Origin: Pirellulales bacterium
Lineage (GTDB): Bacteria; Planctomycetota; Planctomycetia; Pirellulales; Thermoguttaceae
Assembly: GCA_016931995.1 (NCBI GenBank)
Contig: JAFGDS010000089.1
Span: forward strand, 1-46,363
Length of the DNA: 46,363 nt
Direction: 5' to 3'
The notes under the pieces are model-generated. The model searched no databases and was not told the origin of the DNA. It saw only the letters and a list, made by a program, of their open reading frames with translations. Position 1 is the first letter of the stretch. Each line of letters opens with the position of its first letter. Positions 1 through 46,363 of the stretch are shown in pieces. The translations under genes were made by a program, and so were the position numbers.

Positions 1-32
1 AGAGGCCCCAACTTTTCCAACCCCAATCCCTT

Positions 33-54
33 ACGCCCCCCCAACGCCCCCCCA
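33..54. repeat. Two tandem copies of an 11-bp C-tract unit
   Basis: The unit ACGCCCCCCCA occurs twice head to tail, just beyond the 3' end of the activator gene on the minus strand. It is too short to name as an element. A C-tract of this kind is prone to length variation. Confidence 0.55.
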
Positions 55-78
55 ACGCCGGACGGCGTAGGGTGGCAC

Positions 79-855
79 TCAACGGCGCGATCGGGCCGCC
101 AACAACGCCGCGCCCACGGCGCAGGTGAGTTGGGGCTCGGGGGCAATGGCAACCGGGTGGCTAAAGGCCGCCCCCAGCGCGGCGTCCATCCCGGGAATCA
201 GGGCCACGCCGCCGGTGAGGACGATCGGCGGGGTCACCTGGCCGCCGGCCATCGCGGCCAGCCGCGCGGCAATCGCGGCCTGAACGCCCGCCGCCAGGTC
301 CTCAAGCGTCGCCCCTTGCGCCAACAGGCCGATGATCTCCGTCTCGGCGAAGACGACGCACATGCTGCTGATCCGCGCGGGGTTGCGGCTCGCGCCGGCC
401 AGCGTCCCCAGCTCGGTCAACCGGACGCCCAACTGCGCGGCGACCACTTCCAGGAATCGGCCGGTGCCGGCGGCGCAGCGGTCGTTCATCGCGAAGTCGC
501 TCACGCGCCCCGTGCCGTCCAGCCGCAGGAGTTTGCTGTCCTGGCCGCCAATGTCGATCACGGTCCGCGCGCCGGGCGCGACCTGGGCGATGCCCGCCGC
601 CTGGCACGTGATCTCCGTGATCGTCTCGTCCGCGTCGCGGATGAGCTTGCGCCCGTAACCCGTGGCCACGACCGCCCGCACGTCCCGCCGGTCAAACCCC
701 GCTTCGGCCAACAGCTTGCCCAAGAGTTGCCGGGCCAGGGCGTTCTGCTCGACGCCCTGGTCGGCCACAACCGAAGCGATCACGCGTCGGGTGGTCGCGT
801 TGACCAGAGCCGCTTTCAGCGTCCGCGAGCCCGCGTCAATGCCTGCAAAAATCAT
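79..855 (-). CDS. ATP-dependent [4Fe-4S] activator of 2-hydroxyacyl-CoA dehydratase/double-cubane reductase (HgdC/BadF/YjiL family)
   Basis: This is a 258-residue ASKHA-fold ATPase. The family forms a homodimer bridged by one [4Fe-4S] cluster and uses ATP hydrolysis to push a single low-potential electron into a partner dehydratase or reductase. Visible motifs are the phosphate-1 loop GIDAGSRTLKAAL at residues 5-17, the IDIGGQDSK loop at 100-108, and the two cluster cysteines in NDRCAAGTG (C127) and SSMCVVFAE (C166). These are the positions known for HgdC of Acidaminococcus. The length is typical of the family. The ATG at 855 overlaps the stop of the upstream dehydratase gene as ATGA, so the two are probably translationally coupled. 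The reading frame stays open far upstream, but that part is antisense-like low-complexity Arg/Gly sequence and is not homologous. It is the last gene of the block and the only activator in it. Confidence 0.93.
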   Translation of the reverse strand: MIFAGIDAGSRTLKAALVNATTRRVIASVVADQGVEQNALARQLLGKLLAEAGFDRRDVRAVVATGYGRKLIRDADETITEITCQAAGIAQVAPGARTVIDIGGQDSKLLRLDGTGRVSDFAMNDRCAAGTGRFLEVVAAQLGVRLTELGTLAGASRNPARISSMCVVFAETEIIGLLAQGATLEDLAAGVQAAIAARLAAMAGGQVTPPIVLTGGVALIPGMDAALGAAFSHPVAIAPEPQLTCAVGAALLAARSRR

Positions 856-2234
856 GGTGTCCTGCCGTCTCTGACGGTTTCGACCAGGGCTTCCAGCCGC
901 GTTCGCAACGTCGGCTCCATCGCGTCGGTAAGCGGGGGCACTTCGACTTCGACCACCGGCACGCCGAGCCGTTGCCGGACGACCTCGCCAATAATCGCGC
1001 CCTCCAGCGAGCAGTGGCTCGCCCCGGGGATCCGCGAGATCACCAGGGCCTCGGCCCCAAACGCCCGCATGTCGCGGCACACCCGCTCCGCCCGATCGAT
1101 TGGCGAGCCGACCATGAGATCGGCCAAGGCCGACCGGGCCAACGCTTCCGTCGGAGGCACATCCTCGTCGATCGGATCCAGGGCATGCGAAAACAGATAC
1201 TCCGTTCCACACACTCGCCCCCCGGCGTCCTCCAGCACGTTCATCGCCCGAAGATCCGCCACCGGATTGAGCCAGAACACGCGGACCGCCTCGGGCGCGA
1301 CCGCCCCCACGCCGGCGCGCTCGCGCCGCCGCGCCTCCTCCACCAATTCGCCCAGCACGGCCATACATTCATTTTGATCGCTGCAAAAGTGAATGGCCAG
1401 CATCTCGGCGATGAGCATTTCCAGGGCCGGCAGGGGGGCGGCCGGCGCGGAGTAGGCCATTTGACGCAATTGGCCCAAGAGCCGCCGGACCCGATTCGCC
1501 CGGCCGATCCCCTCGGCCAGCCGCGCGTCGGTCAACTCCTGGCCAGCGAACCGCGCAAGACACTGCCGCACCCGCTCCAGTTCGTCGCGAACGAAGGCCA
1601 CTTGTGCCGCGGGGGCCACGCATCCGCCGGGCAAATGCACCGCGTCCTCCCCGGCCTCCGGCGGCCGGCGGTGCGGGATCTCCCACCAGAAGATCGGATG
1701 GCCCATCCCTTCGAGCCGCTGCGCGATCGCCGACAGGTCGTCGCACGTGGCCCCCACGCTGGCGATCAAGAGATCCGGGATCGGAAAATGCGCCTGGCTC
1801 TCGAACGCACCGAGCATCGCGCGGACCGGGCAAAACGACTCGTCCACGCCCAGCCGGTCGGCAATCGCCAACAGCCCGTCGCTTTGCTCCATCACGCACG
1901 GAATCCACCACGCTCCGTCCGGATAGAACGCGACGACCCGATCCAGCGAATAGGCCATCACGGGCACCGTGCCCAGGTCCTTGAGCACGCCCACCAGCCG
2001 CGCGCCCCGCCGCCGGGCGTCCGCCAGCCGGTCTTCTTCGGAAAGCAGGAAGTTCCACAGCCGCAGCGCCGCCGGCGAGTCGTCCATCTGGAGCTTGCAC
2101 AGCCGCAGGTTGCCGTCGTCCACGTGTCGCCCGAGCGGACCGCCGTACGACGGTTCGCGAAGGCCCCCGGCCACCAGCGCGTCGTAGCGCCGGTCCCACT
2201 GGTCGAGCGTGAGCTTGCAAGGGAGTTCGGTCAT
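852..2234 (-). CDS. 2-hydroxyacyl-CoA dehydratase-type subunit, long form (HGD-D family)
   Basis: This is a 460-residue cytosolic protein of the HgdA/HgdB/BcrB/BcrC superfamily, whose members hold a [4Fe-4S] cluster and receive electrons from the activator. Three cysteines fall in family-like contexts: WWIPCVMEQ (C113), ESFCPVRAM (C135) and VGATCDDLS (C164). This fits one cluster per subunit. The C-terminal part has the second Rossmann-like lobe, with SRIPGASHCS near its end. The start was set at ATG 2234 (MTELPCKL), because the open frame before it has repeat-derived sequence and no homology; no strong Shine-Dalgarno is visible there. The gene overlaps the activator by 4 bp and lies 86 bp after the 336-residue subunit. 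The two probably form the heterodimer. The substrate cannot be read from the sequence: acyl-CoA dehydration and aryl-CoA reduction are both family options. Confidence 0.85.
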   Translation of the reverse strand: MTELPCKLTLDQWDRRYDALVAGGLREPSYGGPLGRHVDDGNLRLCKLQMDDSPAALRLWNFLLSEEDRLADARRRGARLVGVLKDLGTVPVMAYSLDRVVAFYPDGAWWIPCVMEQSDGLLAIADRLGVDESFCPVRAMLGAFESQAHFPIPDLLIASVGATCDDLSAIAQRLEGMGHPIFWWEIPHRRPPEAGEDAVHLPGGCVAPAAQVAFVRDELERVRQCLARFAGQELTDARLAEGIGRANRVRRLLGQLRQMAYSAPAAPLPALEMLIAEMLAIHFCSDQNECMAVLGELVEEARRRERAGVGAVAPEAVRVFWLNPVADLRAMNVLEDAGGRVCGTEYLFSHALDPIDEDVPPTEALARSALADLMVGSPIDRAERVCRDMRAFGAEALVISRIPGASHCSLEGAIIGEVVRQRLGVPVVEVEVPPLTDAMEPTLRTRLEALVETVRDGRTP

Positions 2235-2259
2235 GAAGGAAACGTCATGCAAGTGCTTT

Positions 2260-2278
2260 GCGAAGCCGCAAGCGGCTT
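2260..2278. repeat. Dispersed hairpin repeat GCGAAGCCGCAAGCGGCTT, copy 1
   Basis: This 19-bp sequence contains the self-complementary core AGCCGCAAGCGGCT. It lies between the two dehydratase-subunit genes. Near-identical copies are found at 21357-21375 and 44888-44905, always beside a gene boundary. Confidence 0.7.
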
Positions 2279-2320
2279 GTCGGCCATGCGGCAACAACTC
2301 ACTGGAAGACCTACCAACCA

Positions 2321-3331
2321 CTAACCACGAGCCACTAGCCACCGCCCACCGCGCAACATCTCAAGAAACGCTTCGATCCGGCCAATCGCCTGCGCGGGCG
2401 CGCCGGCGTCGGCGTGCAACATGTCCAAGTCAATCAGGGGCAGCCCGGTCGCCTGGCGAATCCGCTCAATCTCCGCGTGCCACAGGTCGCAGAAGACGTG
2501 CCGACGCAGCAAAATACCTCGGGCGCCCCGCGCCGCCAGCCGGGGGCGAAGCCACTCAAACAGCCGGTCGTTGGGTCGGCGAAACACGTCCGGGATCGCG
2601 TCGAAATACGCCCGCCGCAGGGCTTCCACCGGATCGTCGCCCGGCCACTCGGCCGGCAGCGCCGCGGCAAGCGTCCGCTGGCCTCCTTCGCTGGCGTCCA
2701 AGACAATCCGCCCGCCCAACTGGGGCAACGCGTCGAGAATCGCCAGATCCTCTTCCACCAGCGGCCCGCCCAGCAGCGCCAGCGGCACGCCGTCCGTTGC
2801 GTTTTCGACGGTTGACGGGCGCGGATGCGCTCGCCCTTCGCCGCGCACGGCGGCGACCATCTCGGCGTATTGCCGCGAGGATTGGACCGGCCACGCGTCG
2901 CGGACCGATCCACGGGCCGCGTCGTAGCGGGCAAACGTCGCCCTGGTTTCATCCGGCGACGGCGACCGCCCTCCCAGATCGACCAGAAACCGCCCCAGCC
3001 GCCGCAGTTCGTCGCAATACAGCCGGCCCGCGGCGTTGCTCTGCCAGGTTGACGGCAGGTTGAAAAGGAACGTCGGCCAATCCGTCCGGGCTTGCAGAAC
3101 CGCCGCTCCGTAGCGCATGGGATCGCATGCGGTGGTGAGGACCACGGCATGAAGATCCTCCGATGCGATGACCTGCTCGACCAGCGCGCCGGCAAAGGGA
3201 CAAAGCCCTCGATGCGTCGTGGCCAAGTCCCGCGCGCCGGCCGCGCGGGGCCGCAGCCATCGGGGCGACCAGCCAAACGCGGCAATCCATTCCGGCGGGA
3301 CAAAAGGACTGCAATAGCCAACGTTGTTCAT
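2321..3331 (-). CDS. 2-hydroxyacyl-CoA dehydratase-type subunit, short form (HgdB/BcrC-like)
   Basis: This is a 336-residue protein of the 2-hydroxyacyl-CoA dehydratase/benzoyl-CoA reductase family. The N-terminus reads MNNVGYCSPFVPPEWIAAFG, the classical family opening. Candidate cluster cysteines are C7, C44 (HRGLCPFAG) and C69 (TTACDPMRY). The FNLPSTWQ segment that follows is also typical. Second-lobe motifs (LGGPLVEED, IVLDASEGG) are present with Ser/Asp rather than Cys, so a single [4Fe-4S] site is expected. The ATG at 3331 overlaps the stop of the double-cubane gene in an ATGA junction, showing tight coupling. The likely partner is the 460-residue subunit downstream. The frame remains open upstream through the double-cubane gene, but that is a shadow of the other frame. 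Confidence 0.85.
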   Translation of the reverse strand: MNNVGYCSPFVPPEWIAAFGWSPRWLRPRAAGARDLATTHRGLCPFAGALVEQVIASEDLHAVVLTTACDPMRYGAAVLQARTDWPTFLFNLPSTWQSNAAGRLYCDELRRLGRFLVDLGGRSPSPDETRATFARYDAARGSVRDAWPVQSSRQYAEMVAAVRGEGRAHPRPSTVENATDGVPLALLGGPLVEEDLAILDALPQLGGRIVLDASEGGQRTLAAALPAEWPGDDPVEALRRAYFDAIPDVFRRPNDRLFEWLRPRLAARGARGILLRRHVFCDLWHAEIERIRQATGLPLIDLDMLHADAGAPAQAIGRIEAFLEMLRGGRWLVARG

Positions 3332-4506
3332 GCCGCGCGCACGGTCTCGAATAAGGCCTCGACGCGCACGGCGATCCGCGCCGAATCGGAGGGCGAATAA
3401 TCGGTCTCGATCCGCAGGTACGGAATGCCTAGCTCGTCCTCGGCCAGTCGTCGCACCCGGCTGGTCTCCACGTCGTACGTCAGACACGCTTGCCAAATGA
3501 GCTCCACGACGCACTCCGGCCGAAACCGCGCGGCCAGCAATCGCAACAAGTCGAGCCGGCGGTCGTTGCGCGTCATCACGGAGCACGGCAGATGGAAGTA
3601 TTTCTCGGCCAGGGCCTCGATCGGATCCGCCGCGGCCACGTCCACGTCGTCCACAATGGGCTTCACGCCCGTGCAACTCTCCGTCGCCACGACCAGCCCC
3701 CCGTGGCCCTCGATGATCTCCAGCACGCGCTCGGCCCCGTGTGCCATGGGCACGCCCGTCATCAACACGCGCACGGGCTGGCCGTTGCCGCGGCACGTCT
3801 TGGGCTCCGCCAACAGAGCCAGGGCCTTCTCGTATTGGGTAAAGTCGGCCTCGATCCCCGAAATGCTGCTCTTGAAGTTCAAGAGCCGCCGGCCGGTCAA
3901 TCCCGGCCGGTCGGCCGCCATCGCGTCGGCCAGCCGGCGCCGCAGCGCCCGCTCGCGGTTCATCGCGCCCGCCGCCTCGCGAATCTTCTCGTCGGGAATC
4001 GTCACGGAGAAACGCTCCGCCAGAAACGCGCGGAACTTCCGCAGCTCGGCGACCCAATGGGCCCGCGCGTCGGCGTCGTCCACCTTCTGCGGCAATTCGA
4101 GCACGTACACCGGCCGCGTCTCGGCCAATAGCTCGTACATCTTCTTCTTGCCGTCGCAGGTGGTCTCGCCCACCACGAGATCGGCCATTTCCAGAAACGG
4201 GTTGGCCCGCTCGACATGGTAGCCAAACGTGGATTTGATGAGCGGGCAGAGATTGGCCGGCAGATGCTTTTCGGCCGCGGGAATCATGTCGGCCGATCCG
4301 CCGCACAAACACACGGGCACGGCTCCGGCCGCCATGATAAGCTCGCGCGGCGTGTATTCGCAGAGGATGCCCACGATGGGCCGGCCCTCGGCCTTGGCCG
4401 CCGTGGCATACGCCAGACAATTGGGAATCATCCTCGCGAACCACGCGCGCGGCGTGTCGCCCGCCGCGGCGTCGGACGATTCCCCCGAGCAACAGGAATC
4501 CGCCAT
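3328..4506 (-). CDS. Double-cubane-cluster anaerobic reductase (DCCP/YjiM family)
   Basis: This 392-residue protein closely matches the pattern of E. coli YjiM and of Carboxydothermus double-cubane cluster protein. Those are homodimers with an [8Fe-9S] centre that reduce small substrates when fed electrons by an ASKHA ATPase. All six expected cysteines are in place: GILCEYTP (C49), ANLCPLIKS (C87), GETTCDGKKK (C117), TESCTGVK (C278), HLPCSVM (C308) and WQACLTYD (C341). The start ATG at 4506 is preceded by an excellent Shine-Dalgarno, GGAAGGAG. The short CC-containing N-terminal tail (ADSCCSG) is extra. Its stop overlaps the next subunit gene (ATGA). The physiological substrate of this family is unknown. 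The identification is strong from the motif set, while the assignment to a pathway is not. Confidence 0.92.
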   Translation of the reverse strand: MADSCCSGESSDAAAGDTPRAWFARMIPNCLAYATAAKAEGRPIVGILCEYTPRELIMAAGAVPVCLCGGSADMIPAAEKHLPANLCPLIKSTFGYHVERANPFLEMADLVVGETTCDGKKKMYELLAETRPVYVLELPQKVDDADARAHWVAELRKFRAFLAERFSVTIPDEKIREAAGAMNRERALRRRLADAMAADRPGLTGRRLLNFKSSISGIEADFTQYEKALALLAEPKTCRGNGQPVRVLMTGVPMAHGAERVLEIIEGHGGLVVATESCTGVKPIVDDVDVAAADPIEALAEKYFHLPCSVMTRNDRRLDLLRLLAARFRPECVVELIWQACLTYDVETSRVRRLAEDELGIPYLRIETDYSPSDSARIAVRVEALFETVRAA

Positions 4507-4523
4507 GCTCTTCTCCTTCCGCT

Positions 4524-4594
4524 GTGGGAGGCGACTCCCGTCGCCGACTACGATTTGATTGCAGGACAATCGGCGACGCGAGTCGCCTCCTACA
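4524..4594. repeat. Intergenic inverted repeat (GGAGGCGACTC...GAGTCGCCTCC)
   Basis: Two arms of about 24 bp, 4524-4547 and 4570-4594, are imperfect reverse complements (GGAGGCGACTCCCGTCGCCGA against its mate) around a 22-bp loop. The element sits between the methyltransferase stop and the Shine-Dalgarno of the double-cubane gene. It could fold in the transcript and moderate read-through or message stability. Confidence 0.75.
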
Positions 4595-4619
4595 CGCTGT
4601 CATGCAAAGCCTGACCTGC

Positions 4620-5438
4620 CTACTGCCTGCCTACTGCCTTCTTCCGCGCAACGAACAGCCCTTGGGCGATCTTGCCCGCGTGGGCCAACTGCTGCATGAA
4701 CGTCATTTCGCCGGCGAGACCCTGGAACAACGCGCGGTCGAAGCCGACGATCCGCAGCGCGTCGTACGTGAACTGCATACCCAACATGTTCAGGTACAGG
4801 TCCACGTGCGGCGCGAACTGGCCGGTGTCCTCGTGGGCGAGCGCCTCGCAGCCGCCGTCCAACAACAGCGCGGCGTAGCCATCGAGATCCTGCACGTTGG
4901 GGAACTTCATGAACGCGAGGAGACGCAGCGACTCCTCCGGCGCGAGCCCCGCCGGGCCCTCGACCCAGTCGGTGAACGCCACCATGCCGCCGGGCTTGAC
5001 CAGGCGAATCGCCTCCGCGATCAGTGCCGGCTTATCGACCACGTAGCACCAGGCGTCCTCGCCCCAGACGAAATCGGCCGCCGCGTCGGGCAGGCCCGTC
5101 CGGCACGCGTCGCCCACCGTGAACTCGATCCGCGCGGCAAGCCCTTCCTGTCGGCACCGCTCCCGCCCGATCTCGACCACGGCCTCGGTCGCGTCGACGC
5201 CCTGCATCCGCTCGACGTTCCGATCGCGGACGAGGAACCGCATGCCCTCGCCGGTGCAGCAGCACAGATCGACGCCCTTCATGCCTGGACCAATGCCGGC
5301 CCGATCGGCCAATCGGATCGACGACTGCATCCCGCCGATGTGGATCTGCCGGCCCATCACGAGTTCCCAAAGATGGAACTCCGGCCCGCTGTAGACGCCC
5401 TGCACCTGCGCAAGCCCAACGCCGTTGCCGCCCTTCAT
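4620..5438 (-). CDS. Class I SAM-dependent methyltransferase
   Basis: This is a 272-residue cytosolic methyltransferase. The N-terminal segment GPEFHLWELVMGRQIHIGG resembles the substrate-side region of sarcosine/dimethylglycine-type N-methyltransferases. Motif I is unusual, VDLCCCTGEG at 56-65, with three consecutive cysteines before the Gly-rich loop. Later motifs (FTVGDACRTGLPD, DFVWGEDAWCYV, LVKPGGMVAFTDW) are standard. ATG 5438 was chosen because AGAGGC lies at Shine-Dalgarno distance; the frame is open further up but runs into the repeat region. It is upstream of and co-oriented with the reductase genes, 113 bp away across a hairpin repeat, so it may be the first gene of that operon. 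The substrate cannot be assigned. Alternatives are a biosynthetic methyltransferase unrelated to the reductases. Confidence 0.85.
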   Translation of the reverse strand: MKGGNGVGLAQVQGVYSGPEFHLWELVMGRQIHIGGMQSSIRLADRAGIGPGMKGVDLCCCTGEGMRFLVRDRNVERMQGVDATEAVVEIGRERCRQEGLAARIEFTVGDACRTGLPDAAADFVWGEDAWCYVVDKPALIAEAIRLVKPGGMVAFTDWVEGPAGLAPEESLRLLAFMKFPNVQDLDGYAALLLDGGCEALAHEDTGQFAPHVDLYLNMLGMQFTYDALRIVGFDRALFQGLAGEMTFMQQLAHAGKIAQGLFVARKKAVGRQ

Positions 5439-5545
5439 CAGATGCCTCTTTGTTCGCGGTTGCATGAAAGGACACCGGGATGCCACCATCGTAGCCATCC
5501 CGGATCCCTTGTCAAGAGTCCCGCGATCGGGCGGAAAGCGCTCGA

Positions 5546-5575
5546 TTGACCCCGCTGTCGAGAGCGGAGTAAAAT
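5546..5575 (+). promoter_or_regulatory. Sigma70-type promoter for selA
   Basis: The sequence reads TTGACC, 18 bp, TAAAAT, with five of six matches in each hexamer. Transcription would start near 5582 and give a leader of about 220 nt carrying the four hairpins at 5646-5774 before selA. The hexamers lie upstream of the divergent methyltransferase start. Confidence 0.55.
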
Positions 5576-5645
5576 GAACTCTGGATTGTCTAAGGTATGT
5601 TTGGATGGCACGCTCCGAGCGTAGCGAAGGGCGTGGCCGGCGAGT

Positions 5646-5774
5646 GTGCCACTGGCTCCGCCAGTGCATGAATTCCAGTGTGCCGTTGCGCTGGCAAAGC
5701 CAGTGGGTCCCGCGTCCCACTGACTCCACCAGTGCATGACGGCATGCTCTTGCACTGGCAAAGCCAGTGGCACT
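5646..5774. repeat. Cluster of four CACTGGC/GCCAGTG hairpins (REP/BIME-like), copies a-d
   Basis: Four short palindromes of the type CACTGGCAAAGCCAGTG occur at 5646-5667, 5689-5706, 5716-5735 and 5751-5774. Neighbours lie in opposite orientation, giving a mosaic like a bacterial interspersed element. They lie in the leader of selA. Paired copies of the same family occur at 7252-7317 and 9173-9234. The flanking words GAGCG...GCGAGTGTGCC are shared with the second site, so the mobile or duplicated unit is longer than the hairpins. Confidence 0.85.
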
Positions 5775-5804
5775 CATTCATCGCGACGTCGAAAAGGTTT
5801 CACC

Positions 5805-7229
5805 ATGTCCACATCCTCCCGGCAGGACCGATTACGCCAAATCCCCGCCGTCGAGGTCGTGTTGCGGGATCCCGCCATCGAAGCGTTGGCCCCGCGCGTG
5901 CCCCGCGTCGTCTTGATCGCCGCCGTGCGCGCCGCGATCGCGCGCGCCCGCGAGCGATTGCTGAACGATCGCGACGACGCGCCCGATAAGAACGCGCTTC
6001 GAGACCACGTCGTCGCCGACGCCGCGCGGCAAGCCGCCGCCAACATGCGGCCGCAATGCGGCCGCGCGATCAACGCGACGGGCATCATCCTGCACACGGG
6101 CCTGGGCCGCGCCGTGCTGCCGCGGGCGGCGGTCGAGCGAATTGCCCACGATTTGGCCGGCTATTCCATCCTGCAGCTCGATCTGGAAACCGGCCGGCGC
6201 GGCCGGCGCGACGCCCGGATCGCCTGGCTTGCCGCGATGCTCACCGGGGCCGAGGCCGCCACCGTGGTGAACAACAACGCCGCGGCCACCACGTTGGTGC
6301 TCAACACGATCGCCGCCGGCAAGGAGGTGATCGTCTCCCGCGGCCAACTGGTCGAAATCGGCGGCTCGTTCCGCCTGCCCGAGGTGATGGCCGCAAGCGG
6401 CGCGAAGCTCGTCGAGGTGGGCACGACGAACAAGACGCATCCGCGCGACTACGAAGCCGCGATCACGGAAAACACGGCCGCGATCATGCGGGTTCACCCG
6501 AGCAACTTCCGCATCGTCGGTTTCACGGCCGAAGTGCCCCTGCCGACGCTGGCTCAAATCGCCCGCGCCCGAGGGCTGGTGCTCTACGACGACCTGGGCG
6601 CCGGCCCGCTGGTGGACGTCGCGCCGTTCGGCTTTCAGCCCGAACCGCTCCTGGCCGAGTCGATCGCCGCGGGCGCCGACCTGGTCAGTTGCAGCACGGA
6701 CAAGCTCATCGGCGGCTCGCAGGGTGGCTTGATTCTGGGGCGGACGAAACACATCGATGCCGTGCGAAAAAACCCCTTTGCGCGGATCGTCCGCGCCGGC
6801 AAGCTCACGCTCGCCGCGCTCGAGGCGACGCTCGATCTGTTTCTCGATCCCGCGCAAGCTCGGCGCGACGTGCCGACGCTGCGGATGCTCGCCCGCGGGC
6901 TGGACGACCTCGACCGGCAAGCCCGGCGGATTGCCCAGACGCTGGCGGATCGCGGACTTCCAGCGGATGCCGACGTGATCGACGGGTCGTCGCAGATGGG
7001 CAGCGGCTCGCTGCCCACGCAGGACCTGCCGACCCGGCTGGTCGCGATTGCTCCCCGCACCGGCTCGCCCGACGAGCTGGCCCGGCGCCTGCGTCTACAC
7101 CGCCCGCCGGTTATCGCCCGCGTTCAAGACGACCGCGTGTTGATCGATCCGCGAACGCTGCTCGACGGCGACGACGAGATCCTCATCGAGGCGCTGGCGA
7201 GCGTTTTGGAGTCGCGTGGCCCGCTCTGA
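5805..7229 (+). CDS. selA: L-seryl-tRNA(Sec) selenium transferase (selenocysteine synthase)
   Basis: This is a 474-residue PLP enzyme that converts seryl-tRNA(Sec) to selenocysteyl-tRNA(Sec) with selenophosphate. The N-terminal tRNA-binding region starts RQDRLRQIPAVEVVL and is followed by the family signature NATGIILHTGLGRAVL. The PLP lysine is K300 in CSTDKLIGGSQGG; most relatives have GGPQ, here GGSQ. VEVGTTNKTHPRDYE and RVHPSNFRIVGF are also characteristic. The length is normal (about 460-475). ATG 5805 was preferred because it begins the homologous sequence; the open frame before it is inside the hairpin repeats. Its presence predicts selB, selD and tRNA-Sec elsewhere in the genome, none of which was seen here. 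It is transcribed divergently from the methyltransferase/reductase block. Confidence 0.96.
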   Translation: MSTSSRQDRLRQIPAVEVVLRDPAIEALAPRVPRVVLIAAVRAAIARARERLLNDRDDAPDKNALRDHVVADAARQAAANMRPQCGRAINATGIILHTGLGRAVLPRAAVERIAHDLAGYSILQLDLETGRRGRRDARIAWLAAMLTGAEAATVVNNNAAATTLVLNTIAAGKEVIVSRGQLVEIGGSFRLPEVMAASGAKLVEVGTTNKTHPRDYEAAITENTAAIMRVHPSNFRIVGFTAEVPLPTLAQIARARGLVLYDDLGAGPLVDVAPFGFQPEPLLAESIAAGADLVSCSTDKLIGGSQGGLILGRTKHIDAVRKNPFARIVRAGKLTLAALEATLDLFLDPAQARRDVPTLRMLARGLDDLDRQARRIAQTLADRGLPADADVIDGSSQMGSGSLPTQDLPTRLVAIAPRTGSPDELARRLRLHRPPVIARVQDDRVLIDPRTLLDGDDEILIEALASVLESRGPL

Positions 7230-7251
7230 GCGAAGAAACGGGTGGCGCGAG

Positions 7252-7317
7252 TGTGCCACTGGCTCTGCCAGTGCTGCATCCTCGGTGCGCGAGGGCACTG
7301 GCAAAGCCAGTGGCACC
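7252..7317. repeat. Paired CACTGGC/GCCAGTG hairpins, copies e-f
   Basis: Two facing hairpins, 7252-7275 (CACTGGCTCTGCCAGTG) and 7293-7317 (CACTGGCAAAGCCAGTG), make an inverted pair. The pair sits directly after the selA stop and before the convergent YTV gene. It may act as a two-way 3'-end structure. Confidence 0.85.
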
Positions 7318-7374
7318 CCGCACGTCGAACGCGGGTGGCATGCGGCGATCGTCAGGCAAGCCTGACCGACGGGA

Positions 7375-8802
7375 TCACGCGCCGCGATCCACCTTGGGAT
7401 ACGGCGTGCCGTTGTCGGGCGGAGTCGCCTGGGCTGGCGGGGCCGGCGGAGCGTCCTTGGGAACAACCGGCATCTTCGCGGCCGGGCCGGCATCCGGCGC
7501 CGACTTCGTCTCGCCTGGAGGAATCGCGGGCTTCTCCTCCGCCGTGCCCGCCGCGGGCCGCTCGGGCGCGGGCGTCGGCTGGCCGGTCCATCCGCCCGAA
7601 GAATCCACCGGCGCCGATTCCACCGGCTGTCCGCAGGCGTCCAGCGGCACCAGGCAGCACATCACCCGCGGCGTCACGCACTGATACGTGATCGGAATCC
7701 GCTTCTCCACGCACCGCGGCACCTGGATCGTCTCCTCGGTGGCAACCATCCGGTACGTCCGCACCGGGATCTTCTCCACCTGCTCTTCGTACACCGTGCG
7801 GTACGTCGTCACCGGCACGCGGCGAACCTGCTGCTCGGCCACCATGCGGCAAACCTGCACGGGCACCTTCCGCTCGATCCGCTCCGTGACCGGCCGAAGC
7901 ACGGTGTACGGAATCCTCCGGACCTGCTGCTCGGCCACCATCCGGCACACCTGCACGGGCACCTTGCGGCAGACCTGCTCGTCCTGATAGCTCGTCACCG
8001 TGACGGGCACCTGACGCTGCACCGTCTGAGGCACGAGTGTCGTCTGCGGCGTCTGCACCGCCACGACATTCGGCTGCCACACCCGCTGCACCTCGTACCG
8101 CCCCGACTGCGTCGGCGTCCAATACAGCCCCGGACGCTGGTAGACTGTCAATCCCGTGACCGGATCCACCACGGTCATGCCCGACTGCCATTGCAACCGG
8201 TTGCGCGGCCAGCCGGGTTTGAGCACCATCTGCTGGGCGTACTGTCCTTGATCCACAAGCTGCGTCTGAACCGTCTGGACCGGCTGCATCACCGTGTACG
8301 CTTCCGTGCGGAACACCGTCTGCCGCACCGGCCGGCGGACCGTGTACCACTCCTCGCGCTCCTGCGTTTCGTGGACGGGACGCCAGACCGTATATTGCTC
8401 TTCCCGCTCGCACGTCTCCCGCACGTAGCGGACCTGATCGTAGCTCTCGTCGCGGACCTGCGTCTCCCAGACCGGTCGCTGGACCGTGTAGTATTCGTCG
8501 CGGAAGCTCGTCTCGGCGACCGGCCGGGCGACCGTGTAGCGCCGCTCGCGCAGCTCCGTCTCCCAGACGGGCCGATACGTTGTCACCTGCCGCGACTCGT
8601 ACTCGGTCTCGTATTGGATGCGGTAGGCGGTCACTTCGTGCTGGTCGTACACCGTCTGGTATTCGACGCGGTATTCCCGCCCATCGACGCCCGGCAGACA
8701 CGCCGAGTCGGGCGTCCAGTATTGCCCCGCCGCCGGCGCCGCGCACAGCAAGGCCATCAGCAACAAACCGACAATCCACGCCAAAAGGTTGTAGATCGGC
8801 AT
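7375..8802 (-). CDS. YTV-repeat cell-wall/surface protein
   Basis: This is an exported 475-residue protein built almost wholly from short repeats. The pattern is about 15 residues with YTV or YxV followed by RPVxET, running from about residue 40 to 200 (EYYTVQRPVWET, EEWYTVRRPVRQT). A second, Cys-containing series runs from about 270 to 385 (KVPVQVCRMVAEQQVRR, occurring twice). This is the planctomycete YTV family, known from cell-wall preparations of Rhodopirellula. A signal peptide is clear (LLAWIVGLLLMALLCAAPAAGQ). The last 90 residues are Pro/Ala-rich and probably disordered. ATG 8802 is favoured; GTG 8814, four codons earlier, abuts the GGGAGG and so lacks spacing. A promoter candidate lies about 200 bp upstream, leaving a long leader. 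Confidence 0.93.
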   Translation of the reverse strand: MPIYNLLAWIVGLLLMALLCAAPAAGQYWTPDSACLPGVDGREYRVEYQTVYDQHEVTAYRIQYETEYESRQVTTYRPVWETELRERRYTVARPVAETSFRDEYYTVQRPVWETQVRDESYDQVRYVRETCEREEQYTVWRPVHETQEREEWYTVRRPVRQTVFRTEAYTVMQPVQTVQTQLVDQGQYAQQMVLKPGWPRNRLQWQSGMTVVDPVTGLTVYQRPGLYWTPTQSGRYEVQRVWQPNVVAVQTPQTTLVPQTVQRQVPVTVTSYQDEQVCRKVPVQVCRMVAEQQVRRIPYTVLRPVTERIERKVPVQVCRMVAEQQVRRVPVTTYRTVYEEQVEKIPVRTYRMVATEETIQVPRCVEKRIPITYQCVTPRVMCCLVPLDACGQPVESAPVDSSGGWTGQPTPAPERPAAGTAEEKPAIPPGETKSAPDAGPAAKMPVVPKDAPPAPPAQATPPDNGTPYPKVDRGA

Positions 8803-8999
8803 CGTCGTGTTCACCCTCCCGGCTTCCCGCCGGATACCCGTGGTCCGCTACCCCCGCAAGCCCGCCTGAAAGACTCCCCGCGGGCTTGAATGCGTCGGCG
8901 CGTGCGCGCCACTCCTTTTCTCTCCTTGAAATGTTGCAAATAAAACCGCCCGCGGCAAACGGTTGCCGCGCGCGGGACGGCCCGATCTTGGCGTTAGTG

Positions 9000-9028
9000 A
9001 TTATCCGCCAAGGGCTTAGGGAATCCAA
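9000..9028 (-). promoter_or_regulatory. Candidate sigma70 promoter and long leader for the YTV gene
   Basis: On the minus strand TTGGAT is followed after 17 bp by GATAAT. The predicted leader of about 190 nt runs through 8803-8993. It holds a GC-rich hairpin at 8951-8970 (CGCGGCAA/TTGCCGCG) and an isolated purine-rich AAGGAG-like stretch near 8912-8927 that is not followed by a convincing reading frame. The rest of the 8803-9238 gap is the repeat at 9173-9234; no gene is seen. Confidence 0.4.
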
Positions 9029-9172
9029 AATTTTCTCAAGTCCGTTGGGGGTCCTGCCGAGGCGCGGCCCGCGCCGTTTGTCCCAACCCGATAGGCCACA
9101 AGAAGTTGCGGACCGACTTTGCCTAACCGTCAAAGTCCCGCAAGCAGTGGACGCGCAAAGCCGCCTACACGG

Positions 9173-9234
9173 GCGCCACTGGCTCTGCCGGTGCGCGGCG
9201 CGTGTGCAGGGGCACTGGCGAAGCCAGTGGCACA
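9173..9234. repeat. Paired CACTGGC/GCCAGTG hairpins, copies g-h
   Basis: The facing hairpins at 9173-9194 and 9209-9234 belong to the same family as those around selA. They lie just past the stop codon of the 950-residue secreted protein gene. Confidence 0.8.
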
Positions 9235-9238
9235 CTGC

Positions 9239-12091
9239 TTACCGCGCCGGCCACGCGCCGGCAGGCTGCGCGGCGGTCGCCGGGGCAATCGGCGCGAGCA
9301 CGTCGATCGTGACGTCGTCGATCCACGCCTCGCCCAGCCCGGCCAACGCGAACGTCACCTGCATCGGCCCCGATTGCGTGGCAAATCGGTATAGCGTGAA
9401 CGGCTGCCAATCGGTCGTCTCGCCGATCCGCTCGGCCAGGGCCCGCCCGCTCATCGAGTCGAAGATCATCAGCCCGTCCACGCTGCCCGTGATCGGCGTG
9501 GGCACGTGTACCCAACCGTGGATCCGCACCAGCGCGCCCAGCTCGACCGAAACCGCCGGGCTCGTGATCCAGATCGGCGGCGTCTCGACGAGTGTGGGGG
9601 AGTTGTCGGGCTGCGTCGATCGAGCCAAAAGGCGCAGGCCGCTCGCGCCGGTGTGCGAGGCCTCCGGAATCACGTCCGCGCGCGCCTCCACGCCCTCGAC
9701 AACGTGTTGATAGTGGCGCCATCCGCCGGCCATCACGCTCTCGATGCTCTCAAAGCCGCCGCCGGGCAGCCCCCGCGGATGAAGCTGCCACGAGCGGACC
9801 TCCTCGACCAGGCTGTAGTGCCAGGGAAGCGTCGAGAAACAGACGGTCGCCGGGCTGGCCATCGGCGAACGCAACGACGCCACGGCCGCTTGCCAGTGCG
9901 CCCGCTCCACCAGCCGTAACCGCCGCGTTGCCCGCTGCGCCTCGAGCCGCGCGGCGGCCCAATCCCGCGCGGCCAGCGCCGCGCCGCAGTCGGCCAGGTG
10001 CCGATCCGCCGCGGCAAGATGGTTCTCCGGCTTCCACGCGCCCGCCGGACTCCGTGACAGAAACTGTCCCACCTCGCCCACCACCTCGCGCTTCCTCGCG
10101 GCGAGTTGTTGCTCGAGCGCCGCCGCGCGAGGTCCCGTCGCCGCGGCCCGACCGCGCAGGCTGTCCACCACCCGCGGGTCTTCCGTGAACAGCACGAGAC
10201 TGCTCAGCGAAAACTCCTCGAGCGTCACCTGCGTGCCGCCGAGTCCTCGCCGGCTGTCCCGCACGGGGCGAAGCCCGCCGGGCGCCAGTTCGTACGCCCG
10301 GGCGGAATCGGACACTCCAGGCACGGTAAACGTCACGACGCTGCCGGCCGACTGACCCGGTACGTACTGCGCCCCGGAGCCGATCCACAGCGGCGCCAGC
10401 AATTGCGAACGGTTGTAGCGGAACAATGTCCCGCCCAACTCGGGTTCGTTGCTCGAAACGGTTTCGACCAGACCGCCCGTGGCAACCCAGGGGCGAATCA
10501 ACTCGATCTCCAGATTCAAAAGCTCCACGGCCGCGGCCCTGGCCCGGGTGGCCGCGTCCGTCCCTTCGAGCGAACTGCCCGACTCAAACAAGAGCCCTCG
10601 ACTGCCGGCGGCAATGGCCGTGTAGGCCACGAGCCGAATCTGCTCGCTGCCCACCAGCGGAGGCGGCGAACGTCCCCGGCCCGCCACCATCCACTGCTGC
10701 CGCAACGCCCACGAAGGCTCCGTTTGAACCGTGCTCCAGATCGTCTTTCCCGGTCGGGCTAGACGGGGCCGCTCGTGGATCCACGTGCCGTAGTCGCTCA
10801 ATTCCAGACTCGTCGCCAGGGGCGATTGCCCCACCATCACCACATCGACGTGCCGGCTTAATCCGCGGAGATCGGCCTCGGCGTGGGCGACCAGCGGCCG
10901 GCCGCCCGCCCGATCCGCCGCGCGGATCTGCCTCGCCCGCTGCCGGACGTTCTCGATATCCTGCTCCGTGATTCCCCAGCCCAGGTCCCATGCCGCGACC
11001 GGCGCGTACGCCGGACCGACCTGCGGCCGCGGCGCCCCCAGCGGCCCCGCCGGATCCGTCATCATCTCGACCGGCGGCGGACACACGACCAGAAGCCCCT
11101 CGCGGTCCGCCTCGGCCAGCAGCCGCTCGTCCGCTGGGCGGTTCAGCCAGACCGCGTTGAACCCCAATTGCTTGATCGTCGCCAACGATTCGCCCTGGTG
11201 CTGTATCGCCCGAAGGAACGTCGGTTGGCCATCGACCAACAGCCCGGAGCCGGCCAATTCGATCCGCCGCGACGACGTCGCCGCCGTGGCCTGCGTTCCC
11301 GTGTACGGAGCGTTCGCGTCCAGGGGCGTTGCGACCGTCCCGCCGCGGGTCTCGCCCGTGGAGTTGGCCGACGAACCGGCCACCTCCAAGTCGTCGATCC
11401 ACACGTTGGTCACGCCCGGCCCCCCGTACACGTTCAGCACGATCCGCTCGACGTACGCCCCGCGGGCGTCCACCTCGGGACCCAACTGCGTCCGCAACGC
11501 CTCCACCTGCCGCGCAAGCAACTCCGGGAGGCCCTCCAGCCGAAGCTGCTGCCAACGGCCAACCTCGGTATAGGTGGCGCCGGCAAGGAGGGTCCGCACC
11601 GGCTGTCCGCTGCGGGGATCGGGTGTGCTGGGCAGGGCCACCTCGGCAAACACGCCAAGGCCCGACCGGTCGGAACGGATCCACACCGTCGGCCTGAGAC
11701 CCTGGGTTACGAGGGGCCGGCCGGCGTCGTGGGCGAAGAGAACCTGCGTCCCCCCCTGGGCGAGAACCGCGAGTCGCTCCGACCCGCGTCCGGTATGCGC
11801 CTGGCCCGCGACCCGCTGGTGGAGCTGTATCTGATAGGGCGAGTTGCCCCCGGCGTCCCGCCACGTGATACCCTGGCCCTCGAAGCCCTCGTGCCACGCT
11901 GCCGCCGGCGCCGCGCCGAGTGTCGCGTGAATCGCGAACCAAAGCAGCGCCAGCCCAAGACGCCATGCCCAGCCGGACGCGGCACGTGGGGACTGTCCCG
12001 GCCTCCGCGTCAACGGAAACGGGACCGTCCCCTTCGACATGGCCTTAAGCGTGGCGTTGGGGCAACATGGGTCATAGCTCAGGCGCTTCAT
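9239..12091 (-). CDS. Large secreted glycosidase-like (TIM-barrel) protein with binding domains
   Basis: This is a protein of up to 950 residues. After a hydrophobic export segment (LGLALLWFAIHATLGAAPAAAW, about 45-66) comes a jelly-roll-like module (ITWRDAGGNSPYQIQ to NVWIDDLEV). A domain typical of GH2/GH5-like barrels follows: LLVDGQPTFLRAIQHQG, LGFNAVWLNRP, ADREGLLVVCPP, AAGSRGLLFESG. The last 180 residues form another carbohydrate-binding-like domain (GGFESIESVMAGGWRHYQ, TGASGLRLLAR, EAWIDDVTIDV). Catalytic acids cannot be assigned by eye, so activity is uncertain; the family looks planctomycete-specific. The first in-frame ATG is 12091, while ATG 12040 (MSKGTVPF) has AAGG at a better distance and may be the true start. 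Codons between 12040 and the export segment run through a dispersed inverted repeat. Confidence 0.8.
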   Translation of the reverse strand: MKRLSYDPCCPNATLKAMSKGTVPFPLTRRPGQSPRAASGWAWRLGLALLWFAIHATLGAAPAAAWHEGFEGQGITWRDAGGNSPYQIQLHQRVAGQAHTGRGSERLAVLAQGGTQVLFAHDAGRPLVTQGLRPTVWIRSDRSGLGVFAEVALPSTPDPRSGQPVRTLLAGATYTEVGRWQQLRLEGLPELLARQVEALRTQLGPEVDARGAYVERIVLNVYGGPGVTNVWIDDLEVAGSSANSTGETRGGTVATPLDANAPYTGTQATAATSSRRIELAGSGLLVDGQPTFLRAIQHQGESLATIKQLGFNAVWLNRPADERLLAEADREGLLVVCPPPVEMMTDPAGPLGAPRPQVGPAYAPVAAWDLGWGITEQDIENVRQRARQIRAADRAGGRPLVAHAEADLRGLSRHVDVVMVGQSPLATSLELSDYGTWIHERPRLARPGKTIWSTVQTEPSWALRQQWMVAGRGRSPPPLVGSEQIRLVAYTAIAAGSRGLLFESGSSLEGTDAATRARAAAVELLNLEIELIRPWVATGGLVETVSSNEPELGGTLFRYNRSQLLAPLWIGSGAQYVPGQSAGSVVTFTVPGVSDSARAYELAPGGLRPVRDSRRGLGGTQVTLEEFSLSSLVLFTEDPRVVDSLRGRAAATGPRAAALEQQLAARKREVVGEVGQFLSRSPAGAWKPENHLAAADRHLADCGAALAARDWAAARLEAQRATRRLRLVERAHWQAAVASLRSPMASPATVCFSTLPWHYSLVEEVRSWQLHPRGLPGGGFESIESVMAGGWRHYQHVVEGVEARADVIPEASHTGASGLRLLARSTQPDNSPTLVETPPIWITSPAVSVELGALVRIHGWVHVPTPITGSVDGLMIFDSMSGRALAERIGETTDWQPFTLYRFATQSGPMQVTFALAGLGEAWIDDVTIDVLAPIAPATAAQPAGAWPAR
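11988..12032. repeat. Inverted repeat GGGGACNGTCCC type inside a coding start
   Basis: The arms GGGGACTGTCCCGGCCTCCG and the complement of CGGAAACGGGACCGTCCCC face each other over a 6-bp loop. The element encodes part of the N-terminal region of the large secreted protein (GTVPFPLTRRPGQSP). Confidence 0.65.
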
Positions 12092-12242
12092 CGTAACATG
12101 GGCTTGTAACAGGATTTGCGGATTTCATCCAGATCAAACGTCGCGTTTTTGCAGCGCCGCCCCCGCGTGTTGCCGGAAGACACCAGACGCAAAACGTTCT
12201 GTATAAACAGTTTGCGTCAATCGCACTGCCCGCCGACGCCGC

Positions 12243-12257
12243 TGGCACGCCGTCTGC
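12243..12257 (+). promoter_or_regulatory. Candidate sigma54 (-24/-12) promoter
   Basis: TGGCACG, 4 bp, CTGC places GG and GC exactly 10 bp apart, as RpoN promoters require, and TGGCAC is a perfect -24 element. Transcription would start near 12269. The Shine-Dalgarno GAGGAG lies at 12287-12292 and the next gene starts at 12301. In a GC-rich genome a chance match is possible. Confidence 0.4.
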
Positions 12258-12300
12258 GTTCCTGGGCAATTGTCACGCACACCAACGAGGAGAGCCCCCG

Positions 12301-12585
12301 ATGACCGACCCCGCCCGCCAAGCCGCCAAACCCGTTATCGAAGAACTTCCCAGTGAGCTGATTGAACTGGTGGCCGCCATCGGTCGACTGCCCGAATCGC
12401 ACCGCTTCGCCTTGGAACCCCTTCTGGCCAAGGTGGTCGAAAGCAACAAACGCCGCCGGCGGATCCTCCAATTGGTGCAAGATGCCCTGAGTCAGCTCCG
12501 GCTGGACATGAAGTACCTCATGTTCGACCTCGAAGCCACCCGACGCGAACGCGACAACTACAAACGGCAATTGGAGGGCGCATGA
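12301..12585 (+). CDS. Small conserved helical protein, function unknown
   Basis: This 94-residue acidic/basic helical protein has no recognised domain. The first half (IEELPSELIELVAAIGRLPESHR) is a pair of predicted helices. From about residue 50 a basic patch (ESNKRRRRILQLVQ) leads into a likely coiled coil (LRLDMKYLMFDLEATRRERDN). A strong GAGGAG at 12287 supports ATG 12301. There is no export signal. It sits alone between the divergent secreted-protein gene and the kinase. The possible sigma54-type promoter just upstream suggests conditional expression. The basic patch plus coiled coil would suit a nucleic-acid- or partner-binding adaptor, but that is a guess. Confidence 0.75.
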   Translation: MTDPARQAAKPVIEELPSELIELVAAIGRLPESHRFALEPLLAKVVESNKRRRRILQLVQDALSQLRLDMKYLMFDLEATRRERDNYKRQLEGA

Positions 12586-12596
12586 GCCGACGCCCC

Positions 12597-12668
12597 GTCA
12601 TGCCGAGCGAAGCGAAGCATCTCAACTCGTGAAATACCAACGAGATCCTTCGCCGCGCTCGGGATGGC
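12597..12668. repeat. GTCATGCCGAGCG palindromic element, copy 1
   Basis: The arms are 12597-12623 (GTCATGCCGAGCGAAGCG...) and 12642-12668 (...CGCCGCGCTCGGGATGGC), reverse complements in most positions, with an 18-bp centre. Similar elements lie at 14535-14606 and 15899-15970. All three are intergenic within 3.4 kb. Confidence 0.85.
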
Positions 12669-12759
12669 ACGCCGAGACCGCAAGGGTTTGGGAATAGACA
12701 CGGTGGGTGACAATGAACGCGAACCTGCCGCAGCTACCCGGTCCGGCCTCGCCAAACCA

Positions 12760-12788
12760 TTGCGGGCGTAAGACACCTACCATAGGAT
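12760..12788 (+). promoter_or_regulatory. Weak promoter candidate for the kinase gene
   Basis: TTGCGG, 17 bp, TAGGAT lies 90 bp before the kinase start. The match is only moderate (three and four of six). Confidence 0.25.
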
Positions 12789-12878
12789 AAAGGCTGGGCT
12801 GAACAGAATCCCCCCGATCGGTGGCCCCTCGCACCGTTTCGGCGGGTAGAGTGTTGCGCAAACGAGGTTCGTCCTCAC

Positions 12879-14351
12879 ATGAACCAACCCACCGCCGAGC
12901 AGATCGCCGAGCGAGCGTTCGATCTAGGGTTGGTGGACGAGCGGCAGCTTCAAGAGCTCTGGGGACTCTTGGGCAGCCATCACGTCGATCCCGACGAGTT
13001 CGTCCAGCTCATGGTCCGCCGCGAGATGGCGACCAACTACCAGCTCGACCGTCTGCTGAAGGGCGAGCGGACCGGTTTCTTCTTCGGCGACTACAAGGTG
13101 CTCTACCTCGTCGGCACCGGCACGTTCGCCCGGGTCTATCGCGCGGTCCACCGCCAGACCGGCAATATCGTGGCCGTCAAGGTTCTCCGGAAACGCTATA
13201 GCGAAATCCCCCAGCACGCCCGCCAGTTCGTCCGCGAGGGACTCCTGGGCAAGTCCTTGCGGCACAAGAACATCGTGCCCATCTACGAGGTCGTCTCCGA
13301 AGGCAACACCCATTTCCTCGTGATGGAGTTCGTCGAGGGCCGTAATCTCCGCCAATTCATCAAGATCCGCGGCAAGATCGAACCGCGCGAGGCCTTGCGG
13401 CTGATGATCGACGTGACCGCCGGGCTGAAGTACGCCTTTGCCCGGGCGCTGACCCATCGCGACCTGAAAACCAGCAATGTCCTCGTGTCGAGCCACGGGA
13501 CCGCCAAGCTCGTGGATTTTGGGCTGGCCGCCATCGACGAAAGCCAGGTGGACGACGCCCCGCCCGACATGCTCAATAGCCGGACCATCGACTACGCCGC
13601 CCTCGAACGCGCCACCGGCGTTCGACGCGACGATTCCCGCAGCGATATCTACTTCCTCGGCTGCATCTTCTACCACATGCTCACGGGCGAGCCGGCCCTG
13701 AACGAAACCCGCGACCGCATGCAGCGGCTCACGCGGACGCGGTTCTTCGACGTGGTGCCGATCCAAAAGGCCGACCCCTCGATCCCCGCCTGCGTGTCGA
13801 TCGTGGTCAATAAGGCGCTCATGTTCGACCCCGAGCGGCGCTACCAGACCCCCGCGGCCGTCCTTTCCGATCTCCGCGCCGCCGCCAAGCGGCTGGACGA
13901 CGAGGCCGGCGCCGAGGGCCGCGACGACGCGGCCGCCCCCAAGGCCGCCCCCACGGCCGAGGCCGGCGCGCAGCGGTCGGTCATGGTCGTCGAGTCCAGC
14001 CCGCAGATGCAGGACATCTTCCGCACCGGCTTCAAAAAAGCCGGCTATCGCGTCCTGCTCACCGGCGACCCCGAACGGGCCCTGGCGCGATTCCTCCAGG
14101 ACCCCGCCACGGCCGATTGCGTCATCTTCAACGCCCAGGAAATCGGCCAGGCGGCCCTGGAGTGCTTCAACCGGCTGGCCGAAAGCGCGGCGACGGAAAG
14201 CGTTCCGGCGGCCCTGCTCCTGGACGAGGGCCAATATGGCTGGCGCGAGCAGGCCCGCACCGCCCAGCACCGCGTCGTCGTGAATATGCCGATCACGATG
14301 AAGAAGCTCCGGGGGCTCCTTGCCCATCTGGCTCCCCCCGTTCAGGCGTAG
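12879..14351 (+). CDS. Ser/Thr protein kinase with C-terminal degenerate receiver domain
   Basis: This is a 490-residue cytosolic protein with no membrane segment. Residues 1-70 form the helical extension common in planctomycete kinases (MATNYQLDRLLKGE). The kinase domain follows, with glycine loop GTGTFARVY (near 78), AVKVL (Lys near 100), HRDLKTSN (193-200), DFGLA (213-217) and SDIYFLGCIFYHMLTGE. Catalytic residues look intact, but the APE position reads AALE. Residues about 367-485 have receiver topology (SVMVVESSPQMQDIF, FKKAGYRVLLTGDPERAL). The acidic pair is replaced by ES, the phospho-Asp by Asn (CVIFNAQEIG) and the KP lysine by Asn (VVNMPITMKK), so it cannot be phosphorylated in the usual way. 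It probably serves as a protein-interaction module. Partners are unknown; no phosphatase or two-component partner adjoins. Confidence 0.92.
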   Translation: MNQPTAEQIAERAFDLGLVDERQLQELWGLLGSHHVDPDEFVQLMVRREMATNYQLDRLLKGERTGFFFGDYKVLYLVGTGTFARVYRAVHRQTGNIVAVKVLRKRYSEIPQHARQFVREGLLGKSLRHKNIVPIYEVVSEGNTHFLVMEFVEGRNLRQFIKIRGKIEPREALRLMIDVTAGLKYAFARALTHRDLKTSNVLVSSHGTAKLVDFGLAAIDESQVDDAPPDMLNSRTIDYAALERATGVRRDDSRSDIYFLGCIFYHMLTGEPALNETRDRMQRLTRTRFFDVVPIQKADPSIPACVSIVVNKALMFDPERRYQTPAAVLSDLRAAAKRLDDEAGAEGRDDAAAPKAAPTAEAGAQRSVMVVESSPQMQDIFRTGFKKAGYRVLLTGDPERALARFLQDPATADCVIFNAQEIGQAALECFNRLAESAATESVPAALLLDEGQYGWREQARTAQHRVVVNMPITMKKLRGLLAHLAPPVQA

Positions 14352-14415
14352 CGCCTGTGGCCCACGAGGCCGCCGCCAGGGGTTTCCCCGCGTTTCTCCC
14401 AGGAAGACGGGCACG

Positions 14416-14443
14416 TTGACGGGCCCGCCGCGCCCCCTATAAT
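14416..14443 (+). promoter_or_regulatory. Sigma70-type promoter upstream of trxA
   Basis: TTGACG, 16 bp, TATAAT: a perfect -10 and a five-of-six -35 with slightly short spacing. The start would be near 14450, giving a leader of about 250 nt that contains the palindromic element at 14535-14606. It lies in the 347-bp gap after the kinase, where no gene is seen. Confidence 0.55.
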
Positions 14444-14534
14444 CGAGCGTATGCACGCTGCGGCGTTGGCCTCGTAAGTGATCGGCGCCCCGCGCGCCGA
14501 CACCTTTGGCATATCCCAGGATTTCACCGAAGCC

Positions 14535-14606
14535 GTCATGCCGAGCGCGGCGAAGCATCTCGAATCGTGCAACGCCACCGAGGTGCTTCGCCGCGCTCGG
14601 AATGAC
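14535..14606. repeat. GTCATGCCGAGCG palindromic element, copy 2
   Basis: The arms begin GTCATGCCGAGCGCGGCG and end CGCCGCGCTCGGAATGAC, the best preserved of the three local copies. The element is located in the predicted leader of trxA. Confidence 0.85.
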
Positions 14607-14698
14607 CGTGCAAAGGGACGCGTGTCCTGGATGGTACTCTTTTCCCTCGCGCCTGTCGCGTCCAACCTCAACGCTACCCCGGTAGGGAGATTCCGTGC

Positions 14699-15025
14699 AT
14701 GGGCAAAATGAATGAGTTCTCCGAGGCCAATTTTTCCACCGAAGTGCTTCAAGCATCGCAGCCCGTTCTGGTCGACTTCTGGGCGCCGTGGTGTGGTCCG
14801 TGCCGTCTGATCGGTCCAGTTGTCGAGCAGGTGGCCGCGGATAATCCCGGCACTGTCAAAGTCGGCAAGGTGAATATCGACGACAGCCCCAGCCTTGCCA
14901 CGAACTACAGCATCAGCAACATCCCCACCCTGATGATCTTCAAGGGCGGCGAGGTTGTCGCCCGCTTCGTCGGCATTCAGTCCAAGGAACGGATCCAGGA
15001 TGCCTTGGACGAAGCCTTGGCGTGA
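14699..15025 (+). CDS. trxA: Thioredoxin
   Basis: This is a 108-residue cytosolic thioredoxin that reduces protein disulfides with electrons from thioredoxin reductase. The active site is WCGPC at 31-35 (catalytic C32 and C35), the buried Asp is in VDFWAP, and the cis-proline P76 is in SNIPTLMIF. The C-terminal helix (SKERIQDALDEALA) is normal and the length is typical. ATG 14699 was chosen; ATG 14708 (MNEF) is an alternative start with the same product core. A GGGAG lies about 10 bp upstream. It appears monocistronic, with a well-formed promoter 250 bp upstream and a strong nested hairpin just downstream. Confidence 0.96.
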   Translation: MGKMNEFSEANFSTEVLQASQPVLVDFWAPWCGPCRLIGPVVEQVAADNPGTVKVGKVNIDDSPSLATNYSISNIPTLMIFKGGEVVARFVGIQSKERIQDALDEALA

Positions 15026-15035
15026 CGCCGCGCCC

Positions 15036-15190
15036 GGCCCCCGCGACCCGCCCTGAGAACGTGTTTTGGAATTGGGCGCCACTGCTGGTTTGTCCAGCAG
15101 TGGCGCCCCCATATCGGCCGTAACGCATTTCCAAACACGTTCTGAGACTCGAGCGCGGCGTCTCGCGCCGAGGGCGGGTCGTGGGGCCGG
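15036..15190. repeat. Nested inverted repeats downstream of trxA
   Basis: Three concentric pairs share one centre. The outer arms, 15036-15053 and 15171-15190, contain GACCCGCCCT and AGGGCGGGTC. The middle arms, 15053-15071 and 15129-15146, contain GAACGTGTTT and AAACACGTTC. The inner arms, 15075-15088 and 15094-15107, are perfect (GGCGCCACTGCTGG and its complement). It may be a miniature inverted-repeat element inserted in a terminator. The rest of the 15026-15458 gap shows no gene. Confidence 0.8.
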
Positions 15191-15392
15191 TCTTCGTCGA
15201 GCCGCCGACAGTTCATGCCGTCTCTTGCGGGACACCGCCAACCCAGGAAAGCCCAGATGGCTCGCCAATCTGGGCCGCGCAAGCCCCGACGGCGCGAACC
15301 GAGACGGTTTGAAACCCCCGTTCCGAGCGCGCCGCCGCAAGACGCCAACGCTCCGGGGGTGTTGCCCCTGGTCGCCGCCAGGATCCGGGACG

Positions 15393-15398
15393 TATAAT
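15393..15398 (+). promoter_or_regulatory. Perfect -10 hexamer ahead of the nuclease-family gene
   Basis: TATAAT lies 60 bp before the start codon at 15459. No good -35 is found at 16-18 bp, so only a partial promoter can be claimed. Confidence 0.35.
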
Positions 15399-15458
15399 GG
15401 CGATCGTGGGGTGGGTCGCTAACCCCCTCGAACCGGATCACCTTGAGAGGATTACGCC

Positions 15459-15869
15459 ATGCCCGTGCCCATGGAACTGTCGCGGATCATCATCAGCGAA
15501 ATCAACGACCAGCAGGTGATCTACCTCAAGGAGATCAACGGCGAGCGAAGATTCCCGATCCTGATTGGCATCTTTGAGGCCACGAGTATCGACCGTCGGG
15601 TAAAGAACTATCGGGCCCCCCGTCCCTTGACGCACGATCTGCTGGTGTCCACCGTCGAGCAGCTTGGGGGCCAGTTCCAGGACGTCATCATCAACGAGCT
15701 TCGCGATCACACTTATTTCGCACGTCTTCGCATACGCCACCAGGGGGAGCTCGTGGAAATCGACGCCCGTCCGTCCGATGCCATCGCCGTGGCCGTGACC
15801 TGCGACCCAGCACTCCCCATCTTCGTGAATGAAGAGGTCCTGCAGGATGCCCTGGACGATCAGGCGTGA
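15459..15869 (+). CDS. Bifunctional nuclease family protein (BFN/DUF151)
   Basis: This is a 136-residue protein of the DUF151/BFN family, members of which have been reported with DNase/RNase activity in plants and are widespread small bacterial proteins. Family signatures are IISEINDQQVIYLKE, RRFPILIGIFEATSI, RPLTHDLL, VIINELRDHTYFARL and the strongly conserved IDARPSDAIAVAV. The usual C-terminal UVR domain of longer members is absent; the protein ends after NEEVLQDALDDQA. The Shine-Dalgarno GAGAGGA fits ATG 15459. It stands alone between trxA and the NtrC-like regulator. Catalytic activity in bacteria is not firmly established, so the name describes the family rather than a proven reaction. 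Confidence 0.93.
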   Translation: MPVPMELSRIIISEINDQQVIYLKEINGERRFPILIGIFEATSIDRRVKNYRAPRPLTHDLLVSTVEQLGGQFQDVIINELRDHTYFARLRIRHQGELVEIDARPSDAIAVAVTCDPALPIFVNEEVLQDALDDQA

Positions 15870-15898
15870 GATCGCATCCGAATAACCAGGCCTCCCCC

Positions 15899-15970
15899 GT
15901 CGTGCCGAACGAGGCACGGCGTCTCAACTCGTTTAATGGCAACGAGATCCTTCGCCGCGATTCGGATGAC
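15899..15970. repeat. GTCATGCCGAGCG palindromic element, copy 3 (diverged)
   Basis: The arms begin GTCGTGCCGAACGAGGC and end CGCCGCGATTCGGATGAC. It shares the central CTCAACTCG and AACGAGATCCTTCGCCGCG words with copy 1 but has lost much pairing. Confidence 0.75.
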
Positions 15971-16442
15971 GCCTCGATCCGATGAGAGTCCTGAAATAGA
16001 CTCGCGCGGTACCCCCGAACATTCCAACCGGAATAATCTACATATTTTGAGTAAAATGATCGGGTTAGGAAATTTCTACCGATAAGTGTCTTTGGCGAAG
16101 CGTCTCGGGCGGACCGGAAGTGATTCCGCCAGACGCGACACGGGAAACAGGACCGACGCGTTCCCTGCTGGGGCAGTACACGCCGGATCGGCCTGGGGCA
16201 GCATTCTATTTCGGCACCTCGGATTTCTCACGTGGCCGCGGGTCGGCAGCGATGGGGTGGCGCGGGGGGTTCACCTCCCGCGCGGGTCTGGGCCGTTCTC
16301 GGTCGAATCCCTCCTGGGCGACTCGCCGCGGCGCTGCGTCGCGCCGTCACGGCCGGCGCGCCTGGTGGGGGCATCCCGGAAGGGCCGCGACGCGCGGTTG
16401 GATTGTGGCAGCGTTTCCATCGCAAGACAGGGGGCAATCGTC
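15971..16442 (+). other. Gap before the NtrC-like gene: AT-rich patch, then open GC-rich leader
   Basis: The gap holds an AT-rich patch (about 16010-16080, containing TAAAAT at 16052) that is the likeliest promoter area, although no convincing -35 was found. From GTG 16086 the frame is open in phase with the regulator for 119 codons. Those codons encode low-similarity Arg/Gly/Ser-rich sequence, so they are taken as leader rather than protein. Confidence 0.5.
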
Positions 16443-17957
16443 ATGTCAACTCTCTCTCAAAATGGCGCGGTCCGCGCGGCGGCGCACGCCGAACACCGCG
16501 CCGGGTCCGTCCCGCACGGACCGCGGGAGCCGCACGCCATGGCCTTTCGGGCAAAATCCGCCGGCGGCGAGCACGCCGATTCTTCCCAGCCCACCGGGCC
16601 GGTCGTGCTCGTGGGCGGCGAGGAATTGACCGCCGGTCGCGCGCTGGCGCGCCTGCTGGAGTCCGCGAACTACCGCGTGTGGACCGCCGACTCCGGCCGG
16701 AGCGCGTTGGCCATGATGTCCGACGAGGTGAGCGTTGTCTTGATCGATCTGGCCATCTCCGAGGTCTCCGGACGCGACTGCCTGCGCCACCTCCGCCAGC
16801 ACCACCCCGACGTGCCCGTCATCCTCATCTCCCGCGTCGGAGACGTGCCCGACGTCGTGCCGGCCTTGCGCGAGGGCGCGTTTGAGTGCTTCACGAGGTC
16901 GTGCCATCCGGAGCAGTTGCTCGCGCGGGTGCGCGAGGCCGCGCGCGCGGCGCGCTTGGCCCGCGACAACCGGGCGCTGCGCCAGGCGGTGCAATGCCCC
17001 GGCGGCGACGTCACGCTGGCCGGTAGATCGCCCGTGATGCAATCGCTCCGTCAGCAGATCGAGACGTTTGCGAGGCTGGATTCCAACGTCCTGATCACGG
17101 GACCCGCCGGCTCCGGCAAGACCACCGTGGCAAGGTGGATCCACGAGCACGGCCCTCGCGCGTCGCAACCGCTGGTCCGCGCGCACTGTGGCGAGATGCC
17201 TCGCGACGTCTTCGAGGCGGAGCTCTTTGGACGCGCTCCCGGCGACCCGACCCGGCCCGGCGACGATCGGCCCGGCCGCATCGAAATGGCCCACCGGGGG
17301 ACGCTGCTGCTGGATGAGATCGCGGACCTGCCGGCGGAAGCACAGAACCGGCTGTTTGACACCCTTCAGGAGCGCGCCGTGCGGCGCCTTGGCGCCGACG
17401 TCGCCACGCCCATCGAGCTTCGCGTCATCGCGACCACGTCGCGCGACCCGGCGCTTTTGTGCCGGCAGGGCTGCTTCCGCGAGGACCTGCTTTTCCGGCT
17501 GGACGTGTTGGCGCTGCGCGTTCCGGCGCTGGCCGACCATCTCGAGGACGTTCCCGACGTGGCCGCCGCCATGCTCGCGCGGATCGCCCGGCGGCGAGGC
17601 TGCGCCCCGCCCGAATTGGCCGTGGACGCCCTCGAGGCCCTCCAACAACACACGTGGCCCGGCAACGCCCGCGAACTCGAAAGCGTTCTCGAACACGCCT
17701 TCTCGCTCTGCCGCGGCGCCACCATCGCGCGACGGAACCTGACGCGTCTTAGCGCCCCTCCCGCGGCCGATCCAGAAGCCGGGTCCGGCAAGATGGCGCT
17801 GGCCGGCTTCACGCTGGCCGAAATCGAGCGGTGCGCCATTATCGAGACCATGCAAGCCTGCGGGGGAAACAAGGCCCAGACGGCGCGCACGCTCGGCGTC
17901 AGCGAAAAGACGATCTACAACAAAATCAAACAATACAATCTTCGCAGCCGCGCCTGA
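16443..17957 (+). CDS. NtrC-family response regulator lacking the GAFTGA loop
   Basis: This is a 504-residue DNA-binding regulator with three parts. The receiver (about 55-170) keeps the phospho-Asp D102 (VVLIDLAISEVSG), but the acidic pair reads GGEE and the usual Lys is missing (CFTRSCHP). The AAA+ domain (about 195-430) has Walker A GPAGSGKTT near 220, Walker B TLLLDEIADLP, FREDLLFRLDVL and WPGNARELE. The C-terminal Fis-type helix-turn-helix reads NKAQTARTLGVSEKTIYNKI. Where relatives carry GAFTGA, the sigma54-contacting loop, this protein reads APGDPTRPGDDRPGR after AELFGR. It may therefore act without sigma54, as TyrR and HupR relatives do, or have lost activation. ATG 16443 follows AGGGGG. 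No histidine kinase adjoins, so it is an orphan. Confidence 0.92.
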   Translation: MSTLSQNGAVRAAAHAEHRAGSVPHGPREPHAMAFRAKSAGGEHADSSQPTGPVVLVGGEELTAGRALARLLESANYRVWTADSGRSALAMMSDEVSVVLIDLAISEVSGRDCLRHLRQHHPDVPVILISRVGDVPDVVPALREGAFECFTRSCHPEQLLARVREAARAARLARDNRALRQAVQCPGGDVTLAGRSPVMQSLRQQIETFARLDSNVLITGPAGSGKTTVARWIHEHGPRASQPLVRAHCGEMPRDVFEAELFGRAPGDPTRPGDDRPGRIEMAHRGTLLLDEIADLPAEAQNRLFDTLQERAVRRLGADVATPIELRVIATTSRDPALLCRQGCFREDLLFRLDVLALRVPALADHLEDVPDVAAAMLARIARRRGCAPPELAVDALEALQQHTWPGNARELESVLEHAFSLCRGATIARRNLTRLSAPPAADPEAGSGKMALAGFTLAEIERCAIIETMQACGGNKAQTARTLGVSEKTIYNKIKQYNLRSRA

Positions 17958-18065
17958 AACCCGCCCGCGCGCCACGAAAACACCCAATGGCGGCCGGCGC
18001 GCCCTGGGGTTCTCTCTCTTCAGGGTTCGCCGGTCCGCCGCAATCCCCGCCGAAACGCTCGGGCG

Positions 18066-20819
18066 TCACGCCGACGGGCGGCTCTTTCGACCACGTCGCC
18101 GCACCCAACCCAACGCCCCAATCGCCAGCGACGCCACGAGCGCCAGCACGCCCGGCTCGGGCACGGCGCCCGACCCGGCGCCGACCGTCCAGTTGGCCGC
18201 CAGCACCGCCAGGTCGAGATCGTCGACCCGGCCGTCGGCGTTGAAGTCGCCGTCCGTCCACTGGGCTCCCGAAGACAAGAGCCAATGGGCGGCCAACGCG
18301 GCCGCATCCAGGGCGTTCACGTCGCCATCCGCGTTGGCGTCGCCCGGCATCGCCGCCACGAGAACCAGGGCGTTGGCCTCGTACAGCGGCAGCAGTGGCA
18401 CGCCGCCGGAGAGGAGACCCTCGTAGTCGCGAAACTCGCCGACGCGGCTGGCAAAGGTCATTACCGTGCAGCGATCGCCGACCCTCGGCCGGTACTCATC
18501 CAGCCACTCGACTAGAAGCTGCCCGTCCAGATTCACCGCGCCCGCCACGGCGAGCGTGTCGTACTCGTCGCCGGGCAGCGTGCCGCCGATCTCGATTTCC
18601 AGGCGGGACGTGCCGGCAAACACCACGTCGCCGCCGAACGCGACGCTGGCGGGGCTGGAGCCCGGCTTCACGTCGCCCTCGAAGTAGACCGTGCCCGTCC
18701 CGGTGCAAGCGCCGGAGCCGCTCAGGTCGCCCAAGAACACCGTTGCGCAACCGGCGCTCGTGCGGATCTCGCCGTCATTGATCACGTCGTCCCAGAACGT
18801 CGTCGTTCCGCCGCCCGACGTGATGACGCGGCCGCCGGGCTGGTTGCCCACGTCGCCGTACACGTTCGTGGTTCCCGCCGAGAACGCCATCGCGCCGAAG
18901 TTCTCCAGATCGGCGGCGCGAAGCTCGCCCTGCCCGACAATGACGGCGTCCGCCACGTTGACCAGCGTGCCGCTGAAGGCCAACTCGCCGCCGGCGAGGT
19001 TCACCGTGCCGTAGTTGTCGGTGTTCGGGTCGGTAAACGCGAGGGTCCCGCCGCGTTGTCCGCGGATCTCGCCCTCGGCGAGGTTCTCCACGAACGCTTC
19101 GATCCGCCCCTGGCCCGTGATGAGACCCCGGTTGGCCAGGGCGGGCCCGCGCAGCAGGCTCTCGTCCGAACCCAGGCGGATTTGCCCCGCGTTGTGGATC
19201 GTGTCGTTGGCCGAGAACGTGCCGCCGTCCAAGATCAGCGCGCCCGAACCGTGGATGGTCGTCGGCCCCGCCGCGGTCATGCGCCCGCCGTTCTCCAGTC
19301 GCACGTCGGCGCTGCCGCCGGACGTCCACTCATTATATCCGCCGAGCACCGCAGGACCTCGCGAGACGAGTCGGGAGGTTGGCCCGGTCACCAGGATCGT
19401 GGCGTGCGCCTCGGCGTCGGGCGACGCCACGACGCTCCCGGCGTCGACCTGCCCGCCGTCGCTGACGGTCAAGACCGTGGTGGGGCCGCTGTATTGGCCC
19501 ATGTAAAGCACGCCGGCAATGGACCAGATCGATCCGGCGCCGTCCACCTGGCCGGTGACGAAACTGCGGGAGTTGAATCCGAAGCCGACGTCCGCGCCAA
19601 CGCTAATCGCGCCGCCTTGGCGAATCGTCATCGAGGCGACCGTGCTCTCGGGATAACCCGAATCGAGCTCGCCGCCGAGTATGAAGCCCTGTCCCAACAC
19701 GAGCCGCGAGCCGGCGCCTTCGACCAGGACGCGGCCGTTGGACTCGCCGTAGCTGGCCACGCGGACGCTTTCGGCGACGTTGACCAGGGCGCCGTCGAGC
19801 ACCTCGAGGCTCGCGCGGCCGTCGTGTCCCACGCGGAGGAAGCCGCCGACGTCCATCCGCGTGCCGGCGTCGCGGACGACGATCGTGCCCGACGAACCGC
19901 CCTGGCTCCCGACGACCCCGTTCTGGTCGCACCACAGCCGCGCGCCGCGTTGCACGGTCACCGTGCCCGTGCCGCCGTCCCCCACCAACATGCTCTGATC
20001 CGAATTCGGCGTGAACGCGAGATTGCACAACGAGCCCTGTCCATCGACCAGCACGGAACCGCTGGCCATGGCGGTTTCGCCGAGCAGGATCTGTCCGATT
20101 CGGGCTTCGGCGCCGTCTTCGACGGTGAGACTGCCCTGGGACGAGCCGTAGCGTCCCAACGTGACGAACCAGGGGTTGTCCAGAAGGGACCCCGCGCCGG
20201 TCACGGCGACGCTGCCCCGAGCCGCCTGGTCGAGCCCCACGTACATGTACCCCGCGGCGAAGCGGCCACCTTGTTCGATGGTCACCTGCCCCGAGCCCTC
20301 GACGGCGATGGTGTCGAAATCGTTCAACGAATCCCAATACGCGCCGCGGGAGACAACCAATTCGGCGACGTTCATGAAATGCCGTCCGAGCATGGTATGA
20401 CGCGCCGCGACCGTGCCGTTGATCACGGTGAGCCTGGCGCCGGTCATCACCGCGGGATCGGCCGCGATCTCGACCGGATGGTTGTAGTCGCTGAAGAAAT
20501 CGTGCGTCAGGTTGTACGCGTGGCCCTGGAGATCCAAAGTGACGTCGCCGGCGTCGACCGACAGCCGATCGTGCGTGTAGTCGTTGTCGAACGCGATGGT
20601 GTACGCCGGGTACGTCAGATCGAACACGGCGCGGTCCCACGGCGTCGGAGGTCCGCCGGGCCACCAATTGCCCGAGTCGCCAAAGTTGCCGCCCGACGGG
20701 TTGATCCACACGCAATCCACCGCGCCGGCCGGCCAAGATTGCGCCACGATGGCGATCGCGATTGCCACGCACCAGAACAGGTGGCTTCTCCGAGCGAATG
20801 TTATCAACGTCGTTTTCAT
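18066..20819 (-). CDS. PEP-CTERM surface protein with T5SS/PEP-CTERM-type repeats and dockerin-like module
   Basis: This is a 917-residue exported protein. The signal peptide ends near AVDCVW after LFWCVAIAIAIVAQSW. Most of the body is a repeated beta-rich unit of about 35-45 residues (SLTVEDGAEARIGQILLG, GTVTVQRGARLWCDQNG, SLEVLDGALVNVAES), the autotransporter/PEP-CTERM-associated repeat, expected to form a beta-helix. A dockerin-like calcium pair follows near 820-880 (GDANADGDVNALD and GDFNADGRVDDLD). A PEP-CTERM tail ends the protein (VPEP, hydrophobic stretch, RRRGRK), which marks it for exosortase-type sorting. GGAG precedes ATG 20819; earlier in-frame ATGs give a poor n-region. It is convergent with the NtrC-like gene. 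A structural or adhesive role is likely; no catalytic motif was seen. Confidence 0.9.
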   Translation of the reverse strand: MKTTLITFARRSHLFWCVAIAIAIVAQSWPAGAVDCVWINPSGGNFGDSGNWWPGGPPTPWDRAVFDLTYPAYTIAFDNDYTHDRLSVDAGDVTLDLQGHAYNLTHDFFSDYNHPVEIAADPAVMTGARLTVINGTVAARHTMLGRHFMNVAELVVSRGAYWDSLNDFDTIAVEGSGQVTIEQGGRFAAGYMYVGLDQAARGSVAVTGAGSLLDNPWFVTLGRYGSSQGSLTVEDGAEARIGQILLGETAMASGSVLVDGQGSLCNLAFTPNSDQSMLVGDGGTGTVTVQRGARLWCDQNGVVGSQGGSSGTIVVRDAGTRMDVGGFLRVGHDGRASLEVLDGALVNVAESVRVASYGESNGRVLVEGAGSRLVLGQGFILGGELDSGYPESTVASMTIRQGGAISVGADVGFGFNSRSFVTGQVDGAGSIWSIAGVLYMGQYSGPTTVLTVSDGGQVDAGSVVASPDAEAHATILVTGPTSRLVSRGPAVLGGYNEWTSGGSADVRLENGGRMTAAGPTTIHGSGALILDGGTFSANDTIHNAGQIRLGSDESLLRGPALANRGLITGQGRIEAFVENLAEGEIRGQRGGTLAFTDPNTDNYGTVNLAGGELAFSGTLVNVADAVIVGQGELRAADLENFGAMAFSAGTTNVYGDVGNQPGGRVITSGGGTTTFWDDVINDGEIRTSAGCATVFLGDLSGSGACTGTGTVYFEGDVKPGSSPASVAFGGDVVFAGTSRLEIEIGGTLPGDEYDTLAVAGAVNLDGQLLVEWLDEYRPRVGDRCTVMTFASRVGEFRDYEGLLSGGVPLLPLYEANALVLVAAMPGDANADGDVNALDAAALAAHWLLSSGAQWTDGDFNADGRVDDLDLAVLAANWTVGAGSGAVPEPGVLALVASLAIGALGWVRRRGRKSRPSA

Positions 20820-20962
20820 GGCTCGTCTCCAAAAGGACATGGGGAGCACCCCCGACGCCGTCAATCTAGCCGGCGCGGCAGGCTAGTCAATACTGCCGGA
20901 TTGGTGTACCCTCGCGGGCGAACCCTTGGAATTGCAGAATATATTCCCTCATGCGGGGGATA

Positions 20963-20991
20963 TTGAGGCAAGCGGTTGCTCTCCGGATAAT
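20963..20991 (+). promoter_or_regulatory. Promoter-like hexamers before cutA
   Basis: TTGAGG, 17 bp, GATAAT. The predicted start would fall close to the Shine-Dalgarno GGGGGAG, leaving a leader of only about 10 nt, which lowers confidence. Confidence 0.3.
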
Positions 20992-21008
20992 GAAGGGGGA
21001 GATAAGCC

Positions 21009-21338
21009 ATGACCCCCTTCGTCCAAATCATCACCACCACGCCGACCGAGCAGGACGCCCGCCGGATCGCCGCGGCCCTGGTCGAGGCGCGTCTGGCCGC
21101 GTGCGTCCAGATCAGCGGGCCGATCCAGAGCACGTACCGGTGGAAGGGCGCGATCGAATCGGCCGCCGAGTGGCAGTGCGCGGCCAAGACGCGCCGGGAT
21201 CTGGTCGGCCAGATCGAGGAGGCCATCGGCCGGCTGCACCCCTACGACGTGCCCGAGATCCTGGCTCTGCCCATCCTGTCGGCCGGGGCCAGCTACGCCG
21301 CGTGGCTCGAGGAACAGACGCGGCCCGAGGACGGATAG
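21009..21338 (+). CDS. cutA: Divalent-cation tolerance protein CutA
   Basis: This is a 109-residue cytosolic CutA1-family protein, a very stable trimer with ferredoxin-like fold linked genetically to copper and other metal tolerance. Its exact biochemical role is unsettled. The family sequence is evident: VQIITTTPTEQDARRIA, LAACVQISGPIQSTYRWKG, the conserved Trp/Lys pair, and RLHPYDVPEILALPI near the C-terminus. The length is typical. GGGGGAG gives a good ribosome site for ATG 21009. It is divergent from the PEP-CTERM gene and 53 bp upstream of the phosphatase-like gene, with a hairpin repeat between them, so co-transcription is possible. Confidence 0.96.
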   Translation: MTPFVQIITTTPTEQDARRIAAALVEARLAACVQISGPIQSTYRWKGAIESAAEWQCAAKTRRDLVGQIEEAIGRLHPYDVPEILALPILSAGASYAAWLEEQTRPEDG

Positions 21339-21356
21339 TGTTGTTCGTTACTCGTT

Positions 21357-21375
21357 GCGAAGCCGCGAGCGGCTT
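21357..21375. repeat. Dispersed hairpin repeat GCGAAGCCGCRAGCGGCTT, copy 2
   Basis: This copy has one substitution (CGAG for CAAG) that leaves the palindromic arms intact. It is located between cutA and the Shine-Dalgarno GAGGAG of the next gene. Confidence 0.7.
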
Positions 21376-21391
21376 TTGAGGAGACAACACG

Positions 21392-22039
21392 ATGCCAAGC
21401 CGACGTATTGTCCTTCCGTTTGTCATTCTCTGTCTTGTCGCGCGCTCGATCGCCGCCGAGCCCACGCGACCGGCCAAATGGGCGCAGCCACTCGAGGTCG
21501 AGGGCGTTCCCAACCTGCACAAGGTGTCCGACAAGCTGTATCGCAGCGCCCAGCCCACCGCCGAGGGCATGAAAAACCTCAAGGAGATGGGCGTCAAGAC
21601 CGTCGTCACCCTCCGGTCGTTCCATTCCGACCGGAAGCTGCTGGGCGACACCGGCCTGGGCTACGAGCACATCCATATGAAGGCCTGGCACCCCGAGGAG
21701 AAGGAAGCCGTTCGGTTTCTGAAGATCCTCAACGATCCGGACAGAAGGCCCGTCCTCGTCCACTGCCAGCACGGCGCCGACCGCACCGGCACGATGTGCG
21801 CCCTGTACCGCATCGCCGTCGAGGGCTGGACCGAGGAGGAAGCCATCCGCGAAATGACCGAAGGCGGCTACGGATTCCATTCCATCTTCTCCAACCTCCC
21901 GACCTGGATCCGCGACATGGACATCGACGCCCTGCGCCGCAAGGCCGGGTTGAATCAGAAGAAGGCCGGCGCCCAGAAGGCCGATCCAGCCGACGCGGAC
22001 GGCAAGCAGGGCAAGAACGAAAAAGCCCCAACCGCGTAA
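21392..22039 (+). CDS. Exported dual-specificity/tyrosine-phosphatase-like protein
   Basis: This is a 215-residue protein with a signal peptide (VLPFVILCLVARSIAA, cleavage near residue 22) and one cysteine-phosphatase domain. The P-loop is HCQHGADRTG (C125, R131), fitting HCx5R. The expected upstream features of this fold are LYRSAQPTAEGMKNLKEMG and VVTLRS. An aspartate general acid is not obvious in the place expected; HMKAWHPEEKE may hold the equivalent loop. The last 45 residues are Lys/Ala/Gln-rich and probably disordered. The export signal suggests action outside the cytoplasm, on phosphoprotein, inositol phosphate or other phosphoester. The Shine-Dalgarno GAGGAG supports ATG 21392. It is next to cutA, with no kinase nearby. 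Confidence 0.88.
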   Translation: MPSRRIVLPFVILCLVARSIAAEPTRPAKWAQPLEVEGVPNLHKVSDKLYRSAQPTAEGMKNLKEMGVKTVVTLRSFHSDRKLLGDTGLGYEHIHMKAWHPEEKEAVRFLKILNDPDRRPVLVHCQHGADRTGTMCALYRIAVEGWTEEEAIREMTEGGYGFHSIFSNLPTWIRDMDIDALRRKAGLNQKKAGAQKADPADADGKQGKNEKAPTA

Positions 22040-22045
22040 GGCCCG

Positions 22046-22108
22046 TTGTGGCACGGCCGCCCTCGGCCGTGAAAATTGCCCAGCACAGCCGAGGGCGGCT
22101 GTGCTACA
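22046..22108. repeat. Paired GCCGCCCTCGGC hairpins
   Basis: The left arm holds GCACGGCCGCCCTCGGCCGTG-like sequence (22051-22071) and the right arm its diverged complement (22083-22104). Each arm also folds alone, and substitutions between the copies (CGGCCG and CAGCCG) preserve pairing. The remainder of the 22040-22343 gap shows no gene. Confidence 0.75.
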
Positions 22109-22343
22109 GGGGGGCGGCTGTCCTACGGGGGGATCGTCACCTCATCCATTCCCTCGGACGCGGTGGAGTGCTCATGCGATAGCCCTGGTATTCGCGACCC
22201 CTCCCCCAAAGGGGGTTCCGTGCGTCCCAAAGCCGTCGCGCGCCGAGTTGTTTCTTGCGGTTTTTCCCGGCGAACCGCGCCGTCGCCGCGACAAGGTCGC
22301 CAATCCTGACTAGACTGGAAGGAAGCCAGGCGATCAGACGGAG

Positions 22344-24737
22344 ATGAGGCCCGTGTCTGCTTTTCCGCCCCCAAAGACCTCCCCCGCGCCGGCCGGCGCT
22401 CCCGCGCCCCGCCGGCTGACTCCCCGCGCGCTGCGCGGCGCGCTCGTGGCGGCTTTCTTCGCGGCTTTCGTCCTTGGCGGGTCGCCTCCCGCGCGGGCCA
22501 TCAACATCTGGATGAACTTCCAGAGCGGCGCCTCCGGCTACCCCGACTACGACCCCGACGGCGCCCGGTTGCGGGAGTTGATGGGCCACGTCGAATCCTA
22601 TCTCGAGGACATCTTCGAACACGCCTCCTGGACGCTCGAAGTCCAGTTCTACTATCTCGAGTTCACCGACAACACCCTGGCCATGCACACCAGCCTCGCC
22701 ACCAGCCAGGGCAAGCCCACCCGGTGCCGCATCCAGGTCGATATGAACCGCGCGTGGTATTTCGACCCCACGCCGCTGAACCACGACGAATTCAACATGA
22801 CGCAGACGCTCTACCGCGATCTGTATCCCCTCGATCAGACCGCCTATTACGGCGGATCGCCCAACGACCTACTCGAGGTCAGCTACAACGGCACGGCAAA
22901 GGCCACCGCCCCCGAGGAAGCCCGGACCGGCTACGACCTGTTCAGCGTCCTCGCGCACGAGATGGGCCACGGCCTCGGCATGACCGGCAGCGTTGCCTCC
23001 GGCGAGGCCTCCGGCGACATCGACTACGATTTCGACTCCGATCTGGTCTGGGGCGGCACGACCGCCGCGAAGGCCTACGCCGAAAACAACATCTACCACC
23101 TGGCCGCGCTGTCGGCCATGTATCCCTACTTCGGCGCCGGCAAGCGGCGGCTCCTCAGCGCCACCGATATTCTCGCCATCCAAGCCGCCGCCCAATGGAG
23201 CGACGCCGCCATCGACCTCGGCCGGAAGGACTTCTATTCCCCCGACGCCACCGCCGATTTCAATCTCCGCGGCAACTGGGAAGGCAACAAGCTGCCCGAC
23301 GCCGCCGACGACGTCTGGGTTCGCCACGGACGCACGGCCCTGCTCACCGCGCCCGGTTCGGCCAGCTCGCTTCGCATTGCCGCGGGCAGCACCGTCTCCA
23401 CCGGCGGCCGCGTCCTCACGGTCGCCGGCACGTGCGCCGTGGGCGACGGCTCGACCGCCGGCTTCCTCGACGTTGGCGCCGCCGGCGGAACGCTCCACGC
23501 CGCGACGCTCGACGTGAAAAACGGCTCCCAGGTAACGCTCAACGGCGGTGGACGGATCCATGCCGGCACGGTCTCGCTCGCCGGCAAGACCACCCTGGTC
23601 GGCGGCGGGACCGTCGACGTCGACACCCTCCTGGTCAACAACGGAACCCTCCAAACCGCCGGCAGCGCCCCGCTCGCCCTCGTGAGCACCGCCGGCACGG
23701 GCGCGATCGACCTCGACGGCGCCGGCAGCGACGGCAACGTCCTGGTCCACCTCGCGGATCTCGCCGTCGGAGCCCCGTTGGCCGACGCCTTCGGCGGCCA
23801 GATGCAGGTCGGTCCCGGACGCACCGCCACCTTCGCCCAGGGCTGGGAACTCGAATCGGACGGCCGGCTCGAACTGGCCGGAGACGGCGACCTGCCCGCG
23901 TCGATCGCCGGCGGACTCTTCGTCGCCGGAGGACAAATCAACGTCGTCGGCGACCCGTGCCGGCTCGCCGCCGACGTCCGGTTCACCGCGACGGCCCAGG
24001 TGAGCCTTGCCTCCGCCAGCGACGTCCTCCACCTCGACGGCGCGGCGACCTTCGAGGGCGGCAGCTTCACCGGTGCCGGCCATCTTGTGTTCGACTCCAC
24101 GGCCGATGTCGTCATCGAGGACGGCGTCTGTATCGGGGCGAATGTCATCCAGCGCGGTTGGCTCGCCTTGGGGAGTGCGTTGGGCATGGCAACCCTCGAG
24201 GGAGACTTCGCCGCGGACGAAGGCGCGCTGGCCATCGATCTGGAGAGCGTCTCCTCATTCGATCGACTCGTCATTCTGGGCGCCGCGTCGCTGGGCGGCG
24301 CCCTGGAAATCTCGCTGGCGGACGGCTTCGTCCCGACCATCGGCGACTCATTCGAGGTGCTCGCCTTCGGCTCCCGCGAGGGAACGTTCGACGCCGTCGT
24401 CGTCCATGGCGGCGCGGCCCTGGTGCCCGTCTATTCCGCGACCGCCCTGACGCTGTGGGCCGCCGTGCCCGGCGACGCCAACACCGACGGCGTCGTGAAC
24501 GAGCAGGACGCGGCGCTGCTGGCCGCCCACTGGCTGACCGCCGAGGGCGCCGATTGGAGCCAAGGCGATTTCAACGGCGACGGCCGCGTGGACGATCTGG
24601 ATCTCGCCGTTCTCGCCGCCAACTGGCAACAAGGCCTCCCCAGCGGCGCCTCGGTGCCCGAGCCCCATCTCTTGACCCTCCTGGCCGGGGCCATCGCCCT
24701 CGTTGTCTTTCGCACGCGGTCGAGGTTCCGCCCGTAG
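22344..24737 (+). CDS. Secreted metzincin-like metalloprotease with PEP-CTERM tail
   Basis: This 797-residue exported protein has a long n-region and signal peptide (LVAAFFAAFVLGG, cleavage near ARA-IN, residue 52). A zinc-protease-like domain occupies about 53-290, with HEMGHGLGM at 205-213. The metzincin third ligand, normally His at position 215, is Gly here (MTG), so the zinc site is either completed elsewhere or inactive. Residues about 300-690 are beta-rich repeats of the PEP-CTERM/beta-helix type (GGRVLTVAGTCAVGDGS). A dockerin-like pair follows (GDANTDGVVNEQD, GDFNGDGRVDDLD), then VPEP plus a hydrophobic end and an RTRSRFR tail. The Shine-Dalgarno is poorly placed for ATG 22344, so the exact start is uncertain by some codons. 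A cell-surface or matrix role is likely. Confidence 0.88.
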   Translation: MRPVSAFPPPKTSPAPAGAPAPRRLTPRALRGALVAAFFAAFVLGGSPPARAINIWMNFQSGASGYPDYDPDGARLRELMGHVESYLEDIFEHASWTLEVQFYYLEFTDNTLAMHTSLATSQGKPTRCRIQVDMNRAWYFDPTPLNHDEFNMTQTLYRDLYPLDQTAYYGGSPNDLLEVSYNGTAKATAPEEARTGYDLFSVLAHEMGHGLGMTGSVASGEASGDIDYDFDSDLVWGGTTAAKAYAENNIYHLAALSAMYPYFGAGKRRLLSATDILAIQAAAQWSDAAIDLGRKDFYSPDATADFNLRGNWEGNKLPDAADDVWVRHGRTALLTAPGSASSLRIAAGSTVSTGGRVLTVAGTCAVGDGSTAGFLDVGAAGGTLHAATLDVKNGSQVTLNGGGRIHAGTVSLAGKTTLVGGGTVDVDTLLVNNGTLQTAGSAPLALVSTAGTGAIDLDGAGSDGNVLVHLADLAVGAPLADAFGGQMQVGPGRTATFAQGWELESDGRLELAGDGDLPASIAGGLFVAGGQINVVGDPCRLAADVRFTATAQVSLASASDVLHLDGAATFEGGSFTGAGHLVFDSTADVVIEDGVCIGANVIQRGWLALGSALGMATLEGDFAADEGALAIDLESVSSFDRLVILGAASLGGALEISLADGFVPTIGDSFEVLAFGSREGTFDAVVVHGGAALVPVYSATALTLWAAVPGDANTDGVVNEQDAALLAAHWLTAEGADWSQGDFNGDGRVDDLDLAVLAANWQQGLPSGASVPEPHLLTLLAGAIALVVFRTRSRFRP

Positions 24738-24901
24738 GAACGACGCCTCGCCGAATGCGATAACCGCCGTCTTGCCGCTGAGACGCACCCTCCTTCTTCG
24801 ACGAGGCGGGAGAGCGGCCGGGGGTGGGACTGGGGGATGTTCGTCACAATACCTCTCGCATCGAGAGGCCGTTGCGCCCTGTGCGCGGATGGCACGAAAG
24901 A

Positions 24902-25942
24902 CTACTCCCGCTCGCTCAAACGGCTCGGCGACGATTGCCAGCGGTCGGTCTTCCAGCCGGTGGCGTCGATCCGGGCGAACTCCCGCTGGATCTCGCGGCC
25001 TTCGTGGAACGACAGCCAGCCGTACACAACCCGGGTTTGTCCCGCCGGGCAGTCCTCGAACACGGGGTCGCTGTGGAAGCAGGGATTGTGGGGATTGTTC
25101 CAGGTCCGCCAGGTGGGCACCCAGGCGGTGACGACCCAGCGGGCGCCGTCGGCCGTGGGATAGGCCGTGTAGGAACCGGAAGAAACAACCCACGGCGGGT
25201 CCGACGCGTCCATGTCCTTGAAGCCCTTCAGGAAGATGCAGTTTTGCACCCGCAGATCGGTCAAGGGGCCGTCCGTGCCGTTGGTCAGCGCGAGCTTCAT
25301 CCGGACCGCGCCGGGCTGCGGCACGATGACCGCCTCGTACACCACGTCGTTGGGCAGCCGCCGCGTCAGTTCCAACCCCCCGTCGTCCCGGCGACGCCAT
25401 TCGAGCTTTTCGAGCGTCACGTTGCGCTCGGTCCAGATCGTGGGCACGTGGACGTGGGCAAGGTAGATCAGGCCAAACTGCGACCAGATCGCCTCCGGCA
25501 CGTCGAGCACGACGTAGCTCGTCGGGTCCCATGGAGTGAAAACGGTGAACTTCGTTTCCCGCTGGCGGGTGAAATCGAGCTCGACCCAATTGCTCACGGC
25601 GCGTCCGCCCGGCCAGGGAAACACCCGCGGCACGAATGCGTGGGGCGCCTTCCTCCAGTCGTCGGACGTTTGCCGGACGTCCTTCTTTTCGCCCAATCGA
25701 GACAGCGCGTCGTCGATTTCCTGTTCCGACAAACCGGTGGCCGCCTGGATCTCCGCGCGGTCGAAACCGTGGTACCACACCATGTTCTCCATCCACGCGC
25801 GCAGCTCGGCCTCGCTTTTCGGCTTGCGCTGGTCGCCTTGGGGCGCCGGTTCGGCCCGCGCGGGTCCGACCGCCAAACCCGCGACAATGGCCGCGACGAG
25901 GATGGAAGAATGCCCGAGGAGCCGCTTTTGCGATCGCATCAT
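24902..25942 (-). CDS. Secreted protein of unknown function, beside GH89
   Basis: This is a 346-residue exported protein with a signal peptide ending in AVGPARA. A helical segment follows (about 40-80, AELRAWMENMVWYHGFDRAEIQ). Then comes a beta-sandwich-like region rich in Trp and Tyr (ELDFTRQRETKFTVFTPWD, VTLEKLEWRRRDDGGLELTRR, VRMKLALTNGTDGPLTDLRVQ, and WVPTWRTWNNPHNPCFHSD near the end). That composition suits carbohydrate binding or processing, but no family could be named and no catalytic motif was identified. ATG 25942 is taken; a second ATG follows at once. It is last in an apparent operon with the GH89 enzyme and an exported methyltransferase, with a 108-bp spacer, so it probably handles the same or a related substrate. 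Confidence 0.82.
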   Translation of the reverse strand: MMRSQKRLLGHSSILVAAIVAGLAVGPARAEPAPQGDQRKPKSEAELRAWMENMVWYHGFDRAEIQAATGLSEQEIDDALSRLGEKKDVRQTSDDWRKAPHAFVPRVFPWPGGRAVSNWVELDFTRQRETKFTVFTPWDPTSYVVLDVPEAIWSQFGLIYLAHVHVPTIWTERNVTLEKLEWRRRDDGGLELTRRLPNDVVYEAVIVPQPGAVRMKLALTNGTDGPLTDLRVQNCIFLKGFKDMDASDPPWVVSSGSYTAYPTADGARWVVTAWVPTWRTWNNPHNPCFHSDPVFEDCPAGQTRVVYGWLSFHEGREIQREFARIDATGWKTDRWQSSPSRLSERE

Positions 25943-26050
25943 CGTGGGAGTACCTCAACGTCAAGGGATTGCTCGGGAGACGGCTTCGACCGCTCCTCTA
26001 TTTGCCTCGGCATGCGCCTCGGCCAGTTCCCCCGCACGCAAAGGTCCATT

Positions 26051-28288
26051 CTACCCGCCACCACCCGGGGCGGGAGGGGGCGCGGGCGGATTGGCCGCCC
26101 GGGCGCCGTACTTCTCCCACATCTGGAGACTGACCTCCACAGGATCGCCTTGGGGCGTCGCCGGGTAGGATTCGTTTTCGTGCACCCACCGCTCTTCCCA
26201 CGCCCGGATGTCCGCATCGAACTGCTTCGCGTCCAGCGGCTCGTTCTTGGCGAGCGACTGATCCAACCGCTCGATGAACTGCTCCCAGCGGCGCAGGTAA
26301 AATCCGCGCACGAGCCCGGCCCACTGCCGATGGGCGTATTCGTGCAGCCCGCTGTCGGCGGGTCCCCAGAGCGTAATGAGCCTGCGGGCGTTGTGCTCGC
26401 AGTGGCGGCGATCCGCGTCGGTGGCGCCCCATCGCCGGGCGTCGGCCAGCCATGCGCCCAGCAGGAACTCCGGCCGCGTGGCCAGCAGTTCGTCCACGTC
26501 GCGGATCAGCTCGATGTACTCCCGGCTATTCGCGGCAAACGCCTCGCGGTCCTTTGCCTCGAACGCGGCCATCATGTCGGCCGCCAGATCGTCGGCCAGC
26601 ACGGCCATGTTCTCGCGGCCCAGGTGTACGACGTCGTACCGATACGTGTCGAGCCCGCCCAGCTCGTCGCGGCAGTCGAGCAGGAGACTCCACGCGTACA
26701 ATAATTTGCCGCGATCGAAGCGGGCGGGCCGGTTCACCCACGTGCGGTTGACCGGCAGTCCCGGCCGGCCGCAAATGCTCGTGCCCGTGTACGAAGTCTG
26801 GCGATAAACCGTCTCTTCCAGGAGCCGCCACGCCTGGAGGGCTCTTTCGTTCTCGCGGCCGTAGCGGCGATGGACGAAATCGCGAAACCAGCCGTCCAGC
26901 GCCGGCACGCGCCCGCGCCACGTCATGTCCGTCACCAGGTCGTACACCACCGGATTGTAGCCGAAGCCCTCCATGGTCATGCCAATGCCCGATAGCTTGC
27001 CGCGGCTCGGGCTGGTCATGGCCTCGTCGAGGTTCTTCGCGATGCGATCCGTTCCGCCGTAAAGGCCCACCTTGCCGCCGAAATTGTGCAGAACGCACCA
27101 GATCCACGGTTTGCCGTGGAAGGCTTCCGTCCGCTGCCAAACGGGGTTCGCCTCGCAGTAGAGATCGAGCAGGATCATCCGGTCGTCCGGCACGGCCCCG
27201 AAGAGCGCCTTGGCCTGGGGCGGTTTCCAGAAGTCCTTTTCGCTGAGGAAGATCCACCCCTGCATCACCCAAATGGCCTCCGGATCGGCCGCCTGCATCG
27301 CGCCATGGATGGCCTTGCCCAGCGAGGCGAGAAACGCCGGATCGTCGCTGGGTGGCCGCATCTCGATGAACGTGTCGGCGGCGTAAAGGTGGTCCGTGCC
27401 AAACAGCCGCGTCTGCTCCTCGACGAACGCCTTGCCGACCTCGGCGAACAGCGGATCCATGGGTTCCACGAAGTGCGTCCCTGGACGAAAGCCGCTCCAG
27501 CCGGCAAGTTGGCCGAACTTGGCGCCAGGGAACTTCTCCTTGAATCCGGCGGGGACGTGGCCGGTGAACCCTTGCAGGACCGGCGTCATGCCGAGTTCCC
27601 GCTCGCGGGCGACGATCTTTTTCTCCAAATCGACGTGCGCGTTGATCCAACCGTCGGGCAGCGGGCCGCACCAACCGTCGATGCAGCCCATCCATCCAAA
27701 TGGCAAATACGCCGGCCCGACGAAGAATTCCTGGATCTGCTCGTCGCTAAGCCCAAAGCGGCGGCACACGTTCCGCCAGACGGCTTCCTGGCCGGTGACC
27801 GCCAGCGGCATGTTCACGCCGTGCAGGGCCATCCAGTCGATCATCCGTTCCCACCGCGCCCAGTCCCACCAGGCCATGGTGTAGCTGAACGCGCAGTAGT
27901 TGAAGAAGTAGCGATACCGGTGAGGGCTCGCCCGGCGGACCTTGCGCTCGACGGCCGGCAAGGGATCGGGCAGCGCGAGCTGATCGCCGCGGAACGACAA
28001 ATGGCAATGGCACCGATGCTTCAGATACCAGTTCAGGCCCGAGGCCATCGCGACGCCGTTGTTCCCGCGGAGGACGATCTTGCCATGGACGCTTTCCACC
28101 TCGAAAACGTCGGAACCGCCGTCGGCCGCGATCGTCTCGAAGACGAAATCGCCGTCGTGGGCGGGGAGCACGCGGCGGAGCAGCCCGCGGGCCGCCTCCT
28201 CGGGCCCGTCGGCCAGCGCGGCCGCGCCTCCGAAGTCCAACCAGACGAACGCGGCCGCCGAGAGGATCGAAACGAGCTTCTGGTTCAC
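26051..28288 (-). CDS. Alpha-N-acetylglucosaminidase, GH89 (NAGLU-like)
   Basis: This is a 745-residue exported glycoside hydrolase that removes terminal alpha-linked N-acetylglucosamine, as in heparan-type glycosaminoglycans or mucin glycans. The three NAGLU regions are present in order: the N-terminal domain (HGKIVLRGNNGVAMASGLNWYL), the barrel starting RYRYFFNYCAFSYTMAWWDW, and the helical C-terminal part. Catalytic glutamates align with the human enzyme (E316, E446): E309 in ADTFIEMRP and E440 in GMTMEGFGYNPVVYDL. The signal peptide is weak but plausible (LSAAAFVWLDFGGAAALADG). GTG 28288 is the start, with GGAGG six bases upstream. The end is Pro/Gly-rich (PPAPPPAPGGGG). It lies 51 bp from the upstream methyltransferase gene, with the secreted unknown downstream. 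Confidence 0.95.
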   Translation of the reverse strand: MNQKLVSILSAAAFVWLDFGGAAALADGPEEAARGLLRRVLPAHDGDFVFETIAADGGSDVFEVESVHGKIVLRGNNGVAMASGLNWYLKHRCHCHLSFRGDQLALPDPLPAVERKVRRASPHRYRYFFNYCAFSYTMAWWDWARWERMIDWMALHGVNMPLAVTGQEAVWRNVCRRFGLSDEQIQEFFVGPAYLPFGWMGCIDGWCGPLPDGWINAHVDLEKKIVARERELGMTPVLQGFTGHVPAGFKEKFPGAKFGQLAGWSGFRPGTHFVEPMDPLFAEVGKAFVEEQTRLFGTDHLYAADTFIEMRPPSDDPAFLASLGKAIHGAMQAADPEAIWVMQGWIFLSEKDFWKPPQAKALFGAVPDDRMILLDLYCEANPVWQRTEAFHGKPWIWCVLHNFGGKVGLYGGTDRIAKNLDEAMTSPSRGKLSGIGMTMEGFGYNPVVYDLVTDMTWRGRVPALDGWFRDFVHRRYGRENERALQAWRLLEETVYRQTSYTGTSICGRPGLPVNRTWVNRPARFDRGKLLYAWSLLLDCRDELGGLDTYRYDVVHLGRENMAVLADDLAADMMAAFEAKDREAFAANSREYIELIRDVDELLATRPEFLLGAWLADARRWGATDADRRHCEHNARRLITLWGPADSGLHEYAHRQWAGLVRGFYLRRWEQFIERLDQSLAKNEPLDAKQFDADIRAWEERWVHENESYPATPQGDPVEVSLQMWEKYGARAANPPAPPPAPGGGG

Positions 28289-28339
28289 GACGCACCTCCG
28301 GAGTGGACGTTTCCGATGGGCCGATGGCCCGAGGCAGGG

Positions 28340-29584
28340 TCAAGGGCGGCCCGGCGCGGGCTTCAGTTCGAGTTGGTCGATCTCCAACTGGCCGGTGGCG
28401 CCGAACAGGCCGATGCGGACCATGGCCTCGCGGGCGGCGGGCGGAACGGGGATGACGCGGGCCTCGCGGCGCCACGCGAACGTGCCTTGCCAGGGGCCAA
28501 TCTGGTCCTCCCCCAGCGGCTGGCGGTTGGCGTCGTAGAACGTGATGGCCAGGCCGGCCACCTGATAGGCCAGCGGCCCGGGCCGGATGTCGCGGCCCCG
28601 GACCCGCATCGAGATGAGGATGCGCGGCACTTTACGGCCGTCGATGGCCAGCCCTTGCAGGGCGCGGGCGGAACGGCCTCGCTCGTCGTTGGCAAACCGC
28701 GCGACGTGCCCGCCCGAGGGAGCGTCGGCCGCTTCGACCCGCTCAAGCTGTCGCTGGTAGTGCCAGCCGGCTGGCCGGGTCGGCTCGTCGGCGATGGATT
28801 GTTCGAAGTCGCCGTTTTCCAGGGCGGGATGGGCGGGGTCCGGTTGCACCTTGCGCTCGGACTCCGCCGTGCCCGTCATGGGGACGAAAAGGATCGGCAG
28901 GAGCCGCTCGCGGACCAGTTCGCCGTCCTTCTTCGTCACCAACAGGAGCGTCTGCTGGTAGCGCTGGCCGATGGGAATGACCATCCGGCCGCCCTCCTTG
29001 AGCTGATCGGCCAGCGCGGGCGGAATGGCCTCGGGCGAGCAGGTGACAATGATCTTGTCGAACGGCGCGTGCTCCGGCCAGCCTTGGTAGCCGTCGCCGA
29101 TCTTGCAGTGAACGTTGTCGTACTTAAGCTTCCGCAATACCTGCGCCGCCCGGCGCCCGAGCGGCTCGACGATCTCGATCGTGTATACGTCCTTCACCAG
29201 CGGACTGAGGACCGCGGCCTGGTAGCCGCTGCCCGTGCCAATCTCGAGCACCGAGTCATCCGGCTTCGGATCGATCTGCTCGGTCATGTAGGCCACGACG
29301 AACGGCGCCGAGATGGTCTGCTGATTGCCGATGGGCAACGCCATGTCGAAGTAGGCGTAGCGGCGCTGGTCGGGCGGGACGAACTCGTGACGCGGCGCAG
29401 CGCGCAGCGCCTGGATCACCCGCGGATCCTTGACGCCGGCGTCCACGATTTCCGTATCGACCATCTGGTTTCGCGCGTCCTCGAACGTCGTCGCCCGCTG
29501 GGCCGGCGCGGCGGCCGTGAAACCGAACGTCCCGATCGCCGCCACGGTCAGGACGACGCCACACGAATGGGCAAAACGATTCAT
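28340..29584 (-). CDS. Exported protein-L-isoaspartate O-methyltransferase-like protein with C-terminal binding domain
   Basis: This 414-residue protein has a signal peptide (about 1-29, cleavage near APA-QR), then a PCMT/PIMT domain (about 35-230). The domain has FVPPDQRRYAYFDMALPIGNQQTIS, SAM loop LEIGTGSGYQ (113-122) and KIIVTCSPEAIP. After about residue 250 follows a jelly-roll domain of the type NGDFEQ...PAGWHY, ending IDQLELKP, as in carbohydrate-binding modules of secreted planctomycete proteins. PIMT normally repairs damaged aspartyl residues using cytosolic SAM, so an exported form raises the question of methyl donor. Either export is real and activity lost or altered, or the hydrophobic start is an anchor. 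CGGAG supports ATG 29584. It leads an apparent operon with GH89. Confidence 0.88.
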   Translation of the reverse strand: MNRFAHSCGVVLTVAAIGTFGFTAAAPAQRATTFEDARNQMVDTEIVDAGVKDPRVIQALRAAPRHEFVPPDQRRYAYFDMALPIGNQQTISAPFVVAYMTEQIDPKPDDSVLEIGTGSGYQAAVLSPLVKDVYTIEIVEPLGRRAAQVLRKLKYDNVHCKIGDGYQGWPEHAPFDKIIVTCSPEAIPPALADQLKEGGRMVIPIGQRYQQTLLLVTKKDGELVRERLLPILFVPMTGTAESERKVQPDPAHPALENGDFEQSIADEPTRPAGWHYQRQLERVEAADAPSGGHVARFANDERGRSARALQGLAIDGRKVPRILISMRVRGRDIRPGPLAYQVAGLAITFYDANRQPLGEDQIGPWQGTFAWRREARVIPVPPAAREAMVRIGLFGATGQLEIDQLELKPAPGRP

Positions 29585-29714
29585 GGCGGCTCCGTAAGTC
29601 AGGCCGTGCCTGGCAGATCATTCGGATGGTGGTTGCCGAGGGTGCTTCATGCCGGCGAGCCATCCGCCGGCCCCCCTTACGCCCCCCCGTGCAACATCCA
29701 CCAAATATGCGACA

Positions 29715-29755
29715 AAACACCCCTTCGGGAAAGGGTAAAACCCTTGCCGGCAAGC
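29715..29755 (-). terminator. Hairpin cluster after the giant gene, terminator candidate
   Basis: Three short palindromes abut: CTTGCCGGCAAG (29743-29754), AAGGGTAAAACCCTT (29731-29745), and, read on the minus strand, ACCCTTTCCCGAAGGGGT followed by GTTTTGT. The last could terminate the giant transcript about 120 bp after its stop. The rest of the 265-bp gap up to the next gene holds nothing recognised. Confidence 0.4.
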
Positions 29756-29849
29756 AGCAGGGATCGCACGTCCATGACACGGGCGATTCAAGAAGAGTCG
29801 CGCGAATCCCGCGGGATTGTCGGCATTGAACCACCAAAAATGTCTCGCG

Positions 29850-32800
29850 TCAAGTGGTGGAAATAACGTCGGCAAGCGATCCCTCGCGGTCGCGCCACAC
29901 CGACCGCGGGACGCGCTCCCGCCCGCGGCGTTGTGGCACGGCGTCGTCGCAAGACAGAAGCAGCCGCGAGACCGCCAGTTCGGCCGTCTCGATTGGCCCG
30001 GGATCCGAGACTCTCGGGAGTTTGGGATCCCACTTCGCCGTGGAAAACAACTCGTCGATGATTTGGTGTCGAGAAACGGCGGAGGGAGCCTCTCGATTTT
30101 CGATTGCGTTTGCCGCCGCGACGACCTGGTCGGCGACGCTTTGCGACGGGCCGAGACGCAACGGCTCAAGTCGTCGCGCCGCGGCGCCCTGGCTGGACAG
30201 TTGTCTCGGGCCGATGAATCGCGAGCCGGGTTCGAGCGGGGGCTCTGCCAGGGCCTCGGGCGCGGGCTGGCTGACGCGCGCCTGCCAATTGGCGGCCAGG
30301 ATCGCCGCGTCCAGGTCGTCGACACACCCGTCACCGTTGAAATCGGCGTCGGCCCAGGTCGCGCCGGCGCACATGAGCCAATGGGCCGCGAGAATCGCGG
30401 CGTCCAGGCGGTCGACCACGCCGTCGATATTCGCGTCGGCCGCCAGAGGGCATTCGTACGCGCCGAGATCCACGGCGCCGTAGAGGATCCGCGGGTTGCC
30501 GTCGCGGTCGGTTTCGAGCGGATTGCCCTGGGCATCGACGGCCAGGGCGTTGGCGCCGGCGTTCAAGGCTAGGCTGTCGCTCCGCAGACGCAGGTTTCCG
30601 TAGTCGTCGTCGGGCGTTCCCCACGCGCCGTCGCCGCCCGGCGACGGGTTGCGGAGGAAGCCGGGGTTGGCGCCGAGAAGCACGGCGCCGCCGCCGGGCC
30701 CTATAATGCCGCGGAGATCGGCGCCGGACGGCGCCTGGTTCAGGGCGAGAATGGTGTTCGCCGCGACAAGCGTCCCGCCGGCGACATGGACTCCTCCACC
30801 TTCATCGCCCGCCACGTTGGCCGCCACGGTCGCGTTGGTGAGCGTCAGCGCGCCCGCGGTCGCGAGGAGGCCGCCGCCGTTGGCCTCGGCGAAATTGCCC
30901 GCCACGATCGAATTGGTGATGGTCGCGGCGCCTCCGGCGGCGTGGAGACCGCCGCCCGAGTTGGCCGAATTGCCGACGATCGTGGAGTTGGCCACCGATA
31001 GCGCGCTGTCTCCTTGGACGAAAATGGCGCCGCCGGATTGAACGGCGGAGTTACCGACGATGACGCACTGGTGAAGCTCGGCGTTGCCGCCGCGAACGAG
31101 GACGGCGCCGCCCGAGTTGGCCGAGTTGCCCGAGAAGGTCGAGTCGCTGACGATCGCGGCGCCATCGTCGGCGAGAAGACCGCCGCCTCCGAGTTGGCAC
31201 GAATTGCCCGAGAGGGTCGAATGCACAACCGTCAACGAGCCCTGGCCGCTGTAGATTCCGCCGCCGGCGTTGGCGGAGTTGCCGGAGACGCTCAGGCCGC
31301 TCAGGGTCAGCGCGCCCAGGTTGAACACGCCACCGCCGAGGAACGCGACGTCGTCGCCCCCGTCGGAATCCACGACGCGGCCGCCGGTGACGGTGAGGTC
31401 CGACAACGACGCTTCGAGGCCCGCGCCCACGAAGAACGCGCGGCTTTGAGCGTTCGCGTCGATCGCCAGCAATTCGGCGCCCGGACCTTCGATCCGGACG
31501 TCGTCGAGAATCTCCAGTTGCGCGCCGCCAAGAGTGATCCGCCCGGGCACGAGGGCGACTCCGTCGGTAAACAACGCCGGATCGAATGTGATGATGTCGG
31601 TCGCAATGGCGCTGCCGGCTGGAACGTCGCCGTCCCAAAGAGACGCGTTCGCGTTGGCCGCCTGCAGGGCTTCGCGCAGCGTCAGAAAACCGTCGTCGGC
31701 CACCGCGTCCTCGAGGCTGTCCACCACGAACAGCGCGCTTTGGAACTCATAGGGGCCGAGATCCACCACGCCGCTGACGAAGCGGGGAAGGGCGTCCAGG
31801 TCGGTTGTCAAGGGATCGCCCTGCGCATCGAGCGCCAGGGCGTTGCCGCCGGCGTTGATCGCGGGGCTGCCGCGGCGCAGGCGCAGGTCGCCGCGCCCGT
31901 CGCCCGGCCCGGGATTGCGCGCGAAGAGCGGATCCTCGCCGATCAGGTTGTATCCGCTGCTGGCGTGCAGCGTGCCGAAGAAGTCGGCGTCGGACGCCGC
32001 CTGGTTCAACGCGAGGATCGAATTGGCGACGACGGCTCCCGAGACGTTGGCCAGACCGCCGCCGCGCGAGGCGACGTTGCCCGCGATCGTCGAGTTTCTT
32101 ACGGTCACCGCGACACCGCTCGCGGCGGCGAAGATCCCTCCGCCGAATTGGACGGCCGTATTGCCTGAGATGGTCGACTGCACGACGGTCAGCGAGCCGG
32201 CGACGCAATAGATTGCCCCGCCGCAGGCGCTGGCGCCGGTGACGAGATTGCCGTCGAGCACGGATCGGGTGAGGGTGACTTCGCCGGCGCTAACGGCAAT
32301 GGCGCCGCCGCCGGTCGTTCCGGCCACGTTGCCGGAGAAGGAAGAATCGCTCACGTCGGCGCCGCGGTCGGAGTTGTTGTCCAAGGCGCCGCCGAGATAG
32401 TCGGCCGAGTTGCTCTGGAAATCGCACCCGACGACGGTCAACGAGCCGCCGACGTTGGCAATGCCTCCGCCCGTGTAGCCGGCGTCGTTGTAGGAAATCG
32501 TCGAATCCACGATCGCGAGGGTTCCCTCATTGAGGATTCCGCCGCCGCGGTTGCCGGGATCGGCGCCCGTCGTGGCGGTTCGCGCCGAGTTCTGCGAAAT
32601 GACGGAGCGGGTGATGGTCATGTCGCCCCGGTTCAGGATGCCTCCGCCGCCGGTGAAGGCGTAGCTGGTGACGGCGTTGTTCGCGACGCGGGAGTCGACG
32701 ACGGCGACCGTTCCGCCGTTGTTGAAGATGCCGGACCCGCCGAAGGACACGTTACCCGAGATGACGCAGTTGTCCACGGTCAACGTGGCGTCGCTGGCGA

Positions 32801-35800
32801 CGTAGACCCCGCTGTTCAAGCCGCCAGTGATCGAAAGGTGGGCGATGAGCGACGCGCCGTCGACCTCAAACACGCGGCACCGGCCGCCGCCGTCGATAGT
32901 GAGGTGTTCCGCGCCAAGGCCGACGATTTGCACGTCCGACGCGGCCAAGGGGCCATCGGCGGCGTTCAGCCGGATGACCTGGTCCATCAGGCCGGCGGAG
33001 AACTGGATGACCGCGCCCGGCGAGGCCATTTCGAGCGCCTCGCGGAGACTGACGTCCTCGGGCGAGAGATCGCCGTCGATCCCGTCCTCCGCCGTGGTCA
33101 CAACGATGCTCGTGGATGAAATGACCGAGATCACCACGTCGACGACGTCCGAGGCCCAAGGCTCGTTGACCGCTCGGTAGGAGAACGTGTCCACGCCCCA
33201 GAACGCGGCATCGGGCGTGTAGGTCAACGTCCCGTCGGGATTGCTCTGGAGCGTCCCGTGGGAGGGGGCGCCGACGAGCTGAACGACCATGGAGCATCCG
33301 CCGCTGCAGAAGTCGTTGACCAACACGTCGAGCACCGCCGACGCGTCCTGGTTGACGGCGAAGCCGTCGCCGTAGGCCACCGGCACGCCGGGAGGCTGAT
33401 CCTCGACGGCGCCGACGTCGACGGGGCCAAACCGGCGGAGATAACCCCGTTGATCCACGCGCAGCGACGCGCCTTGCGCGTCGATCGCCAGCACGTCGTC
33501 GCCGGCGTCGATCACGGGACTGCCGGGCAAGGGGGCGTGGGTCCACGTCGGGCCGCCGTTATCCGCCAGCGGTCCGAGCATGGGGTCGATCGGCGCGTCG
33601 GCGGCGCCGATCTGGTTGCCGTTGACGCCGTCGGCGACGCCGGACAGGCCGGTGGACGTGCCGATCACGTTGTGGGAGCTGCTCGCGGATACGTTCCCGA
33701 ATATCTGCGCCCCGTTGCCGCCGGCATTTCCGGCCACGACCGTATTGTGCAGCAGCACCGTCGCGCTGGAGGCGACGTGGATGGCGCCGTTGGCCGTGGT
33801 GGTCGAGTTCGCCGTGATGGTGGAGTTGACGATGGACGCGGCGCTTTTGCCGCCGGACGCGAAGACTCCGCTTCCGCTGGTGGCCGAATTGCCCGAGATG
33901 GTCGAGTTCACCACGGAGAGTTTGGAAGGTAGATTGCGGAAGGCGGTGACGATTCCGCCGCCCACGCCCGTGGTGGTCGAATTGCCGGAGACCGTGGAGC
34001 TGGCGACCGTGAGGTCGCCGTAGTTGCACAGCCCGCCGGCGGCGTTGGCGAGATTGCCCGCGATCGTCGAATGGCTGACGATGAGGGTACCTTCGCTGTA
34101 CGCCGCGCCGCCGAGGTACCCATGGTTTTCCGAGAGGGTCGAACGCGCGACGGTCACGGTCCCCGCAAGGACGTAGATGCCGCCGCCGTAGCTCGACACT
34201 CCGGAGGTCGAGTTGTTTGCCACGAGCGAATCGCTGACGGTCGTCGTGCCGTTGATGTTGCCGATTCCGCCGCCGTGGCTGGCTGTCCCGGTGGTCGTGT
34301 TGCCGGAAACGACGGAGCCATTGAGGGTTGTCTCGCCATCGGCGTTGCAGATTCCGGCGCCGCCGCATTGGACGCCGCCCCCGGAGATCGCCAGCGTGTT
34401 GTTGGAGACGGTGGATTCGACGATGGCGAGCGTGCCTTCGTTGCAGACGCCGCCGCCGAAGGCGTAGTGGGAAGAGCTGGTCGCCGAATTGCCCGAGACG
34501 GTGGACTGATCCAGGTCGAGCGTTCCGACGTTGTGGATCCCGCCGCCGCGCGCCTGGAAGGAGGCCGTCGCCGAGTTTTCCAAGAAGAGGGAGCCGAGGA
34601 CGGAGAACGCGCCGTCGCTGTAGACGCCCCCGCCGTAGGCGTTGCTGGAGCTGGTCGCGAGATTCCCCGCGACGGTGGAGTCGACCACGGCGAGCGTGCC
34701 GTTGCTGCACACTCCCCCTCCGTAGGCGCCGTACTCGTCGTAGTCGTCGGCGCCGGTGCTGGTGACGCTGTTGCCCGAGATCGTGGAACCGGCGAGGGAG
34801 AAGTTGCCAGAGCTGTAGACGCCTCCGCCGTAGGCGTAGTAGCGTCCCGTCGCGACGTTATCCAAAATTGTTGACCCGGCGAGTTGGAATTCGCCGTCGT
34901 TGTAGATTCCGCCGCCGTAGGCGTAGTATTCGTCGGCGGCGGCCGAATTGCGCGAGATTGTCGAATTGCCGATGGAAAGCGTCCCACCGCTGTAGATCGC
35001 GCCTCCGTAAGCGATGAAGCCGCCTGCCGAGGCATTGTCCGTGATGGTGGAGCCGGTGATGGAGAGGGCGCCGTAGCTGTAGATTGCCCCGCCGATGCCG
35101 TATTCCGTGCAGTCCGTGGAGTTTCCGGAAAGGGTCGAACCGGCGATGGAGATCTCGCCGTAATTGTAGATCGCCCCGCCAATGCCATAGTAAGAGTTTG
35201 CCGTGGCGTTGTCCGAGATGGTGGAATCGGCGATCGTGAGCGTGCCCCCGTTATAGATGGCGCCGCCGATGCCGTAGGAACCTAGGGTGCGATTGTCCGA
35301 GATGGTCGAGTTGGCGATCGATAGATCGCCGAAGTTGCGGATTGCCCCGCCGTAGGCATACTCTGGATTTGTCGCGGAATTACCCGAGATTGTCGCGCGG
35401 ACGATCGAAAGCGTGCCCGAGTTTTGGACTCCACCGCCGGAGTCCGCCGAGCCGTTGACCAGCGCCAGGTCGGACAGGCTGCCCCGGGCGCCGTAATTCA
35501 CCACGAGGATCTGGCTGGCATGTTGGGCGTCGATCGAGAGCAGCTCGGCGCCAGGGCCTTGGATATCGAGGCCGGCCGGATCGTTGATCGATAAGGCCCC
35601 GCGATCCAGCGCGAGCGTGATAATGCCCGGCGCGGGATTGGCGCCGTCGGTGAACAGGGTAGGGTCGAATTGGATCGTATCGACGTCCACGTCGCTGCCG
35701 GCCGGAATGGCGCCGTCCCACAGCGCCGCATTACCGTCGGCGGCCGTCATCGCCTCGCGAAGCGTGGTCAGGCCGTCGTCCAGGACCGTGTCGTCCAGCG

Positions 35801-37589
35801 AGTCGACGAGGTAGATCGTCAACATCCGCCGGTCCTCGAGCGGTTCGACGCGAAGGCGATGACCACCGTGGTCGCCCAACGACCTCGCCGCCGAACGAGC
35901 GGGCCGCTTCGCCCGGCTCCGCGCGGACGCGACGCCCGGGGCGCGCCGCGGCAGCCGCCACGCGCGACCCAACCGACCAGACCGCTTGGCCCACGTTCTG
36001 CCGCAAAGGGTCGTCAGCAAACCGATGACAAGTAGGCACGTCGTGGCTGGTTCGGGCACGGCGCCGTTGCCGGGCGACGGCCAGTTGGCCGCCAGAATCG
36101 CCAGATCCAGGTCGTCCACGACCGTGTCGCCGTTGAAGTCGCCGTCATAAACGCCGTCGCCGACCGTGTCGAGCCAATGGGCGGCGACGATGGCGGCGTC
36201 CGCGCCGGTGATCCGGCCGTCGCCGTTGGCGTCGCCGGGAATCTTCACGGACGAGGCCACGCGAATCAAGACGGACGTCGGTTCGGAGTAATCCTCGCCG
36301 TCGAACGCCAGATAGGTGAAGGAGTCCCGCCCGTAGTAATCTTCATCGGGCACGTAGCGGAACGAGCCGACGTCGTCCAGCCAGAGCACTCCGTGCGAGA
36401 CGTCGGAATCGAGAACGGCGAGAAGTCCCTCGGGAGTCTCGACGTCCAGGTCGTTGGCGAGAACCCCCTCGCTCGCGTCGATGACTCGCCCGCTCTCGTC
36501 GATTTCGTAGGAATCCGCCATGGCCACCGGCGCGTCGTTCACCGAGGCGACCTCCAGATAGACCGTGGTGACGGGGGAATAAAGAACGCCGTCAAAGGCC
36601 TGGTAGCCGAAGGCGTCCGTGCCGAAGAAGTTTTCCTCGGGCGTGTACTCGAACGAGCCGTCGTCGCGCAGCGAGAGCGCGCCGTGCTCGGGTTGGGAGA
36701 AGGAATACCGAACGGCCGTGAGCGGATCGCCGTCCGGATCGGCGTCGTCGCTCAGAACGCCGTATGCGGGCTCCACGGCGAGGGTCCCGTCTTCGTCGAG
36801 ATAGTAGTAGTTCACCTCGGCGACCGGAGGGCCTCCGGTGGGAAGCACTTGACTGAACATCCAATTGTAATGCGCGTCCGCGGCGTACACCTGGCCCCAG
36901 ATGCCGTGCCCGCCCGAGGTGTACTCCGTGTAGAGCGGATCGCCGCCGGCGTCGCGGACCGCGGCGATCATTTCGCGGGTGTACTCGACCGAGACGGTGC
37001 CGTCGTTGGCCGCGTGAAACGCCCAGATGGGCTGGTTGACCATGTTCACGGCCTGAGAGGTGTCGCCGTAGCCGCAAATGGGGATGGCCGCGGCGAAGAA
37101 GTTGGGACGCTTGCCGATGACGTCCCAGGTTCCCCCGCCGCCCATCGACAGGCCGGTGACGTACAGCCGCCTCGGGTCGATGCGGTAATACTCGACGAGC
37201 AGATCGACAACGGACATCGTCGCGCCGGTCGCCTCAGAATACTCGTCGCCGTAGGTCAGCCAGCCTGAATCCGTTTGCGGCGCGAGGATGAACGCGGCAT
37301 ATTGATCCCTCTTGGCGTGAGCCAGGAGATTGTCGATGTTGGCGTTGATCTGCGAGGTGTTGTTCGTGCCGCTTTCGCCCGCCCCGTGAAGGAACAGGAT
37401 CAGCGGATACTGCCTGTCCGGTTCCTCCTCGTAACCCAGCGGCGTGAACAGGCGGAACGGCAAGTTCAGCCCGGTCTCCTGGTCCTCGTACCAGTGGGAC
37501 GTGAATCCCTTGACGACGTCGGCGCGCGACGTCGGCGCCATCATCAGCAAGGAAACCACCACAAAGCTTATTGCGACAGGGTGCTTCAT
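29850..37589 (-). CDS. Giant secreted protein: esterase + cadherin-like + PEP-CTERM, continuing in frame into beta-helix giant
   Basis: This is a continuous frame of 2579 residues. Part 1 (1 to about 540) starts with a signal peptide (ISFVVVSLLMMAPTSRA). An alpha/beta-hydrolase/esterase domain follows (LILFLHGAGESG; nucleophile S148 in GLSMGG; likely D196 and H228). Next come two cadherin-like modules (SVNDAPVAMADSYEIDESG), a dockerin-like pair (about 450-503) and a complete PEP-CTERM end (VPEP near 511, hydrophobic stretch, then basic residues). Part 2 opens with a basic region and the planctomycete export motif VEPLEDRRML ending at M589. CSLREA-like segments and three long blocks of GGGIYN/STISGNSA repeats follow, with choice-of-anchor-Q-like ends (LADNGGPTWTHA, GSPVIDAGD), one cadherin-like insert, and a second dockerin-like pair near the C-terminus. 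GGAAGGAG supports ATG 37589. The join looks like two genes fused or a lost stop. Confidence 0.85.
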   Translation of the reverse strand: MKHPVAISFVVVSLLMMAPTSRADVVKGFTSHWYEDQETGLNLPFRLFTPLGYEEEPDRQYPLILFLHGAGESGTNNTSQINANIDNLLAHAKRDQYAAFILAPQTDSGWLTYGDEYSEATGATMSVVDLLVEYYRIDPRRLYVTGLSMGGGGTWDVIGKRPNFFAAAIPICGYGDTSQAVNMVNQPIWAFHAANDGTVSVEYTREMIAAVRDAGGDPLYTEYTSGGHGIWGQVYAADAHYNWMFSQVLPTGGPPVAEVNYYYLDEDGTLAVEPAYGVLSDDADPDGDPLTAVRYSFSQPEHGALSLRDDGSFEYTPEENFFGTDAFGYQAFDGVLYSPVTTVYLEVASVNDAPVAMADSYEIDESGRVIDASEGVLANDLDVETPEGLLAVLDSDVSHGVLWLDDVGSFRYVPDEDYYGRDSFTYLAFDGEDYSEPTSVLIRVASSVKIPGDANGDGRITGADAAIVAAHWLDTVGDGVYDGDFNGDTVVDDLDLAILAANWPSPGNGAVPEPATTCLLVIGLLTTLCGRTWAKRSGRLGRAWRLPRRAPGVASARSRAKRPARSAARSLGDHGGHRLRVEPLEDRRMLTIYLVDSLDDTVLDDGLTTLREAMTAADGNAALWDGAIPAGSDVDVDTIQFDPTLFTDGANPAPGIITLALDRGALSINDPAGLDIQGPGAELLSIDAQHASQILVVNYGARGSLSDLALVNGSADSGGGVQNSGTLSIVRATISGNSATNPEYAYGGAIRNFGDLSIANSTISDNRTLGSYGIGGAIYNGGTLTIADSTISDNATANSYYGIGGAIYNYGEISIAGSTLSGNSTDCTEYGIGGAIYSYGALSITGSTITDNASAGGFIAYGGAIYSGGTLSIGNSTISRNSAAADEYYAYGGGIYNDGEFQLAGSTILDNVATGRYYAYGGGVYSSGNFSLAGSTISGNSVTSTGADDYDEYGAYGGGVCSNGTLAVVDSTVAGNLATSSSNAYGGGVYSDGAFSVLGSLFLENSATASFQARGGGIHNVGTLDLDQSTVSGNSATSSSHYAFGGGVCNEGTLAIVESTVSNNTLAISGGGVQCGGAGICNADGETTLNGSVVSGNTTTGTASHGGGIGNINGTTTVSDSLVANNSTSGVSSYGGGIYVLAGTVTVARSTLSENHGYLGGAAYSEGTLIVSHSTIAGNLANAAGGLCNYGDLTVASSTVSGNSTTTGVGGGIVTAFRNLPSKLSVVNSTISGNSATSGSGVFASGGKSAASIVNSTITANSTTTANGAIHVASSATVLLHNTVVAGNAGGNGAQIFGNVSASSSHNVIGTSTGLSGVADGVNGNQIGAADAPIDPMLGPLADNGGPTWTHAPLPGSPVIDAGDDVLAIDAQGASLRVDQRGYLRRFGPVDVGAVEDQPPGVPVAYGDGFAVNQDASAVLDVLVNDFCSGGCSMVVQLVGAPSHGTLQSNPDGTLTYTPDAAFWGVDTFSYRAVNEPWASDVVDVVISVISSTSIVVTTAEDGIDGDLSPEDVSLREALEMASPGAVIQFSAGLMDQVIRLNAADGPLAASDVQIVGLGAEHLTIDGGGRCRVFEVDGASLIAHLSITGGLNSGVYVASDATLTVDNCVISGNVSFGGSGIFNNGGTVAVVDSRVANNAVTSYAFTGGGGILNRGDMTITRSVISQNSARTATTGADPGNRGGGILNEGTLAIVDSTISYNDAGYTGGGIANVGGSLTVVGCDFQSNSADYLGGALDNNSDRGADVSDSSFSGNVAGTTGGGAIAVSAGEVTLTRSVLDGNLVTGASACGGAIYCVAGSLTVVQSTISGNTAVQFGGGIFAAASGVAVTVRNSTIAGNVASRGGGLANVSGAVVANSILALNQAASDADFFGTLHASSGYNLIGEDPLFARNPGPGDGRGDLRLRRGSPAINAGGNALALDAQGDPLTTDLDALPRFVSGVVDLGPYEFQSALFVVDSLEDAVADDGFLTLREALQAANANASLWDGDVPAGSAIATDIITFDPALFTDGVALVPGRITLGGAQLEILDDVRIEGPGAELLAIDANAQSRAFFVGAGLEASLSDLTVTGGRVVDSDGGDDVAFLGGGVFNLGALTLSGLSVSGNSANAGGGIYSGQGSLTVVHSTLSGNSCQLGGGGLLADDGAAIVSDSTFSGNSANSGGAVLVRGGNAELHQCVIVGNSAVQSGGAIFVQGDSALSVANSTIVGNSANSGGGLHAAGGAATITNSIVAGNFAEANGGGLLATAGALTLTNATVAANVAGDEGGGVHVAGGTLVAANTILALNQAPSGADLRGIIGPGGGAVLLGANPGFLRNPSPGGDGAWGTPDDDYGNLRLRSDSLALNAGANALAVDAQGNPLETDRDGNPRILYGAVDLGAYECPLAADANIDGVVDRLDAAILAAHWLMCAGATWADADFNGDGCVDDLDAAILAANWQARVSQPAPEALAEPPLEPGSRFIGPRQLSSQGAAARRLEPLRLGPSQSVADQVVAAANAIENREAPSAVSRHQIIDELFSTAKWDPKLPRVSDPGPIETAELAVSRLLLSCDDAVPQRRGRERVPRSVWRDREGSLADVISTT

Positions 37590-38900
37590 CACCGCGCTCC
37601 TTCCAAAAAAAGGACCGGTTGTGTTCGTGACGAGAGGGCGGCAAACGGCGCCACGTCGCGGCGCCGTTCGGTCGGTCCCACGGCATGGCGGACGCCGGAC
37701 GTTCTTCGCGCAATAGGGCACGCGGGAAGATCGCCGAGAAGACAGGCGACGCGAGAAAGATAAGGAGAAGTCCCCACGGAACTCTCCCCGCCCGTGAAAC
37801 GCAACGCCGGAAAGCGTCGATCGCGGCGTTCGTCGAGCCCGCGGTGACGAGTCGCCACGGCGGAGCGCGCGAGCATACCGTCAGGTGCGTCCCGAGGGGC
37901 GTCGCGCCGCCCCGGGGACGCGCCCCATTGCCTCTTCATACCTGCCCGCCTCCCAGGTGCAAAACAAGAAACACACGCACTGAACGACGAAGCGAGGCAC
38001 TCTGCGCCGAATTCCGAGCGACAGTTTACCGCACCAGGCAACCCGACGTCAACACCCCCCAAAGGCGCCCCCAAGAAATGCGTTTCCGCGGCAAAGGCAA
38101 TCCACCAGCGTCTTTCCCCCACGTAAGCTGCCTCACACTTGATATCTATTCTGAAAAGGACGTCCATTCCAAAGAGGGAGAGATCTTCCCAAGATTCCCA
38201 GAGAGCCCTGGCATTTAAGGTCATTGACCTTCGTGTATTAGTTCGCCGCAATCCCGTCTTTCTTTGTCTTTTTTTCTTTTCGCCTCCAGGGTGCCGATTC
38301 CGCGGGATGCCGGTTCGCGCGGGGTAATGCGTCCGTCGCCCGCTGCGGGAGGAATCCAAGTAGCGGAGGTACGACGACGCCCGGAGCTGCGGGGATGTCC
38401 GTCAATGGCGTTTTCGCTTTTTTTACCTGGCGTCGTCATGGACGCCTTCCAGTTCCCGATGCCTCATCCACGCGACGATGACGGGATGCGGCGGTGGTTC
38501 GACGCGCGTTGGGCGGTTACGGTTCCCTGTTTTTTCGCAAGCCGAGCACCGCGCCCGTGGTGTTGCCCCTGCGGCGAGAAGTTGGAGCCCCGGCGCGCCA
38601 ACACCGCGCCCCGACAGTAGGTCCACCCATGGGGGGGTGACTGAAGGTACGCGGCGGCGGAAAAGGCAGCCCTCGGATGAGATGGCGCGCACCGGATGGG
38701 CAGAGTAGACCCCACATCTCCGAGAGCGGTGGGGCATCCGTCCAGATCAAAGGGGGTGGGAGATCAAGGGGACGGGATCAGAGAGGATGGGAATCTTCGT
38801 GTGCGACCGACAAAGGGGGCCGTAGAAGTTGGCGTGCGTGGCCAAGCCGGAGGGACCCTTGGCGGGCAAACGGCCCACCGCAGAGTCGTTGACGGGATAA
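37590..38900. other. 1.3-kb gene-poor gap
   Basis: No reading frame here has convincing coding character in either strand. The gap holds the Shine-Dalgarno and promoter area of the giant gene (near 37590-37800), an AT-richer stretch at about 38100-38300 with a T-rich run, the palindrome at 38217-38231, and a GC-rich, hairpin-forming stretch from about 38290 to 38420 ending in T7. From 38530 to 38760 there are G- and C-runs without a recognised RNA family. Searches by eye for tmRNA, RNase P, SRP and 6S landmarks were negative. Confidence 0.55.
38217..38231. promoter_or_regulatory. Operator-like palindrome AAGGTCATTGACCTT
   Basis: Perfect 7-bp arms surround a single central base, in the AT-rich part of the gap between the giant gene and the DeoR-like gene. 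The form is typical of a dimeric regulator site. No second copy was noticed in the window. Confidence 0.4.
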
Positions 38901-39953
38901 TCAGGTGTTCTGCAAATCGTCAAGCCACGTGGTCAAGAAACCCTGTTGCTTGAAAGCCACATGGAGTTCCTTCCACTGTTCGGGGCGCATGACCGGTTGA
39001 GCAGGTGTGCCGGCGGAGATCAAGAAGATCTTCCTGTTCGAGTCCGCCAGTGGGAGAGGCACGTCGCACCAATCCCGCGCCTCGTTGCTGGAGAGGTTGC
39101 CGCGCACCCGGTTTCCGACGGCAAGCACGCAGATCTGCGGCGATTCGGCCACCATCGCTCCCACGAGCCGTTGCGCGTCGCGATCCCGGTAGTAGATGAT
39201 TCCATTGGGGGACACGATCCTGGGCATAACGAACGCGGTGTCGAGCTTCTGTAAGTCTCGGCGAAACAGGCCACGTAATTCAGTTTCCGCTTGCGTGTCG
39301 TTCTCGCCGTAGAGCCAGCCCCCGCACAGTTCATCGTAGACGCCGCCGCAGAACGCATAGACAGAACGCCGCATGTGATCGCGGAGCAGAACGGCCGGCA
39401 CGAATACACTGTTCGTGTGAATCAACATCTCCGTGAGGTCCGATTCCGCGATGGCCTCCGCGATCGTGACCGCCATGGTGCTTGCCTGCAAGAAGCAACG
39501 GATGTTTTTCCCCTTTACAAAGGTCGCAACGACGTGCTTGGCGATCCGTTTCTTCTCAGAAAGGTCCTCGTCGTATTGCCTCCAAAATTTGCCGTGCGGC
39601 TGCAACACCCGCAGCACATCATCTGCGTGGATCCGTTCGAGGAGCATGGCCAACTTCTCGCGACACGCCGCGCACTCCCGGCGCACTTCCGCAGCCGTGG
39701 ATCGGTGCCCACTGAGTTCCAGCGCCTCCTCAATCGCCTGTTTGAGCACGCGGGCAAGCGCCTTTCCCACAAGGGCACCCGCTTTGTCCATGCCCTTCCT
39801 CGGGTCCGCGTCGTAGGGGTCGTCCCTCAATGCTACGTGGAAGGCCTCGATTTCGTTGTCGGTCAAGGCATAATTCAGCACGTCGACGAACTGTCCTTCT
39901 GGCCAGTTGTATGGAATGGGCGAGTCTTGCTTCGTCTTCTTCGAAAGAGCCAT
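38901..39953 (-). CDS. Stand-alone DeoR-type effector (sensor) domain protein without HTH
   Basis: This is a 350-residue cytosolic protein. From about residue 130 to the end it follows the ligand-binding half of DeoR-family repressors: SEKKRIAKHVV, CFLQASTMAVTIAEAI, MLIHTNSVFVPAVLL, AFCGGVYDE, LDTAFVMPRIVSPNGIIYYRD and ICVLAVGNRVRG. The N-terminal 120 residues are helical (FVDVLNYALTDNEIEAFHVAL, then AEVRRECAACREKLAMLLERI) and lack a winged-helix DNA-binding signature. It may therefore sense a phosphorylated sugar or nucleotide and act through partners, or be the sensor of a larger system. A strong AAAGGAGG eight bases before ATG 39953 fixes the start. It is flanked by long gene-poor gaps and appears less GC-rich than its neighbours, so transfer is possible. 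Family identification is by motif only. Confidence 0.75.
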   Translation of the reverse strand: MALSKKTKQDSPIPYNWPEGQFVDVLNYALTDNEIEAFHVALRDDPYDADPRKGMDKAGALVGKALARVLKQAIEEALELSGHRSTAAEVRRECAACREKLAMLLERIHADDVLRVLQPHGKFWRQYDEDLSEKKRIAKHVVATFVKGKNIRCFLQASTMAVTIAEAIAESDLTEMLIHTNSVFVPAVLLRDHMRRSVYAFCGGVYDELCGGWLYGENDTQAETELRGLFRRDLQKLDTAFVMPRIVSPNGIIYYRDRDAQRLVGAMVAESPQICVLAVGNRVRGNLSSNEARDWCDVPLPLADSNRKIFLISAGTPAQPVMRPEQWKELHVAFKQQGFLTTWLDDLQNT

Positions 39954-40465
39954 AACTCCTGCCTCCTTTGTCCGATACGAGCCCACTACAAAGGGTCCCG
40001 CCAGGGCAAAGCCCGCCGGGCCACAGGACGGTGCCCAATGGACACAGACGGATCACAGGGATCGGGGCTCGCAAAGAAATGCGTCAGAAGATGGCTTGCC
40101 CGATCGGGAGGCTAGAACCGGCGGTCGGTCGTTTCCGCCAACCTTTCTGATTATCGGGAAGGCGCAGTCAGATGTCAAGCACGTGAGTGCGCTTTTTCAA
40201 GTCCGCAACGGGGCCCGCCAATGCCGCCGGACGTGAAGGCGCTAGCGCACGTATCGGAACCAGGGTGAAAACCGAAACCGGGACACGGCTGAGACGTGTG
40301 GATTGTCGTCCTGCATGAGGGGGGTGGATTTTAGAGATTAGGGTATTCGGGCTTTCAGGAGAAGCTGCAGCCGGGACGCAGTTGGCTTGTGCCGAGTGAC
40401 GGGGACGGAGACACCTTCGGGCGACCTTCACCGTGTGCCCTATCCTCCACGCCTTCTCTGCCTTG
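39954..40465. other. Gene-poor gap upstream of the DeoR-like gene
   Basis: Apart from the Shine-Dalgarno AAAGGAGG of the minus-strand gene at its left edge, this 512-bp stretch shows no credible gene, repeat or RNA. It shares the mixed composition of the 38-39 kb gap. Confidence 0.5.
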
Positions 40466-42061
40466 TTACTTCTCTTTTTCGAGCACGATGCAGTCCAGCC
40501 CGACCTGGTAACCGGTGGCGCGTTGGTTTTTGTCCTTCACCGAGAACGTGAATTCGTTGCGGCCCTTTTTCAACGCCACGCCGGGGAAGCCGTGGACTCT
40601 CGCCGGCCAGAGGGGACGGCTCAAATCGTTCTTTCGCAGATAGGTGTCGACCGGCTCGCCAACGGGCGTCCCATTCACCGCCAGGCCGACGACGCCGAAC
40701 TCCGGCGCCCGAGGGTAGTACACCTTGACCGTATAGCGGCCCTCCATCTCGGCCGGAACCGCCAACGAGAATTGTCCGTCGCCGCCCGAGTCGAACACCA
40801 GCATGCGATCGCCGCTCAGGTTCGGCTTGACTTCCCTCGCGCCTGGCCGCGGATTACCCTGGGCGCTGCTCGCCGACGAGAGGACTTCGAGATCCTCGGC
40901 TTCCAGGGCGCCGCTCACGTGCCAACGTCCCTTGTCCGGGTCCCACGGGCCGTTCGACACGATCCGCGCAAGCCGCAGCCACGGACGGTGCACGGTCTTC
41001 TGATACCAGAAGCCGAGGCTGGAGTAGTAGTCGCGGCCCGAATTCGGAATGGGGCTGATCCACGGCCAGTGCTCGATCTCCAGCTTGAAGCTCTTCCGGA
41101 ACGGCACCGGATCGAGGATGTGAAAACGATAGACACTCAGCCGATGTCCCGGTTTGTATCCTTCCATGACCGGAGCGCCGTGATAGAGCGAGCTGAACGG
41201 CTGGTCCAGCCCCCACGCGTTGCAGAAGTAGTCCTCGGTTCCCGTGCCCAACATGGCCACCTTGCCGTCGACGGTGACGATGTCGTCGCCCTCGCCGAAC
41301 CAGCCGCCCACCCGGTTCCGCGAGCCCAACACGACGCCGACGAAATGCCCGTCGCCTTCGGCCTCGACCAGCGTGACGGGCTTGCCCCGCGCGGGCGGAT
41401 CCGTCTCGATGAAGCGGGAGTGGAAATAGTGGATGTCGGGGATCGGCTTCGGGTAAACGCGGTAGTCGATGTAGTAATACAATGCCCCGTCGTCCTCCTT
41501 GCCGTCGCGGTTCTTCAGCGTCTCCGTGGCGGCGACGGTCACCCGGGCCGACTTGTTAAACGGCATGTTCCACCAGCAGTTTCGGGATCGTCCCTCCGAG
41601 GTGACCTGGATGGGAACGCTCCGCATCGGCGCGTTCACGCCCATGGCCACGCCAAAGAAATCCCCGATCGGCGCCTCGACGCTCGGATGCGCGTTGCCTT
41701 CCCAATAGATCCGAATCACCAGGTCGCGTCCTCCGCAGCGCTGGGTCGTCCAAATGTGGGTGATCGCGCCTGGACCCTGGATATCGGCCAACGTGACTTC
41801 TTCGCCCGTCGGGGGAACATAAATGTTGTCGCGAGGGCCGCCCTGGGGTTGATACGAACTGGCGCGCGAGGCCGAGTAGTCCTGCGATCGCGTCAGATCC
41901 GACATGGGGTCGCGCGGAAAAACGCTGCGCGCCGGCAGCGCGGCCGGCCCCGGCTCCGGTTGCGGAAAACACATCCGCGGGTCTTGGCCACGGGCGTTCG
42001 CCGAAAGAAGAGCCAACAGAACCGTTGCGCCGAGAGACAACCATGCATTCGTTTTCAACAT
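40466..42061 (-). CDS. Secreted DUF2961/GH172-family glycoside hydrolase
   Basis: This is a 531-residue exported protein with a signal peptide (LSLGATVLLALLSANARG). The DUF2961 domain, now classed as glycoside hydrolase family 172, begins with EEVTLADIQGPGAITHIWTT. It includes LVIRIYWEGNAHPSVEAPIGDFFG, a hallmark of the family, ETDPPARGKPVTLVEAEGDGHFVG... in the middle, and the strongly conserved LGTGTEDYFCNAWG. Known GH172 enzymes act on fructofuranosides or arabinofuranosides, often as higher oligomers. The last 130 residues form a separate binding-type beta domain (RYTVKVYYPRAPEFG, LKKGRNEFTFSVKDKN). The Shine-Dalgarno GAGGAAGG fits ATG 42061. It is separated by 109 bp from the DUF1570 gene, same strand. 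The substrate cannot be assigned from the sequence. Confidence 0.92.
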   Translation of the reverse strand: MLKTNAWLSLGATVLLALLSANARGQDPRMCFPQPEPGPAALPARSVFPRDPMSDLTRSQDYSASRASSYQPQGGPRDNIYVPPTGEEVTLADIQGPGAITHIWTTQRCGGRDLVIRIYWEGNAHPSVEAPIGDFFGVAMGVNAPMRSVPIQVTSEGRSRNCWWNMPFNKSARVTVAATETLKNRDGKEDDGALYYYIDYRVYPKPIPDIHYFHSRFIETDPPARGKPVTLVEAEGDGHFVGVVLGSRNRVGGWFGEGDDIVTVDGKVAMLGTGTEDYFCNAWGLDQPFSSLYHGAPVMEGYKPGHRLSVYRFHILDPVPFRKSFKLEIEHWPWISPIPNSGRDYYSSLGFWYQKTVHRPWLRLARIVSNGPWDPDKGRWHVSGALEAEDLEVLSSASSAQGNPRPGAREVKPNLSGDRMLVFDSGGDGQFSLAVPAEMEGRYTVKVYYPRAPEFGVVGLAVNGTPVGEPVDTYLRKNDLSRPLWPARVHGFPGVALKKGRNEFTFSVKDKNQRATGYQVGLDCIVLEKEK

Positions 42062-42170
42062 GCGCCGACCTTCCTCGTTGTGCAATAGGAACACAAATTA
42101 GTCATTATCTCGCAAGACTGGCCCGGGTTCTGGGATGAGTCCAATTACGCGTTCGCCCAATCGCCGCTCC

Positions 42171-43319
42171 TCACCGCAACCGCTCCACAAACCTCAAGAA
42201 ATCCCGGTCCAGCGTCTCCAGATCGCCGAAGACGTCGGTGAATTCCTCGAGGCGGGTTTGGGGGGTGTCCCAGATCAGGGGCTTTTTTGGGCGGAGCTTG
42301 TCGAGGTAGGCGACCGTCTGCTTGCCGCGATGCTGCAGGAGGAAGTAAGTCAACGCCCAGCTCTCGGCGTAGGCGTCCAGGGCCGTGCCGGTGTTGCGCA
42401 GCCGCGCGTCGTCGGAGAGAAGGGTCACCAGCGAGTTGGCCGGGCGCCGCGCCGCGTACTGCCGAAACTGGGCCAGACGCGGCGGGTTCACCCCGCCGAT
42501 CGTGCGCCAGCCCTTGGCGTTGCGCGGATCGGGCGTCTCGAAAAACATGGCCACGCCCTCGCTGAACCACAGCGGGCAGTCGCCGTGCCGCGTGTGCAGG
42601 CCGCAGTTGTAGGCGATCTGGTGCGTGGCTTCGTGCACGATCGTCGCCGTGGTGGCGGCGGCCTGCGGCTGGGCCAACACGCGGGCGATCTCGGCCGACG
42701 CGCCCCGCCCGCGCCCCCCGGGATTCAACCCCGAGATGCCCGTCAGGTCGTACATCGTGATCCGATTCGTGTCCAGGCTGTAATAGCCGACGATCGCCCC
42801 GGCGGCGTCGCCCAGTTCGTCCCGGGCAAACGCGGCGTACGCCTGGCGATCGGCGAACACGATGGCCACCAACGGGAACTCGGGCTCCTGGAGTTTGAAC
42901 CCGCGGTTCGACCAGAACCCGGAGAACGCCTGATAGAGCCGCTCGAACAGCGACGCGCACCAAAGGGCGTAGGCCTTGGACGTGTCGTGGCAGATCAGGT
43001 AGTGCGCCGTGTTGTGCACGGCGAAGCCCTGGGGCAAGTCGGCCAGCAGCTTCGCGGCCAGCTCCTCGCGCGAGTAGGGCTCGAACGGCTCGTCGTCCGC
43101 GCGGCGGCTGAACAGTTCCTTCGGCGGGATCCGCCAGAGCGCGCCGTCGCGAGCCTGGAGCATCAGCCCGCCGTCCTGGGTTTCGACCACGACTCGGCCG
43201 GCGACCTCGACCCGCTTGCCGTCGCGCTCGACCTCGACGTATTCGAGGGCGAGGGCCGGGCCAACGAGAAGGAGAGCCCCGACACACGCGGCGGCGAGTT
43301 TGAGCAGATCACGAACCAT
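42171..43319 (-). CDS. DUF1570 gluzincin-type metallopeptidase, exported
   Basis: This is a 382-residue protein with a signal peptide (LAAACVGALLLVGPALA, cleavage near LALEY). A small SH3-like or beta module follows (VEVERDGKRVEVAGRVVV, LWRIPPKEL). The DUF1570 peptidase domain has zinc motif HEATH at 229-233, third ligand E254 in LWFSEGVAMFFE, and helical C-terminal repeats (YAESWALTYFLLQHR). All gluzincin residues are present, so it should be an active zinc peptidase outside the cytoplasm; the substrate is unknown. Its ATG at 43319 lies 11 bp inside the permease gene, so translation is probably coupled. The Shine-Dalgarno is weak, which fits coupling. DUF1570 proteins are abundant in planctomycetes. 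Confidence 0.9.
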   Translation of the reverse strand: MVRDLLKLAAACVGALLLVGPALALEYVEVERDGKRVEVAGRVVVETQDGGLMLQARDGALWRIPPKELFSRRADDEPFEPYSREELAAKLLADLPQGFAVHNTAHYLICHDTSKAYALWCASLFERLYQAFSGFWSNRGFKLQEPEFPLVAIVFADRQAYAAFARDELGDAAGAIVGYYSLDTNRITMYDLTGISGLNPGGRGRGASAEIARVLAQPQAAATTATIVHEATHQIAYNCGLHTRHGDCPLWFSEGVAMFFETPDPRNAKGWRTIGGVNPPRLAQFRQYAARRPANSLVTLLSDDARLRNTGTALDAYAESWALTYFLLQHRGKQTVAYLDKLRPKKPLIWDTPQTRLEEFTDVFGDLETLDRDFLRFVERLR

Positions 43320-44871
43320 CGTTTTGTCTCGTGCGACGGGGCGCACCCCTGCCGAATACCCCATACCTCCCAGTATATGCGACCATCCCCACGATTGCCA
43401 CGAACAGGGCAATTTGGGCCAGGCAGATGCCCGCCACCTGATCCTCGACGCCGTAGTGGAGCAGTCCGAATATGCGGATCGAAAGGGTGGTGACGCCGGG
43501 CGGAACGACCAGGACGCTGGCGGCCAGATCGCCTAGCGCGACGGCCAGGGCCACCAGCCAGGCGAGCCCCAGCGCCGCGCGACGGCAAGGAATCGCCACG
43601 CGCGCGAGCCGCCCGAGCCGGCCCGCCCCGTCCAGCGCCGCCGCGTCCAGCAACTCGCGCGGCAACGTCCGGAAGGCATGCCACAGGATCAGCGTGGCGG
43701 GGGCGAGGGCTCGGACGAACAGGGCCAACGCGGGCGCAAGGAGCGAATGATCGTACAGGTCGATGAGCATGGGCCAGCCGGGCCGATTGAGCAACCAGAT
43801 CACCCCCAGGCCCACGAGCGGGCCGGGCACGGCCAGCGCCGCGGCCGAGACGATTCCCGCCGGCGCGGCCCGGAGCCCTCCGCGCCGCGCGGGCCAGGCG
43901 AGGACAACGCCGGCCGCGGTGGCGGTCGTCGCCGCAATCAAACCCAAGGCCATCGACCAACCCAACTCGCGGCGGTAGCGCCAGGGGCTTTCGGCGACGA
44001 TTTCGACGCACTTGCCGAGCGAAAACGCCCGCAGCCGGCCGGTCTCGGTCTGGGTAACCAGCACGCCCGCCTTGTAGACGAGACTGCCCAGCGGAACGCC
44101 GACCAACAGGAGCAGCGCCAAGCCGACCATCGCCGTCGCGGGCCAACGCCACCGGCCGAGGCGAAAGACCCAGCCGCGTCGAACGCTGGGCGGTCGAGGG
44201 TTCGCGGCCAGCCGCGCGCAGAGCACCAAGCCGGCCACAATCAGCGCGGCCACCAGCAACACGCCCGGCAACATGCCCAGGGCCAGCTCTCCCGGTCCGG
44301 CTCCCAACGAGGCCTGCGTGTAGATCTCTTCGGCGTACGTGCGGACGACGAACAGGTCGGTCACGGTCATCTCGCCGGCCGCGACGATGGTCGTCCAGAG
44401 GGTGGCCACACCGACGGCCGGCAGGGCACCGGGCAGCGTGACCCGCGTGAACACCTGCCAGGGCGAGCCGTCCAGCGCGGCCTGCTCCTCCAGTTCCGGC
44501 TCGATCAGGCGGAGGCCCGCGCCGACGATCAGCACTACCCAGGGGATGGCGGCCATGGCGTGGACCCAGATGGCCCCGCGCCAGCCGTCGAGCCAGACGG
44601 GCCCGCCGAAGCGGAGCGTCCACCACCCTTGCTGGCCGAAGCCCGCCTGCCACGCGGCCGCTTGGAGATAAAGCGGCACGAGCAACATGGCGCCCACCAG
44701 GACGATGCCCGCGCGGCGCAGGGGCGCGTCGGTCCGCGCGAGCACCCAAGCCAACACCGCGCCGGCCGGCACGGCCACGGCGCACGTGCCGGCGGCCAGG
44801 ATCAACGAGTTGAGCAGCAATGACCAGGTTCGGGCGTCCAAGCGAACTCCAGCGAGGCGTCGTGTGCGCAC
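43309..44871 (-). CDS. Iron-type ABC transporter permease, two fused permease domains (FbpB/ThiP-like)
   Basis: This is a 520-residue inner-membrane protein with about 12 hydrophobic segments arranged as two homologous halves, the layout of FbpB, SfuB and ThiP permeases. Each half holds an EAA loop that docks the ATPase: EEQAALDGSPWQVFTRVTLPG-like sequence near 128-148, and LLDAAALDGAGRLGRLARV near 405-423. Such permeases usually import ferric iron or thiamine with a periplasmic binding protein and an ATPase. Neither partner gene is in the window; they could lie beyond the edge or elsewhere. The start is GTG 44871; TTG 44841, preceded by GGAG, is a possible alternative. It overlaps the DUF1570 gene by 11 bp and follows the SPFH gene by 33 bp, suggesting a three-gene operon. 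Confidence 0.9.
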   Translation of the reverse strand: MRTRRLAGVRLDARTWSLLLNSLILAAGTCAVAVPAGAVLAWVLARTDAPLRRAGIVLVGAMLLVPLYLQAAAWQAGFGQQGWWTLRFGGPVWLDGWRGAIWVHAMAAIPWVVLIVGAGLRLIEPELEEQAALDGSPWQVFTRVTLPGALPAVGVATLWTTIVAAGEMTVTDLFVVRTYAEEIYTQASLGAGPGELALGMLPGVLLVAALIVAGLVLCARLAANPRPPSVRRGWVFRLGRWRWPATAMVGLALLLLVGVPLGSLVYKAGVLVTQTETGRLRAFSLGKCVEIVAESPWRYRRELGWSMALGLIAATTATAAGVVLAWPARRGGLRAAPAGIVSAAALAVPGPLVGLGVIWLLNRPGWPMLIDLYDHSLLAPALALFVRALAPATLILWHAFRTLPRELLDAAALDGAGRLGRLARVAIPCRRAALGLAWLVALAVALGDLAASVLVVPPGVTTLSIRIFGLLHYGVEDQVAGICLAQIALFVAIVGMVAYTGRYGVFGRGAPRRTRQNDGS

Positions 44872-44887
44872 CGGGAGACGGATCCGT

Positions 44888-44905
44888 GCGAAGCCGCAAG
44901 CGGCT
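44888..44905. repeat. Dispersed hairpin repeat GCGAAGCCGCAAGCGGCT, copy 3
   Basis: It falls exactly in the 33-bp junction between the SPFH stop codon and the permease start, with its core palindrome intact. Other copies are at 2260-2278 and 21357-21375. Confidence 0.7.
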
Positions 44906-46260
44906 CAGTTTTCGTCGCCCCCGACGAGCTTTTGTTCGGCCTTGTCGGCTTGCCAGGCGACGGCCGAGAGCAGGCGGCTAACGTCCAGCGGGTCGAGCGT
45001 GTCGGCCATCTGGTTCGCCTGCAACACCACCGCGTCCGCGCCGTGAACCTGGCGGACGGCAAAAGCGCCGTGGACCATCCGCGTGTTGTAGCGAAGCAGC
45101 GACAGGGCGTTTTGCGGTTGCGCGGGTCCGCACACCGACCAGTAGGTCACCAGCGCGTGTCCGTCCTGGTCGGACTTGCCGAACTCGACCCGGACCACCT
45201 GCTTCCGCAGCGCCCCGAGCGGCACGGTCACCTGCCAGACGTCGCTCGACTCGTCGAGCGTGTAGCCGGCCGCCTGCGCGACGGCGCGGACCACGGCCTG
45301 GGGATCGGTGGGGGCGGCTGGGGCCAGATCGTCGAAGCTCGGGCCCGCCGCGCCGGCCGCCATCGCGCCGGCCGCGACCCCAGCCGGCGCCGCCGCGTCC
45401 GCGGGCGCGGCGCCTTGCCGCATGGCCTGCTGCAACATGCCGGGCATCATCATGCCGAATCCGGCGCCCAGGCCCATGCCCATGGCCGAACCGGTCCCCC
45501 CGCCCCCCTGCTCGGCCAGCTTCGCCATGCTGTTGGCCGCCTGGTATTTCATGAAGGCGTTCAAGTCGCCCACGGCGCCCATGGCGCTTCGGGCGTCGAT
45601 GGCCTTCTGGACCTCTTCCGGCGGGCTGATCGCGCCGATGAAGAAGTCGACCAATTCGAGGCCGTACTTGGCGAACTCCTCGGCCACCTTGACGCGCGTG
45701 GCGCCGCCGATCTCGTCGAACTTCGACGGCAGGTCGAGCATGCTCACCTTGAGCGTGCCGAGCAGGTCCGTCATCTTCGAGACGATCATGTCCTTGAGGA
45801 ACGACGAGACCTCCTCGGTCGTGTATTTGCCTTGGGTGCCCACCAGCGTGTTGAGCAGCAGTGGCCCATCGACCACGCGCATCGAGTATTTGCCGAAGCT
45901 CCGCAGTCGGACCATGCCGAACTCCAGATCGCGCAGGGTGATGGGCTGGCGGGTACCCCACTTCTGGTCGAGGAACGTCTGGTGGCCGATGAAGTACACC
46001 TGGCACTGGAAGGGCGATTTCTCCCACGGGATGGTCAGCAGCCGCGTGAGGATCGGCACGTTGGCCGTGGTCAGCGTGTGCCGGCCGGGGCCAAAGGCGT
46101 CCAACGCCTTGCCGTCGCGGAAGAAGATCGCCTCCTGGTTCTCGTGGACAATCAACTGCGCGCCGATTTTGATGTCGGCCGACCCCTCGGGCGGAACCCG
46201 CTCGACAATCGACCGGTTTGATTCGTCAAAAAACTGTATGACTTCCATCCGAATGCCCAT
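44905..46260 (-). CDS. SPFH/band-7 domain protein with CesT/YbjN-like C-terminal domain
   Basis: This is a 451-residue cytosolic or membrane-peripheral protein. Residues 1 to about 230 are the SPFH domain of the YdjI/COG4260 type: [81 protein letters not shown] proteins form large ring-like scaffolds. A low-complexity Gly/Met/Ala linker follows ([15 protein letters not shown], residues about 255-320). The last 120 residues resemble the CesT chaperone/YbjN fold ([58 protein letters not shown]). That tail may bind client peptides. ATG 46260 follows GGGAG at a loose distance; ATG 46248 is an alternative. It heads the operon with the permease and DUF1570 genes. Confidence 0.9.
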
Positions 46261-46297
46261 GGCGGGGTTGCTCCCTGTGCTTAGTACGTCATAAACC

Positions 46298-46314
46298 CAC
46301 GGCCTACGGCCGTG
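46298..46314. repeat. Short hairpin CACGGCCTACGGCCGTG
   Basis: This self-complementary 17-mer upstream of the SPFH gene resembles the GGCCG-type hairpins at 22046-22108. It may be part of an element cut by the window edge. Confidence 0.5.
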
Positions 46315-46363
46315 CGACCCTGGGGGCTAAGCCGTTCCGGCGAGCCCTGAAATAGCATACGCT

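Follow-up and report, generated by a model that had tools for sequence, protein, structure and literature searches.

A double-cubane protein and an HGD-D subunit pair with one HgdC-type ATPase are linked to selenium genes: a candidate selenium-supply reductase

We found that the genes encoding a double-cubane cluster protein (DCCP), two further HGD-D subunits (P2 and P3) and a single HgdC-type ATPase activator, located at one end of a 46,363-nucleotide stretch of Pirellulales DNA (hereafter the window), belong to a module whose linkage to selenium genes is well supported. The module is very probably part of selenium metabolism, and because the operon is often found among selenocysteine genes in relatives, our data suggest that one double-cubane enzyme family helps cells to obtain selenium. 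That the module acts as an ATP-driven reductase for selenium supply, in which the pump, DCCP and P2/P3 would provide selenide for SelD, we hold to be about evenly balanced. If true, selenium assimilation would gain a further route, driven by ATP, and one HgdC-type pump would be seen to serve two kinds of Fe-S acceptor.

All four genes that the sequence-only reading had placed at 79-4506 are real and lie there on the minus strand (Table 1). Its description of the unit as tightly overlapping applies to two of the three junctions, DCCP/P2 and P3/activator, which overlap by 4 bp each, but not to P2-P3, where the gap is 86 bp. The boundary drawn at position 4506 did not stand, as the conserved unit runs on to a methyltransferase gene and to a divergent selA that flanks the set. 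The contig ends 78 bp past the activator gene; thus, its downstream side is invisible. No tRNA genes were detected in the window.

Table 1. Features of the module and its selA flank in the window.
Feature	Position	Strand	Characteristics
DCCP, double-cubane cluster protein	3328-4506	minus	392 aa, six ligand Cys, NF040772
P2, HGD-D subunit	2321-3331	minus	336 aa, PF06050 99 bits
P3, HGD-D subunit	852-2234	minus	460 aa, PF06050 126 bits
HgdC-type ATPase activator	79-855	minus	258 aa, TIGR00241 239 bits
SAM-dependent class I methyltransferase (MT, P0005)	4620-5489	minus	Methyltransf_11; exact start codon uncertain
selA, L-seryl-tRNA(Sec) selenium transferase	5832-7229	plus	TIGR00474 532 bits, cut-off 268
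Intergenic gap, methyltransferase to DCCP	4507-4619		113 bp; 25-nt inverted repeat at 4523-4594

The DCCP exceeds the NCBIfam double-cubane cut-off (NF040772, 398.1 bits vs 350 for the whole protein) and matches PDB entries 7yyl and 6eno with an E-value of about 1e-61. Its proposed six ligands (C49, C87, C117, C278, C308, and C341) are kept in all 15 aligned sequences, the window's own among them, and all align with cysteines of these solved structures, which we take to come from Carboxydothermus; a [8Fe-9S] cluster is predicted. The activator is well over its TIGR00241 cut-off of 125 bits and carries C127 and C166 in HgdC motifs, as had been claimed.

The proposed pair of three-cysteine subunits was likewise borne out. 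In P2, C44, C69, and C281 are kept in 54/54 and 17/17 rows (own included); in P3, C135 and C164 are kept in 74/74 and 17/17 rows, and C408 in 74/74 and 16/17. Two other P3 cysteines, C113 and C284, are present in 74/74 close relatives and in 15/17 and 14/17 sequences of the wider set, respectively. The AF2 models of P2 and P3 (pLDDT 91.5 and 90.2) both adopt the HGD-D fold: the P2 model aligns with BzdN at Z 33.5 (2.3 Å over 322 residues, VIA-align) and represents a BzdN/HadC-side fold lacking the full double-cubane ligand set, while the P3 model reaches Z 31-37 with BzdN, DCCP, HadB/HadC, and BzdO chains. P2 was rejected as a second double-cubane protein, since only three of the six ligand positions are kept; C7, near a fourth, is a cysteine in only 5/54 sequences. 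P3 also aligned with B12-binding domains at Z 7-8.5 (VIA-align), a level that common arrangements reach as well; we did not draw on these rows.

The suggestion that both acceptor types draw on the same pump holds, as a Pfam search of the own genome (99% complete) gave exactly three HGD-D proteins, the ones encoded here, and just one activator above the cut-off. Two other PF01869 matches, considered as a second activator, were discarded, as they are sub-cut-off and span some 70 positions out of 271. Five of the 17 other module genomes (G019, G287, G279, G113, and G243; 77-99% complete) have the same composition, their three HGD-D genes being accompanied by one activator match only at E<=1e-15; the remaining 12 possess two to six activator matches, or none that can be excluded. 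To place the module in its context, we used the best 78 of 156 loci ranked by P3 similarity, so that the picture is one of close relatives (L093 and L097 were dropped as duplicates of L039 and L038, and phylum labels were assigned by hand); neighbor counts are rough, because ORF picking in G+C-rich loci also yields shadow frames. Where the flank suffices, DCCP is encoded next to P2/P3 in 44 of 52 loci and an activator in 59 of 65, rather than in unrelated loci with separate activators, and the four-gene set is also conserved in distant relatives.

Whether the pump feeds two branches or a three-component enzyme had been left open, and here the evidence divides. P3 and DCCP form a single stop-free open frame in two genomes (G033 and G050), which makes a joint enzyme more likely than unrelated branches, as judged from sequence (the fusion scan was based on domain scores; positions of two-domain frames are unreliable where the locus scan used full-sequence scores). 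DCCP is nevertheless optional: in G284 and G062 its gene stands away from the module, and none was detected in G169, a genome of about 90% completeness, which rules out DCCP as an obligatory relay everywhere. The strongest alternative is that DCCP and P2/P3 are separate enzymes for two selenium-handling steps that share the activator alone. It is a serious possibility, though we lean away from it. In its favor, 8 of the 52 loci have P2/P3 without DCCP, and stand-alone DCCP genes follow selA-selD or selA-selB in four genomes (G012, G313, G062, and G324), with no P2, P3 or methyltransferase gene in the fetched stretch. Known DCCPs are, moreover, homodimers with a reductase partner (7yyl; PMC11971306). 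The P3-DCCP frames and the two 4-bp overlaps in the operon speak against such a separation.

As for the selenium genes, selA, selB or selD was found in the fetched stretch of 49 of the 78 distinct named relatives, which, together with selA in the window, places the module in a selenocysteine utilization locus; none turned up in the stretches fetched for the other 29, some of which are short contigs. Counted anywhere in the locus, among loci meeting the flank condition, selD is present in 28/49 and selA or selB in 22/36. The commonest full order, selB-selA followed by MT-DCCP-P2-P3-activator-selD, occurs in 13 loci, and selD lies <=310 bp from the activator on the same strand in 31 loci (profile edges). 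Other phyla display different orders (selA-selD-selB-MT-..., selD-MT-..., activator-selA), so that the link does not reflect one frozen cluster, and outside Planctomycetota sel genes accompany only 9 of 27 loci (0/4 in Lentisphaerota). At the genome level, SelD is encoded by 17/17 other module genomes and by the own genome, where selD is on another contig and not close to that contig's end, and by 0/2 same-family genomes without the module. Among 392 phylum genomes searched for the methyltransferase, P3 and SelA, the latter was present in 246; its association with the module (Fisher p 0.02, not corrected for phylogeny) says little by itself, because SelA is common anyway, and for module genomes G290 and G050 no SelA was among the matches listed. 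The stand-alone DCCP genes beside sel genes in four genomes support the selenium link for DCCP itself; against it, 12 of 23 examined DCCP places over the cut-off showed no sel gene. HGD-D subunits and an activase were previously linked to selenium genes of Slackia (Lin 2015; PMC5322559, Table 1).

One could argue that P2/P3 serves fermentation or aromatic catabolism, as an acyl-CoA dehydratase or an aryl-CoA reductase, and lies near sel genes through a shared anaerobic life. The HAD/BCR fold and three-cysteine sites of P2/P3 fit such an enzyme, as do the CoA esters used by known pairs (PMC11971306), yet several results make it unlikely. No HAD equivalog is listed for P2 or P3, and no HAD or BCR subunit equivalog reaches its NCBIfam cut-off: the benzoyl-CoA reductase scores of DCCP are 74 vs 454 (bzdN) and 48 vs 421 (BcrC), P2 scores 18.5 with bzdN, and P3 is not listed for any. 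Neither CoA ligase, CoA transferase nor acyl-CoA dehydrogenase occurs among the 8 annotated of 16 recurrent neighbor clusters (in a Pfam search of nine recurrent-neighbor representatives and SelD, c0, c6, and c11 had no family and c7 only DUF3034). Besides, more distant HGD-D relatives do not share the linkage. In a control set of 21 sub-cut-off HGD-D places with a known selA place, 0/21 were near selA (by eye, with selA among the matches listed), 19 being on a different contig from selA and the other two >300 kb away from it on a shared contig; 12 further sub-cut-off places were left out, as were fragments in G318 and G290, which are pieces of module-type DCCPs.

The position of selD could also mean that selenophosphate is needed for a selenium-containing cluster or cofactor of the reductase itself. 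The short distance to the activator gene in 31 loci agrees with this, and a labile selenium cofactor is described for molybdenum hydroxylases (PMC11448449); but the linkage extends to selA or selB, which belong to selenocysteine use, and the six DCCP ligands fit the cluster site of 6eno, so that we give this explanation little credence.

The constant partner of the module, passed over by the sequence-only reading along with the selenium genes, is the SAM-dependent methyltransferase; together they offer the strongest pointer to function. Its gene was detected in 18/18 genomes with a strong P3 match and in 1/374 others, and its C76 and C148 are invariant. An arsenite or menaquinone methyltransferase is kept low, as 25 NCBIfam matches were all far under cut-off; the closest PDB relatives are phosphoethanolamine methyltransferases, which do not indicate its substrate. 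The enzyme may have a role in selenium release. That a SAM methyltransferase adds methyl groups, which a selenium-releasing pathway would not obviously need, counts against such a role. Selenium detoxification, with the methyltransferase forming volatile methyl selenides and the reductase keeping selenium reduced, would fit a SAM enzyme with invariant cysteines that is a constant partner, but it is improbable given that the linkage is to the assimilation genes selD, selA, and selB and that all 18 module genomes tested encode SelD.

For the selenium-supply reductase, we put the chance that the module indeed frees selenium by reduction at about even, whereas a methylated selenium compound as the substrate is a tentative choice. 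Folds and ligands like those of BzdNO, HAD, and DCCP indicate low-potential chemistry. The activator dimer would hydrolyze ATP and pass single low-potential electrons to an HGD-D acceptor assembly in which DCCP contributes its putative [8Fe-9S] cluster, and P2 and P3 a three-cysteine site apiece. DCCP might relay electrons and act as an electron store that cooperates with P3; reduction would probably take place at the open three-cysteine [4Fe-4S] site of P3. A selenium compound beyond the reach of ordinary thiol reductants, most likely methylated or otherwise carbon-bound, would serve as the substrate, and the methyltransferase would act on the same metabolite. Selenide would then pass to SelD and further to SelA/SelB. 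Both the cluster types and this electron path are predictions.

Among known systems, DCCP with its reductase DCCP-R (6eno, 7yyl) shares the six cysteines and an HgdC-type activator with the module, where a second HGD-D pair, the methyltransferase and selenium genes come in addition; YjiM/YjiL is presumably the E. coli counterpart, and E. coli K-12 encodes a DCCP-family protein over the cut-off. The 2-hydroxyacyl-CoA dehydratases (3o3m and 4eht, which we assume to represent HadBC/HadI) are similar in having a three-cysteine heterodimer and one activator, and P2 aligns with the dehydratase beta subunit over the full profile; DCCP, the methyltransferase and the sel linkage are additional here, and P2/P3 are without a listed HAD equivalog. 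Class I benzoyl-CoA reductase (BzdNO/BzdPQ) likewise combines a double cubane and a three-cysteine [4Fe-4S] site with one ATPase module and the same folds. Yet, BzdN keeps the double cubane inside the heterodimer, whereas here a third protein carries it, both subunits of the pair keep three conserved cysteines, all scores stay under the BCR equivalog cut-offs, and the genome holds one activator over cut-off instead of the two different activator subunits. Since electron transfer from a double cubane to a [4Fe-4S] site was already proposed within the single enzyme BzdNO (PMC11971306), a relay by itself would not be new.

What known DCCPs do in the cell is unknown, according to PMC11971306. It is conceivable, though rather doubtful, that the DCCPs of this clade together with P2/P3, the methyltransferase and one ATPase constitute a composite enzyme that mobilizes selenium, cleaving carbon-selenium bonds at a very low potential and delivering selenide to SelD. 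If true, DCCPs would gain their first physiological role, and methylthio-alkane reductase would have a counterpart independent of nitrogenase; methylthio-alkane reductase is a nitrogenase-like enzyme that cleaves carbon-sulfur bonds with a low-potential metallocluster (PMC12552129). The comparison is by analogy only, as that enzyme belongs to an unrelated protein family and acts on sulfur substrates. In any case, the sel linkage in several phyla offers a concrete, testable role for DCCPs.

Selenium-linked methyl chemistry is also known from the SdmABC and type 1 mlp clusters for methyl-selenide demethylation, and PMC11097638 describes corrinoid protein, corrinoid activator, and URO-D methyltransferase kinds in the dimethylselenide system. 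In contrast, our module is built around an HGD-D reductase and a SAM methyltransferase, and no corrinoid protein was matched in the window or in the other scanned loci except L052 and L053 (the URO-D scan covered some loci). A hint of methyl-selenium chemistry comes from the modules of G124 and G169, which do include a RACo/AcsV-like activator, URO-D methyltransferases and a corrinoid protein; both genomes belong to a single family (f72), and a module DCCP is missing from each.

We found that the unit belongs to a selenium locus comprising genes for a SAM methyltransferase (MT), the six-cysteine double-cubane protein (DCCP), two three-cysteine HGD-D subunits (P2 and P3) and the HgdC-type activator, often together with selD and selA/selB. 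The methyltransferase partner was overlooked in the sequence-only reading; in the window its gene is adjoined divergently by selA (TIGR00474, 532 bits). A scan of 84,980 species, one genome each, gave 156 relatives, of which the best 80 were kept and the 78 not duplicating the 17 loci of our 392-genome phylum set were analysed. By record titles, these 78 loci bear ten phylum labels: Planctomycetota (51), Verrucomicrobiota (10), Lentisphaerota (4), Myxococcota, Omnitrophota, Armatimonadota and Sumerlaeota (two each), and Riflebacteria, Hydrogenedentota and Kiritimatiellota (one each); two have no phylum assignment. Where the flank sufficed, P2 is present in 72/72 loci, DCCP in 44/52, MT in 47/52 and the activator in 59/65. 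We detected selA, selB or selD (identities confirmed on example genes only) in 49 of the 78 loci, i.e., in 40/51 from Planctomycetota and 9/27 from elsewhere, and saw no sel gene in the other 29; the count for Lentisphaerota is 0/4. With enough flank, selD lies in 28/49 loci and selA or selB in 22/36, and among the 28 loci flanked by 6 kb or more on each side, 20 carry a sel gene; chance would give about 1–2% by our own arithmetic, from three sel loci per 4-Mb genome. The order selB-selA / MT-DCCP-P2-P3-activator-selD recurs in 13 of the 78 loci, and in 35 selD is downstream of the activator in the same orientation, at most 310 bp away in 31 of them (between profile edges).

Within the phylum set, a P3 search matched 36 of the 392 genomes at E ≤ 1e-5 and 18 at E ≤ 1e-60, our Pirellulales genome among the latter. 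In the stretches from the 17 others, P2 adjoins P3 in every case, and MT and the activator are each present in 15/17; DCCP lies inside the module in 12/17, and one more stretch holds it apart. MT at E ≤ 1e-40 is encoded by 19/392 genomes, namely the full set of 18 passing the stricter P3 threshold plus G271 (Fisher value for MT-P3 co-occurrence 4e-30, phylogeny ignored). The latter genome carries DCCP, MT and a partial SelD gene on a 3.2-kb contig, and thus probably represents a cut-off module. SelD was found in all 17 other module genomes, and on another contig of our own. SelA is encoded by 16/18 module genomes versus 246/392 overall (p 0.02); no SelA was among the matches listed for G290 and G050. 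Two same-family genomes devoid of the module gave no SelD, SelA or MT matches. The module likely serves the low-potential release of selenium; MT could turn a selenoether into a selenonium ion, thereby activating it, or serve to clear surplus selenide. Some SelD proteins bear a C-terminal CMD/AhpD domain, and both N-termini inspected among them contain a cysteine-rich stretch. At one locus (L056), two SelD-type genes flank selA, all on one strand.

Coordinates of features in the window and in fetched loci (L-numbers)
Stretch	Feature	Position	Strand
window	activator	79-855	minus
window	P3	852-2234	minus
window	P2	2321-3331	minus
window	DCCP	3328-4506	minus
window	inverted repeat	4523-4594	
window	MT	4620-5489	minus
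window	palindromic repeats	5649-5770, 7256-7313, 9176-9230	
window	selA	5832-7229	plus
L138 (own genome)	SelD with CMD/AhpD domain	958-2670	
L045	SelD with CMD/AhpD domain	5923-7545	
L065	SelD with CMD/AhpD domain	12225-13823	
L056	SelD-type genes	10601-11590, 13221-14261	
L064	ABC importer	1214-4041	
L090	ABC importer	3353-6122	
L041	NapH-like protein	6972-7847	
L045	NapH-like protein	882-1736	
L083	exported-looking protein	4369-5634	

Our genome amounts to 5.43 Mb and is 99% complete, the window being one entire contig of 46,363 bases. The four minus-strand genes read at 79-4506 from the sequence alone were confirmed, as were activator cysteines C127 and C166. DCCP scores 398 bits with the NCBIfam double-cubane model (cut-off 350), and its alignment with 6eno/7yyl, ~350 residues long, places each of the six ligand cysteines opposite its counterpart; the six are kept in 15/15 aligned sequences, its own counted in. 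P2 and P3 match the HGD-D family profile and score below every dehydratase and benzoyl-CoA reductase cut-off in the NCBIfam comparison. Three cysteines are retained family-wide in each, with the lone exception of P3 C408 (16/17). AlphaFold2 models from alignments of 74 (P3) and 54 (P2) sequences reached pLDDT values of 90.2 and 91.5, respectively. By Foldseek and VIA-align, the P2 model is nearest to BzdN (E 3e-19, TM 0.84; Z 33.5, rmsd 2.3 Å, 322 aligned) and the dehydratase beta subunit, and P3 matches BzdN, DCCP, both dehydratase subunits, MbdN and BzdO at Z 31–37 over 363–389 residues. Judging from these models, both proteins have the BCR/HAD fold; each is predicted to hold a cluster.

The proposal that both kinds of acceptor share one pump gained support. 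Our genome encodes exactly three HGD-D genes and one activator above the Pfam cut-off, and three HGD-D genes with a single activator match (E ≤ 1e-15) occur in 5/17 other module genomes (G019, G287, G279, G113 and G243), three of which are 77–87% complete. Barring an assembly gap that hides another, the two acceptors must rely on one and the same activator in all six genomes. The remaining 12/17 show two to six activator matches, some within frames of more than 1,000 aa.

As for the choice between a branched reductase and electron relay from DCCP to a P2/P3 dimer, the evidence favours a joint DCCP-P3 enzyme. P3 and DCCP share one stop-free frame in G033 and G050 (881 and 887 aa between stops), which favours a joint complex; the fused frames may instead stem from assembly error or, in G050, contain an additional ATG at which DCCP starts separately. 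Against an obligatory relay everywhere, DCCP was not found in G169 and lies apart from the module in G062 and G284, so that P2/P3 need not have DCCP beside them. In BzdNO, BzdO has a three-cysteine [4Fe-4S] site for which the BzdN double cubane has been proposed as an electron store (PMC11971306); the present set could spread such an arrangement over three proteins.

DCCP exceeds its cut-off at 24 places in 21/392 genomes. At the 23 places examined (G033:C5 left out; stretches of 3 to 20 kb, window 46 kb), a sel gene occurs in 11 stretches, two by a partial SelB match only, and in none of the other 12, G126, G235 and G248 among them. Six of the 11 sel-linked places have no P2, P3 or MT in the stretch. 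At four of these six, DCCP follows SelA-SelD (G012 and G313, of one genus, and G062) or SelA-SelB (G324) on the same strand. Standalone DCCP genes in sel operons without P2, P3 and MT are seen at loci L142, L143, L146 and L056. Read by eye, DCCP lies near selA at 7/24 places versus 0/21 for remoter HGD-D relatives in genomes where selA could be placed (p 0.01). In a STRING table, two HGD-D subunits and an activase are linked to Slackia selenium genes (Lin et al., 2015; PMC5322559); the candidates proposed in the corresponding passages are YedE, YedF, LysR and DUF3343, not the HGD-D/activase genes. The selenium review PMC9312934 contains zero occurrences of dehydratase, activase or double-cubane. 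Among the listed titles and abstract openings of mainly open literature on selenium together with HGD-D, double-cubane, benzoyl-CoA reductase or methylthio-alkane reductase enzymes, we found no description of the present module, which leaves absence from print unproven.

The modules of G124 and G169 include a corrinoid protein, a RACo/AcsV-like activator and URO-D methyltransferases, resembling the SdmABC dimethylselenide system with its corrinoid protein and two methyltransferases (PMC11097638); methyl-selenium recycling has been proposed for type 1 mlp clusters (PMC10418091). Our neighbour survey revealed, in 4/95 loci, an ABC importer whose binding protein weakly resembles sulfonate-binding ones and, in 16/95, a NapH-like ferredoxin membrane protein, possibly an electron donor. 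Taken together, these features suggest a methylated or organic selenium substrate. The importer (ATPase, permease and NMT1/SsuA-like binding protein) lies just upstream of the module in L064, L090 and L094 and downstream in L116. An exported-looking protein recurs in 22/95 loci; its 421-aa representative from L083 has no Pfam or NCBIfam match.

Between MT and DCCP lies a 25-nt inverted repeat, 92% complementary, possibly a terminator or an interspersed element. The window also contains palindromic repeats in pairs, close to CACTGGCTNNGCCAGTG, with 14 strand-matches of this kind versus 0.14 expected.
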